DNA of 40,143 nucleotides from Limnohabitans sp. Rim8 (GTDB lineage: Bacteria; Pseudomonadota; Gammaproteobacteria; Burkholderiales; Burkholderiaceae_C): NCBI GenBank assembly GCA_945897795.1, contig CAMDFT010000021.1:1-40143 (forward strand). Reading direction: 5' to 3'. The notes under the pieces were generated by a model. It worked only from the letters and a program-made list of their open reading frames with translations. It did not search any database and had not been told where the DNA came from. Both the position numbers and the translations under genes were made by a program. Each line of letters starts with the position of its first letter. The stretch's first letter is position 1. Below are positions 1-40,143 of this stretch, piece after piece.

Positions 1-61
1 GATGGGTGTTTACCCTTGCATGGCGGGGTGGTGCAGGCCGCCACATGCGGGTCATGGCGGA

Positions 62-90
62 TTGACAGAAGCTGCACCAAAGCATCCAAT
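62..90 (+). promoter_or_regulatory. possible promoter of the AraC-type gene
   Basis: A perfect -35 hexamer TTGACA at 62-67 is followed after 17 bases by TCCAAT at 85-90, which matches the -10 consensus at four of six positions. The chosen start codon at 112 lies shortly downstream. The -10 is weak, so this is tentative. Confidence 0.3.
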
Positions 91-111
91 TTCGGCTTGC
101 CTGCCCAAACC

Positions 112-1071
112 ATGTCTTTGCCCACACCTACTTCTGCCGGTTTTGTGACCCAGCTGAACGCCTTCGATCCGCAGGCGTTGGTGCTGGCTTTGCAAGAGGG
201 TTTTTTGGAGCATGTGCAGCTGCAGCCCGGGCGATTTGGCGGGCAGATCGTGCACAGCATCAGCACCCAATGTCGCACCGATTGGGGTCAGTACAACCTG
301 GCCTTGCTGGCGCGCGGCGACCTGTCGCGGCAATGGTTGTCGGTGGGTATTTTTCTGCAAGGCCAGGACAGCTGGCGCGTGCAAGGCAAGGCACTGCGCA
401 ATGGCGACTTGGTGGTGTACGCCCCGGGCAGCGACATGTGCATCAGCTTGCCGCCGCAGGCGCAGTGGATGGGCGTGCAAATTCCGATGGCGCGGCTGCA
501 GGCGCTGGGTTTCGAGATGCCGCAGGGCCTGAGCGCCTTGCACTTGCCCGGCGAGCTGTCTGCCGAGTCGGCCACACGGCTGGCCGAGCTGTCGTGCGTG
601 CTGGGCCCCGACCGACTGCAAGCACCGGGCAGCGCGGTCATGGAGCAGGCCCACGAACAACTGGTGCAAGTCATCTGGCACGAGTTGGCCCGCCGCTGGC
701 ACCACCCCACGCCGCATAGCATCACGCAGTTGCAAACGCGCGAGCGCTTGGTCGAGTCGGTGCAAAACTGGTGCGAAGACCACAGCGCCGCGCCGCTGCG
801 CATCGATGCGCTGTGCCAGGACATGGGCGTGCCCGTGTGGGAGTTGGAGCGTGCTTTTCAGCACACCTATGGCATGGCCCCGCAGCGCCTGATCACCTTG
901 CAGCGCCTGGCCAAGGCGCGGCGTGCCTTGCTGACCCAAAACGCCAGCGTGACCGACATCGCCATGGGCCACGGCTTTTGGCATCTGGGGCGCTTTGCGG
1001 TGCTCTACAAAAACTATTTTGGCGAAAGCCCCTCACGCACCAGCCGCTGCGCCAGCGCCGCTCAGGCCTGA
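112..1071 (+). CDS. AraC/XylS-family transcriptional regulator
   Basis: This is a DNA-binding regulator of about 319 residues. The C-terminal part, roughly residues 228-312, has the double helix-turn-helix pattern of the AraC family: a first helix pair around LRIDALCQDMGV, a linker with MAPQRLITLQRL, and a second pair with VTDIAMGHGFWHLGRFAVLYKNYF followed by GESPS. The N-terminal half is not a recognisable sugar-binding cupin and presumably senses an unknown ligand. I chose the ATG at 112 (MSLPTPTSAG) because the upstream in-frame residues look like non-coding sequence; an earlier in-frame ATG at 16 is possible. The gene is convergent with lrgB, with only six bases between the stop codons, so it is not in that operon. 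Its target is unknown; the layout resembles EutR-like single-gene regulators, but that is only a resemblance. Confidence 0.85.
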   Translation: MSLPTPTSAGFVTQLNAFDPQALVLALQEGFLEHVQLQPGRFGGQIVHSISTQCRTDWGQYNLALLARGDLSRQWLSVGIFLQGQDSWRVQGKALRNGDLVVYAPGSDMCISLPPQAQWMGVQIPMARLQALGFEMPQGLSALHLPGELSAESATRLAELSCVLGPDRLQAPGSAVMEQAHEQLVQVIWHELARRWHHPTPHSITQLQTRERLVESVQNWCEDHSAAPLRIDALCQDMGVPVWELERAFQHTYGMAPQRLITLQRLAKARRALLTQNASVTDIAMGHGFWHLGRFAVLYKNYFGESPSRTSRCASAAQA

Positions 1072-1077
1072 GCGGTT

Positions 1078-1818
1078 TTAAAACCACCAGCCCACGGCGT
1101 ACGGAATCAACATCGCCCCCGCAATGCCGTGCAGCCCCATGCCCAAGCTGGCATAGGCCCCGGCTTCGGCATTGACGCTGAAAGCGCGAGAGGTGCCAAT
1201 GCCGTGCGCGGCCACACCCAAGGCAAAACCGCGCTGCCACCAGGCTGTGACGCGCAAGGCGTCGAGCACATAGCGGCCCAACACCGCCCCCAAAATGCCG
1301 GTGCTCACCGCAAAGATGGCGGTCAGGGTGGGCGAGGCCTGCACGCGCTCGGCAATGCCCATGGCAATCGGCGCGGTGACCGACTTGGCCACCAGGCCGC
1401 GCACCAGCGCTTCGTCTACGCCCAACCATCGCGCCACGCCCACAGCGGTGAGCACCGAGGTCACGCCGCCTGCCACCAGCGACAGCACCAACACCCCCAT
1501 GCGCCCCTTGAGCGATGCAAAACCTTTGTAGATGGGAATGGCCAGCGACACCGTGGCCGTGCCGAGCAAAAAGTGCACAAACTGCGCGCCTTCAAAGTAC
1601 TGGGCATAGGGCATGTCGAGCACGCTGATGCTCAGGCACACCAGCACCACCGCGATCAGCACCGGGTTGGCCAGCGGGTTGCGCTGGCTGCGTTCGTACA
1701 CGGTCAAGCCGATAAGGTAAGCGCTGAGCGTGAGCACCAAAGCCAGCAGCGGGCTGCCCGAGAGGTAGACCCAAATCTCGGAGATGGCGGGCAGGTCGGA
1801 TCGCGTCATGGGGTTCAT
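1078..1818 (-). CDS. lrgB: LrgB-family membrane protein (CidB/LrgB)
   Basis: This is a polytopic inner-membrane protein of 246 residues, the usual length for the LrgB family, with hydrophobic segments throughout. Family-typical stretches include the N-terminal NPLANPVLIA, the conserved FLLGTATVSLAIPIYK around residues 85-100, and VAKSVTAPIAMGIAE and AHGIGTSRAF in the second half. LrgB partners LrgA; the pair is related to holin-like CidA/CidB systems that affect murein hydrolase activity, and in some bacteria and plants to pyruvate or glycolate transport. The gene starts four bases after the lrgA stop, and its Shine-Dalgarno sequence (AAGGA) lies in the last lrgA codons, so the two are translationally linked. 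It ends tail to tail with the AraC-type gene over a small GGTTTTAAAACC palindrome. Confidence 0.92.
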   Translation of the reverse strand: MNPMTRSDLPAISEIWVYLSGSPLLALVLTLSAYLIGLTVYERSQRNPLANPVLIAVVLVCLSISVLDMPYAQYFEGAQFVHFLLGTATVSLAIPIYKGFASLKGRMGVLVLSLVAGGVTSVLTAVGVARWLGVDEALVRGLVAKSVTAPIAMGIAERVQASPTLTAIFAVSTGILGAVLGRYVLDALRVTAWWQRGFALGVAAHGIGTSRAFSVNAEAGAYASLGMGLHGIAGAMLIPYAVGWWF

Positions 1819-1822
1819 GGCC

Positions 1823-2161
1823 TCATTCCTTCGGGGCCAGCAGCTTGAGCAAAAGCGCTGTCACCGCCACAGTGGCCAGCACACTGATCACCAGCGCCGC
1901 GCTGATGGCCCACGCATTGGCCCGCAGCACCGGCAAATAAAGCACCACACCCACCGACGCCGGAATGAACAACAGCCCCAAGTGCTGCAAGATGCTGCTG
2001 CCCACCAAGTCCATGGCGGCTGGCACATGGCCACGCAGCGCCAAAAATGCCAGCAACAACACCAGACCCAGCACCGGGCCGGGGATGAAGGGCAGGGCGA
2101 ACTTGGAGAGCAGCTCGCCCAAGGCTTGGAAGATGAAGAGTTGAACGAGGCCTTGGATCAT
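1823..2161 (-). CDS. lrgA: CidA/LrgA-family holin-like protein
   Basis: This is a small membrane protein of 112 residues with four hydrophobic segments, the expected size and topology for CidA/LrgA. Typical family sequence includes FIFQALGELLSK near residue 8, PFIPGPVLGLVLLL around 24-37, and LLFIPASVGVV around 63-73. It is the first gene of an lrgA-lrgB operon. Family knowledge suggests a role in membrane-linked control of cell-wall hydrolase activity or small carboxylate export; nothing here decides between them. The Shine-Dalgarno is weak (GAGG two bases before ATG). The stop of a short upstream reading frame overlaps its ATG as ATGA, which may couple translation. Confidence 0.9.
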   Translation of the reverse strand: MIQGLVQLFIFQALGELLSKFALPFIPGPVLGLVLLLAFLALRGHVPAAMDLVGSSILQHLGLLFIPASVGVVLYLPVLRANAWAISAALVISVLATVAVTALLLKLLAPKE

Positions 2162-2259
2162 GGCCTCAGTGTAGACAGCTTGCGTTCGCGTTGGGGGCGA
2201 AAGACTTGTGACTTCAGTGCGAGGATATCGGTGGGGTCTCGGTGATTCTCAAGCGCCAT
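2158..2259 (-). CDS. possible 33-codon ORF overlapping the lrgA start
   Basis: A 33-codon frame beginning ATG GCG CTT GAG ends in a TGA that overlaps the lrgA ATG by the four bases ATGA. It is in the same frame as the upstream Bro-N gene and separated from its TAA stop by four sense codons. An AAGGAG sits directly against the ATG, too close for a normal ribosome binding site. It could be the eroded 3' end of the Bro-N gene, a coupling ORF for lrgA, or chance. I recognise no domain. Confidence 0.2.
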   Translation of the reverse strand: MALENHRDPTDILALKSQVFRPQRERKLSTLRP

Positions 2260-2271
2260 CTCCTTGGCGGT

Positions 2272-2871
2272 TTACCAAGGCCGCATGTCGGCTCCGGGGA
2301 TGCCGTTCTTTTCTACCCAGTTGTTTTGCGCGGCAATCCAGTCGCTGAATTCGGTTTCGAACTGGCTTCTTTGCCATTCATCCGTCAGGTCTTGGCGCAC
2401 GGCAATGCCGCCTAGGCGCTTGTCGATCCACTCCTTGGGGTAGCCTTTTTTCTCGTACAGCTCTTGCATACGGCCCATGGCCAGCTCGGGGTTTTCGATC
2501 TCGTCAAGGCGCTCTTTGCCCACCTTGGCCAACCAGCGCTTGAAGGGTTCGGCCTTGGGGCTGGGTATAGACTGGATCAAACGGAAAATGCCCTGCGTGT
2601 TCCAGCATTGCAGTTTTTGCCGTCCACCCGTCGTCTTAAACGCCAGCGCAAGGGGGGGGTCAATTTGTCCCCCCCCTTGGCTGTCCAGGCTCAAATCGGG
2701 GTCACGCCTGCGCATCTTCTTCCAGTAGTCCGATGGATCGGCGGCATCCGTCAGCGCTGCAATAATGTCGGTGATGACGAACCACCATTCGTCGTTGTGC
2801 AGCGTGCGGCGGATTTCGCGGCTTTGGAAAAGCGCCACTCGCGCCTCGGGATTGCTGACCGGCTCACTCAT
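2272..2871 (-). CDS. Bro-N domain protein with CcdA-like C-terminal tail
   Basis: This protein of about 199 residues starts with a Bro-N (phage antirepressor-like) domain. IRRTLHNDEWWFVITDII is near the N-terminus, followed by YWKKMRRRDPDL, the family hallmark FRLIQSIPSPKAEPFKRWL, and GKERLDEIENPEL. Full-length relatives usually continue past LTDEWK into a further region of roughly 80-100 residues. Here that part is replaced by about 30 residues ending AAQNNWVEKNGIPGADMRPW, which by eye resemble the toxin-binding C-terminus of CcdA-type antitoxins. The ATG at 2869-2871 is preferred over one seven codons upstream because AGGAG lies six bases before it. The coding sequence carries a G8/C8 inverted repeat. 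No toxin gene is adjacent. The function may be antirepressor-like or antitoxin-like; I cannot decide. Confidence 0.75.
   Translation of the reverse strand: MSEPVSNPEARVALFQSREIRRTLHNDEWWFVITDIIAALTDAADPSDYWKKMRRRDPDLSLDSQGGGQIDPPLALAFKTTGGRQKLQCWNTQGIFRLIQSIPSPKAEPFKRWLAKVGKERLDEIENPELAMGRMQELYEKKGYPKEWIDKRLGGIAVRQDLTDEWQRSQFETEFSDWIAAQNNWVEKNGIPGADMRPW
2649..2679. repeat. inverted repeat of G8 and C8 tracts inside the Bro-N gene
   Basis: On the plus strand, CAA followed by eight G (2652-2659), a nine-base loop, then eight C (2669-2676) followed by TTG form perfect 11-base arms. Both homopolymers lie in coding sequence and the reading frame is intact here. Tracts of this length are known substrates for slipped-strand mispairing. 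Confidence 0.85.
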
Positions 2872-2956
2872 GACGCACTCCTGTGTATTCATTCGGCTGT
2901 CATCCGATTGGACCTGAGTCTGTCCTGGAGCTCAATGGCTTGGATGGCGTGTAGGG

Positions 2957-4387
2957 TCAATGTTGCGCCAACACCAACTGAATCGCCAATTGGTTGTGCC
3001 GCTCGATCAGCGGCCCCATGTCCACCGCGGCAATCTCACCTTGTCGCACCACCACGCGCCCGTTGACGATGGTGTAGTCCGCGTTGTCGCTGGCGCACAG
3101 CAGCAACGCACCCACGGGGTCGTGCACCGCGCCACCTGCCATGCTGAGGGTGTCGGTGCGGAACATGGCGATGTCGGCGCAATAGCCTTCGGTGATTTGC
3201 CCCAGTTCATGGGCGCGGCCCAGTACTTCGGCACCGCCGCGTGTGGCCAGGCGCAGGGCGTCGCGGGGTGTCATCTCGGCAGGGCCTCGGTCACAGCCGA
3301 ACACGGTGCGCCCGTCTTCGACGCGCGGTGCTTCCATCGCTCGGCCCACACGCGCCAGCAGCATGGCCTGTCGGGCCTCGTTCAGCAGGTGCGCCGCGTC
3401 GTTGCTGGCGCTGCCGTCCACCCCCAGGCCAATCGGCACACCGGCGTCCAGCATTTTGCGCAGCGGCAATATGCCGCTGGCCAAGCGCATATTGCTGCAA
3501 GGGCAGTGGGCGATGCCGGTGCGCGTGCGTGCAAACAAATAGGTGCCTTCGTCGTCCAGCTTCACACCGTGGGCGTGCCACACATCGTGGCCCACCCAGC
3601 CCAAGTCTTCGGCGTATTGCGCGGGTGTGCAGTTGAACTTCTCGCGGGTGTACGCGATGTCGTGGTCGTTTTCGGCCAAGTGGGTGTGCAGGCGAACGCC
3701 GTGGGCGCGGGCTAATTTTGCCGATTCGCGCATCAGGTCTTGGCTCACGCTGAACGGGGAGCAGGGGGCCACGGCCACATGCGTCATCGACCCGTAGCTG
3801 GCGTCGTGCCAAGTCTCAATCAGGCGCTGGGTTTCTTTCAAAATGGCGGGCTCTTTTTCGACCACGCTGTCCGGCGGCAGGCCACCTTGCGACTGCCCCA
3901 CGCTCATGCTGCCGCGTGTGGCGGTGAAGCGCATGCTCATGGTGTGCGCGGCTTCGATGCTGTCGTCCAGCCGCACGCCGTTGGGGTAGATGTAGAGGTG
4001 GTCACTGCTGGTGGTGCAGCCGCTCAGCAACAGCTCGGCCATGGCCACTTGGCCCGAGACACGCACCATCTCGGGCGTGAGGCCCACCCAGATGGGGTAG
4101 AGACCTTGGAGCCAGCTGAACAGCTCGGCGTTTTGTACCCCCGGTATCGCCCGCGTGAGCGATTGATACATGTGGTGGTGTGTGTTGATCAGGCCCGGCA
4201 CCACCACATGGCGGCGGGCATCGATCACTTCATCGACTTGCGTGATCAGTTCGTCAATGTTCTCACTGGAAGGGATGATGCGTTCGATCCGGCCGTCGCG
4301 GATCAAAAGTGAGGCATCCTTCAGTTCGGTGTTCGCATCGTCCATGGTGGCGATGCAGCGGGCGCGGTGGATGAGCAGGGTGGTCAT
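2957..4387 (-). CDS. 8-oxoguanine deaminase (amidohydrolase family)
   Basis: This enzyme of the amidohydrolase superfamily, 476 residues, is predicted to deaminate 8-oxoguanine to urate (EC 3.5.4.32) in the cytoplasm. Metal and catalytic residues are visible: NTHHHMYQ at 68-75, HTHLAEN at 234-240, WHAHG near 270-274 and DGSASND at 324-330. The NTHHHMYQSLTRA and CTTSSDHLY stretches are typical of the PA0142-type 8-oxoguanine deaminases, as opposed to s-triazine hydrolases such as AtzB/TrzN. An upstream in-frame start exists, but MTTLLIHRARCIATMDD fits the family N-terminus, so I start at 4387. It is divergent from the glycerate kinase with only about 37 bases between them, so promoter elements must overlap coding sequence. 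With guaD and xdhAB it suggests that purines are a real nutrient for this organism. Confidence 0.88.
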   Translation of the reverse strand: MTTLLIHRARCIATMDDANTELKDASLLIRDGRIERIIPSSENIDELITQVDEVIDARRHVVVPGLINTHHHMYQSLTRAIPGVQNAELFSWLQGLYPIWVGLTPEMVRVSGQVAMAELLLSGCTTSSDHLYIYPNGVRLDDSIEAAHTMSMRFTATRGSMSVGQSQGGLPPDSVVEKEPAILKETQRLIETWHDASYGSMTHVAVAPCSPFSVSQDLMRESAKLARAHGVRLHTHLAENDHDIAYTREKFNCTPAQYAEDLGWVGHDVWHAHGVKLDDEGTYLFARTRTGIAHCPCSNMRLASGILPLRKMLDAGVPIGLGVDGSASNDAAHLLNEARQAMLLARVGRAMEAPRVEDGRTVFGCDRGPAEMTPRDALRLATRGGAEVLGRAHELGQITEGYCADIAMFRTDTLSMAGGAVHDPVGALLLCASDNADYTIVNGRVVVRQGEIAAVDMGPLIERHNQLAIQLVLAQH

Positions 4388-4424
4388 GGGTCGAACTTTA
4401 CCTGCCTTGGGGCACAATTTGCCC

Positions 4425-5765
4425 ATGCAAGACGCCCAGCCCCACATCTCCAGCTTGATCCAAGACCCCTCTGCTTTTTTGAAAGCGCTTTACGACGTGG
4501 CGGTGCAACGCGCTTTGCCCCTGCACAACACGGCCGCCCATTTGCCCACCCCGCCAGACCCTGCCAAGGGCCGCACTCTGGTGCTGGGCGCTGGCAAGGC
4601 GGGGGGCGCGATGGCGCAGGCGGTCGAGGCCCTGTGGCCCCACGACGCGCCCCTGTCGGGCCTGGTGGTTACGCGCTATGGCCACACGCCGCCTCGTCCG
4701 GCGGGCTTGCCCGAGCGCATCGAGGTGGTCGAGGCCTCGCACCCGGTACCCGATGCAGCAGGGCTGAAAGCGGCTGAGCGCATTTTGGAACTCACGAAAG
4801 GCTTGACCGCCGACGACCTGGTCTTGTGCCTGATTTCGGGCGGTGGCTCGTCGTTGCTGACTTTGCCAGCGGACGGCATCAGCTTGCAGCTCAAACAGGA
4901 CATCAACCGCCAATTGCTGGCCAGTGGGGCGAACATTGCCGAGATGAATTGCCTGCGCAAGCACCTCTCGCGCATCAAAGGTGGGCGTCTGGCGGCGGCA
5001 TGCGCCCCGGCGCGGGTGGTCACGCTCACCATCAGCGACGTGCCGGGCGATGACCCGTCCATCATCGCCAGCGGACCCACCGTGCCCGATGCCAGCACCT
5101 GTGCAGATGCGCTGGCCATTCTCAAGCGCTACGCCATCAACGTGCCCGATTCGCTGCTCCAGGCCTTGAAGTCGGGTGTTTGGGAAACGCCCAAACCTGG
5201 CTCGCCGGTGTTTGCGGGCCACAGCGTGCACATGATCGCCACGCCCCAGCAGTCGCTCGAGGCCGCAGCCGCTGCAGCGCGTGAGATGGGGCTGAATGCC
5301 TACATCCTGAGCGACGAGATCGAGGGCGAGTCACGCGAGGTGGCCAAAGTGCACGCAGCGCTGGCGCGTGCGGCGGCCAAGGGTCTGGGGCCTTTTATCA
5401 AGCCCTGCGTGATTTTGAGCGGCGGCGAAACCACGGTGACCATCAAGCCCCAGCCTGCGGGCACGCCTCGCGGGCGCGGTGGGCGGGCGGGGGAGTTTTG
5501 TATGGGCTTGGCCGAGGCCCTGCAAGGCCAAAGCGGCGTGTGGGCGCTGGCGGCCGACACCGACGGCATCGACGGCATCGAAGACAACGCCGGAGCGCAA
5601 GTGGCCCCTGATACGCTGTCCCGCGCTGCCAAAAAAGGGCTAAAAGTGAGCGAACACCTGCAGCGCAATGATGCTTACGGTTTTTTTGAGCCGCTGGGCG
5701 ACCTGGTCATCACCGGGCCCACGCACACCAATGTGAACGACTTCCGGGCGATCCTTGTGCGGTGA
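4425..5765 (+). CDS. glycerate 2-kinase (MOFRL / DUF4147 type)
   Basis: This protein of 446 residues belongs to the GckA/TtuD glycerate kinase family, which phosphorylates D-glycerate to 2-phosphoglycerate with ATP. Visible hallmarks are LGAGKAGGAMAQAVE near residue 50, LISGGGSSLL near 135-145, NCLRKHLSRIKGGRLA, SDVPGDDPSIIASGPTVPD, and in the C-terminal MOFRL domain LSGGETTVT near 330 and TDGIDGIEDNAGA near 378. The start at 4425 (MQDAQPHISS) gives the expected family length; an in-frame ATG at 4386 would add 13 residues. In this context it could finish a route from purine or allantoin breakdown: glyoxylate to tartronate semialdehyde to glycerate to 2-phosphoglycerate. The glyoxylate carboligase steps are not in the window, so this link is inference. 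Confidence 0.9.
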   Translation: MQDAQPHISSLIQDPSAFLKALYDVAVQRALPLHNTAAHLPTPPDPAKGRTLVLGAGKAGGAMAQAVEALWPHDAPLSGLVVTRYGHTPPRPAGLPERIEVVEASHPVPDAAGLKAAERILELTKGLTADDLVLCLISGGGSSLLTLPADGISLQLKQDINRQLLASGANIAEMNCLRKHLSRIKGGRLAAACAPARVVTLTISDVPGDDPSIIASGPTVPDASTCADALAILKRYAINVPDSLLQALKSGVWETPKPGSPVFAGHSVHMIATPQQSLEAAAAAAREMGLNAYILSDEIEGESREVAKVHAALARAAAKGLGPFIKPCVILSGGETTVTIKPQPAGTPRGRGGRAGEFCMGLAEALQGQSGVWALAADTDGIDGIEDNAGAQVAPDTLSRAAKKGLKVSEHLQRNDAYGFFEPLGDLVITGPTHTNVNDFRAILVR

Positions 5766-5775
5766 TGGGGTCTCA

Positions 5776-5789
5776 TTGATTTGCGTCAA
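5776..5789. promoter_or_regulatory. FNR-like binding site upstream of the Crp/Fnr-type gene
   Basis: TTGAT-TTGC-GTCAA matches the FNR/Dnr consensus TTGAT-N4-ATCAA at nine of ten half-site positions. It is centred about 45 bases before the Crp/Fnr-type start codon. About one such 9/10 match is expected by chance in 40 kb, so the intergenic position is the main support. Confidence 0.45.
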
Positions 5790-5827
5790 AGCCCACAGGC
5801 TGGGGCTCTGGCACAGTTGTCTCCACC

Positions 5828-6454
5828 ATGTTGGATACCTCTTTGCCCACTTTGTCCGAACCCGCAGCCCCCTTGTTAGCAGGCACTGTGTTGCTGCACC
5901 GAGGTGACGCGGTAGACCGCATCCTGCACGTCATGCAGGGGCGTGTGGTGCTGGGGGTGATGGCGGATGGCCACATGGCGCACCAGCTGGGCGTGGTGGA
6001 AGGGCCATTCTGGCTAGAGGCCGCATCGGGCTTGCTGGGCTTGCCACACGCGGTTGATGCGGTGGCCGAAACCGAGGTGCATGTGCAGTACGTGAGCGTG
6101 CCCGATTTTGTGGCCGAAATGCACGCTTTGCCCGAGGCCTCGCAAAACCTGCTCATGGACATGGCGCGATCGCAGCGCCAACAAAGCGAACTGGCGGTCA
6201 GTCGGGTAGCCAAAGATGCTGATGCGCGATGCGCTGAATGGTTGCTGCGCCATGCCGAACCCACCGATCAGCCCGGCGGTTTGGCCGTGAAACTGACCGA
6301 GCGCAAACGCACCATTGCCGCGCAACTGGGCATCGCCCCAGAAACGTTCTCGCGGGTGCTGCGTCACCTGCGCGAACGCCAGCTCATCAGTGGCGGTGGC
6401 CGGGTGTTAGGCCTGCCCAACCCACAGGCGCTGCGCGAGTTGGCCGGGGCGTGA
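5828..6454 (+). CDS. Crp/Fnr-family transcriptional regulator
   Basis: This 208-residue regulator has an N-terminal cyclic-nucleotide-binding-like beta-roll (roughly residues 15-110, with GDAVDRILHVMQGRV), a long dimerisation helix, and a C-terminal winged helix with LTERKRTIAAQLGIAPETFSR and then VLRHLRERQLI. The recognition helix has the E-x-x-S-R arrangement (ETFSR near residue 171) that in Fnr and Dnr reads TTGAT half-sites. Only one cysteine is present, so it is not an oxygen-sensing Fe-S Fnr; no clear cAMP-binding signature is seen either. A candidate TTGAT-N4-GTCAA site lies just upstream, which suggests autoregulation. The gene is convergent with iorB, with 13 bases between them. The signal it senses is unknown. 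Confidence 0.87.
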   Translation: MLDTSLPTLSEPAAPLLAGTVLLHRGDAVDRILHVMQGRVVLGVMADGHMAHQLGVVEGPFWLEAASGLLGLPHAVDAVAETEVHVQYVSVPDFVAEMHALPEASQNLLMDMARSQRQQSELAVSRVAKDADARCAEWLLRHAEPTDQPGGLAVKLTERKRTIAAQLGIAPETFSRVLRHLRERQLISGGGRVLGLPNPQALRELAGA

Positions 6455-6467
6455 GCTTGTTGGACCT

Positions 6468-8045
6468 TCAGGATTTTTGCAGCCGTGGATTTTTCATCCA
6501 CAGCACGGGTTGTTCCTTGACTGGACGGGCCGGAGTGCCATGTTGCAGCAAGGCCTGGTCCAGCGCCTGACCCGCTTCGTCTTGCAAGGCGGCTTGGCGG
6601 ATGCGGGCCACGGCAGCGGCTTGTTCTGCCAATGGCACGGCAGATGCCGCGCCGCACACATGGCGCAGGATGTGCAGCAGGTTGTCCTTGCCGCGCTCGT
6701 TGGTGCTGCCGTAACCTTTGATGAGTTGGCCGCAACGCGCCAGCTCCAGGCCCAGCGCGGGCGACTGGCGTGTGGCACTTTCAATGCCGCCCAACCACTC
6801 TTCGATCAACGCTTGTTCTGTGGCGTAACGGCTGCCCAGCGGACGCAGCACACGCAAGCTGGCCAAAAGGCGCAAGCTGGTCATGCCCCACAGCGCATGG
6901 CGCGCCACCTTGATCGGCAGGGCCCAAGGTGCTTTGCCCTTGGCCACGCGGGCGCGGTCCCAGCGCAGCAGCCGGTTGGCCAGGCTCTGCGGTAACAGGG
7001 CGGCCAGCTCGGGCACGCCGGGTTTGAAATGGTCGTACACCTTAAGCACATCGCCCGCTTTGGCTTTGACTTCTTGCGTCACGCGGTCCCAGCGGCTGGC
7101 GCGGCTCTTCAGGTCGGCCACGCGGATGATGTCGTCAAACGCCATCCACAAAGCCAGCCAACGGGTGGCCTCGGCGGTCACGGGGCGGGTGGCGTCGGCT
7201 GACGTGGATTCAGCCTCCAGCAAGCGCTCGAGCCGCTGCACATACAAGCGGGCATAAGCGGGGCCTTGGTATTCCACCAGGCGCTGGTGCGCCAAGCCCA
7301 TCAGGGGGTGCAGCACGGCGGGAAATTTGGTTGCGACATCGTTGGGCAAAACGGCTGACACAGCTTGTGCAGGGGCCGCTGGCTTCATCACTTGCTCCAC
7401 ATACTGGGCTTGCTCGCGCTGGCGAGTCACCAAGTCAAAAGCCGACGCAAAGCCGCGAAGGCTGGCTTGCGCCGCCTTGCTCGGGCCAGCCAACACCGCT
7501 TCGTAATGCGACCGCGTGAAGGGCAGCAAGCCGCTGCCCGCAATCGCTCCCAACATCACGGCGCTGACCAGGGTGCCGCTTTCCTGGCACAGGCGCGCCA
7601 TGTCCATGACGTGGTGGCGCAGGCTGTGCGCAGCGATCACATCGAGCAGCGGGCCTTCGGGTCGACGGCCATCGCCCATGGTCATTTTTTCGGCGGTGGT
7701 CAGGGCACGGGATGAGGCGCTGATGACCAAAGTGCGGTCGTTTGAAGCCAGGCCATTGCCGATCTGGCGGGCAGTTTCCAGCAGCTCGGAAGATACCAGC
7801 GCGTCGAGTCTTCCGGGCAGCGGGTTCAGGCCCAGCACCGGCAAGCGGCCTTGCAGCTGGCTGTGGGGCAGGGGGTAAATCTCCAGGTAATAGGTGGTGG
7901 CCCCGGTGCGCTGCGCCACGCCGGGAATCGAGGTGGCTTGCGCCGGATAGCCCGCGTGGCGGGCCACGTCGACCAGCCAGTCGGCCAGCACGCCGCCGCC
8001 TTCGCCGCCCAGGGCGCACAACAAAATGGAAATGGGTTGGGTCAT
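6468..8045 (-). CDS. iorB: indolepyruvate:ferredoxin oxidoreductase, beta subunit family
   Basis: This 525-residue protein is the long form of IorB found in aerobic proteobacteria. The N-terminal about 200 residues form the pyruvate:ferredoxin oxidoreductase gamma-like domain (LLCALGGEGGGVLADWL near residue 10 and SIPGVAQRTGATTYY near 40-55). The rest, which includes KVYDHFKPGVPEL and LRVLRPLGSRYATE, is the extra C-terminal domain of this subfamily. With IorA it would decarboxylate aryl pyruvates such as indolepyruvate or phenylpyruvate to arylacetyl-CoA, passing electrons to ferredoxin. It lies 27 bases downstream of iorA on the same strand and is the second gene of the operon. It is much longer than the about 200-residue archaeal IorB. 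Native substrate and electron acceptor are not determined by the sequence. Confidence 0.9.
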   Translation of the reverse strand: MTQPISILLCALGGEGGGVLADWLVDVARHAGYPAQATSIPGVAQRTGATTYYLEIYPLPHSQLQGRLPVLGLNPLPGRLDALVSSELLETARQIGNGLASNDRTLVISASSRALTTAEKMTMGDGRRPEGPLLDVIAAHSLRHHVMDMARLCQESGTLVSAVMLGAIAGSGLLPFTRSHYEAVLAGPSKAAQASLRGFASAFDLVTRQREQAQYVEQVMKPAAPAQAVSAVLPNDVATKFPAVLHPLMGLAHQRLVEYQGPAYARLYVQRLERLLEAESTSADATRPVTAEATRWLALWMAFDDIIRVADLKSRASRWDRVTQEVKAKAGDVLKVYDHFKPGVPELAALLPQSLANRLLRWDRARVAKGKAPWALPIKVARHALWGMTSLRLLASLRVLRPLGSRYATEQALIEEWLGGIESATRQSPALGLELARCGQLIKGYGSTNERGKDNLLHILRHVCGAASAVPLAEQAAAVARIRQAALQDEAGQALDQALLQHGTPARPVKEQPVLWMKNPRLQKS

Positions 8046-8072
8046 GGTGTTTCTTTCAGGCGTCTTTGGGGC

Positions 8073-10229
8073 TCAAGCCGGTTGCAGCCAGCGGGTGGCC
8101 AGGCCTTGCCAGCGTGCCCACAGGCGCTCGTGCAGCTTGGGGTTTTGAACCACTTCGGCGCGGTAAAAAGAAGGGCAAAGCGTTGCCGCGTGGGCGTTTT
8201 CGCCGCACAAACCGCAGCCCACACAGCCGTCGATCACGGTGGCCACCGGGTCCACCTTCAGCGGGTCGGGGTTGTCTTTTAGCGTCAAGGTCGGGCAGCC
8301 CGACAGGCGAATGCAGGCGTGGTCGCCGTTGCACACGTCTTCGTCCACGCCGTATTTCACGCGCTCCACGCGTTTGCCTTTGGACAGCAGCGAAGCCAGC
8401 CAAGGCTTGATGCGGCGCTGGCGTTCCAGCTGGCATTCGCCCTCGGCCACGATCACCTTCAGGCCCTGAAACTCGGTGGTGAAGGCCTCGGTCAGCGTGG
8501 CCTGCATTTGGCTCACTTCGTAGGTGTGCACCGTGCGCAGCCATTGCACGCCCAGCCCTTTGAGGGTGGACTCGATGGTCTGGTTGGTGTGCACCATGCT
8601 TTGGCGTTTGTCGCCCGCCAGTTCTTTGGCGATGTCGGTGGGCGTGTTGATGATGTCCTGCGTGCCGGTGGCCGAGGTGTAGCCGTTTTTGAAGATCAGC
8701 AGCACCGCGTCGTCGCCATTGAACAGCGCGCTTTGCACACCCGTCAGCAAGCCGTTGTGCCAAAAGCCGCCATCGCCCATGACCGACAGCACGCGCCGTT
8801 TCATGAGGGGCGACACGCCCGCACGGCTGGCCAGGCTCATGCCGTAACCCAAGATGGAGTGGCCCACTGAAAACGGCTCAAAAGTGGCCAGCGCATGGCA
8901 GCCGATGTCGCCTGAAATGTGCACCGGGCCGACATCTTGCTGGGCCAGCTTGAGGGCTGAGAACACGGGCCGCTCGGGGCAACCAATGCACATGCTCGGT
9001 GGCCGCGCTGGCAAGGGGGTGCCCAGCAGGGCTTGCACTAGCTGGCGGCGTTCACCATTCGTGGCCAGCCATTGCCGCGTGGCCTCGGGCACAGCGTCTG
9101 CTTGGTGGCGGTCCATGAATTTCAGCAAGCCCTGCGCCATGACTTCGGCGGTGTACTCGCCGCCAGACGGCAGCATGTCTTTGCCGTGCAGCGGGGTTTG
9201 CAGGTCCAGGCGGCGCAGCGTCAGGGCAAGCTCTTGCTCGATGTATTCGGGCTGGCCTTCTTCGAGCAGCAGCACGGCCGATTTGTCTTTGCAGAAATTC
9301 ACCAACTCATCAGGCACCAGCGGATACGTGACGTTGAGAACGAGCACCGACAGGCTGGACACGCCAAACGCATCGGCCAAGTCGAACTGCTGCAGGGCAC
9401 GCATCAGCGTGTTGTACAAACCGCCTTGCACGATCAGGCCCAGATGGCGGTGGGTGCTGCCTTCAAAGTGTTCGTTCAGGCACTGCTCGGCAATGTATTG
9501 GCGGGCAGCGGGCAGGCGGTGCTCGACTTTGCGCTTTTCTTGTGTAAAGGTCACCGGCGGGTGCGCCAGCTTCATGTAGTTAAAGCCTGCAGGCTCGTTG
9601 ATCAGGTGTTTTTTGGACAACTTGGGGGCCCGGTTGTCCTTGGCCACAAACTGGCCGCGCACATGGCAGGCGCGGATGCGCAGCTCCATCATCACCGGCA
9701 TGTTGGACGCTTCGGACAGCCGAAAACCGTGTTCGACCATGTTGACCATCTGGCCCAACTCGGGCCGGGGGTCGAGCAGGCACATGCCCGACTTCAGCGC
9801 GTAAGCATGGGTGCGCTCTTGAATGACGCTGGCCCCCTCGCCGTAGTCTTCGCCCACCACGATCAGCACGCCACCGGTCACGCCGGGCGATGACAAATTG
9901 GACAGCGCATCGGCCGCCACGTTGGTGCCCACAATCGACTTCCAGGTCACCGCGCCGCGAATCGGGTAATGGATGGACGCGCCCAGCATGGCGGCGGCTG
10001 ACGCTTCGTTGGAACACGCCTCCACATGCACACCCAGCTCGTCCATGTAGGGCTTGGCCTGCACCATCACATCGAGCAGGTGCGAGACCGGCGCGCCTTG
10101 GTAGCCGCCCACGTAACTCACCCCCGACTGCAGCAGTCCCTTGGTGATGGCCAAAATGCCCTCGCCGTGAAAGACCTCGCCCGCGCCCATGCGCAGGGCC
10201 TTGATTTCTTCGTGAAATGAAACTTCCAA
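8073..10229 (-). CDS. iorA: indolepyruvate:ferredoxin oxidoreductase, alpha subunit
   Basis: This 718-residue subunit binds thiamine diphosphate and Fe-S clusters. The N-terminal pyrimidine-binding domain starts around GVSYVGGYQGAPVSHLLD; the TPP-binding domain carries MGDGGFWHNGLLTG near residue 483. The C-terminal segment (about 630-700) has cysteine groups CNGDHACIRLSGC and CVGCGLCGENAHAATLC for 4Fe-4S clusters. The start is a TTG at 10227-10229, supported by AAGGAG six bases upstream; I see no good ATG nearby. The upstream region holds inverted repeats and a TATAAG-type -10. It is the first gene of iorA-iorB and divergent from a TTT receptor. The role is most likely aromatic amino-acid or aryl-pyruvate breakdown. 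Confidence 0.92.
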   Translation of the reverse strand: MEVSFHEEIKALRMGAGEVFHGEGILAITKGLLQSGVSYVGGYQGAPVSHLLDVMVQAKPYMDELGVHVEACSNEASAAAMLGASIHYPIRGAVTWKSIVGTNVAADALSNLSSPGVTGGVLIVVGEDYGEGASVIQERTHAYALKSGMCLLDPRPELGQMVNMVEHGFRLSEASNMPVMMELRIRACHVRGQFVAKDNRAPKLSKKHLINEPAGFNYMKLAHPPVTFTQEKRKVEHRLPAARQYIAEQCLNEHFEGSTHRHLGLIVQGGLYNTLMRALQQFDLADAFGVSSLSVLVLNVTYPLVPDELVNFCKDKSAVLLLEEGQPEYIEQELALTLRRLDLQTPLHGKDMLPSGGEYTAEVMAQGLLKFMDRHQADAVPEATRQWLATNGERRQLVQALLGTPLPARPPSMCIGCPERPVFSALKLAQQDVGPVHISGDIGCHALATFEPFSVGHSILGYGMSLASRAGVSPLMKRRVLSVMGDGGFWHNGLLTGVQSALFNGDDAVLLIFKNGYTSATGTQDIINTPTDIAKELAGDKRQSMVHTNQTIESTLKGLGVQWLRTVHTYEVSQMQATLTEAFTTEFQGLKVIVAEGECQLERQRRIKPWLASLLSKGKRVERVKYGVDEDVCNGDHACIRLSGCPTLTLKDNPDPLKVDPVATVIDGCVGCGLCGENAHAATLCPSFYRAEVVQNPKLHERLWARWQGLATRWLQPA

Positions 10230-10281
10230 AGTACGCTCCTTGCGTTGTTGCAGTCCATGGACATTCGCTGTGGGCCATCTT

Positions 10282-10335
10282 ACTTATAAGTTTATTCAAT
10301 GAAATGAATAACGCTCATGCATCAAACATATGAGC
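10282..10335. promoter_or_regulatory. iorA / TTT-receptor divergent control region with nested inverted repeats
   Basis: Three dyads lie within 54 bases: the palindrome ACTTATAAGT (10282-10291), which contains the TATAAG -10 candidate for iorA; TTATTCA-N6-TGAATAA (10292-10311); and GCTCAT-N11-ATGAGC (10313-10335). The middle dyad sits where the iorA -35 should be, where no good hexamer is seen, as expected for activator control. Which protein binds is unknown. Confidence 0.5.
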
Positions 10336-10416
10336 CGTGTCCAGTCATCTTGGTTACAGCCGACCCCGCTGCGAGACGCCACCATGCAGCATCCCCCAAC
10401 CAACAGGAGTCGAGAC

Positions 10417-11400
10417 ATGAGCAGCAGACGACAGTGGATTCAATGGGCCAGCCTGGGTGCCGCTTCGCTGAGTGTGATGGGCCGCGCTTGGGCCGGTCCA
10501 TTTCCGGAAAAACCGATCAAAATGATCGTGCCCTATCCGGCAGGCGGCGGTGCTGACCAGTGGGCCCGAATCGTGGCGGGCAAGGCCGAGAAATTGTTGG
10601 GGCAGCCCATCGTGATGGATTACAAGCCCGGTGCCAGCACCACCATTGGGGCAGATGCTGCCGCCAAAGCGCCCGCCGATGGGTACACCGTGCATTTGAT
10701 TGACAGCACCGCTTTTGCCTACGTGCCCAACATGCGCAAAGTGTCTTATGACCCGCTCAAATCCTTCACGCCCTTGGTCCATTTGGGCGACTTGCCATTT
10801 GTGTTGGTGGCCCACCCTTCTGTGCCTGTTCGCAATCTGCAAGAACTGATTGCCTTTGCCAAAGCCAACCCCAACAAACTCAATTGCGCCAGCGCCGGGG
10901 TGGGTTCACCACATCACTTGATTGCCGAGATTTTCAAGCAACGTGCAGGCATTTCCATGAACCATGTGCCCTACAAGGGGGCTGCGCAGTACATCGCCGA
11001 TTTGTTGGGCGGGCAGGTGGATTTGGCCGTTTCAACCTTGGGGCCGGCCATGCCGCACATCCAAACAGGCCGCTTCCGTGCTTTGGCCGTGTCGACTGGC
11101 AAGCGTTCCAGCACCATGCCCGATGTCCCCACCATCGCCGAGCAAGGGTTTGAAGGCTTTGATGAAAAACCCTGGAACTGTTTTGTGACCAACGCCGGCG
11201 TGCCTGCTGAAGCCCTGGACCGCTTGCGCGCTGCCTTTCGTGCCACGATGGATGACCCCGAGGTGATTCAGGCTTTGCGCAAGACAGGCGTGGAGGAAAT
11301 AGGACGCATGCCCCTGGCCCAAATCAGTGAGCAAATGCGGCTGGACAACCTGAAGTGGGGCGATGTGATTCGCCGCGCCAAAATCACCATGGACAGTTGA
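10417..11400 (+). CDS. Bug-family (TTT) periplasmic substrate-binding protein
   Basis: This receptor of 327 residues belongs to the Bug/TctC family, which binds carboxylates in the periplasm. Residues 1-26 form a signal peptide ending RAWA, with a twin arginine near the start (SSRRQW), so Tat export is possible. Family motifs follow: FPEKPIKMIVPYPAGGGAD, VMDYKPGASTTIGADAAAKAPADGYT, and MNHVPYKGAAQYIADLLGGQVD. The ATG at 10417 has AGGAG upstream; an in-frame ATG at 10330 lies in the regulatory dyad region and is less likely. No TctA/TctB membrane genes are in the window. Its neighbours are the divergent iorA and the convergent CoA-transferase gene, so an organic or aryl acid ligand is plausible but unproven. 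Confidence 0.9.
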   Translation: MSSRRQWIQWASLGAASLSVMGRAWAGPFPEKPIKMIVPYPAGGGADQWARIVAGKAEKLLGQPIVMDYKPGASTTIGADAAAKAPADGYTVHLIDSTAFAYVPNMRKVSYDPLKSFTPLVHLGDLPFVLVAHPSVPVRNLQELIAFAKANPNKLNCASAGVGSPHHLIAEIFKQRAGISMNHVPYKGAAQYIADLLGGQVDLAVSTLGPAMPHIQTGRFRALAVSTGKRSSTMPDVPTIAEQGFEGFDEKPWNCFVTNAGVPAEALDRLRAAFRATMDDPEVIQALRKTGVEEIGRMPLAQISEQMRLDNLKWGDVIRRAKITMDS

Positions 11401-11435
11401 ACGGGTGGGTTTGGCCTTCGGCACGCGTGCTGACT

Positions 11436-12659
11436 TCAGGCGTTGGGTCGTGCCTTGTCGCGGTACTGATCAAACACCGCGCCTTGCTGGAACAAAGCCT
11501 CGGTGTCTTGGGCTGAATAGCCAAGCTGGGCCAGCACCGATGCCGAGTGTTGGCCCAACCAAGGCGCAGGCATGCGAATGCTGCCCAGCGCACCGCTGGA
11601 TTTGATGGACAAGCCCAAGGTCTTCATCGGGCCAATGATGGGGTGATCGATGTCGTGCACCATTTTTCGGGCCAAAACATGGGGGTCTTTCAGGGTTTGC
11701 TCGTAACCAAAAACCGGACCGCCAGGGATGCCCACGGCATCCAGCAGCGCCACCCAGTGGGCCGTCGTTTGTTGCGTGGTGACCGATTCAATGTCGCGTT
11801 CAAGCGCATCCACGTTCTTGACCCGCAGGGCCTGTGTGCGGTAGTCCGGGCGTTCAAGCCAATCGGGTTGGACGATCACTTTTTCACAAAAAGCCATCCA
11901 CATTTTGTGCGTGCCAGCCCCCACGGTCACGTAACCGTCTTGTGTGCGATAGGCTTGGTAGGGTGCAGAGCGTCTGTGCCGAGTCCCTGTGGCGGTGGGG
12001 ATTTCGCCCGAGCCAAAAAACGCCCCGAATTCCCAAGGGGTCCAGGCCAGCCCCGCTTCCAGCAAAGAGGTCTCCAAGTATTGGCCTTCGCCAAAACGCA
12101 GCTTGCCAATCAGGGAACCCAATATGCCCGATAGGGCCGTCACGCCACTGGCAATGTCGTTCATGGCAATGCCCACTTTGGCTGGGCGTCCGCCGGGCTC
12201 GCCAGTCATCATCATGATGCCGGACATGCCTTGGGCAATGATGTCGTAGCCCCCTTTTTGGCCATAGGGCCCGGTCTGGCCAAAGCCCGACATGGACGCG
12301 TAAATCACACCCGGGTTGTGCGCGCGAATGCTCTCGTAGTCCAGCCCCATGCGCTTGACCACACCGGGGCGAAAATTTTCCATCACGATGTCGGCCTGTG
12401 CAGCCAACTGGTGGGCGATCTTGAGACCGGCTGGGTCTTTTAGATTCAGGGCGATGCTTTTTTTGTTGCGGTTGAGCACTGCAAAACAATACGACTCGCC
12501 ATTGACTTGTGGCTCAAATTGGCGAGAGGTGTCGCCTTTGTCGGCGTTTTCGAGTTTGATGACATCGGCCCCCATGTCCGCCAGGACCATGCTGCAGTAA
12601 GGGCCAGCCAACACATTGGTCAAATCCAGAACACGCAGTTCAGACAATGGCAGTTTCAT
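11436..12659 (-). CDS. CaiB/BaiF-family CoA-transferase
   Basis: This class III CoA-transferase has 407 residues, the normal length. It would move CoA from an acyl-CoA donor to a carboxylate acceptor in the cytoplasm. The N-terminus LRVLDLTNVLAGPYCSMVLADMGADVIKLE is typical, as are LNRNKKSIALNLKDPAG and MSGFGQTGPYGQKGGYD. The catalytic aspartate is the D of GIAMNDIASG near residue 167, equivalent to Asp169 of formyl-CoA transferase. It lies 31 bases downstream of the crotonase-fold gene on the same strand, so the two probably form an operon that activates and then modifies an organic acid. The substrate is unknown. No convincing Shine-Dalgarno precedes the ATG at 12659. Confidence 0.9.
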   Translation of the reverse strand: MKLPLSELRVLDLTNVLAGPYCSMVLADMGADVIKLENADKGDTSRQFEPQVNGESYCFAVLNRNKKSIALNLKDPAGLKIAHQLAAQADIVMENFRPGVVKRMGLDYESIRAHNPGVIYASMSGFGQTGPYGQKGGYDIIAQGMSGIMMMTGEPGGRPAKVGIAMNDIASGVTALSGILGSLIGKLRFGEGQYLETSLLEAGLAWTPWEFGAFFGSGEIPTATGTRHRRSAPYQAYRTQDGYVTVGAGTHKMWMAFCEKVIVQPDWLERPDYRTQALRVKNVDALERDIESVTTQQTTAHWVALLDAVGIPGGPVFGYEQTLKDPHVLARKMVHDIDHPIIGPMKTLGLSIKSSGALGSIRMPAPWLGQHSASVLAQLGYSAQDTEALFQQGAVFDQYRDKARPNA

Positions 12660-12690
12660 GGGAGGGCTTTCATGAATTGGCTAGAAAGTT

Positions 12691-13488
12691 TTAGCGGCCA
12701 GTGAACACAGCTTTGCGCTTTTCCATAAAGGCGGTGCGACCTTCGGTGAAGTCGGCGCTGTTGAAGCATTGCGCCACCAAGCGGTCGCACAGAGCGACGT
12801 CGCGCAAGGCGTCGTCTTTGACAATTTCGCCCACAATGGTTTTGATGGACGCCACGGTCAGAGGCGCATTGGCCGAAATGGTGTCGGCATATTGCTGAAC
12901 AAAGCCGAGCAATTCATCCTTGGGGACCATGCGGTTGATCAAGCCCATGGCCAGCGCTTCAGCAGCAGTGAATTGACGAGCGGTGAAAAAGATTTCCTGT
13001 GCAAATGCCGGACCCACCACATCCACCAATTTGCGCACGCCATCGAATTCGTAGCCCAGACCCAGTTTGGCCGCAGGCACCGCAAATCGAGCGTTGTCGG
13101 CCGCAATGCGGATGTCACAGTTCAAAGCCACGCCCACGCCACCGCCGATGCAGTAGCCATGAATCATGGCCAAGGTGGGTTTGTTGAGTTTTTTCAAGGC
13201 CTGCGTGCCTCGTTCGGCCACTTCGTCGTAATGACGGGTAGCCTGCGCCGAGTCACGTTGCTCGGCGAATTCCGAGATGTCAGCGCCCGAAACAAAGGCT
13301 TTATCGCCTGCGCCCTGCACCACCACCACGCGAATGTCGTCGTCGCGCGCAAAGTCGTTCGCAATGTCTGCCAGTCCCTGCCACATCTCCAGTGACACGG
13401 CGTTGTGCCGGGCCGGGTTGTTGAAGGTGATCCAGCCCACATGCTGGTCTTTGTGGGCGATCATCTTGTCGGTTTTCAAAAGGATCAT
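12691..13488 (-). CDS. crotonase-fold protein annotated as enoyl-CoA hydratase, without hydratase glutamates
   Basis: This 265-residue protein has the crotonase fold: FVSGADISEF at 66-74 for the first oxyanion strand, and IHGYCIGGGVGVALNCDIRIA at 109-129. In true enoyl-CoA hydratases the two catalytic glutamates lie in GGGxE and PE, 20 residues apart. Here the equivalent positions are G119 (GGGVG) and A139 (VPAAKLG), so both are missing. The protein is therefore more likely an isomerase, hydrolase, decarboxylase or lyase on a CoA ester. The start at 13488 is supported by GGAG seven bases upstream; an in-frame extension to 13539 lacks such support. It leads a probable operon with the CaiB-type gene and is divergent from a LysR gene. 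Confidence 0.85.
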   Translation of the reverse strand: MILLKTDKMIAHKDQHVGWITFNNPARHNAVSLEMWQGLADIANDFARDDDIRVVVVQGAGDKAFVSGADISEFAEQRDSAQATRHYDEVAERGTQALKKLNKPTLAMIHGYCIGGGVGVALNCDIRIAADNARFAVPAAKLGLGYEFDGVRKLVDVVGPAFAQEIFFTARQFTAAEALAMGLINRMVPKDELLGFVQQYADTISANAPLTVASIKTIVGEIVKDDALRDVALCDRLVAQCFNSADFTEGRTAFMEKRKAVFTGR

Positions 13489-13655
13489 GAAGCGTCTCCA
13501 AGGGATTTTTTCAAGTATTGACCGCAACGGAGTTCGCAAAGGTTACCCGTGCGACAGACGCCCAAGAGGGGTGGGACCGGCGACCAAACCAAAGCGCTGC
13601 CCCCAGACGGATGATCTATCGGTGCAAAATATCAACCATGATCGGTATGCATTGA
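13489..13655. promoter_or_regulatory. crotonase gene / LysR gene divergent intergenic region
   Basis: These 167 bases separate divergent genes, the usual place for a LysR operator. ATCGGT occurs twice, at 13618-13623 and 13641-13646, within an AT-rich stretch just before the LysR start. I could not fix a convincing -35/-10 pair on either strand. Confidence 0.4.
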
Positions 13656-14594
13656 ATGAATATCAAAGACTTGGATCTGAACCTTTTGCGTTTGTTTGAC
13701 GCGGTTTGGCGCACGCGCAGCGTGAGCCTGGCTGCGCAGCAACTGGGCATGTCGCAACCGGCGGCCAGTCAGGGTTTGGCGCGTTTGCGGGCCATGTTGG
13801 GCGATGCCCTGTTTGAGCGCAGCGGCTCGGGCGTGCGGCCCACGCCGCGCGCCGACCGGCTGGCGCAGGGGGTGCAAATGGCCTTGGCCACGATCGAAGA
13901 GGCCCTGAACGCCTCGCAGGTGTTTGACCCGCAGCGGTCCAAGCGTATGCTGCGCGTGCACCTGAGCGACATTGGCGAAGCGCGTTTTTTACCTGAGCTG
14001 GTGCTGGTCTTGCAGCGCATGGCGCCGGGCATGCGGCTCGAAGCCAGGCCTGTGCCGCACGACCAAATTGGAGCAGCCTTGGACAACGGCCAGCTGGACC
14101 TGGCGATTGGATTTTTGCCAGAAGTCAACGACACCTTGCAGCAGCCCTTGCTCAGCGACCGCTACGTGGTGCTGATGCGCCAGGGCCACCCGGTGGCCAA
14201 GCGATGGGCCCAATTACAAAAAAAGGCAGGGGCGTCTCCCGATGCAACGCATGCCTTGTTGGCAGAGCTGGAGTTTGCCGCCGTGCGCACACATGCCGAC
14301 ACGCTGCGCATTTTGGAGTTGATGCATTGGCAACACCGCTTGCGCCTGACCGTGAGCCATTTCCTGTCACTGCCCGGCATCGTGCGCAGCAGCGATCTGG
14401 CCGTGCTCATGCCGCGTAATTTTGCGCAAGGCTTTGCACAGGCGGGGGAGCTGGCCATCATCGAGCCCGATTTGCCCTTGCGCGATTTCACCGTGTCCAT
14501 GCACTGGAGTCAGCGCTTTGACAAAGACCCGTGCTTGCAGTGGCTGCGTGCCACCATGGCCCAATTGTTCAGCACCCACAGAGTGGCTCCATGA
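13656..14594 (+). CDS. LysR-family transcriptional regulator
   Basis: This 312-residue regulator has a LysR N-terminal winged helix (LDLNLLRLFDAVWRTRSVSLAA, then QQLGMSQPAASQGLARLRAM, LFERSGSGVRPT) and a C-terminal type 2 periplasmic-binding-like effector domain (about residues 95-300, with QLDLAIGFLP). The recognition-helix sequence SQPAASQGLARLR is of the NodD/PcaQ-like subgroup often found near aromatic catabolism genes. It is divergent from the crotonase/CoA-transferase pair, which is the likely target. Its stop TGA overlaps the ATG of a thioredoxin gene as ATGA, so both are made together. Confidence 0.92.
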   Translation: MNIKDLDLNLLRLFDAVWRTRSVSLAAQQLGMSQPAASQGLARLRAMLGDALFERSGSGVRPTPRADRLAQGVQMALATIEEALNASQVFDPQRSKRMLRVHLSDIGEARFLPELVLVLQRMAPGMRLEARPVPHDQIGAALDNGQLDLAIGFLPEVNDTLQQPLLSDRYVVLMRQGHPVAKRWAQLQKKAGASPDATHALLAELEFAAVRTHADTLRILELMHWQHRLRLTVSHFLSLPGIVRSSDLAVLMPRNFAQGFAQAGELAIIEPDLPLRDFTVSMHWSQRFDKDPCLQWLRATMAQLFSTHRVAP

Positions 14595-14917
14595 GCACTT
14601 TCAAACCTTATCTGAGCGCCATCGAAGCCCCCAGCCTGGCCGATGTGCAAGCCTGGCATGGCCTGACCCTGCTGGAATTTGGCACCGAGTGGTGCGGTCA
14701 CTGCCGCGCCGCACAGCCCCTGATCACACAGGCATTGGCTGCGCAGCCTCATTGGCAGCACTGCAAAGTAGAAGACGGCCCCGGCCGTGCGCTGGGTCGC
14801 CATTACCGTGTCAAGCTGTGGCCCACCTTGGTGCTGTTGCGCGATGGGCAGGAAGTGGGGCGGCTGGTGCGGCCTGCGGCTGCGCAGGACATCGAAAGCG
14901 CGATGTCAAAGGCTTGA
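14591..14917 (+). CDS. thioredoxin-family protein (WCGHC)
   Basis: This is a single-domain thioredoxin fold of 108 residues. The active site is WCGHC at 34-38, with the cis-proline region KLWPTLVLLRDGQEVGRL downstream. WCGHC is more oxidising than the WCGPC of ordinary thioredoxin and is common in disulfide-isomerase-like proteins. There is no signal peptide, so it should be cytoplasmic. The start overlaps the LysR stop by four bases, which fixes the start and indicates translational coupling. Why a regulator would be tied to a thioredoxin is not clear; a redox-linked response is a guess. Confidence 0.85.
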   Translation: MSTFKPYLSAIEAPSLADVQAWHGLTLLEFGTEWCGHCRAAQPLITQALAAQPHWQHCKVEDGPGRALGRHYRVKLWPTLVLLRDGQEVGRLVRPAAAQDIESAMSKA

Positions 14918-15000
14918 CGGGGTGGTAGGGGACCTATTGATCCGGCCCGATGAAGTTTGAATTGACCATGTTTTTGTCGACCATGTGGAACTATGGGTCT

Positions 15001-15078
15001 TTGTAGGAGCCCACCCTGTGGGCGAAGGCTTGCAGGGCATGTGCCACGCCCATCGCCCACAGGGCGGGCTCCTACAAA
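15001..15078. repeat. REP-like inverted repeat, type 1
   Basis: Arms TTGTAGGAGCCCACCCTGTG (continuing GGCGA, 15001-15025) and its near-perfect complement (15053-15078) enclose a 27-base centre. The TGTAGGAGCcc...GGGCGA pattern looks like the REP sequences of proteobacteria. No RAYT transposase is in the window. The rest of 14918-15100 has no gene that I can see. Confidence 0.7.
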
Positions 15079-15100
15079 ACAACGATCCATTGCATGGAGT

Positions 15101-15334
15101 TCAAGCCAGCAAAGCCCCTGCATCCTCGTACCAAAACAGCAGCGCCGCGTCGTAGCTTTCCCATACACAGCCATTGCAGCCGCGCCCGCAGCACGAGGTG
15201 GGCTCGGGTGGCGGCTCCCGGAAGTCGTGGCCTGCGGCTTGCAGGCGTTCCTGAAATTGCGCAATGCCCCGGCGCACGGATGCGCGCTGGGATGCGTAGG
15301 GGTCGATGATGGGGTGCTCTTCGTTCGAGGTCAT
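15101..15334 (-). CDS. oxidoreductase-like domain protein, small cysteine-rich
   Basis: This 77-residue protein carries the short Oxidored-like motif EPPPEPTSCCGRGCNGCVWE at residues 40-59, followed by a YDAAL-type segment. The clustered cysteines (48, 49, 53, 56) suggest a metal or Fe-S site, but the biochemical role of this family is not settled. I start at the ATG at 15332-15334; a TTG two codons upstream is also possible. The gene sits alone between two REP-like repeats of different sequence. I cannot predict a function from the sequence. Confidence 0.75.
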   Translation of the reverse strand: MTSNEEHPIIDPYASQRASVRRGIAQFQERLQAAGHDFREPPPEPTSCCGRGCNGCVWESYDAALLFWYEDAGALLA

Positions 15335-15368
15335 GCCCAATTGTCGGTCAGCTCACGCTTGGTTTTTT

Positions 15369-15438
15369 GTAGGTCGGTGGCTTCAGCCCCGACAAAGTGG
15401 ACCGCCAGCATTTGTCGGGGCTAAAGCCGCCGACCTAC
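15369..15438. repeat. REP-like inverted repeat, type 2
   Basis: Arms GTAGGTCGGTGGCTTCAGCC (continuing CCGACAAA, 15369-15396) and the near-complement at 15411-15438 enclose 14 bases. The sequence is unrelated to the type 1 repeat. Its right arm supplies the TAG stop codon of guaD. Confidence 0.7.
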
Positions 15439-16769
15439 CGATGGATATTCACGGATTGACCCTGCACCACGGTGTGCGCAATCAGGCGTTCATCTCCCAG
15501 CACGATCATCGCAAACAGCCATTCGGCCAAGGTCTCAGTTTGTGCGCTGCGACGGGCCAGCAAGGGCGTTGCCTGGGGGTTGAGCACCACAAAGTCGGCT
15601 TCGCAGCCGGGCAGCAGGTTACCCACTTGGCCGCTCAAGTCAAGCGCGTTAGCCGCGCCCGCCGTGTGCTGCCACCAAAGGTGCTCGGGCGCGAGGCTGA
15701 TGCCGGGGCGGCCCACGTTTTGCCGCGCCACCGTGTAGGCCGCGTGCATGGTGTGAAAAGGGCTGAAACTGGTGCCGCCGCCCACATCACTGGCCAAGCC
15801 GTAGCGCAGACCTGCAGCGTCTGACGCGGTGTAGTCAAAAAAACCGCTGCCCAAAAACAGGTTGCTGGTGGGGCTGACGGCGGCCGTTGCACCGACTTCG
15901 GCCATGCGTCTTCGGTCGGTGTCGTCGAGGTAAATGCAATGTGCGTACACCGAGCGCTGGCGCAAGAGACCTGCTTGGTCGTACACATCCAGATAACTGC
16001 GCGCATCGGGGAAGAGTTCGTGCACCCATCGGATTTCGTCCAAGTTCTCGGCCACATGCGACTGAACCCAGACATCGGGGAATTGCTGCGCGATCTCGCC
16101 CGCGCCGTGCAGCTGGGCCTGTGTGCTGGTGGGGGCAAAGCGCGGTGTGATGGCGTAGCCCAGTCTGTCCACACCGTGCCAGCGGCGGATCAGTTCCTCG
16201 GTCTGGCGCAGGCTCAAGTCGGTGTCGGTGTCGCGCAGGCCGTCGGGGCTGTGGCGGTCTTGCAGCACCTTGCCGGTGACCATGCGCAGACGGCGCTTTT
16301 GCGCCTCGGCCATGAACACGTCCACCGATTCGGGGTGGGCGGTGGCAAAGCACAGGGCGGTGGTCACGCCGTGGCGCATCAGTTCGTCCATGAAAAACGA
16401 GGTCACTTCATGGGCGTAGGCGGGCTCTGAAAACTGTTTTTCGTGTGGAAAGGTGTAGTGCTCCAGCCAGGGAAGCAGGCCGTCGGCGGGCGAGCCGATC
16501 ACGTCGGTTTGGGGGTAATGGATGTGCAGATCGACAAAGCCGGGCGCGATGCACAGACCCGGCCAGTGGGTGACGGGCAAGTCGGGGTAGTGCGGAGCCA
16601 GCTCGCGGTAGGGGCCTATGGCCTGGATGCGCACGATGCCATCGGCTTCGCGGGCGGTGACCAGCAGGCCGTCGGTTTCGTGCTGGGCGTGGGCACTGAG
16701 CGGGTCAGGAAACCACAGCAGGCCAGCGCGCCAGCCTTGCAAATGAGAAACAGAGGGAAGGGCCGTCAT
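15435..16769 (-). CDS. guaD: guanine deaminase
   Basis: This 444-residue amidohydrolase converts guanine to xanthine and ammonia. Zinc ligands are visible in FVDLHIHYPQTDV (H82, H84), in SHVAENLDEIRWV near 236 and in the YAHCIYLDD region; the C-terminal metal aspartate is in ASDVGGGTSFS near 326. The LHIHYPQ and SDVGGGTS motifs are specific to GuaD. It is downstream of xdhA-xdhB on the same strand, giving a guanine to xanthine to urate route. The gap to xdhB is occupied by a small palindromic insertion flanked by a direct repeat that contains the guaD start codon. The stop codon TAG lies inside a REP-like arm. Confidence 0.93.
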   Translation of the reverse strand: MTALPSVSHLQGWRAGLLWFPDPLSAHAQHETDGLLVTAREADGIVRIQAIGPYRELAPHYPDLPVTHWPGLCIAPGFVDLHIHYPQTDVIGSPADGLLPWLEHYTFPHEKQFSEPAYAHEVTSFFMDELMRHGVTTALCFATAHPESVDVFMAEAQKRRLRMVTGKVLQDRHSPDGLRDTDTDLSLRQTEELIRRWHGVDRLGYAITPRFAPTSTQAQLHGAGEIAQQFPDVWVQSHVAENLDEIRWVHELFPDARSYLDVYDQAGLLRQRSVYAHCIYLDDTDRRRMAEVGATAAVSPTSNLFLGSGFFDYTASDAAGLRYGLASDVGGGTSFSPFHTMHAAYTVARQNVGRPGISLAPEHLWWQHTAGAANALDLSGQVGNLLPGCEADFVVLNPQATPLLARRSAQTETLAEWLFAMIVLGDERLIAHTVVQGQSVNIHR

Positions 16770-16831
16770 CGGTGGATCAATTCAAGTCAAATAAATTGGG
16801 ATCTGACCCCAATTAAAAGAAGCCGTCATCG
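16762..16831. mobile_element. small palindromic insertion with 10-bp direct repeats between xdhB and guaD
   Basis: GCCGTCATCG occurs at 16762-16771 and again at 16822-16831. Between them lies a 50-base segment with the near-palindrome AATTGGG-N6-CCCCAATT at 16794-16814. Deleting one repeat plus the insert would restore an ATGA overlap of the xdhB stop and guaD start, like that seen between xdhA and xdhB. Confidence 0.55.
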
Positions 16832-19123
16832 AGCAAGGATAGCGTTCAGCAAGCGCTCGGGGGTGGCGGGTGTGTCGAGGCGGATGAGGGCCTGGCCGGG
16901 GCGGGTAGCGCCGATGGCGTCGCGCAGGGCTTCGAAAACGCTGATGGCCAGCATGAAGGGGGGCTCGCCCACGGCTTTGCTGCCGCCCACCGTGTCCTCG
17001 CGGTTGGCCTCGTGCCACAGGTCGATGTTCAACTTCGCGGGCATGTCGGCTGCGGTGGGGATTTTGTAGGTGCTGGCCCCTTTGGTGAGTAATTCGCCTT
17101 TGGCGTTCCACACCAGCTCTTCGGTGGTGAGCCAGCCCAGGCCTTGGGCAAAGCCGCCTTCGATCTGGCCGATGTCGATCTCGGGGTGCAGCGAATGGCC
17201 CACGTCGTGCAGGATGTCGGTGCGCAGCACGCGGTACTCGCCCGTGAGCGTGTCGATGGCCACTTCGCTGCAGGCCGCGCCGTAGGCGAAGTAATAAAAG
17301 GGCCTGCCGCTCAGGGTGGTGCGGTCGTAGTGGATTTTGGGCGTGGCGTAAAAGCCGTCGCTCCACAACTGCACGCGCTGGCCATAAGCGTATTGCACGG
17401 CGTCGGTGAAGCTGCGCTGGCGCGTGGGGCTGATGACTTGGCCGCCCTCAAAACGCACGGCCTCGGCGCTGCAAGCGTCGGCTTTGGCGATACAGCCCGC
17501 GATGTTCTGGCGCACCTGCAGCGCTGCGTTTTCGGCGGCGCGGCCGTTCAGGTCGGTACCGCTGGAGGCCGCAGTGGCGCTGGCGTTGGCCACTTGGTCG
17601 GTGTCGCTGGCGCTGGCTTGCACTTGGCCTGCGGGCAGGCCCAAGACGCGGGCCACCAAACCGCACACCTTGGTGTGCAGGCCTTGGCCCATCTCGGTGC
17701 CGCCGTGGTTCACGCGCACGCTGCCGTCGGTGTAGACCGAGACCACCGCTCCCGCTTGGTTGAACTGCGTGGCGGTGAAGCTGATGCCGAACTTGACCGG
17801 CGTGAGCGCCAGGCCTTTTTTGATGACCGTGTGCTGCTCGTTCCAGTCGCTGATGGCGCGGCGGCGTGTGCGGTAGTCGCACTGCTCGGCCAGCTGTGTC
17901 ATCAGTGGGTGCAGGATGTTGTCTTCGACCTTCATGCCGTAAGGCGTGGTGTTGCGTTCATCCACGCCATACAGGTTGGCCAAGCGCACATCGAGTGCAT
18001 CCACGCCTAGGTGCCGCGCGATGTCGCCCATCACAGTCTCGATCAGCAGCACGCCTTGCGGCCCGCCAAAGCCGCGAAACGCGGTGTGGCTTTGGGTGTG
18101 GGTTTTGCAACGGTGCGAAGTGATGTGCAGGTCGCTCAAAAAGTAAGCGTTGTCGGTGTGAAAAATCGCCCGGTCTGCCACCGGGCCGCTCAGGTCGGCG
18201 CTGTGCCCGCAATGCACCAGTTGCACCGAATCGAGGCCCAACACACGGCCTTGCGCATCAAAGCCCACTTGCCAGTCGTGGCTGAAAGGGTGGCGTTTGC
18301 CGGTGATCAGGATGTCGTCGCCCCGGTCCAGCCGCATCTTGACGGGCCGCCCAAACTTGTGCGCGGCCAGCGCCGCCCACACGGCCAAATGCCCGGCTTG
18401 GGTTTCTTTGCCGCCAAAGCCGCCGCCCATGCGACGGCACACCACGCGCACCTGCGACAGCGGGATGTGCAGCGCGTGCGCCACCCAGTGCTGCACCTCA
18501 CCCGGATGCTGCGTGCCGCTGTGGATCAACCAATGGCCGTTGTCTTGCGGAATGGCGTAGGCGATCTGGCTTTCCAGATAAAAGTGTTCTTGCCCGCCGA
18601 TCTCCAGCGTGCCTTGTAGTTGGTGCGGTGCGGCGCTCAAGGCCGCGGCGGCGTCACCGCGCTGCACCGTGACTTGGGGCAGCACAAAGCTGCCCGCTTG
18701 CATCGCCTCGCGGGCGTGCAGCAAGAGCGTGTCGTTCTTCGTCTGCAACTTCATCAGGCGTGCGGCCTGTCGCGCCTGTGTGTGGCTCCGGCCCAGCACC
18801 AAGCCCATCACTTGGCCCACGTGCATGAGCTGTTTCCCTGCAAAGATGGGCTCGTCGTGCACAAAGGTGGCCAGCAGCGCATCACCGGGGATGTCCTCCG
18901 CGGTGACCACGCCTGCCACGCCGGGCGAGGCGAGGGTGGCGCTCAGGTCCATGTCGATCAGTTGCGCGTTGGCCACTGGGCTCATCAAGGGCGCGGCGTG
19001 CAGCGTGCCTTCGACCAGCGGCAGGTCGTCGATGTAGCTGGCGCGGCCTTGCACCTGCGCGGTGGCGCTTTCGTGAAAGCGTGGGCGGCTGCTCTCGGTG
19101 GCGATGTTCGGTGGCGTGTTCAT
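16826..19123 (-). CDS. xdhB: xanthine dehydrogenase, molybdopterin-binding subunit
   Basis: This 765-residue large subunit oxidises hypoxanthine and xanthine to urate at a molybdenum cofactor. It has the family N-terminus ATAQVQGRASYIDDLP, the Moco-contacting RRMGGGFGGKETQ, the motif TAFRGFGGPQGV, and GGTEMGQGLHTKV. The catalytic glutamate is in GEPPFMLA near residue 720. The start overlaps the xdhA stop as ATGA and has GGAGG upstream, so it is coupled to xdhA. The predicted stop is within the direct repeat of the small insertion. The XdhC insertion chaperone usually found nearby is not in the window. Confidence 0.95.
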   Translation of the reverse strand: MNTPPNIATESSRPRFHESATAQVQGRASYIDDLPLVEGTLHAAPLMSPVANAQLIDMDLSATLASPGVAGVVTAEDIPGDALLATFVHDEPIFAGKQLMHVGQVMGLVLGRSHTQARQAARLMKLQTKNDTLLLHAREAMQAGSFVLPQVTVQRGDAAAALSAAPHQLQGTLEIGGQEHFYLESQIAYAIPQDNGHWLIHSGTQHPGEVQHWVAHALHIPLSQVRVVCRRMGGGFGGKETQAGHLAVWAALAAHKFGRPVKMRLDRGDDILITGKRHPFSHDWQVGFDAQGRVLGLDSVQLVHCGHSADLSGPVADRAIFHTDNAYFLSDLHITSHRCKTHTQSHTAFRGFGGPQGVLLIETVMGDIARHLGVDALDVRLANLYGVDERNTTPYGMKVEDNILHPLMTQLAEQCDYRTRRRAISDWNEQHTVIKKGLALTPVKFGISFTATQFNQAGAVVSVYTDGSVRVNHGGTEMGQGLHTKVCGLVARVLGLPAGQVQASASDTDQVANASATAASSGTDLNGRAAENAALQVRQNIAGCIAKADACSAEAVRFEGGQVISPTRQRSFTDAVQYAYGQRVQLWSDGFYATPKIHYDRTTLSGRPFYYFAYGAACSEVAIDTLTGEYRVLRTDILHDVGHSLHPEIDIGQIEGGFAQGLGWLTTEELVWNAKGELLTKGASTYKIPTAADMPAKLNIDLWHEANREDTVGGSKAVGEPPFMLAISVFEALRDAIGATRPGQALIRLDTPATPERLLNAILAR

Positions 19124-20592
19124 GCGAGTGCCTCCAGTCGAACGGTGGGGTGCCCAGTACTTTCCAGCCAGGCGCGCTGCAAGAGCTGCCCCAAAATCTG
19201 GCGGCGGTAATCGGCGCTGGCGCGCAAGTCACTCAGCGGTGAAAACTCTTGTTGGATGGCGGTCTGCGCCGCTAGCAAAGTGGCTTCGTTCCAAGGCTGG
19301 CCGATCAGCGCAGCTTCCGTCTTGATGGCACGAGCCGGTGTGGCCGCCACGCCGCCCGCGCCGATGCGGGCTGCCGTGATGAGCCCGTTTGCCATGTGCA
19401 GTTGCACCGCCAAACACACGGCCGAGATGTCGTCTTCTTGCCGCTTGGACACCTTGTAAGCGCCCAACCATTCGCCGGGTGCAGGGCGGGGCACCACCAC
19501 CCAAGCCAATACCTCGTCCGGGGCCAGCAGGCTTTGGCGGTAGCCTGTGTAGAACTGGTCCAGTGGCACATGGCGGTGCACGGCTTTGCCCTTGCGCCAC
19601 GCCATCAGCACCACCTGTGCGCCCAAAGCGATGAGCAAGGGCATGCTGTCGCCAATCGGCGAGCCGTTGGCCACGTTACCGCCCAGCGTGCCTGACTGGC
19701 GCACCGGCCAGCCCGCAAAGCGTTCACCAAACGGCGCGATCAACGGCCGGTCTGCGGCCAGCGCTTCAAATGCGTCTTGCAAATTCACAGCCGCACCGAT
19801 GGCGATGTGCTGCGGGTAATGCTTTACACGGCGCAACTCAGCCACGCGGGTCAGGTCGATGATCTGCGGCAGGCGGCGCAGGCCCTGTGTGATCCACAAA
19901 CCCGCATCGGTGGCCCCAGCGATCAGCTGCGATTGGGGGTGACGCGCGCGCGCCTGCAACAAAGCGCTCAGGGTGCTGGGGCGCAGGTAAGCGCCATTCG
20001 TCTTTTCGGTGGCGGCCAACTGGTCCAGCGCCGCCACGATGGGTTTTTCATCCACGGCTTGCGCAGGCTCGGCGCTCAAGCTGCAAGCGGCTTGCACAAT
20101 GGGCCGGTAGCCGGTGCAGCGGCACAGGTTGCCCGACAAGGCCGCCATGGCGCTGTGTTTGTCCACGGCCTGGCCTTGCACCACCGTGCGCTGGTACAGC
20201 GCAAACAGGCTCATCACAAAGCCTGGTGTGCAAAAGCCGCATTGCGAGCCGTGGCACGCCAGCATGGCTTGCTGCACTGGGTGCAACGTTCCATCGCGCT
20301 GGGCCAGGTCGGCGGCGGTCCACAGCGCCAGGCCGTCGATGGCGTGGGCGGGTTTGATGCAGCTGTTGACGGCGCGGTACTGCAACTGCCCGTTCACGGC
20401 TTCGGCCACCACCACCGTGCAGGCCCCGCAGTCGCCTGCAGCGCAACCCTCTTTGGTGGCCGTCAGGCGCAGGTCTTCGCGCAGCAAGTCCAAGAGGGTG
20501 CGGTCTGGTGGGATGTGATGGCGCTCAATCACCGCATCGCGGTGCCAAAAGCGCAGCGGGGCTTCGGTTACAGGGTGAAGAGTTCGGTTCAT
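19120..20592 (-). CDS. xdhA: xanthine dehydrogenase, Fe-S/FAD subunit
   Basis: This 490-residue small subunit passes electrons from the Moco subunit through two 2Fe-2S clusters and FAD to NAD+. The plant-type ferredoxin domain has cysteines in EGCAAGDCGACTVV (50, 55, 58) and NSCIKPAHA (78). The second cluster uses GSQCGFCTPG (118, 121) and NLCRCTGYRPI (157, 159). The FAD domain follows from about 205 (QLIAGATDAG and GGNVANGSPIGD), then the flavoprotein C-terminal domain. I use the ATG at 20592; two upstream in-frame ATGs within 36 bases are possible. It leads the xdhA-xdhB-guaD operon. A TTGACC -35-like box lies upstream, but no clear -10. Confidence 0.95.
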   Translation of the reverse strand: MNRTLHPVTEAPLRFWHRDAVIERHHIPPDRTLLDLLREDLRLTATKEGCAAGDCGACTVVVAEAVNGQLQYRAVNSCIKPAHAIDGLALWTAADLAQRDGTLHPVQQAMLACHGSQCGFCTPGFVMSLFALYQRTVVQGQAVDKHSAMAALSGNLCRCTGYRPIVQAACSLSAEPAQAVDEKPIVAALDQLAATEKTNGAYLRPSTLSALLQARARHPQSQLIAGATDAGLWITQGLRRLPQIIDLTRVAELRRVKHYPQHIAIGAAVNLQDAFEALAADRPLIAPFGERFAGWPVRQSGTLGGNVANGSPIGDSMPLLIALGAQVVLMAWRKGKAVHRHVPLDQFYTGYRQSLLAPDEVLAWVVVPRPAPGEWLGAYKVSKRQEDDISAVCLAVQLHMANGLITAARIGAGGVAATPARAIKTEAALIGQPWNEATLLAAQTAIQQEFSPLSDLRASADYRRQILGQLLQRAWLESTGHPTVRLEALA

Positions 20593-20756
20593 GGGCATCG
20601 TCCAAGGCGTGCTGAATGCTAGACCCAACCTCTCTGGGCACTATTCAGAATTTGAGATACCCGTTATGGGTCAATCAGCATGGTCTGGGGCGCTTGCAAG
20701 GCAGTCGCTCGCCATCGGCTGGCGGGTGTTGCGCGCTCGGCCACGCCATGCACGTC

Positions 20757-21077
20757 TCACCGCCTGAACAAACGCCGCAACAACAAAGCCTGAAAATCTT
20801 GCATTTGCCCGGTCACCGCATACACATAGGTGTGGCCGTCCACTTGCCGGTACAGCAGTCGGTGGTGTGAGGACAGCACGGTTCGGTAGTCTGTGATGCC
20901 CACGCTGCCCAGGAGTGGGACCACTGGGCCGTTGATCAAGCTCGAGTCGACACGCTCCAGCTGGGCAAAGATGTCCTCTTCTGCGGCCGCCCACAATTCA
21001 GGCGTCCAGCGTTCCAGCATGTAGTCCTGCAAGTCGAGCAGGTCGGCCTGTGCATCGGGCAGGATGACGATGGTCAT
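20757..21077 (-). CDS. RelE/ParE-family toxin
   Basis: This 106-residue protein has the ParE-like pattern ILPDAQADLLDLQDYMLER at the N-terminus, YRTVLSSHHRLLYRQVDGHT in the core and a basic C-terminus. The family poisons gyrase or cuts mRNA at the ribosome; the ParE-type sequence favours gyrase. The ATG overlaps the antitoxin stop as ATGA, the normal antitoxin-first order. No partner other than the adjacent Phd-type gene is seen. Its position between xdhA and the UPF0149 gene suggests a recent insertion, but I see no flanking repeats. Confidence 0.88.
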   Translation of the reverse strand: MTIVILPDAQADLLDLQDYMLERWTPELWAAAEEDIFAQLERVDSSLINGPVVPLLGSVGITDYRTVLSSHHRLLYRQVDGHTYVYAVTGQMQDFQALLLRRLFRR

Positions 21078-21361
21078 GCTTGGGGTTTGGCTGGCTGACG
21101 ACGCTCGGCCAGTTGGGCGCGGGCTTCTTGCACCGACAGGCCCAGGCCGGCTTGCCGGTCTTTTTCGCCCAAGGCCAGCAGTTTGAGCAAGGCGATCAGG
21201 TCTTCTTTGTCTTGGTATTGCCGCACGCCTTCAATCACCATGGCGGCTTCGCCGTTTTGCGTGATGATGTAAGGCGCACCATTGGCCGCCACGTCTTCGG
21301 ATATTTGCGCGGCGTGGCTTTTGAGGTATGAAATGGACCGAATGTGTTCGCGGGCTTGCAT
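21074..21361 (-). CDS. Phd/YefM-family antitoxin
   Basis: This 95-residue antitoxin has a DNA-binding N-terminal fold: ISYLKSHAAQISEDVAANG followed by APYIITQNGEAAMVIEGV, the core of the Phd/YefM family, and a charged, flexible C-terminal tail (RAQLAERRQPAKPQA) expected to wrap the toxin. I start at 21361 because AAGGA lies upstream; the in-frame extension to 21412 overlaps the promoter. A good promoter and a palindrome CTAAATTTAG lie just upstream, consistent with autorepression by the antitoxin and the complex. Confidence 0.88.
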   Translation of the reverse strand: MQAREHIRSISYLKSHAAQISEDVAANGAPYIITQNGEAAMVIEGVRQYQDKEDLIALLKLLALGEKDRQAGLGLSVQEARAQLAERRQPAKPQA

Positions 21362-21383
21362 GGTGTTTCCTTGAATGAGACTG

Positions 21384-21412
21384 AATTTATCCCTAAATTT
21401 AGTCCGGGTCAA
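21384..21412 (-). promoter_or_regulatory. toxin-antitoxin promoter with operator palindrome
   Basis: On the minus strand, -35 TTGACC (21412-21407) is followed after 17 bases by -10 TAAATT (21389-21384). The perfect palindrome CTAAATTTAG (21393-21402) lies in the spacer. This is the layout expected for self-repression by a Phd-type antitoxin. Confidence 0.6.
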
Positions 21413-21439
21413 GCTGGTTGTTGTGCCTGCGAAAAACGA

Positions 21440-22465
21440 TCAATGCAACTCAGCCGCTGAGCCACAGCATTTTTTGAACTTCTTCCCACTGCCGCAAGGA
21501 CAAGGTTCGTTGCGGCCGACCTTGGTGCGCAAGCGTTGGGACGTTTCGCGCTCGTAAATAGCCTGGCGCAGCGGCAGCCAAAAGGCGTGGATCTTCACCA
21601 AGCTGTCTTCAATCTCATGGGTCAGTTCTTGCCTCAGATCGGGTGTTCGGATCAGCTCGTCCTGGTCGGCAGAAAACTCGTCTTCACCCAGTAAGCCAAT
21701 GGGCCTGTACCACTGCTGGCCTTTCGGGGTGTCAAACAAAGGTTTCCATGCGGCGCGGTTCAGCGCCACACCCTCGGTAAAACCGTAGGCCCAGCCTTCC
21801 GCGTCCTCGAACACGCCTGTCTCGTATTTGCGGATGCCCCAATAGGGCACCACAAACGGTGGCTTTTGCTCAAATCCAGAAATGATGCTGTTGTAGTGCC
21901 GCATGACCAGGCCCATGATGTGGTTGAGCTGCTCCAGGCTGTCCATGGGTGGCATCATGGCGCTGTCCTCGCCCCAGACCTTGGGCATCCATTGTTTGGG
22001 CATGATGGTCTGCGGGCCGATGGCCAGGGCATGCAAATACCCATCCAGCCTGTCCAGCGTCATGGCTTCGTCGTTGTCCACGCCATAAAGCAAGAAACGA
22101 TCGAGTTCTTCAAGCTCCGCGTCAGACAGTGGCGCCATCATGTCCTGCACTTCTTGAACTGTGGGTTGAATTTTTCCCTGTGCCAAGGCTTTCAGTAAAT
22201 CCGGCTCTGCGGCCTTGGCCTCGTTGTCGGCCTTGCTGATGAAACTGCCAATGCCTTCGGACTCAATGGCCATGATGGCTTCTTCCAGCGCTTGCTTGTC
22301 CGTTTCAAACAGGTCATCCCACACGGTGGATGTGCCGCGTTCGTCCACCACTTCAAGAAGCCATTGGCTATCTGCGCTGCGGTAGATCTGGATACGCAAG
22401 CAGTGGCCGTCAGCGCTGTAAGTCTGCGTCAGTGGGGAGTGGATGATGTCGGTGTCTTCGGTCAT
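21440..22465 (-). CDS. UPF0149 (YecA-like) protein with C-terminal SEC-C zinc motif
   Basis: This 341-residue protein has a central UPF0149/YecA domain (LSDAELEELDRFLLYG, LDRLDGYLHALAIGPQTIMP, AEGWAYGFTEGVAL) and a C-terminal SEC-C zinc-binding motif GRNEPCPCGSGKKFKKCC near 317-334, as in SecA and many YecA proteins. The first about 95 residues form an extra domain that I do not recognise; UPF0149 proteins are usually about 180-220 residues. The function is unknown, though YecA proteins bind ribosomes or SecA-related partners in the literature. The start at 22465 has no Shine-Dalgarno; a TATGAT -10-like box at 22478-22473 would put transcription start near the ATG. Confidence 0.85.
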   Translation of the reverse strand: MTEDTDIIHSPLTQTYSADGHCLRIQIYRSADSQWLLEVVDERGTSTVWDDLFETDKQALEEAIMAIESEGIGSFISKADNEAKAAEPDLLKALAQGKIQPTVQEVQDMMAPLSDAELEELDRFLLYGVDNDEAMTLDRLDGYLHALAIGPQTIMPKQWMPKVWGEDSAMMPPMDSLEQLNHIMGLVMRHYNSIISGFEQKPPFVVPYWGIRKYETGVFEDAEGWAYGFTEGVALNRAAWKPLFDTPKGQQWYRPIGLLGEDEFSADQDELIRTPDLRQELTHEIEDSLVKIHAFWLPLRQAIYERETSQRLRTKVGRNEPCPCGSGKKFKKCCGSAAELH

Positions 22466-22619
22466 GCGGCAGATCATAGGATGAACGCTGCCGAAGGGTG
22501 CGAGGGGCCAGTCAGAATTTTGGGCAGGGATCGTCCGCTGGCTTGGATCTTCAAGCGCAAGGCGTCAAGCCATGGCTATTTGATGGCAAGCGGTCAAGCC
22601 CATTTTTGACTTTGGATTC

Positions 22620-22639
22620 GTAACAATCGCTGGTGTTAC
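22620..22639. promoter_or_regulatory. dyad GTAACA-N8-TGTTAC, possible operator
   Basis: The arms are perfect and the site lies about 180 bases before the LysR start. T-N11-A geometry is compatible with a LysR-type box. It could serve either divergent gene. Confidence 0.35.
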
Positions 22640-22714
22640 ATTCGCCTGCATTCCATCAAAATTCCGGGTTGACCACGGGGCAGACCTTCACCGAGAAAAC
22701 AAAGAGACAAAGGC

Positions 22715-22819
22715 ATGGGTGTGATCGATTCACTAGCACGTACGGTATTCAAAAATTTCAGGGTTAACCCTGAAATGCGCGTGCATCCAGCCATAAGGTG
22801 TATCGGGAATCTGATATGA
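22715..22819 (+). CDS. possible 34-codon leader ORF of the LysR gene
   Basis: ATG at 22715 opens a 34-codon frame whose TGA overlaps the LysR ATG as ATGA. The frame contains the 22-base palindrome. The nearest ribosome-binding-like sequence (AAAGG) is only one base from the ATG, so translation is uncertain. I recognise no motif in the product. Confidence 0.3.
   Translation: MGVIDSLARTVFKNFRVNPEMRVHPAIRCIGNLI
22755..22776. promoter_or_regulatory. perfect 22-bp palindrome upstream of the LysR gene
   Basis: The half-site ATTTCAGGGTT is followed directly by its exact complement (centre between 22765 and 22766), ending about 40 bases before the LysR ATG. No T-tract follows, so it is not an ordinary terminator; an operator is more likely. 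Confidence 0.6.
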
Positions 22820-23778
22820 AGCAGCCGCATCTTTTCGACAAGATCGACCTTCAACTCATTCGGACCCTCCATACCTTGCTCATCGAACGCAGTGTCTCCA
22901 AAACCGCCATGCGACTCGGCCAGCAGCAGCCCGCCGTGTCCGTGGCGCTCAAGCGCTTGCGCGAGCTGACGGGTGACCCGATTTTGGTGCGCGCTGGCAC
23001 CGGCATGGTGCCCACCGATGTAGGCTTGCAGATGCTGGGGCCGGTGTCGCAAATTTTGCAATCGGCCGAGAGCCTGTTTTCGCCAAGTCGGGTGTTCGAT
23101 CCGGCCCATGCCAGCAAGACCTTTCGCATTGCTGCCAGCGACACGCTGGACCCACTGTTTTTGCCCGCGCTCATGGCCCGCATCAAATCACTCGCGCCCG
23201 GTTGCGGGGTCGAGGTGCATGCGCTGTCGGGCCAAGCCCAATACGCACACGACCTGGGCCAGGGCCTGATTGACGTGGTCATTGGCAACTGGGCTCAGCC
23301 CAGCGAAGAGCTGCACCGCGCCCAGTTGTTTGAAGACGATGTGATGTGTCTCGTCAGTAGCAAGCATCCGGCGGTGCGCCGTGGCTGGACGCAAGACGAC
23401 TGGCTGGCCTGCGAGCACATTGCGCCCACTCCGGCTTATCCCGGTTGGCGCGGCGTGATCGACGAGCACCTGGATCGGCTGAACCTGTCGCGCCACATCA
23501 CCGCGCGTTGCGCCCACTTTGGTTTGATGCCGCGCATGGTGGCATCGAGTTTGCTTGTGCTGACCACCGGCCGCCAGTACTGCCAGCGCTTTTTACAAGG
23601 CGCTGAATCGCAGGGCGGCTTGGCCCTGCTGCCTTGCCCGGTGCCCTTTCCCAAGATGGTTTATTACCAGCTGTGGCACGAACGCAGCCACAGCTCCGCC
23701 GCAGCCAAATGGTTGCGGGAACAGGTGAAAATCAGCGCTTCCCAATTGCCCCATCCCCAAATCTCTAACCCGACATGA
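22816..23778 (+). CDS. LysR-family regulator of the purine transporter operon
   Basis: This 320-residue LysR protein has the usual N-terminal winged helix (IDLQLIRTLHTLLIERSVSK, TAMRLGQQQPAVSVALKRL, ILVRAGTGMVPT) and an effector domain (KTFRIAASDTLDPLFLPAL, GLIDVVIGNW). I start at the ATG at 22816; a GTG six codons earlier is less likely. The stop TGA overlaps the ATG of the ABC ATPase gene as ATGA, which puts the regulator and its presumed target in one transcript. This is unlike the usual divergent LysR layout. It would most simply respond to purine import or breakdown products. Confidence 0.9.
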   Translation: MKQPHLFDKIDLQLIRTLHTLLIERSVSKTAMRLGQQQPAVSVALKRLRELTGDPILVRAGTGMVPTDVGLQMLGPVSQILQSAESLFSPSRVFDPAHASKTFRIAASDTLDPLFLPALMARIKSLAPGCGVEVHALSGQAQYAHDLGQGLIDVVIGNWAQPSEELHRAQLFEDDVMCLVSSKHPAVRRGWTQDDWLACEHIAPTPAYPGWRGVIDEHLDRLNLSRHITARCAHFGLMPRMVASSLLVLTTGRQYCQRFLQGAESQGGLALLPCPVPFPKMVYYQLWHERSHSSAAAKWLREQVKISASQLPHPQISNPT

Positions 23779-25337
23779 CCACCCCCCTCTTGTCTTTACA
23801 GGGCATCACCAAACGCTACCCCGGCGTGGTGGCCAACCAGGACGTGTCGCTCACCGTGATGCCTGGCCAGGCCCATGCCGTGCTGGGCGAAAACGGCGCG
23901 GGCAAGTCCACGCTGATGAAAATCATCTACGGCTCGGTCAAGCCCGACGAGGGCCAGGTGGTGTTCAATGGCCAGCCGGTGCAAATCCGCAACCCGCAAG
24001 AAGCGCGCAAGCTGGGCATCAGCATGGTGTTTCAGCACTTCAGCCTGTTTGACACGCTCACCGTGGCCGAGAACGTTTGGCTGGGGCTGGACAAAACACT
24101 TAGCTTGGCGGAGGTAACCGAGCGCATCGTGGCCAAGGCCAGCGAATACGGCCTGGACCTGCAGCCCGAGCGCCCGGTGCACACCCTGAGCGTGGGCGAG
24201 ATGCAGCGGGTGGAAATCATCCGCGCCTTGTTGACCGAGCCCAAGCTATTGATTTTGGACGAGCCGACTTCGGTGCTGACACCGCAAGCAGTGGAGAAAC
24301 TTTTCGTGGTGCTGCACCAACTGGTCAGCCAAGGCGTCAGCATTTTGTACATCTCGCACAAGCTGCACGAGATACGGGCGCTGTGCAGCGCCTGCACCGT
24401 GCTGCGCGGCGGCAAGCTGACAGGTGTGTGCGATCCGCGTGAAGAGTCCAACGCCAGTCTCAGCCGTTTGATGATCGGGGCTGAGCCCCCGGCTTTGCAG
24501 CATGTGGCGCGCGAACCGGGTGTGGTGGTTTTGGCCGTTAAGGGCCTGAGCCTGACGCGCCAAGACCCGTTCGGGGTGGACCTGGACGGCATCAGCTTGC
24601 AGGTGCGTGCAGGCGAGGTGGTGGGCTTGGCGGGCGTGTCGGGCAACGGCCAAAAAGAATTGATGTGGGCCTTGTCGGGTGAAGACACCCGCGCAGGCGC
24701 GCAGTGCGGCGCGGCCAGTGTGAGCTTGTTGGGCCATCCGGTGGCGGCCCTGGGGCCGGTGCCGCGCAGGCAGATGGGGCTGCATTTTGTGCCCGAAGAG
24801 CGGCTGGGCCGGGGCGCTGTGCCCTCGCTCAGTCTGTCGCAAAACCTGCTGCTCACGCGCAGCGAGGCCGTGGGCGCAGGCGGTTGGGTGCGCATGGGTG
24901 TGCTGGCTGATCAGGCCCGCAGCATCATCGATCGATTCAAGGTGAAGGCCTCCGGACCTGACGCGCCAGCGCAGTCGCTGTCGGGCGGCAATTTGCAAAA
25001 GTTCATTGTGGGGCGCGAGATCAGCGCGACCCCGAAGCTGCTCATCGTCTCGCAACCCACTTGGGGCGTGGACGTGGGCGCGGCGGCGCAAATTCGCGCC
25101 GAGATTTTGGCGCTGCGTGACGCGGGTTGTGCCGTGTTGGTGGTGAGTGAGGAGTTGGAAGAATTGTTCGAGTTGTCTGACCGATTGCATGTGATTGCCA
25201 AGGGGCGTTTGTCGCCGTCTGTGGCGCGGGCCGAGGCCACGGTGGAACGCATTGGCGAGTGGATGAGTGGCCTGTGGCCCGATGCCCAAGCCCAAGTCCA
25301 TGATCAAACCCAGGAGGCGCAGCATGCTCAAGCTTGA
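23775..25337 (+). CDS. purine/nucleoside ABC transporter ATP-binding protein
   Basis: This 520-residue ATPase has two fused nucleotide-binding domains, as in BMP-family importers (NupA-like). Domain 1 has Walker A GENGAGKST at 38-46, signature LSVGEMQR at 138-145 and Walker B LLILDEPTS near 158-166. Domain 2 has a degenerate P-loop (GVSGNGQKELMWALSG), signature LSGGNLQKFIVGRE near 401 and a weak Walker B LLIVSQPTWGVD. It is cytoplasmic and drives import through the two permeases that follow. It starts inside the LysR stop and its end overlaps the next gene start by 14 bases. Confidence 0.92.
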   Translation: MTTPLLSLQGITKRYPGVVANQDVSLTVMPGQAHAVLGENGAGKSTLMKIIYGSVKPDEGQVVFNGQPVQIRNPQEARKLGISMVFQHFSLFDTLTVAENVWLGLDKTLSLAEVTERIVAKASEYGLDLQPERPVHTLSVGEMQRVEIIRALLTEPKLLILDEPTSVLTPQAVEKLFVVLHQLVSQGVSILYISHKLHEIRALCSACTVLRGGKLTGVCDPREESNASLSRLMIGAEPPALQHVAREPGVVVLAVKGLSLTRQDPFGVDLDGISLQVRAGEVVGLAGVSGNGQKELMWALSGEDTRAGAQCGAASVSLLGHPVAALGPVPRRQMGLHFVPEERLGRGAVPSLSLSQNLLLTRSEAVGAGGWVRMGVLADQARSIIDRFKVKASGPDAPAQSLSGGNLQKFIVGREISATPKLLIVSQPTWGVDVGAAAQIRAEILALRDAGCAVLVVSEELEELFELSDRLHVIAKGRLSPSVARAEATVERIGEWMSGLWPDAQAQVHDQTQEAQHAQA

Positions 25338-26397
25338 AATGCGGCCCCAGGCCTCGCGCCTGTGGACTTATGCCTCGCCCGTGCTGGCGCTGGTGCTGAC
25401 GGTGCTGCTGGGTGTGGCGCTGTTCATGGCGCTGGGCAAAGATCCGGTGCGCGGGCTGCAAATGTTCTTTTGGGAGCCCATCAAAAGTGGCTATGCCTTG
25501 GGCGAGTTGATGGTCAAGGCCACGCCTTTGCTGATCATCGCGCTGGGTTTGTCGGTGTGCTTCCGGTCCAACGTGTGGAACATCGGGGCCGAGGGGCAGT
25601 TTGTCATTGGCGCGGTGTGCGCCGGGGGCATGGCGCTGCTGGCGGACAAAGACACGGGCCGCTGGATCGTGTTGGCGGTGCTGCTGGCGGGGGTGTTGGG
25701 CGGCATGTTGTGGGCGGGCCTCACGGCGCTGCTGCTCGACCGATTCAATGCCAATGAAATTCTGGTCAGCCTGATGCTGGTGTATGTGGCCGACATGGTG
25801 CTGAGCTATTTGGTCTATGGCCCCTGGAAAGACCCGGCAGGTTTCAACTTTCCGCAATCCAAAACCTTCGAGGCGGTGACGCAGATCCCGCGTTTGATGG
25901 ACGGCTCGCGCGTGAGCGTGGGCTTGTTGATGGCGCTGGTGGGCGCGGGCTTGTTGTGGGTGTTTTTGTTCCGCACCCGTGCCGGGTTTGCCCAGCAAGT
26001 GGGCGGTCTGGCCCCGGCGGCGGCGCGCTATGCCGGCTTTTCTTCGCGCAAGGCGCTGTGGGTGGCTTTGCTCACGTCGGGTGGGGCTGCAGGCTTGGCG
26101 GGCGCTTTGGAAGTGGCAGGGCCCATTGGCCAGCTCACGCCCTATGTGCCTGCGGGCTACGGGTTTGCCGCGATCATCGTTGCGTTTGTGGGTCGCTTGC
26201 ACCCGGCGGGCATGGTGTTATCGGCGGTGCTGATGAGCATGTTCTACATCGGAGGGGAGCTTGCGCAATCGCGCTTGGGCCTGCCCAAGTCGATCACCGG
26301 CGTGTTCCAGGGTTTGCTGTTGTTTTGTTTGTTGGCGTGTGACACGCTGGTGGCCTACCGCTTGCGCTGGGTGGCGTCCAAGAAAGGAGGCGTGTGA
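25324..26397 (+). CDS. purine/nucleoside ABC transporter permease 1
   Basis: This 357-residue inner-membrane permease has many hydrophobic helices and belongs to the BMP-type (NupB/YufP-like) ABC permease family. Typical is the loop KATPLLIIALGLSVCFRSNV, then WNIGAEGQFVIGAV near residue 90. The start at 25324 has AGGAGG upstream and overlaps the ATPase gene; an earlier in-frame start at 25267 is unlikely. The stop TGA shares its last base with the ATG of the second permease. Confidence 0.9.
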   Translation: MLKLEMRPQASRLWTYASPVLALVLTVLLGVALFMALGKDPVRGLQMFFWEPIKSGYALGELMVKATPLLIIALGLSVCFRSNVWNIGAEGQFVIGAVCAGGMALLADKDTGRWIVLAVLLAGVLGGMLWAGLTALLLDRFNANEILVSLMLVYVADMVLSYLVYGPWKDPAGFNFPQSKTFEAVTQIPRLMDGSRVSVGLLMALVGAGLLWVFLFRTRAGFAQQVGGLAPAAARYAGFSSRKALWVALLTSGGAAGLAGALEVAGPIGQLTPYVPAGYGFAAIIVAFVGRLHPAGMVLSAVLMSMFYIGGELAQSRLGLPKSITGVFQGLLLFCLLACDTLVAYRLRWVASKKGGV

Positions 26398-27317
26398 TGG
26401 AGTCGTATGCATTGCTGATCGCAGCCACCCTGAATGCGGGCACGGTGCTGGCCATTGCCGCTTTGGGTTTGCTGATCAATGAAAAAGCTGGGGTCGTGAA
26501 CCTGGGTGCCGAGGGCCTGATGCTGTGCGCAGCCATCGCGGGTTTTGCGGCCGTGGTGCACACCGGCAACGACTGGCTGGGCTTTGCGGCGGGCATGGGC
26601 GCGGGCGCGGTGCTGGCGGCCATTTTTGGGGTGCTGGTGATTTGGCTGAACACCAACCAGTACGCCACGGGCCTGGCGCTGAGTTTGTTTGGTGTGGGTT
26701 TTTCGGCCTTTGTGGGCATTGGTTATGTGAAGGAAAAGCTGCCCGATCGGTCCCATTTTGCGGTGCCTTATCTGGCCGACATCCCGCTGGTGGGGCCTGC
26801 TTTGTTCAAGCAGCACCCGCTCGTTTATGGGGCGATGGCGCTGGTTTTGGCCCTGATTTGGTTCCTTTACAAAAGCCGCACCGGTTTGGTGCTGCGCGCG
26901 GTGGGTGAATCGCCCGCTTCGGCGCACGCCTTGGGCTACCCGGTGCGCCGCATTCGTCTGGCGGCGGTGGTGGCTGGGGGCGCTTTGTGCGGTCTGGCCG
27001 GGGCCTACATCTCGGTGATCTACACCCCGCTGTGGGTCGAGGGCATGGTGGCGGGCAAGGGCTGGATCGCCCTGGCCTTGACCACCTTTGCCACATGGCG
27101 TCCGGCACGCGTATTGCTTGGGGCTTACCTGTTTGGTGGCGTCACGATGCTGCAGTTCCATTTGCAGGGCGTGGGCGTGCAAGTGCCCAGCCAGTTGCTC
27201 ACGGCGCTGCCCTACATTGCCACCATCGTGGTGCTGGCCCTGATCTCGCGCAACCCCACCTGGATTCGCGTGAACATGCCAGCCTCGCTGGGCAAGCCCT
27301 TTTATCCCGGTTCATAA
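26397..27317 (+). CDS. purine/nucleoside ABC transporter permease 2
   Basis: This 306-residue permease is the usual second, shorter partner (NupC/YufQ-like), with ATLNAGTVLAIAALGLLINEKAG then VVNLGAEGLML at the start and TFATWRPARVLLGAYLFGGVT toward the end. The ATG at 26397 lies six bases after AGGAGG and overlaps the previous stop as TGATG. An in-frame GTG one codon upstream is less likely. It forms the membrane channel with permease 1. Confidence 0.9.
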   Translation: MESYALLIAATLNAGTVLAIAALGLLINEKAGVVNLGAEGLMLCAAIAGFAAVVHTGNDWLGFAAGMGAGAVLAAIFGVLVIWLNTNQYATGLALSLFGVGFSAFVGIGYVKEKLPDRSHFAVPYLADIPLVGPALFKQHPLVYGAMALVLALIWFLYKSRTGLVLRAVGESPASAHALGYPVRRIRLAAVVAGGALCGLAGAYISVIYTPLWVEGMVAGKGWIALALTTFATWRPARVLLGAYLFGGVTMLQFHLQGVGVQVPSQLLTALPYIATIVVLALISRNPTWIRVNMPASLGKPFYPGS

Positions 27318-27362
27318 TTGCTTTCTTTCAACCCCCCGTAACCCTGTTCTAAAGGACATGAC

Positions 27363-28496
27363 ATGACAGACCTCTCCAAGCGCTCCATCGTCAAGATGGT
27401 GGCCCTGACCGCTGTGGCCGCCGCCGCACTGGTCGGCTGTGGCAAAAAAGAAGAAGCCCCAAAGGCTGCGGCCCCCGCTGTGGCCAAGCCTGAGCCTTTG
27501 AAGATTGCGTTTGCGTACGTCGGCCCTGTGGGCGACGGCGGTTGGACCTTTGCGCACGACAACGGCCGCAAAGAAATCGAAAAAGCCTTCGGCGACAAAG
27601 TCGTCACCACCTTCGTTGAAAAAGTGCCAGAAAGCGCTGACGCTGAGCGCGTGATCCGCGACATGGCTGCCCAAGGCAACAAGCTGATTTTTGGCACCAC
27701 CTTCGGCTACATGGAGCCCATGCTCAAAGTCGCTGCAGACAACAAGGGCGTCAAGTTTGAGCACGCCACCGGCTACAAAACCGCCGAGAACATGCGCACT
27801 TACGACAGCCGCACCTACGAAGGCGCGTACATGGCGGGTGTGATCGCGGGCAAGATGACCAAGACCAACGTCTTGGGCGTGGTGGCTTCCATCCCAATCC
27901 CCGAGGTGATTCGCAACATCAACAGCTACACCATGGGCGCGCAGTCGGTCAACCCCAAGATCAAGACCAAAGTGGTCTGGGTCAATGAGTGGTTCAACCC
28001 ACCGAAAGAGTCCGAAGCCGCCACCTCGCTGATCAACGGCGGTGCAGACGTGCTGATGCAAAACACCGATTCGTCAGCTGTGTTGCAGACTGCCGAGAAA
28101 ATGGGCAAGCGCGCCTTTGGCTGGGATTCCGACATGACCGCCTACGGCCCCAAGGCCCACCTGGGCTCGGCCGTGATCAACTGGGGCCCTTACTACGTCA
28201 AGGCCGTGGGTGAAGCCCTGGAAGGCAAGTGGAGCACCGGTTCGAGCTGGTGGGGCGTGAAAGAAGGCGCGATCGAGATGGTCAACGTGGCCGCTGACGT
28301 GCCAGAAGACACCAAAAAGCGCATCGCCGAGATCAATGCGGGCCTGAAAGACGGCAGCTTCTCCATCTGGAAGGGCCCGATCGTGGACCAGTCCGGTAAG
28401 GAAATGCTGGCCAAAGACACTGTCGCCGACGACAAGTTCCTGGGCGGCGTGATGTTCTACGTCAAGGGCGTGGAAGGCAAGATCCCAGGCAAGTGA
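27363..28496 (+). CDS. BMP-family purine/nucleoside-binding lipoprotein
   Basis: This 377-residue protein is the periplasmic receptor of the importer. A lipoprotein signal ends in LVGC, so Cys26 would be lipidated. A low-complexity alanine/lysine linker follows, then the BMP (PnrA-like) fold with KIAFAYVGPVGDGGWTFAHDNG, GTTFGYMEPML, the segment YEGAYMAGVIAGKMTKTN and GADVLMQNTDSSAV. It resembles BMP proteins known to bind purine nucleosides or bases, but the exact ligand is not visible. It is the last gene of the LysR-ABC operon and is followed by a strong terminator. Confidence 0.9.
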   Translation: MTDLSKRSIVKMVALTAVAAAALVGCGKKEEAPKAAAPAVAKPEPLKIAFAYVGPVGDGGWTFAHDNGRKEIEKAFGDKVVTTFVEKVPESADAERVIRDMAAQGNKLIFGTTFGYMEPMLKVAADNKGVKFEHATGYKTAENMRTYDSRTYEGAYMAGVIAGKMTKTNVLGVVASIPIPEVIRNINSYTMGAQSVNPKIKTKVVWVNEWFNPPKESEAATSLINGGADVLMQNTDSSAVLQTAEKMGKRAFGWDSDMTAYGPKAHLGSAVINWGPYYVKAVGEALEGKWSTGSSWWGVKEGAIEMVNVAADVPEDTKKRIAEINAGLKDGSFSIWKGPIVDQSGKEMLAKDTVADDKFLGGVMFYVKGVEGKIPGK

Positions 28497-28508
28497 TGGG
28501 TGTGCTGA

Positions 28509-28524
28509 GCGGCCTTCGGGCCGC
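28509..28524 (+). terminator. UUCG-loop hairpin after the purine transporter operon
   Basis: GCGGCC and GGCCGC enclose the stable tetraloop TTCG directly after the receptor gene stop. No T-tract follows; it may stabilise the transcript end or assist the next terminator. Confidence 0.4.
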
Positions 28525-28529
28525 CATTT

Positions 28530-28559
28530 AAAAAAGGCTGTCCATGGACAGCCTTTTTT
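28530..28559. terminator. strong bidirectional terminator
   Basis: A perfect 30-base palindrome has the arm AAAAAAGGCTGTCCA, so it gives a GC-rich stem flanked by A6 and T6. It stops the purine-transporter operon from the left and the carotenoid-oxygenase operon from the right. Confidence 0.88.
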
Positions 28560-28577
28560 GTTGGAGCCGGTTCAGCG

Positions 28578-30035
28578 TTACGGCCTCAATTCACGCGCAT
28601 CGGCCCAGCAGGCATGGGTGCCGCTGCTGATGCGGTGGGGCAAGATGATGCGCGCCACCGGGCCGGCATCGATGTGCTGCGCATCCAGTACCACGCATTC
28701 CGACTGATCGGTCTTCATGTCGGTCACAAAGCTCACCACATAGCCGTCGTCTTCGCTTTGGGCATCGTGACAGGGGGCCATGGGGGACTCGCTGCCAAAG
28801 CGGCCTTCGCCGAACAGGTAGGTTTGCGATTGCCCAGTGGTGTGGTCGTAGCGCAGGATGCCATCGAACAGGAAGGAGCCCGGGTGCGCGATCATGTTGT
28901 AGGCATAGCGGTAAGGCTGGCCCCAATAAGCGGCATTGATCATGCCGAATTCCAGATGCCTTTCATCCAGTCGCTTCTCTGAGCTTTTTCCCGTGCGCAG
29001 GTTCAATCGCCATTCGTACAAGGTGGGGCCATAACGTTCGGGTCCCAAGGTGTTGCCCGAGTTGTCGTAGCCAGCCTTGGGCATGGGGGTTTTCTGGTGG
29101 TAGCCATGCAGCACGATCTCGTCGCCTTCTTCCCAGGCGTTGAGCCAGTGCAGCACATAGGTGGGGCTGGCTTCAAACCAGCGGATACCGGTCTGGGGCG
29201 CGCCTCGCCTGGGCACCACGGCAAAACGCGAGGGCTGCTGCTCAAAGTAGCGCAGCTTGTGTTTGCCCTGTGGCAGCAAATCTTCGTCCCAGTGCAGGGG
29301 GAAGTCGTTGAGGATGGCAAAGTGTTCGGTGAACACCATGTCATGGGGCAAACGCGGGCCAGGCAAGGGCACCGGCACATAGTGCACCAACTGGTTGTGG
29401 CGGTCGACCTCGCCGTAATGCATGTAGGGCGCATGTTTGCTGTAGTTGAAAAACAGCAAATCGCCAGTCCTAGGGCAAACTTTGGGGTGGGCGCTGATGC
29501 CGCCATCGGGCAGGACTTGGTGGCCCCAGTCGTCCACGCCTTTGAACTCGAGTGTGCGGGCATCCAGCCGATAGGGCTCGCCGCATTGGTAAAACGTGGT
29601 CAGTGCCATGCCTGCATGCACGATCACATCGGTGGCCGAGCTGTCGCGCAGGCCGCCGCGAGCGCCCCAACCTGGGCGCAAAGCCAGCGAGGGTTTGTCG
29701 ATCAGCCCGGCATACAGAGCCTGGCCTGCGGCTTGTTCTTCCATGAAGGCTTGGGTGCGGATGAAGCGGTTGCGGTATTCGCAGCGGCCATGCTCAAAGC
29801 GCATCATGTGCAGCATGCCGTCGCCATCGAACAGGTGGTAGGTGCCCAAGGGCTGGTGCACCGGGTTTTGCGTGTTGCGCAGATACACCCCGTTCAGGCG
29901 CTTGGGGATCTCACCAATGACCTGCAGGTCGGTGGCATTCCATTCCTGGTAGTTGGGCGTGAAAGGCCCGGTCATCAGCGGATGCTTGTCAGGAATCAGG
30001 GTGGGACGGATTTCCGAAACGAGTTCAGCTTGCAT
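28578..30035 (-). CDS. carotenoid-oxygenase-family cleavage dioxygenase 1
   Basis: This about 485-residue enzyme belongs to the carotenoid/apocarotenoid/stilbene cleavage oxygenases, which split a C=C bond with O2 at a four-histidine Fe(II). The histidines are visible: SAHPKV (H183), LPHDMVFTEHF (H231), VLHWLNAWEEGDE (H296) and GTHACW (H474). The N-terminus LNGVYLRNTQNP and LFDGDGMLH are typical. The lysine that binds the phenol in lignostilbene dioxygenases is not seen; the region reads FYQCGEP, closer to apocarotenoid enzymes. No Shine-Dalgarno supports either this ATG or the one 11 codons upstream (30068). It is the last gene of a seven-gene operon. The substrate is unknown. Confidence 0.85.
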   Translation of the reverse strand: MQAELVSEIRPTLIPDKHPLMTGPFTPNYQEWNATDLQVIGEIPKRLNGVYLRNTQNPVHQPLGTYHLFDGDGMLHMMRFEHGRCEYRNRFIRTQAFMEEQAAGQALYAGLIDKPSLALRPGWGARGGLRDSSATDVIVHAGMALTTFYQCGEPYRLDARTLEFKGVDDWGHQVLPDGGISAHPKVCPRTGDLLFFNYSKHAPYMHYGEVDRHNQLVHYVPVPLPGPRLPHDMVFTEHFAILNDFPLHWDEDLLPQGKHKLRYFEQQPSRFAVVPRRGAPQTGIRWFEASPTYVLHWLNAWEEGDEIVLHGYHQKTPMPKAGYDNSGNTLGPERYGPTLYEWRLNLRTGKSSEKRLDERHLEFGMINAAYWGQPYRYAYNMIAHPGSFLFDGILRYDHTTGQSQTYLFGEGRFGSESPMAPCHDAQSEDDGYVVSFVTDMKTDQSECVVLDAQHIDAGPVARIILPHRISSGTHACWADARELRP

Positions 30036-30110
30036 GAGTGGCTTTATAGGAAGTGGCCAAGGGCTCATGGGTGTTAAAAATTCATGAGGCCAATCGCATC
30101 GGTACGGGGT

Positions 30111-31121
30111 TCAGTCCAGCACAATGCCGCCGATCGCCTGGATGACTTTGCCCCAACGTTCTGCATCCTCCTTGAGCCAATTCCGCAGTTTGTCGGGTGT
30201 GCTTCCTGTCAAGGTGTAGCCCAGTGAAGTGAACCGATCAGACACGGAGGGATCATTCAGTGCCGTGATGGTGTCTGCGGACACCTTGTTCAAAATGGCT
30301 TGAGGTGTGCCTACCGGCGCGAGCAGACCAAAACGCGCATAAGTGCCCTCCATGGCGGGATATGCCTGCTCGGTGAAGGTGGCGACATCCGGCAGCAAGG
30401 GTGACCGAGCGGGCCCGTTGATGGCAATCGCTCTGAGCTTGCCTGCTTTGATCTGGGATTGCGCTGTTGCCAAGTCGGCCAGAGTCAGGGTGATTTGACC
30501 GGCAATCAAGTCGCTCACTGCGGGCCCTGTGCCTTTGTAGGGGACATGGATCATGTCTATGCCGGCACTTTGATTAAAGGCTTCAATGGCCAGATGCGCA
30601 CCCGATCCCTGTCCAAAAGAGCCATAGCTCAATTTTTTGGGTTGTGCTTTGGCCAATGCCACCAGCTCTTTGAGGTTGGTGACTGCTGTGGTGCTGTTGA
30701 CCAAAAAGGCGGCAGGTGCAATGCCTACGTGCGAGACTGGCGCCAGTTGTTTGAGTGGGTCATGAGGCAGTTTTCTGAAAATGACGGGGTTGATGACAAG
30801 GGGTGAGGCGGAGCTCATCAACAGTGTGAAACCATCTGGTGCGGCTTTGACCACGGCGTCCACACCAATGATGCCCGAAGCCCCTGCTTTATTTTCGACC
30901 ACAACCGATTGCTTCCAAATTTCGGACAATCGCTGCGCAAGGGTTCGGGCGATCAGGTCAGAACCAGAGCCCGCTGCTGTGGGCACAATGATTCGCACGG
31001 GCTTATCGGGCCATGGCGATTGGGCACAGACCAAGCCTGTCAGACAGGCCAGAAAAATACCCGCCCAAAAACGAATGGCATATCGGCAAGTTTTGAGTCG
31101 CGGTATTTCAAAGTGGTTCAT
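30111..31121 (-). CDS. Bug-family (TTT) periplasmic substrate-binding protein
   Basis: This receptor of about 336 residues has a signal peptide ending GLVCAQS and the Bug core WPDKPVRIIVPTAAGSGSD, VVENKAGASGIIGVDAV, KAAPDGFTLLM and IHVPYKGTGPAVSDLIAGQ. The start at 31121 is supported by GGAG six bases upstream and overlaps the flavin-reductase gene by 14 bases. It is one of two TTT receptors in the operon and sits between the flavin reductase and the first oxygenase. TctA/TctB permeases are not in the window. A carboxylated substrate or product of the oxygenase pathway is the likely ligand. Confidence 0.9.
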   Translation of the reverse strand: MNHFEIPRLKTCRYAIRFWAGIFLACLTGLVCAQSPWPDKPVRIIVPTAAGSGSDLIARTLAQRLSEIWKQSVVVENKAGASGIIGVDAVVKAAPDGFTLLMSSASPLVINPVIFRKLPHDPLKQLAPVSHVGIAPAAFLVNSTTAVTNLKELVALAKAQPKKLSYGSFGQGSGAHLAIEAFNQSAGIDMIHVPYKGTGPAVSDLIAGQITLTLADLATAQSQIKAGKLRAIAINGPARSPLLPDVATFTEQAYPAMEGTYARFGLLAPVGTPQAILNKVSADTITALNDPSVSDRFTSLGYTLTGSTPDKLRNWLKEDAERWGKVIQAIGGIVLD

Positions 31122-31803
31122 TGTCATCTCCGTTTTGAAGCTGATGGGACAGGGTTTCATGCAAATGTGAAATGCCTGCAGCGTCTCTGCCTGTGAACTC
31201 TGTCAATTCGTAGCTGTGACTGACATCGGTGTAATCCCTGTAGCCCAATCGTGCCAAGGGCCTGAGGCGGCTGATGTCGATGCGCCCATCTTTGGTCAAG
31301 GCGTTATCTTCTATGTGTATGCCCACGACTTCGGCGACCAAGATCCATGCAGACGAATCCAGACTGCGGCCAGGAACATGCAGTTTTTGCGTCAGTCGGC
31401 ATTCAAAGTGGACGGGGGAGCCTTTGACCCTGCGCGCTTGAACATGCCGTGATGGCAACCATGGAATGTTCAGTGCCTCAAACTCATCGACCCCAGGTGC
31501 CATGTCTTTGGAAGAACCCAACACCCAGTCCTTGAGGTCATAGGTGGCCATGTTCCAGACAAACTCGCCTGTCTCCAGAATATTGGCCGTGGTGTCCTTG
31601 AGCTGCCCGGACTCTCTTGCATTGGCCGCCACCATCACAGTGGGGGGATCCCAGGTGATGTTCTGAAACTGGCTGTAAGGTGCCAAATTGTGAACCCCAC
31701 TGGCGCTGACGGTCGAAATCCAGCCGATGGGGCGCGGCACACAGCAGGACTTGAACGGGTTGTAGGGCAGGCCAGAGACCTCGGACTGGGGCGAATAAAA
31801 CAT
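31108..31803 (-). CDS. flavin reductase family (FMN-binding split-barrel) protein
   Basis: This 231-residue protein has the flavin-reductase-like FMN fold, with PYNPFKSCCVPRPIGWISTVS then GVHNLAPYSQFQNITWDPP near the N-terminus. Relatives either supply reduced flavin to two-component monooxygenases (HpaC, NtaB) or act as flavoredoxins. No flavin-dependent oxygenase component is in the operon, so the partner is elsewhere or the protein works with another redox step. It is 11 bases from the upstream receptor gene and overlaps the downstream one. Confidence 0.85.
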   Translation of the reverse strand: MFYSPQSEVSGLPYNPFKSCCVPRPIGWISTVSASGVHNLAPYSQFQNITWDPPTVMVAANARESGQLKDTTANILETGEFVWNMATYDLKDWVLGSSKDMAPGVDEFEALNIPWLPSRHVQARRVKGSPVHFECRLTQKLHVPGRSLDSSAWILVAEVVGIHIEDNALTKDGRIDISRLRPLARLGYRDYTDVSHSYELTEFTGRDAAGISHLHETLSHQLQNGDDNEPL

Positions 31804-31814
31804 GATCGACCGAT

Positions 31815-32792
31815 CTATTCGCTGGCCTTAAAGCCCGAGATCTTCACCGCTTCTTGCCAACGTTTGGCATCGTTGCGGGTGAAGGTCTGGAACTCTGCCG
31901 AGGTAAAGGGCAAAGGCTCGAAATCGATGGCGCGCCATTTTTCGATGATGGTCTGTGACTTGAGGACTTTGGAGAATTCGGCTTGCAGTTTGCTGATGAT
32001 GGCATCGGGTGTTCCCGCAGGCGCAGACAGGCCCGACCAGATGAAGATTTCCAGATCAGGCAGACCTTGTTCGGTGAATGTGGCCACATTGGGCAACAGG
32101 GGTGAGCGCTGCGGGCTGGTCAATGCAAGGACCTTGATCTTGCCCGATTCCACATGAGACTTGACAGCCATCAGTGGCAAAAAGGCGGCCTGCACCTGAC
32201 CCCCCAGCAAGTTCTGCACGGCCGGTGGTGTGCCGTTGAAGGGCACGTGCACCATGTTCATGCCGGTGCGCTGGTTCATGATTACCCCGGCAAAGTGCGA
32301 GGAGTTGCCGGCGGTGAATGAGGCATAAGAGACACCACCACTTTGGGTTTTGGCCCAAGCCACGAATTCCTTGACGTTGTTGGCAGGCACATTGGCCGCA
32401 TTCACGGCCAGTACCAGCGATGCCCCCAAGAAGCCGGTGACCGGTTTGTAGCTTTTTTCCGGGTCGTAAGGCAATTTGGCAAAGGTGTAGGGGTTGATGG
32501 TCATCATGCTGGTGTTGGACAAGAGCAGCGTGTAACCATCGGGTGCGGCCTGCATCACGTTCTGCGCGGCAATGATCCCGGACCCCCCGGGTTTGTTGTC
32601 CACCACAATGGGTTGGCCGGTGTTTTTCTTGAATTCCTCGGCCACCTGCCGCAAAGCGTTGTCCAGGGTGTTGCCCGGTGCAAACGGCACGACCACACGG
32701 ATGGGGCGTTCAGGAAAATTGGGGGCTTGTGCAAGGGCTGTGCCCGCGAACAGGAATGCAGCCAAGGTGAAAAGAGTTGAGCGTTTGTGCAT
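31815..32792 (-). CDS. Bug-family (TTT) periplasmic substrate-binding protein
   Basis: This 325-residue receptor has a clean signal peptide (MHKRSTLFTLAAFLFAGTAL, cut at ALA-QAP) and Bug motifs FPERPIRVVVPFAPGNTLDN, IVVDNKPGGSGIIAAQNVM, AAPDGYTLLLSNT and VHVPFNGTPPAVQNLLGGQ. It differs clearly from the other receptor in the same operon, so the two may bind different ligands, such as the growth substrate and a cleavage product. It lies 27 bases downstream of the hydrolase gene. Confidence 0.9.
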   Translation of the reverse strand: MHKRSTLFTLAAFLFAGTALAQAPNFPERPIRVVVPFAPGNTLDNALRQVAEEFKKNTGQPIVVDNKPGGSGIIAAQNVMQAAPDGYTLLLSNTSMMTINPYTFAKLPYDPEKSYKPVTGFLGASLVLAVNAANVPANNVKEFVAWAKTQSGGVSYASFTAGNSSHFAGVIMNQRTGMNMVHVPFNGTPPAVQNLLGGQVQAAFLPLMAVKSHVESGKIKVLALTSPQRSPLLPNVATFTEQGLPDLEIFIWSGLSAPAGTPDAIISKLQAEFSKVLKSQTIIEKWRAIDFEPLPFTSAEFQTFTRNDAKRWQEAVKISGFKASE

Positions 32793-32819
32793 GTGTTTCT
32801 CTAGGTGGGGTGGATGGGT

Positions 32820-33515
32820 TCAGGACAAAAGGGATGCCAGGACGTGGGCAACAGCGGGCGCTTGCTGTACGGGCAGCATGTGACCGCTTTGGGGAATGAT
32901 GCAAGTTTGGGCATGGGGAATGCATTGCGCCAATTGATGGGTCAACTGCGGCGGTGTCACGCGGTCGTGTTCGCCACACAACAGCGCCACGGGCAAACTG
33001 AGGTGGGACAACGCCTCTCGGTGATCGGCTCGACCCATGATGGCGCGAGTCTGGCGCAGAGCGGTTTCGCAACCCACCGACAACAACATCTGCCGCAAGC
33101 GTTCTTGAACGGCTTCGCTGGCTTCGTGCGTGCCAAACTTCACGATGCCCTCCACCACTTTGGGGAAGTTGGTCTGCATGGCCAACATGGTTTTTTCACG
33201 AACAGCCCGACTTTCCTCGGACTCTGGCAGCGCAGAAGTTGACAGCAAGGCTGCCGCTGAGAGAGGCCTTTGCGGCTGAGCCAGCATCTCAATGGCGACA
33301 TAACCACCCAAAGAAAAACCCGCCACCATCACCGGGGCGTTCACTGGAATATCTTCCAGCAGCCGCCAGGCATCGTGGGCCATCTCGGCAATGCTTTCCT
33401 GGGTATGCACGTTGGCGATGCGGACTGTCCAGCCGCCCGGCAGACAAGGCAGTACATCGTCCCAGACGCTGGCATCGTTGAGCATGCCGGGGATCAGCAG
33501 CAAGACCGGCTTCAT
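32820..33515 (-). CDS. alpha/beta hydrolase
   Basis: This 231-residue enzyme has a full catalytic triad pattern: nucleophile in GFSLGGY near residue 66-72, acid in LLCGEHDRVTPP near 187, and histidine in IIPQSGHMLPVQQ near the C-terminus. It is short for the family and has a small cap. Its ATG overlaps the stop of the acyl-CoA synthetase as ATGA, so they are coupled. It may hydrolyse an ester, lactone, ring-opened intermediate or CoA ester of the pathway. The specific substrate cannot be read from the sequence. Confidence 0.85.
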   Translation of the reverse strand: MKPVLLLIPGMLNDASVWDDVLPCLPGGWTVRIANVHTQESIAEMAHDAWRLLEDIPVNAPVMVAGFSLGGYVAIEMLAQPQRPLSAAALLSTSALPESEESRAVREKTMLAMQTNFPKVVEGIVKFGTHEASEAVQERLRQMLLSVGCETALRQTRAIMGRADHREALSHLSLPVALLCGEHDRVTPPQLTHQLAQCIPHAQTCIIPQSGHMLPVQQAPAVAHVLASLLS

Positions 33516-35260
33516 GAGGTGACCTCGTTGGAGGCTAAGGTTTGTGGCAGGTTGCCAGAGGCCACCAAGGCACGCAATTCCCGTTTCAAGATTTTGCCGA
33601 CCGGGTTGCGGGGCAGTTCGTCAAGCAGGATCATTTTTTCGGGCCATTTGAAGGAGGCCACTTCTTTGACATTTTTCAGGTAATCGACCAAATCCTGCAA
33701 GCAGATGTCTTGATCCGGCTGTGCCACCACCACCGCACAAACCCGCTCGCCCATGACCGGGTCGGGCAAGCCAATGACCGCACTGTCGCGCACTTTGGGG
33801 TGGCTCATGAGAAGGCCTTCGATTTCTTCCGAAGAGATGTTCATGCCGCCCCGGATCACGATGTCTTTTTGTCGCCCGCAAAAGCGGTAGAACTGCAGTT
33901 CATCGCCCGCAATTTCAAACAGATCGCCGGTGCAGTAATAGCCTTGTTCATCAAAGGCCCGAGCGGTGAGTTCGGGGGCTTTGTAATAGCCGCTGAAGAT
34001 GGTGGGGCCTTTGAAGCGCAATTCGCCAACGTACCCTTTGCTCAGGATGTCTTCGCCTGTGTCGATGTCGACCAGCCGTGTCTGGATTTTTTGGGACACA
34101 GACATTTTCCAATTGAAGCCAGGCACGCCCATGCGGGGGAAATACAGGGCGCGTTGACTGCGTTCTGGCATGTCCAGAGGGCATGAACTCAAGGCTGCGC
34201 CTTCATTGGAGCCGAAATAATTGACCACTTCGATGTCGAACTGGTTCTTCATTTCTTCCATCATCCATTCGGACAGCGGGCCACCACCCGAGCCCACGCT
34301 TTTGAGTCGGCTCAAGTCAACGCCTTGCATTTTTTCGGGTTGCTTGAGCAGCATGTTCAGCACGGCAGGCGCTGCCACGCTGTAGTCCATGGGATGGGCG
34401 CGCAGTTGCGCCACAAACACTTCCATGTCAAAGGGGTGATGGTGGTGCAAGGTGCCACCCACGACCAGCCAGGCGGCCAGACTGGAAGACACCCCTGCCA
34501 TGTTGACGAAGGGGAACGGAATCAGCAATTGGGCACCCCGTTGTAATTGCCCAGCCTGGCTGACCGATTGTCCAGCGATCAACCATTCGTTGTGATTCCT
34601 GGGCACACCCTTGGCGCGCGCTTCTGTACCGGAGGTCCAGCAGATGGTGAGCACATCGTGGGCGGTGACGCCCATGTCATGGCTGTGCTGGCGCAATTGC
34701 TGGGCGTTCCAGGTCGGCGCATCGGCCAGCAACTGGGACAGGCTCGTCACGCCATCTGGCAGGTCCTGACCCAGCGACCAGATGTGCTGCAGGCCTTCAA
34801 AGAGTGGGGCGTGCATGGCCCATTGCTGGGCCGCCGGGTAGTTGCCAATGTGCTGGGTGGTGATGGCCAGTTTGGCTTGCGTGATGGCGAAAACATGGGT
34901 GAGTTCATGCGTTCGGTACTGCACAGGCACGGGTGAAACCACGATGCCATTGATGGCGCACGCCAAGTAAATGGCATGCATCTCCACACAGTTGGGCAGT
35001 TGCATGACGATGATGTCGTCCTTGCGCAGCCCTTGCAGGTGCAACAAGGCGCAAAAGCGCCCGACTTGCGTCAGCAACTGCGCCCATGTCCAGCATTGGG
35101 GATCGTCGCCGCTGATGCTGCGACGGTTTGGGGGGTCTACGACCGCCATGTCCTGGGCTTGCTGCTCGGTCGTCTTGATGAACAGCTCGCCCATGGTTTC
35201 TTCGGTCCACCAACCCTGTTCGACATAGGCTTTTATTTTTTCGGGTGACACCAAAATCAT
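33512..35260 (-). CDS. AMP-dependent acyl-CoA synthetase
   Basis: This 582-residue enzyme adenylates a carboxylic acid and transfers it to CoA. The phosphate loop is an unusual TSGTEARAKGVPRNH, where most relatives have TSGTTGxPKG. Others are clear: NYFGSNEGAALSS, YYCTGDLFEI, GRQKDIVIRGGMNISSEEIE and, at the C-terminus, LPRNPVGKILKREL with the catalytic lysine. The start at 35260 gives the family length; the longer in-frame start at 35380 lies in the oxygenase gene. It begins two bases after the oxygenase stop and overlaps the hydrolase start. In context it would activate an acid released by C=C cleavage. Confidence 0.9.
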   Translation of the reverse strand: MILVSPEKIKAYVEQGWWTEETMGELFIKTTEQQAQDMAVVDPPNRRSISGDDPQCWTWAQLLTQVGRFCALLHLQGLRKDDIIVMQLPNCVEMHAIYLACAINGIVVSPVPVQYRTHELTHVFAITQAKLAITTQHIGNYPAAQQWAMHAPLFEGLQHIWSLGQDLPDGVTSLSQLLADAPTWNAQQLRQHSHDMGVTAHDVLTICWTSGTEARAKGVPRNHNEWLIAGQSVSQAGQLQRGAQLLIPFPFVNMAGVSSSLAAWLVVGGTLHHHHPFDMEVFVAQLRAHPMDYSVAAPAVLNMLLKQPEKMQGVDLSRLKSVGSGGGPLSEWMMEEMKNQFDIEVVNYFGSNEGAALSSCPLDMPERSQRALYFPRMGVPGFNWKMSVSQKIQTRLVDIDTGEDILSKGYVGELRFKGPTIFSGYYKAPELTARAFDEQGYYCTGDLFEIAGDELQFYRFCGRQKDIVIRGGMNISSEEIEGLLMSHPKVRDSAVIGLPDPVMGERVCAVVVAQPDQDICLQDLVDYLKNVKEVASFKWPEKMILLDELPRNPVGKILKRELRALVASGNLPQTLASNEVTS

Positions 35261-35262
35261 GT

Positions 35263-36705
35263 TTATTTCCAGCGGTTCAAAGTGTGCTGACTGACAAATG
35301 TGGCGTGAAATCCATGGGGCATGCGCCGAGGCAAGAGGATGCGGGCCACCGGCCCTTCGGCGATGCGTGCGCCTTTGCAATCGAAAACCTGGATTTCAGA
35401 GCGTTGCTCGTCCGGGTTCCAGACTGGGACCACCAAATACCCGTCGTCTTCGGATTGCGCGTTGTCACGCGGCGCAAAGCCGGGTTCGTTGTAGAAGTAC
35501 TTGGGCCCAGCGCTGTAGGCCAAATAGCCCCCCGTGCTCAAGTCGTACTTGACCAGACCCGGAAAGCGCGGCTCCTCTTTGCCGCCAAGGGGGAAGATGA
35601 TGTTGTAGGAGTAGCGGTTCTTGCGCCCTTGGTAGAGGCTGTTGATGACCGGAAACTCGGTGTTGAGCACGTCATCGATCACACGCTCATGGGTTTCCCC
35701 CGTCGCCAGGTTGAAGCGCCATTCGTACAGCATGAAATCGCGCTGGCGCAGATGGATGGTTTTTTCCAGCCGACGTCCATCGGGCTGACCATTCTCATCT
35801 TCATGCAGTCGATAGGGTGTGCCGACCATGACCACTTCATCGCCTTCTTCCCATGCATTGACCACATGCAGCATGTAGGTTGGCTTGGCCAGAAACCACC
35901 GAATTTCATGGGCTTGGCCATACCGCGGCAGCACGCCAAAGCGCGAGGGTTGGGTGGCATCAAAGCGCACTTTGTAACGACCCGCCTGCAGGGCCTCGGG
36001 GTCGGGGCGAAGCGGAAAGTCATGCAAGATGGTGTAGTGCTCGGTGATCGCCATGTCATGCGGCAAGCTCGGACCCGGCAGATCGACATCGATCTTGTGT
36101 TTGAGCTGCCGGTCTGGTCCGACCACGCCATATTGCATGAAGGGCGCTTGGAGGCTGTAGTCAAAAAACAGCAACTCTCCGGTGTGCTCATCGGGCCTGG
36201 AGTGCGCAGAGAGGCGGCTGACCGTCCCATCAAAGTCGGCTGGGCCCAGGGTTTCAAGGGTGTCAGGATCGATCGCATAAGGCATGCCGGAGCGGTACCA
36301 CATGCTGATCAGGCGACCCGCGTGGTATTTCACATCGGTGTTGGCGGTGTTCTTCTGAGGTTCGTCAGGACGGTCTTTGCGCCAGGGTTCTTTCAGGCCC
36401 TTCCACAAAGCATGCCCAGCAGCTTGCTCTTCCTGCAGGGCCGCTGTTTGAACCCAGCGGTTTCGGTAAGTCACCTGGCCATTTTCGAAGCGCACGGCAT
36501 GCAGCATGCCATCGCCGTCATAGGCGTGGTAACGCCAGTCGGGTGTGAAGTAAGCGTTGGGGCCATTGCGCACATACAAGCCATTGAGGTCCGTGGGCAC
36601 CTGCCCAATGACCTGCAGGTTGGTGAACACGTCCTCCTGGTGGATGGGGCCGTTGTTGCCATCGAGTGCCGGAATGTCGTGCACCGGCAAATCATTCAAT
36701 TGCAT
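35263..36705 (-). CDS. carotenoid-oxygenase-family cleavage dioxygenase 2
   Basis: This 480-residue enzyme, a distant paralogue of the one at the other end of the operon, has the four iron histidines in RLSAHSRPD (H168), LPHDMAITEHY (H216), MLHVVNAWEEGDE (H280) and GFHATF (H467). The N-terminus DLNGLYVRNGPNAYF and HAYDGDGMLHAV are typical. As in the paralogue, the lignostilbene-type lysine is not evident (MWYRSGMPYAID). It is the first gene after the divergent promoter region and has AGGAG seven bases before its ATG. It should cleave an isoprenoid, stilbenoid or phenylpropenoid C=C bond; which one is open. Confidence 0.88.
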   Translation of the reverse strand: MQLNDLPVHDIPALDGNNGPIHQEDVFTNLQVIGQVPTDLNGLYVRNGPNAYFTPDWRYHAYDGDGMLHAVRFENGQVTYRNRWVQTAALQEEQAAGHALWKGLKEPWRKDRPDEPQKNTANTDVKYHAGRLISMWYRSGMPYAIDPDTLETLGPADFDGTVSRLSAHSRPDEHTGELLFFDYSLQAPFMQYGVVGPDRQLKHKIDVDLPGPSLPHDMAITEHYTILHDFPLRPDPEALQAGRYKVRFDATQPSRFGVLPRYGQAHEIRWFLAKPTYMLHVVNAWEEGDEVVMVGTPYRLHEDENGQPDGRRLEKTIHLRQRDFMLYEWRFNLATGETHERVIDDVLNTEFPVINSLYQGRKNRYSYNIIFPLGGKEEPRFPGLVKYDLSTGGYLAYSAGPKYFYNEPGFAPRDNAQSEDDGYLVVPVWNPDEQRSEIQVFDCKGARIAEGPVARILLPRRMPHGFHATFVSQHTLNRWK

Positions 36706-36750
36706 GCTTTGTCTCCTGTGAGCCCCGTCTAGGGTAGGGCTTTTTTCAAC

Positions 36751-36766
36751 ACTCAGTCTAGTGAGT
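36751..36766. promoter_or_regulatory. inverted repeat ACTCA-N6-TGAGT in the divergent control region
   Basis: Perfect five-base arms lie where the -10 of the oxygenase promoter should be. It may be an IclR-type or other operator that blocks transcription of the operon. Confidence 0.4.
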
Positions 36767-36774
36767 TACTGTTT

Positions 36775-36788
36775 TTGATCCTTGTCAA
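36775..36788. promoter_or_regulatory. FNR-like box TTGAT-CCTT-GTCAA, overlapping both -35 boxes
   Basis: The half-sites are identical to those of the site at 5776. It covers the -35 hexamers of both divergent promoters, TTGTCA (36782-36787, plus) and TTGACA (36788-36783, minus). About one such match is expected by chance in 40 kb. Confidence 0.35.
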
Positions 36789-36810
36789 ATTTCGATATAT
36801 TGAATATTAT
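36782..36810 (+). promoter_or_regulatory. promoter of the IclR gene, with spacer palindrome
   Basis: TTGTCA (36782-36787) is followed after exactly 17 bases by TATTAT (36805-36810). The near-palindrome TTCGATATATTGAA (36791-36804) fills the spacer. Transcription would start about at the ATG at 36817, so the message may be leaderless. Confidence 0.6.
36783..36788 (-). promoter_or_regulatory. -35 box of the carotenoid-oxygenase operon
   Basis: A perfect TTGACA on the minus strand has no good -10 at 16-18 bases spacing. This is the pattern of an activator-dependent promoter. It overlaps the IclR -35 box. Confidence 0.4.
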
Positions 36811-36816
36811 TCCGCT

Positions 36817-37617
36817 ATGTTGAATTCTGATGCCGCCATCCACCGCGTTCCAGCGGGCTTGCAAGAGTACGCTGGGGACAAGCAATTTGCCACCACCTTG
36901 GCCAGGGGCATGGAGTTGCTGCGGTGTTTTTCGCCTGAACAGCCGGTTCTGGGGAATAAGGATTTGGTGCAAAAACTGGGTTTGCCGGCTGCCACGGTGT
37001 CTCGCTTGACCTACACCCTCATGTGCATGGGTTATCTGACCCAGACCGAGCATTACGGCAAATACCAATTGGGATCGGCCGTGATTTCTCTGGGGTTTCC
37101 CTTGTTGTCGCAGTTCACTCTGCGCCGACAAGCCAGGCCCTTGATGCAGGAGTTGGCCGAGGCGACGGGTGGGTCCATTTCCATCGGTATCCGGGACCGT
37201 TTGACCATTGTGTACATCGAGGCAGTACGTTCCTTCAACAAGCGGATTTATCCATTGGAGATTGGCACCAGCCACTCCATGGCGGGCACGGCGATTGGCC
37301 GTGCTTACTTGATGTCTTGCCGCCCGCCTGAGCGCGAAGCCTTGCTCAACCAGATTCAGGTCAAAAGCCCCCTAGACTGGCAGCGCTACGGCGGCAAATT
37401 GATGGAAAATTTGCAGCAGTATCCAAAATATGGCTGTTGCGTTTCCGTGGGGGAAGTTTTCTCCGATGTTCAAGCCGTGGCCGTTCCATTGGGTCGCATC
37501 AACCGCGGGGAACTGGCCGCCATCAACTGCTCTTTTCAAGGGCGTGAACTTGATGAGAACTGGTTACGTCAACACATTGCACCGCAATTACAAGCCGTGG
37601 TGCGGCAATTGACTTGA
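36817..37617 (+). CDS. IclR-family transcriptional regulator
   Basis: This 266-residue regulator has an IclR winged helix (FATTLARGMELLRCFSPEQP, NKDLVQKLGLPAATVSRLTY, MGYLTQTEHYGKYQLG) and the effector domain from about residue 95 (MQELAEATGGSISIGIRDRL, AGTAIGRAYLMS). IclR proteins near aromatic or acid pathways usually respond to the pathway substrate. It is divergent from the seven-gene oxygenase operon, which is the obvious target, and precedes the BenE-type permease by 32 bases. The ATG at 36817 has no Shine-Dalgarno; an in-frame TTG at 36775 lies inside the promoter. Confidence 0.9.
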   Translation: MLNSDAAIHRVPAGLQEYAGDKQFATTLARGMELLRCFSPEQPVLGNKDLVQKLGLPAATVSRLTYTLMCMGYLTQTEHYGKYQLGSAVISLGFPLLSQFTLRRQARPLMQELAEATGGSISIGIRDRLTIVYIEAVRSFNKRIYPLEIGTSHSMAGTAIGRAYLMSCRPPEREALLNQIQVKSPLDWQRYGGKLMENLQQYPKYGCCVSVGEVFSDVQAVAVPLGRINRGELAAINCSFQGRELDENWLRQHIAPQLQAVVRQLT

Positions 37618-37649
37618 GTCTCTTGCGGCTTTTTTAAAAGGAATGGTCT

Positions 37650-38876
37650 TTGCGCAATCAACTTGAAACCCCCCTGCTGACACAACGCACTTGGCGGCAA
37701 ATCCTGTCCGACTTTGGCAGCACCTATGCCGCCAATGGACTGATCGGGTTCATTTTTGCGGCCACTGGCCCTGTGGCGGTGATCTTGTCGGTGGGGACTC
37801 GTGGCGGTTTGTCGCCACAAGAGTTGGCGTCCTGGGTGTTCGGGGTGTTTTTTGTGAACGGCCTGGTCAGCATGCTGATGAGTTGGCGCTACACCACGCC
37901 GCTGGCATTTGGCTGGACGATTCCCGGCACCGTGTTGGTCGGCCCGGCCTTGCAACACCTGACTTTCCCCGAGGTGATCGGTGCGTTTTATGTCACGAGT
38001 GCTTTGGTGCTGGTGTTGGGCTTGAGTGGTTGGGTCAAGCGCTTGATGGCGGCTTTGCCCATGCCCATCGTCATGGGCATGGTGGCTGGGGTGTTTTTGC
38101 GCTTTGGCCTGGACATCGTGCGGGCGCTGCAAAGCGATGTGGCCATTGCGGCCCCGATGGTGGCCGTGTTCTTGTTGTTGTCGGCGCGTGCCGATTGGGG
38201 CAAGCGCCTGCCGCCTGTCATTGGCGCATTGTTGGTGGGGGCTTTGGCGGTGTCGGTGTCGGGCAGGCTGGATGCCTCGGCCGTGGGGCAGCTGAGTTTG
38301 GCGCAGCCGGTCATTCAGGCACCGGTTTGGTCGTTTGCCGCCATGTTGGAGTTGGTGGTGCCGCTGGCCATCACGGTGCTGGTGGTGCAAAACGGGCAGG
38401 GCGTGGCGGTGCTCAAAAACGCGGGGCACGAGCCACCCGTGAACGCGATCGCCGTGGCCTGCGGTGTGGGCGCGGCGGTGAGCGCGGTGTTTGGCGCGGT
38501 CAGCACATGCCTGACTGGGCCGACCAATGGCTTGCTCACCTCGTCGGGCGACAAGCATCGCCACTACATAGGCGCGTTGTTGTTTGGTGTGCTGGCTTTG
38601 CTGTTCGGCCTGATGGCGCCCACCTTCACCGGCTTGATGCTGGCTGCACCCAAAGAATTCATCATGGTGCTGGGCGGTCTGGCCATGCTGCGCGTGTTGC
38701 AAGGGGCGTTTGTGGCCTCGTTTGGTGCGGGCAAATTCTCACTGGGCGCTTTGGTCAGTCTGCTGGTCACGGTGGCCGACATCGGCCTGTTCAGCATCGG
38801 CGCGGCCTTCTGGGGTTTGGTGGTCGGGTTTGCGGTGTCGTGGTGGATGGAACGGGGTGATTTTCAGAAAACTTGA
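37650..38876 (+). CDS. BenE-family benzoate/H+ symporter-like permease
   Basis: This 408-residue inner-membrane protein has about 10-12 hydrophobic segments and belongs to the BenE family of benzoate transporters. Typical sequence includes ANGLIGFIFAATGPVAVIL, TTPLAFGWTIPGTVLV, LPMPIVMGMVAGVFLRFG and GPTNGLLTSSG. The start is a TTG at 37650 with AAGGA seven bases upstream; the nearby ATG at 37643 is in another frame. It follows the IclR gene on the same strand and is probably co-transcribed. Import of an aromatic acid fits the neighbouring CoA-synthetase operon but is not proven. Confidence 0.88.
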   Translation: MRNQLETPLLTQRTWRQILSDFGSTYAANGLIGFIFAATGPVAVILSVGTRGGLSPQELASWVFGVFFVNGLVSMLMSWRYTTPLAFGWTIPGTVLVGPALQHLTFPEVIGAFYVTSALVLVLGLSGWVKRLMAALPMPIVMGMVAGVFLRFGLDIVRALQSDVAIAAPMVAVFLLLSARADWGKRLPPVIGALLVGALAVSVSGRLDASAVGQLSLAQPVIQAPVWSFAAMLELVVPLAITVLVVQNGQGVAVLKNAGHEPPVNAIAVACGVGAAVSAVFGAVSTCLTGPTNGLLTSSGDKHRHYIGALLFGVLALLFGLMAPTFTGLMLAAPKEFIMVLGGLAMLRVLQGAFVASFGAGKFSLGALVSLLVTVADIGLFSIGAAFWGLVVGFAVSWWMERGDFQKT

Positions 38877-38971
38877 TGTGTGAGCGTCAGCGCCTATGTC
38901 CAACGTGTAAGCTGGTGCAGACGGGGTCGGCTTCCCATTGATTTCGCTCACCGCATCTTTAAGGGCCTTTC

Positions 38972-40143
38972 ATGCTAGAACGCTTCATTCAAAACAAGCA
39001 ACTCGATGCGGCCAAACTCAGCGCCAAAAAGCTGCTGAGTGCGCGGGGAGAAGCCAATGCGCAGAGCATGGCCGTGAAACTGATCGACCACTACGAACAC
39101 CTGGACAAGCGCAGCCAGATCGACTTTTTCCATTTTTTGTCCAGCCAGTTCAACCCGGACCCGGCCATGGTTCTGGATGCGGCCAACAAATACAACGTTG
39201 ATCGCAACGAGGCCAGCCTGATCCATTTGTGTCAGACCGTAGAGCCGCCTAGGCAAGAGCTGCTGCGGCGCGTGAACCGGGCACCAGCGGGCACCTCAAC
39301 CATCTTGAAGATGCGTCAGACCTTGCTGACCTATCTAAAAGAGCACCCGGCTTTTGCGGCCACAGATGCCGACATGCACCACCTGCTCAGCTCATGGTTC
39401 AACCCCGGCTTTTTGGAGTTGCACCAAATCACCTGGAACTCGCCAGCCCAACTGCTCGAGAAAATCATTGAGCACGAGTCGGTGCATGCCATCGATGGCT
39501 GGGACGATTTGCGCCGCCGCTTGCAACCGGACCGCCGATGCTTTGCTTTTTTCCATCCACAACTGCCGGGTGAGCCCTTGATTTTTGTCGAGGTTGCCTT
39601 GGTGCCCGGCATTGCCAAAGACATTGCGGGGCTGATACACAAACAGACCCCAGTGAGCGAACCCAAAAGTTTCAAGGCCGCCATTTTTTACTCCATCAGC
39701 AATTGCCAACCCGGCCTCAAAGGCGTGTCCTTGGGCAATTTTTTGATCAAGCGTGTGGCGCAAAAATTGATTGAAGAGATGCCCTCCCTGAAAACCTTTT
39801 GTACCCTGTCGCCCATTCCCGGTTGGAGCGCATGGCTGGACGCGGGCGCGCCTTTGCCGGAAGAAAAACTCAGTGCGGTGCAGCGCCGCAAATGGCATGA
39901 AGCCCAAAAAACCTTGTCGGTGGGCAGCATGAGCTGGGCCGATCGCCTGAAGACCGGCTGGCACCCCGAGCGCTGTGCCGATGCGGAAAAAATCGCCATC
40001 TTGCGCCTGTGTGCCCTGTACCTGATGCACAAGACCCCCGAAGCCCGGGGCGATGCAGTGGGCAAGTTTCACCTGAGCAATGGCGCGACCTTGCACCAGA
40101 TCAATTGGGCCGCTGACCTGTCCAAAAAAGGGCTGCAACAGGC
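38972..40143 (+). CDS. malonyl-CoA decarboxylase (3' end cut by the window)
   Basis: This frame is open to the right edge of the window, giving 390 residues of a protein that should be about 450 long. It matches malonyl-CoA decarboxylase, which turns malonyl-CoA into acetyl-CoA and CO2. Hallmarks are FFHPQLPGEPLIFVEVAL near residue 191, GVSLGNFLIKRV near 253, TLSPIPGW near 279 and FHLSNGATLHQINWAADLS near 366. The serine of LSPIPGW and the histidine of FHLSNGA correspond to the reported catalytic Ser/His pair. AGGG lies six bases before the ATG. It may be co-transcribed with the BenE-type gene, 95 bases upstream. Confidence 0.9.
   Translation, partial: MLERFIQNKQLDAAKLSAKKLLSARGEANAQSMAVKLIDHYEHLDKRSQIDFFHFLSSQFNPDPAMVLDAANKYNVDRNEASLIHLCQTVEPPRQELLRRVNRAPAGTSTILKMRQTLLTYLKEHPAFAATDADMHHLLSSWFNPGFLELHQITWNSPAQLLEKIIEHESVHAIDGWDDLRRRLQPDRRCFAFFHPQLPGEPLIFVEVALVPGIAKDIAGLIHKQTPVSEPKSFKAAIFYSISNCQPGLKGVSLGNFLIKRVAQKLIEEMPSLKTFCTLSPIPGWSAWLDAGAPLPEEKLSAVQRRKWHEAQKTLSVGSMSWADRLKTGWHPERCADAEKIAILRLCALYLMHKTPEARGDAVGKFHLSNGATLHQINWAADLSKKGLQQ

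What the first reader, a model, noticed from the sequence alone, without database searches (positions are those of the whole stretch)
28578..36705. Seven-gene operon with two carotenoid-type oxygenases, CoA synthetase, hydrolase, flavin reductase and two TTT receptors
Seven minus-strand genes are packed with ATGA overlaps or gaps of mostly under 30 bases and end at a strong terminator. The set encodes uptake (two Bug receptors), oxidative C=C cleavage (two distinct four-histidine oxygenases), CoA activation, hydrolysis and a flavin reductase, with a divergent IclR gene and BenE-type permease. I know no described pathway with exactly this layout. Likely substrates are an apocarotenoid, stilbenoid or phenylpropenoid acid; this is inference.
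Basis: partly seen in the sequence, partly recalled or inferred. Interest (0 to 1): 0.75.

Follow-up and report, generated by a model that had tools for sequence, protein, structure and literature searches.

The report
Paired alkene-cleaving oxygenase catabolic operon
A freshwater bacterium related to Limnohabitans carries a well-conserved but apparently undescribed set of genes that looks built to cut an unknown compound at its carbon-carbon double bonds and burn the fragments as food, and its two cutting enzymes come as a matched pair that the genome holds twice.

Summary
Seven minus-strand genes (28578-36705) are tightly packed, end at a strong terminator and face a divergent IclR gene. Both oxygenases belong to the carotenoid-cleavage (RPE65) family and keep all four metal-binding histidines. 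The operon is half of something larger. The same genome holds a second oxygenase pair with PaaN-like aldehyde dehydrogenase, nitronate-monooxygenase-like, two thiolase and DUF1295 genes (over two contigs); close relatives show this as one operon. In a tree the A enzymes group together and the B enzymes group together, so the A/B pair exists twice. The oxygenase-CoA ligase link recurs in Burkholderiales, Bacillota, Chloroflexota and Actinomycetota, although not in all relatives. The second Bug receptor, the flavin reductase and the BenE permease are local additions. The lignostilbene-dioxygenase residues Tyr101 and Lys134 are missing in all 105 clade rows aligned, which argues against classical 4-hydroxystilbene cleavage. 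Best reading: a catabolic pathway that cleaves a conjugated alkene and degrades the pieces as CoA thioesters. Apocarotenoid-like polyenes are my first guess at substrate, but this is inference only. Ten paper searches found no description of the cluster. I rate it a new variant of a known kind.

The parts
35263..36705 (-). CCO_A: carotenoid-cleavage-oxygenase family alkene oxygenase (480 aa), first gene of the operon
   Evidence: RPE65 415 bits; four His conserved; AlphaFold2 pLDDT 85.4; nearest solved by E-value Osmanthus CCD1, then LsdA/NOV1
33512..35260 (-). CoAL: adenylate-forming acyl/aryl-CoA ligase (582 aa from ATG 35260)
   Evidence: AMP-binding 185 bits; directly downstream of CCO_A in 34 of 37 testable close loci
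32820..33515 (-). ABH: alpha/beta hydrolase (231 aa), ATGA overlap with CoAL
   Evidence: Abhydrolase_1; best NCBIfam resemblance is to PcaD-type enol-lactonases but below cut-off; 31 of 41 close loci
31815..32792 (-). Bug1: tripartite-tricarboxylate-transporter-type periplasmic binding protein
   Evidence: TctC 231 bits; 32 of 41 close loci
31108..31803 (-). FlvR: flavin-reductase-like FMN split-barrel protein; lineage-specific
   Evidence: Flavin_Reduct 64.6 bits; 2 of 41 close loci; of 13 loci with Bug1 followed by a CCO_B-type gene, 2 have FlvR-Bug2 between them, 7 an NMO-like gene, 3 nothing, 1 other genes
30111..31121 (-). Bug2: second TctC-type receptor (probable start ATG 31121); this operon position seen only in the nearest relatives
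   Evidence: TctC 230 bits on the longer ORF 30111-31160; between Bug1 and CCO_B in L007 and L008 only
28578..30068 (-). CCO_B: second, distinct carotenoid-cleavage-oxygenase family enzyme (496 aa), last gene
   Evidence: RPE65 412 bits; four His; AlphaFold2 pLDDT 86.7; separate B branch in the tree
28530..28559 (-). intrinsic terminator, symmetric, between the operon and the convergent Bmp-family gene 27363-28496
   Evidence: 13-bp stem, z -3.9, 0 of 200 shuffles as stable; not listed by the pattern scan
36790..36826 (-). probable IclR operator: two related CATATCG/CAATATATCGAAA-like elements in the divergent intergenic region
   Evidence: seven of the nine invariant columns before the start codon fall in the two elements in 16 aligned regions; exact YRAYATATCGAAA occurs twice in the genome, here and inside an unrelated ORF; with one mismatch allowed 6 sites against 3 for the reversed control
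36817..37617 (+). IclR-family regulator, divergent (probable ATG 36817)
   Evidence: IclR_C and HTH_IclR; PcaR/PcaU/PobR model 113 bits, below cut-off 285; 33 of 41 close loci
37650..38876 (+). BenE-like permease beside the regulator; mostly not conserved with the operon
   Evidence: BenE 243.5 bits in Pfam, NCBIfam 177.9 below cut-off 203.4; 4 of 41 close loci

Best explanation
The operon is one half of a two-operon catabolic pathway. A substrate with a conjugated C=C bond is taken up, with periplasmic Bug receptors as likely helpers. It is cleaved by two iron-dependent oxygenases of the carotenoid-cleavage family (CCO_A and CCO_B), which evolved as a pair and act in sequence or together. The aldehyde/ketone fragments are oxidised (PaaN-like aldehyde dehydrogenase, second operon), activated by the CoA ligase and degraded as CoA thioesters by FMN enzymes, hydrolase and thiolases. 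The divergent IclR protein probably regulates it through an operator overlapping its own start. Shown here: gene content, order, conservation, metal ligands, pair duplication, missing lignostilbene-dioxygenase residues. Inferred: enzyme reactions, order of steps, substrate. Best substrate guess: an apocarotenoid-like isoprenoid polyene or related conjugated alkene, not a classical 4-hydroxystilbene.
For: Both oxygenases keep the four metal His (111 of 111 aligned rows). CoA ligase is directly downstream in 34 of 37 close and 13 of 32 distant testable loci. Same-genome second half: CCO_B2-CCO_A2 and the 5' part of PaaN on contig C51; lipocalin end, PaaN, NMO, thiolase, DUF1295 and a second thiolase's start on C136. 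In five relatives (L088, L093-L096) CCO_B2, CCO_A2, lipocalin, PaaN, NMO, thiolase, DUF1295, thiolase and HxlR follow one another on one strand in 5 of 5, with the divergent SDR in 4 of 5; in G009 CCO_A-CoAL-ABH-Bug1 lies on the same contig as these genes. The two halves co-occur: PaaN orthologue in 9 of 60 genus genomes, 8 of them with the CCO_A operon. CCO_A groups with CCO_A2 and CCO_B with CCO_B2. NMO-like genes lie near 21 of 41 close and 12 of 38 distant loci, PRK06289-type thiolase near 23 of 41 and 14 of 38. Annotated plasmid clusters hold NMO, CoA ligase, hydrolase, oxygenase and thiolase genes together. Lys134 and Tyr101 are absent in 105 of 105 clade rows. Sequence match is better to plant CCD1 (261/226 bits) than to LsdA (186/169 bits).
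Against: No substrate, expression or growth data. 18 of 38 distant loci have no CoA ligase within 10 kb by my measure: some contigs end too soon and two (L071, L083) have it just beyond in the same gene run, but five gammaproteobacterial ones sit beside unrelated genes and several Amycolatopsis loci lack it; L016 (84% identity) also lacks it with ample flank. Foldseek TM-scores do not separate CCD1 from LsdA or NOV1 (0.82-0.85 for all three). The window is a MAG contig and the second operon is split over two contigs. The 79 loci were fetched with CCO_A as query, so they are biased to its clade and not phylogenetically independent.
Confidence: 0.62

Rival explanations
1. It is a stilbenoid or phenylpropenoid (lignin-type) catabolic operon: the oxygenases cut hydroxylated stilbenes, isoeugenol or vinylphenols to benzaldehydes, which then enter CoA-dependent aromatic degradation.
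For: Lignostilbene dioxygenase models match the window enzymes over nearly full length. A PcaR/PobR-like IclR and a BenE-like permease are adjacent. HsCCO of Herbaspirillum (Burkholderiales, recalled) and RbCCO convert isoeugenol and 4-vinylguaiacol to vanillin (PMC6700365, passages). PaaN-like ALDH lies in the second operon.
Against: Tyr101 and Lys134, which bind the 4-hydroxyl in LSD4 (PMC8191317 passages), are absent in all 105 clade rows. The window enzymes score 234/262 bits against a cut-off of 800 in the LSD model. LsdA falls outside the clade. BenE is in 4 of 41 close loci. Thiolases and DUF1295 are not obviously needed for this route (inference).
Confidence: 0.2
2. The oxygenases serve endogenous carotenoid metabolism, for instance making retinal or another apocarotenoid from the cell's own pigment.
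For: Family membership and best sequence match to a plant carotenoid dioxygenase; squalene/phytoene-synthase-family genes are present in the genome.
Against: Squalene/phytoene-synthase-family genes occur in 58 of 60 genus genomes (that family also covers hopanoid enzymes, recalled) but the oxygenase family was found in only 10. CoA ligase, thiolase, hydrolase, receptors and an IclR regulator point to uptake and degradation.
Confidence: 0.08
3. The operon degrades a non-isoprenoid conjugated alkene such as a polyketide side chain or an unsaturated aromatic ketone.
For: Distant clusters add acyl-CoA dehydrogenase-like plus APH-kinase-like genes (by eye), a muconolactone-isomerase-like gene or a Rieske oxygenase, so substrates may differ among lineages.
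Against: No positive evidence for any one such substrate.
Confidence: 0.25

Closest known systems
Plant carotenoid cleavage dioxygenase 1 (Osmanthus fragrans CCD1, 9luz/9m3e/7vud)
   Same: Best solved match by sequence for both oxygenases (261 and 226 bits) and first by E-value in Foldseek
   Different: 34/30% identity in the Foldseek alignments; CCD1 groups with VP14 outside the bacterial clade; a plant enzyme, not part of a bacterial CoA-linked operon
Lignostilbene dioxygenases (LsdA, NOV1, LSD4)
   Same: Fold, size, four His, bacterial catabolic setting
   Different: Tyr101/Lys134 absent; LsdA outside the clade; below NCBIfam cut-offs; the passages seen of a review of lignin-dimer pathways (PMC12997858) name no such gene set
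HsCCO/RbCCO isoeugenol and 4-vinylguaiacol oxygenases (PMC6700365, passages)
   Same: Same enzyme family; HsCCO is from Herbaspirillum (Burkholderiales, recalled)
   Different: Characterised as single enzymes; selected at 50-70% identity to CsO2; their place relative to this clade was not tested
8'-apo-carotenoid 13,14-cleaving dioxygenase (pNL2, NF052295)
   Same: Family; best NCBIfam model for CCO_B (240 bits)
   Different: Cut-off 675 not reached; falls outside the clade on a long branch
Cupriavidus pENH92 and Sphingopyxis pRW412b plasmid clusters
   Same: Annotated NMO, CoA ligase, hydrolase, oxygenase and thiolase genes in one cluster
   Different: One oxygenase each in the stretch seen (43% and 46% to CCO_A), with porin, or with TonB receptor and Rieske oxygenase; no function given in the annotation

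Membership tests
Carotenoid cleavage oxygenase (RPE65, PF03055) | full-length family match above curated cut-off | tested here: met
   412 and 415 bits, cut-off 27
Carotenoid cleavage oxygenase (RPE65, PF03055) | four metal-binding histidines | tested here: met
   111 of 111 rows, both window proteins
Carotenoid cleavage oxygenase (RPE65, PF03055) | family fold (seven-bladed propeller) | tested here: met
   confident models match solved family members, query TM 0.77-0.85 in the 50 rows listed for each
Lignostilbene dioxygenase | Tyr101 and Lys134 binding the 4-hydroxyl group | tested here: not met
   L101 and Y134 in both window enzymes; 0 of 105 clade rows have Y101 or K134; residue roles from PMC8191317 passages
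Lignostilbene dioxygenase | grouping with LsdA in a tree | tested here: not met
   LsdA and L109 fall outside the 105-row clade, SH-aLRT 100; long branches, quick search
Lignostilbene dioxygenase | NCBIfam equivalog cut-off | tested here: not met
   234 and 262 bits, cut-off 800
Lignostilbene dioxygenase | cleavage of lignostilbene | not testable with these tools
   needs enzyme assay
CCD1 (carotenoid 9,10-dioxygenase) | 9,10 cleavage of carotenoids/apocarotenoids | not testable with these tools
   needs enzyme assay
CCD1 (carotenoid 9,10-dioxygenase) | grouping with CCD1 in a tree | tested here: not met
   CCD1 pairs with VP14 outside the clade
TTT Bug receptors (TctC, PF03401) | family match above cut-off | tested here: met
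   231 and 230 bits, cut-off 27
TTT Bug receptors (TctC, PF03401) | cognate TctA/TctB membrane genes in the operon | tested here: not met
   no such gene among the seven operon genes; rest of the genome not tested
PcaR/PcaU/PobR regulators (TIGR02431) | curated cut-off | tested here: not met
   113 bits, cut-off 285
BenE benzoate symporter (TIGR00843) | curated cut-off | tested here: not met
   177.9 bits, cut-off 203.4; Pfam BenE is met
Flavin reductase partner of a two-component oxygenase | a partner flavin-dependent monooxygenase in the operon | tested here: not met
   none among the seven operon genes

The most novel reading that the evidence does not exclude
A widespread, undescribed bacterial pathway that mineralises apocarotenoids or similar isoprenoid polyenes: duplicated A/B pairs of carotenoid-cleavage oxygenases (working as a heteromer or in sequence) chop the polyene, and a dedicated set of CoA ligase, NMO-type FMN enzyme, PaaN-type aldehyde dehydrogenase and thiolases consumes the pieces. 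Versions of it sit on plasmids and occur from Limnohabitans to Bacillus and Amycolatopsis.
Probability: 0.3. Interest if true: 0.8.

Novelty: new variant of a known kind. Interest (0 to 1): 0.55.

Why it matters
Carotenoid-family oxygenases are common in bacteria, but few have a known physiological role (PMC12997858 says so for the lignin setting; otherwise recalled). Here a defined, conserved gene set with a regulator, a probable operator and named isolates that carry it (Limnohabitans, Polaromonas, Variovorax, Cupriavidus, and a distant version in Neobacillus) makes the role directly testable. If the substrate is an apocarotenoid, it would describe how freshwater and soil bacteria consume pigment breakdown products; if another alkene, it still defines a new cleavage pathway and two enzyme subfamilies with a non-lignostilbene active site.

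Tried and rejected
Canonical lignostilbene dioxygenase: rejected as a membership claim because Tyr101/Lys134 are missing, LsdA lies outside the clade and cut-offs are missed. The alignment is ambiguous by one residue near position 134, so I also checked columns 131-137: Lys occurs there in 1 of 105 clade rows, and Tyr in columns 99-103 in 2 of 105.

Shared operator linking both operons: rejected. The exact IclR-site pattern is found only at 36790 and inside an unrelated ORF on C11, not on C51. With one mismatch allowed there are 6 sites against 3 for the reversed control, so the pattern alone is weak evidence; the case rests on conservation.

Endogenous carotenoid use: weakened. Structural discrimination of substrate by Foldseek: uninformative, TM-scores alike.

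Bmp-family and nucleoside-type ABC genes at 25267-28496: convergent, a Bmp match in only 5 of 41 close loci, left out. PMC4263727 mentions one carotenoid oxygenase on a beta-oxidation-rich mycobacterial island; the passages seen do not describe this cluster ('nitronate' occurs 0 times in its main text).

Papers: ten searches. Passages only were seen of PMC12997858, PMC8191317, PMC6700365 and PMC4263727; other listed papers were seen as search listings only.

Rows dropped: the tree used oxygenase ORFs of 420-560 aa (440-560 for later loci): 15 of 96 first-set ORFs were left out, 0 of 17 later ones. Greedy gene calling missed the main oxygenase in several loci, so the counts come from tblastn on all 79 loci.
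Full report
WHAT IS THERE. The window is a whole contig (C21) of a 164-contig MAG-like assembly, 87% complete. Its nearest relatives at CCO_A are an uncultured Burkholderiales MAG (98%), Limnohabitans sp. 2KL-51 (96%) and a Comamonadaceae MAG (96%). Seven minus-strand genes run 36705 to 28578: CCO_A, CoA ligase, alpha/beta hydrolase, Bug1, flavin-reductase-like protein, Bug2, CCO_B. Gaps are 2, -4, 27, 11, about -14 and 42 bases (with the Bug2 start corrected to ATG 31121). A 13-bp stem with an A/T tract at 28559-28530 folds better than all 200 shuffles, although the simple consensus scan did not list it. IclR and a BenE-like gene are divergent.

THE OXYGENASES. Both give over 410 bits to the RPE65 family and keep all four metal histidines, as do 111 of 111 aligned rows. 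AlphaFold2 models are confident (mean pLDDT 85.4 and 86.7). By sequence the best solved match is plant CCD1 (261 and 226 bits), then VP14 (198 and 184) and LsdA (186 and 169). Foldseek ranks CCD1 first by E-value, but query TM-scores do not separate it from LsdA or NOV1 (0.82-0.85). Residues Phe59, Tyr101 and Lys134 bind the hydroxylated ring in LSD4 (PMC8191317, passages). The mapping recovers F59, Y101, N120 and K134 in LsdA. In the clade of 105 rows, position 101 is L, I, V, M or R and position 134 is Y or S. The classical 4-hydroxyl grip is therefore absent.

A PAIR, TWICE. Four family members were found in the genome: two here and two adjacent on contig C51. In an IQ-TREE quick tree of 111 rows, all four fall in one clade (SH-aLRT 100) that excludes LsdA, CCD1, VP14, the pNL2 enzyme, a Sphingobium row and a Nostoc row. 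Within it CCO_A falls with CCO_A2 in a 47-row group (99) and CCO_B with CCO_B2 in a 22-row group (99). So I infer that an A/B duplication came first and both partners then appear in two operons. Deep branches are long and the search was short, so outgroup placement is tentative.

THE SECOND HALF. C51 carries a divergent SDR gene, CCO_B2, CCO_A2 and the 5' part of a PaaN-like aldehyde dehydrogenase, cut by the contig end. Contig C136 (5197 bases) carries the end of a Lipocalin_5 gene, PaaN, the NMO-like gene, a PRK06289-type thiolase, DUF1295 and the start of another thiolase. In five relatives (L088, L093-L096) CCO_B2, CCO_A2, lipocalin, PaaN, NMO, thiolase, DUF1295, thiolase and an HxlR regulator follow one another on one strand in 5 of 5, and the divergent SDR is found in 4 of 5 (families). 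In genome G009 CCO_A-CoAL-ABH-Bug1 and most of the second set lie on one contig, with an ABC transporter and an acyl-CoA synthetase gene between them.

CO-OCCURRENCE. Among 60 genus genomes (own included), the oxygenase family was found in 10, CCO_A (>=81% identity) in 9, and the CoA ligase (E<=1e-80) in the same 9 and in none of the other 51 (Fisher 7e-11). The PaaN orthologue (E<=1e-150) occurs in 9, of which 8 carry the CCO_A operon (Fisher 3e-8); G016 has CCO_A without it and G059 has it without CCO_A. Relatedness is not corrected for. Squalene/phytoene-synthase-family genes are in 58 of 60, so they do not track the oxygenases.

NEIGHBOURHOODS. One genome-contig scan with CCO_A found 354 relatives and kept 79 loci. 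I split these into 41 with >=65% identity and 38 below. CoA ligase directly downstream: 34 of 37 and 13 of 32 testable. CoA ligase within 10 kb: 38 of 41 and 20 of 38. Hydrolase: 31 of 41 and 1 of 38. Bug1: 32 of 41 and 1 of 38. IclR: 33 of 41 and 0 of 38. NMO: 21 of 41 and 12 of 38. PRK06289-type thiolase: 23 of 41 and 14 of 38. HxlR: 6 of 41 and 16 of 38. CCO_B: 17 of 41 and 0 of 38 (CCO_B2-type: 2 and 1). PaaN: 7 of 41 and 4 of 38. Flavin reductase: 2 of 41 and 0 of 38. BenE: 4 of 41 and 1 of 38. Short contigs lower these counts, and L071 and L083 have the CoA ligase just beyond my 10-kb limit in the same gene run. Counterexamples: L016 (84%) lacks the CoA ligase, five gammaproteobacterial loci (L055, L058, L060, L065, L078) sit beside unrelated genes, and several Amycolatopsis loci lack it. 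The distant clusters span Bacillota, Chloroflexota, Actinomycetota and Proteobacteria. Of 13 loci with Bug1 followed by a CCO_B gene, 7 have an NMO-like gene between them, 2 (L007, L008) have the flavin-reductase-like gene and Bug2 as in the window, 3 (L009, L011, L013) have nothing and 1 (L034) has other genes.

PLASMID COPIES. tblastn found matches in 104 plasmid records, 102 of them under 60% identity. pENH92 of Cupriavidus necator NH9 carries Bug and thiolase genes, a helix-turn-helix regulator, then NMO, CoA ligase, hydrolase, oxygenase and porin, beside integrases. pRW412b of Sphingopyxis granuli carries CoA ligase, NMO, SDR, aldehyde dehydrogenase, hydrolase, TonB receptor, Rieske oxygenase, carotenoid oxygenase and thiolase, with IS elements downstream. 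This fits a mobile catabolic module.

REGULATION. Sixteen aligned IclR-CCO_A intergenic regions, chosen by me, share two related elements (consensus CATATCG and CAATATATCGAAA, with substitutions in some). In the genome the exact pattern YRAYATATCGAAA occurs twice, here and inside an unrelated ORF; with one mismatch there are 6 sites against 3 for the reversed control. I take it as a probable local, autoregulatory IclR operator; it was not found on C51.

HOW IT LIKELY WORKS. Inference: uptake; iron-dependent C=C cleavage by the A/B pair; oxidation of aldehydes; CoA activation; CoA-thioester degradation with FMN enzymes and thiolases. That chemistry suits a methyl-branched polyene fragmenting to ketones and acids, hence the apocarotenoid lead. 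Thiolases and DUF1295 (weak match to steroid dehydrogenases) are less expected for simple stilbenes. No substrate is shown. Ten paper searches found no description of the cluster; the library holds open-licence papers only.

VERDICT. A real, conserved, apparently undescribed catabolic operon; the exact seven-gene layout is a local variant of a wider module. New variant of a known kind.

Noticed in passing
G000 contig C51 (L005:1-4334) and C136 (L104): PaaN appears twice: a truncated copy at the C51 edge directly after CCO_A2 with no lipocalin match between, and a full copy on C136 that follows a lipocalin end. This may be strain mixture in the MAG or a true duplication.
   Followed up: partly
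L106:1-10653 (pRW412b): A plasmid cluster adds a single-gene Rieske oxygenase alpha subunit and a TonB receptor to the oxygenase, NMO and CoA ligase set, with IS elements downstream.
   Followed up: no
L062 and L071/L083: Distant clusters add SDR, acyl-CoA-dehydrogenase-like and APH-kinase-like genes (by eye), a trio I recall from 4-hydroxyacyl-CoA degradation (not tested); L062 also has a muconolactone-isomerase-like gene.
   Followed up: no
L055, L058, L060, L065, L078: Gammaproteobacterial clade members lie beside a roughly 1300-aa protein that reads like phosphoribosylformylglycinamidine synthase (by eye), with no cluster genes found nearby; a different role is possible.
   Followed up: no
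window 25267-28496: A Bmp-family binding protein gene, with two genes upstream that read like ABC permeases (by eye), converges on the operon and lies just past the symmetric terminator.
   Followed up: partly
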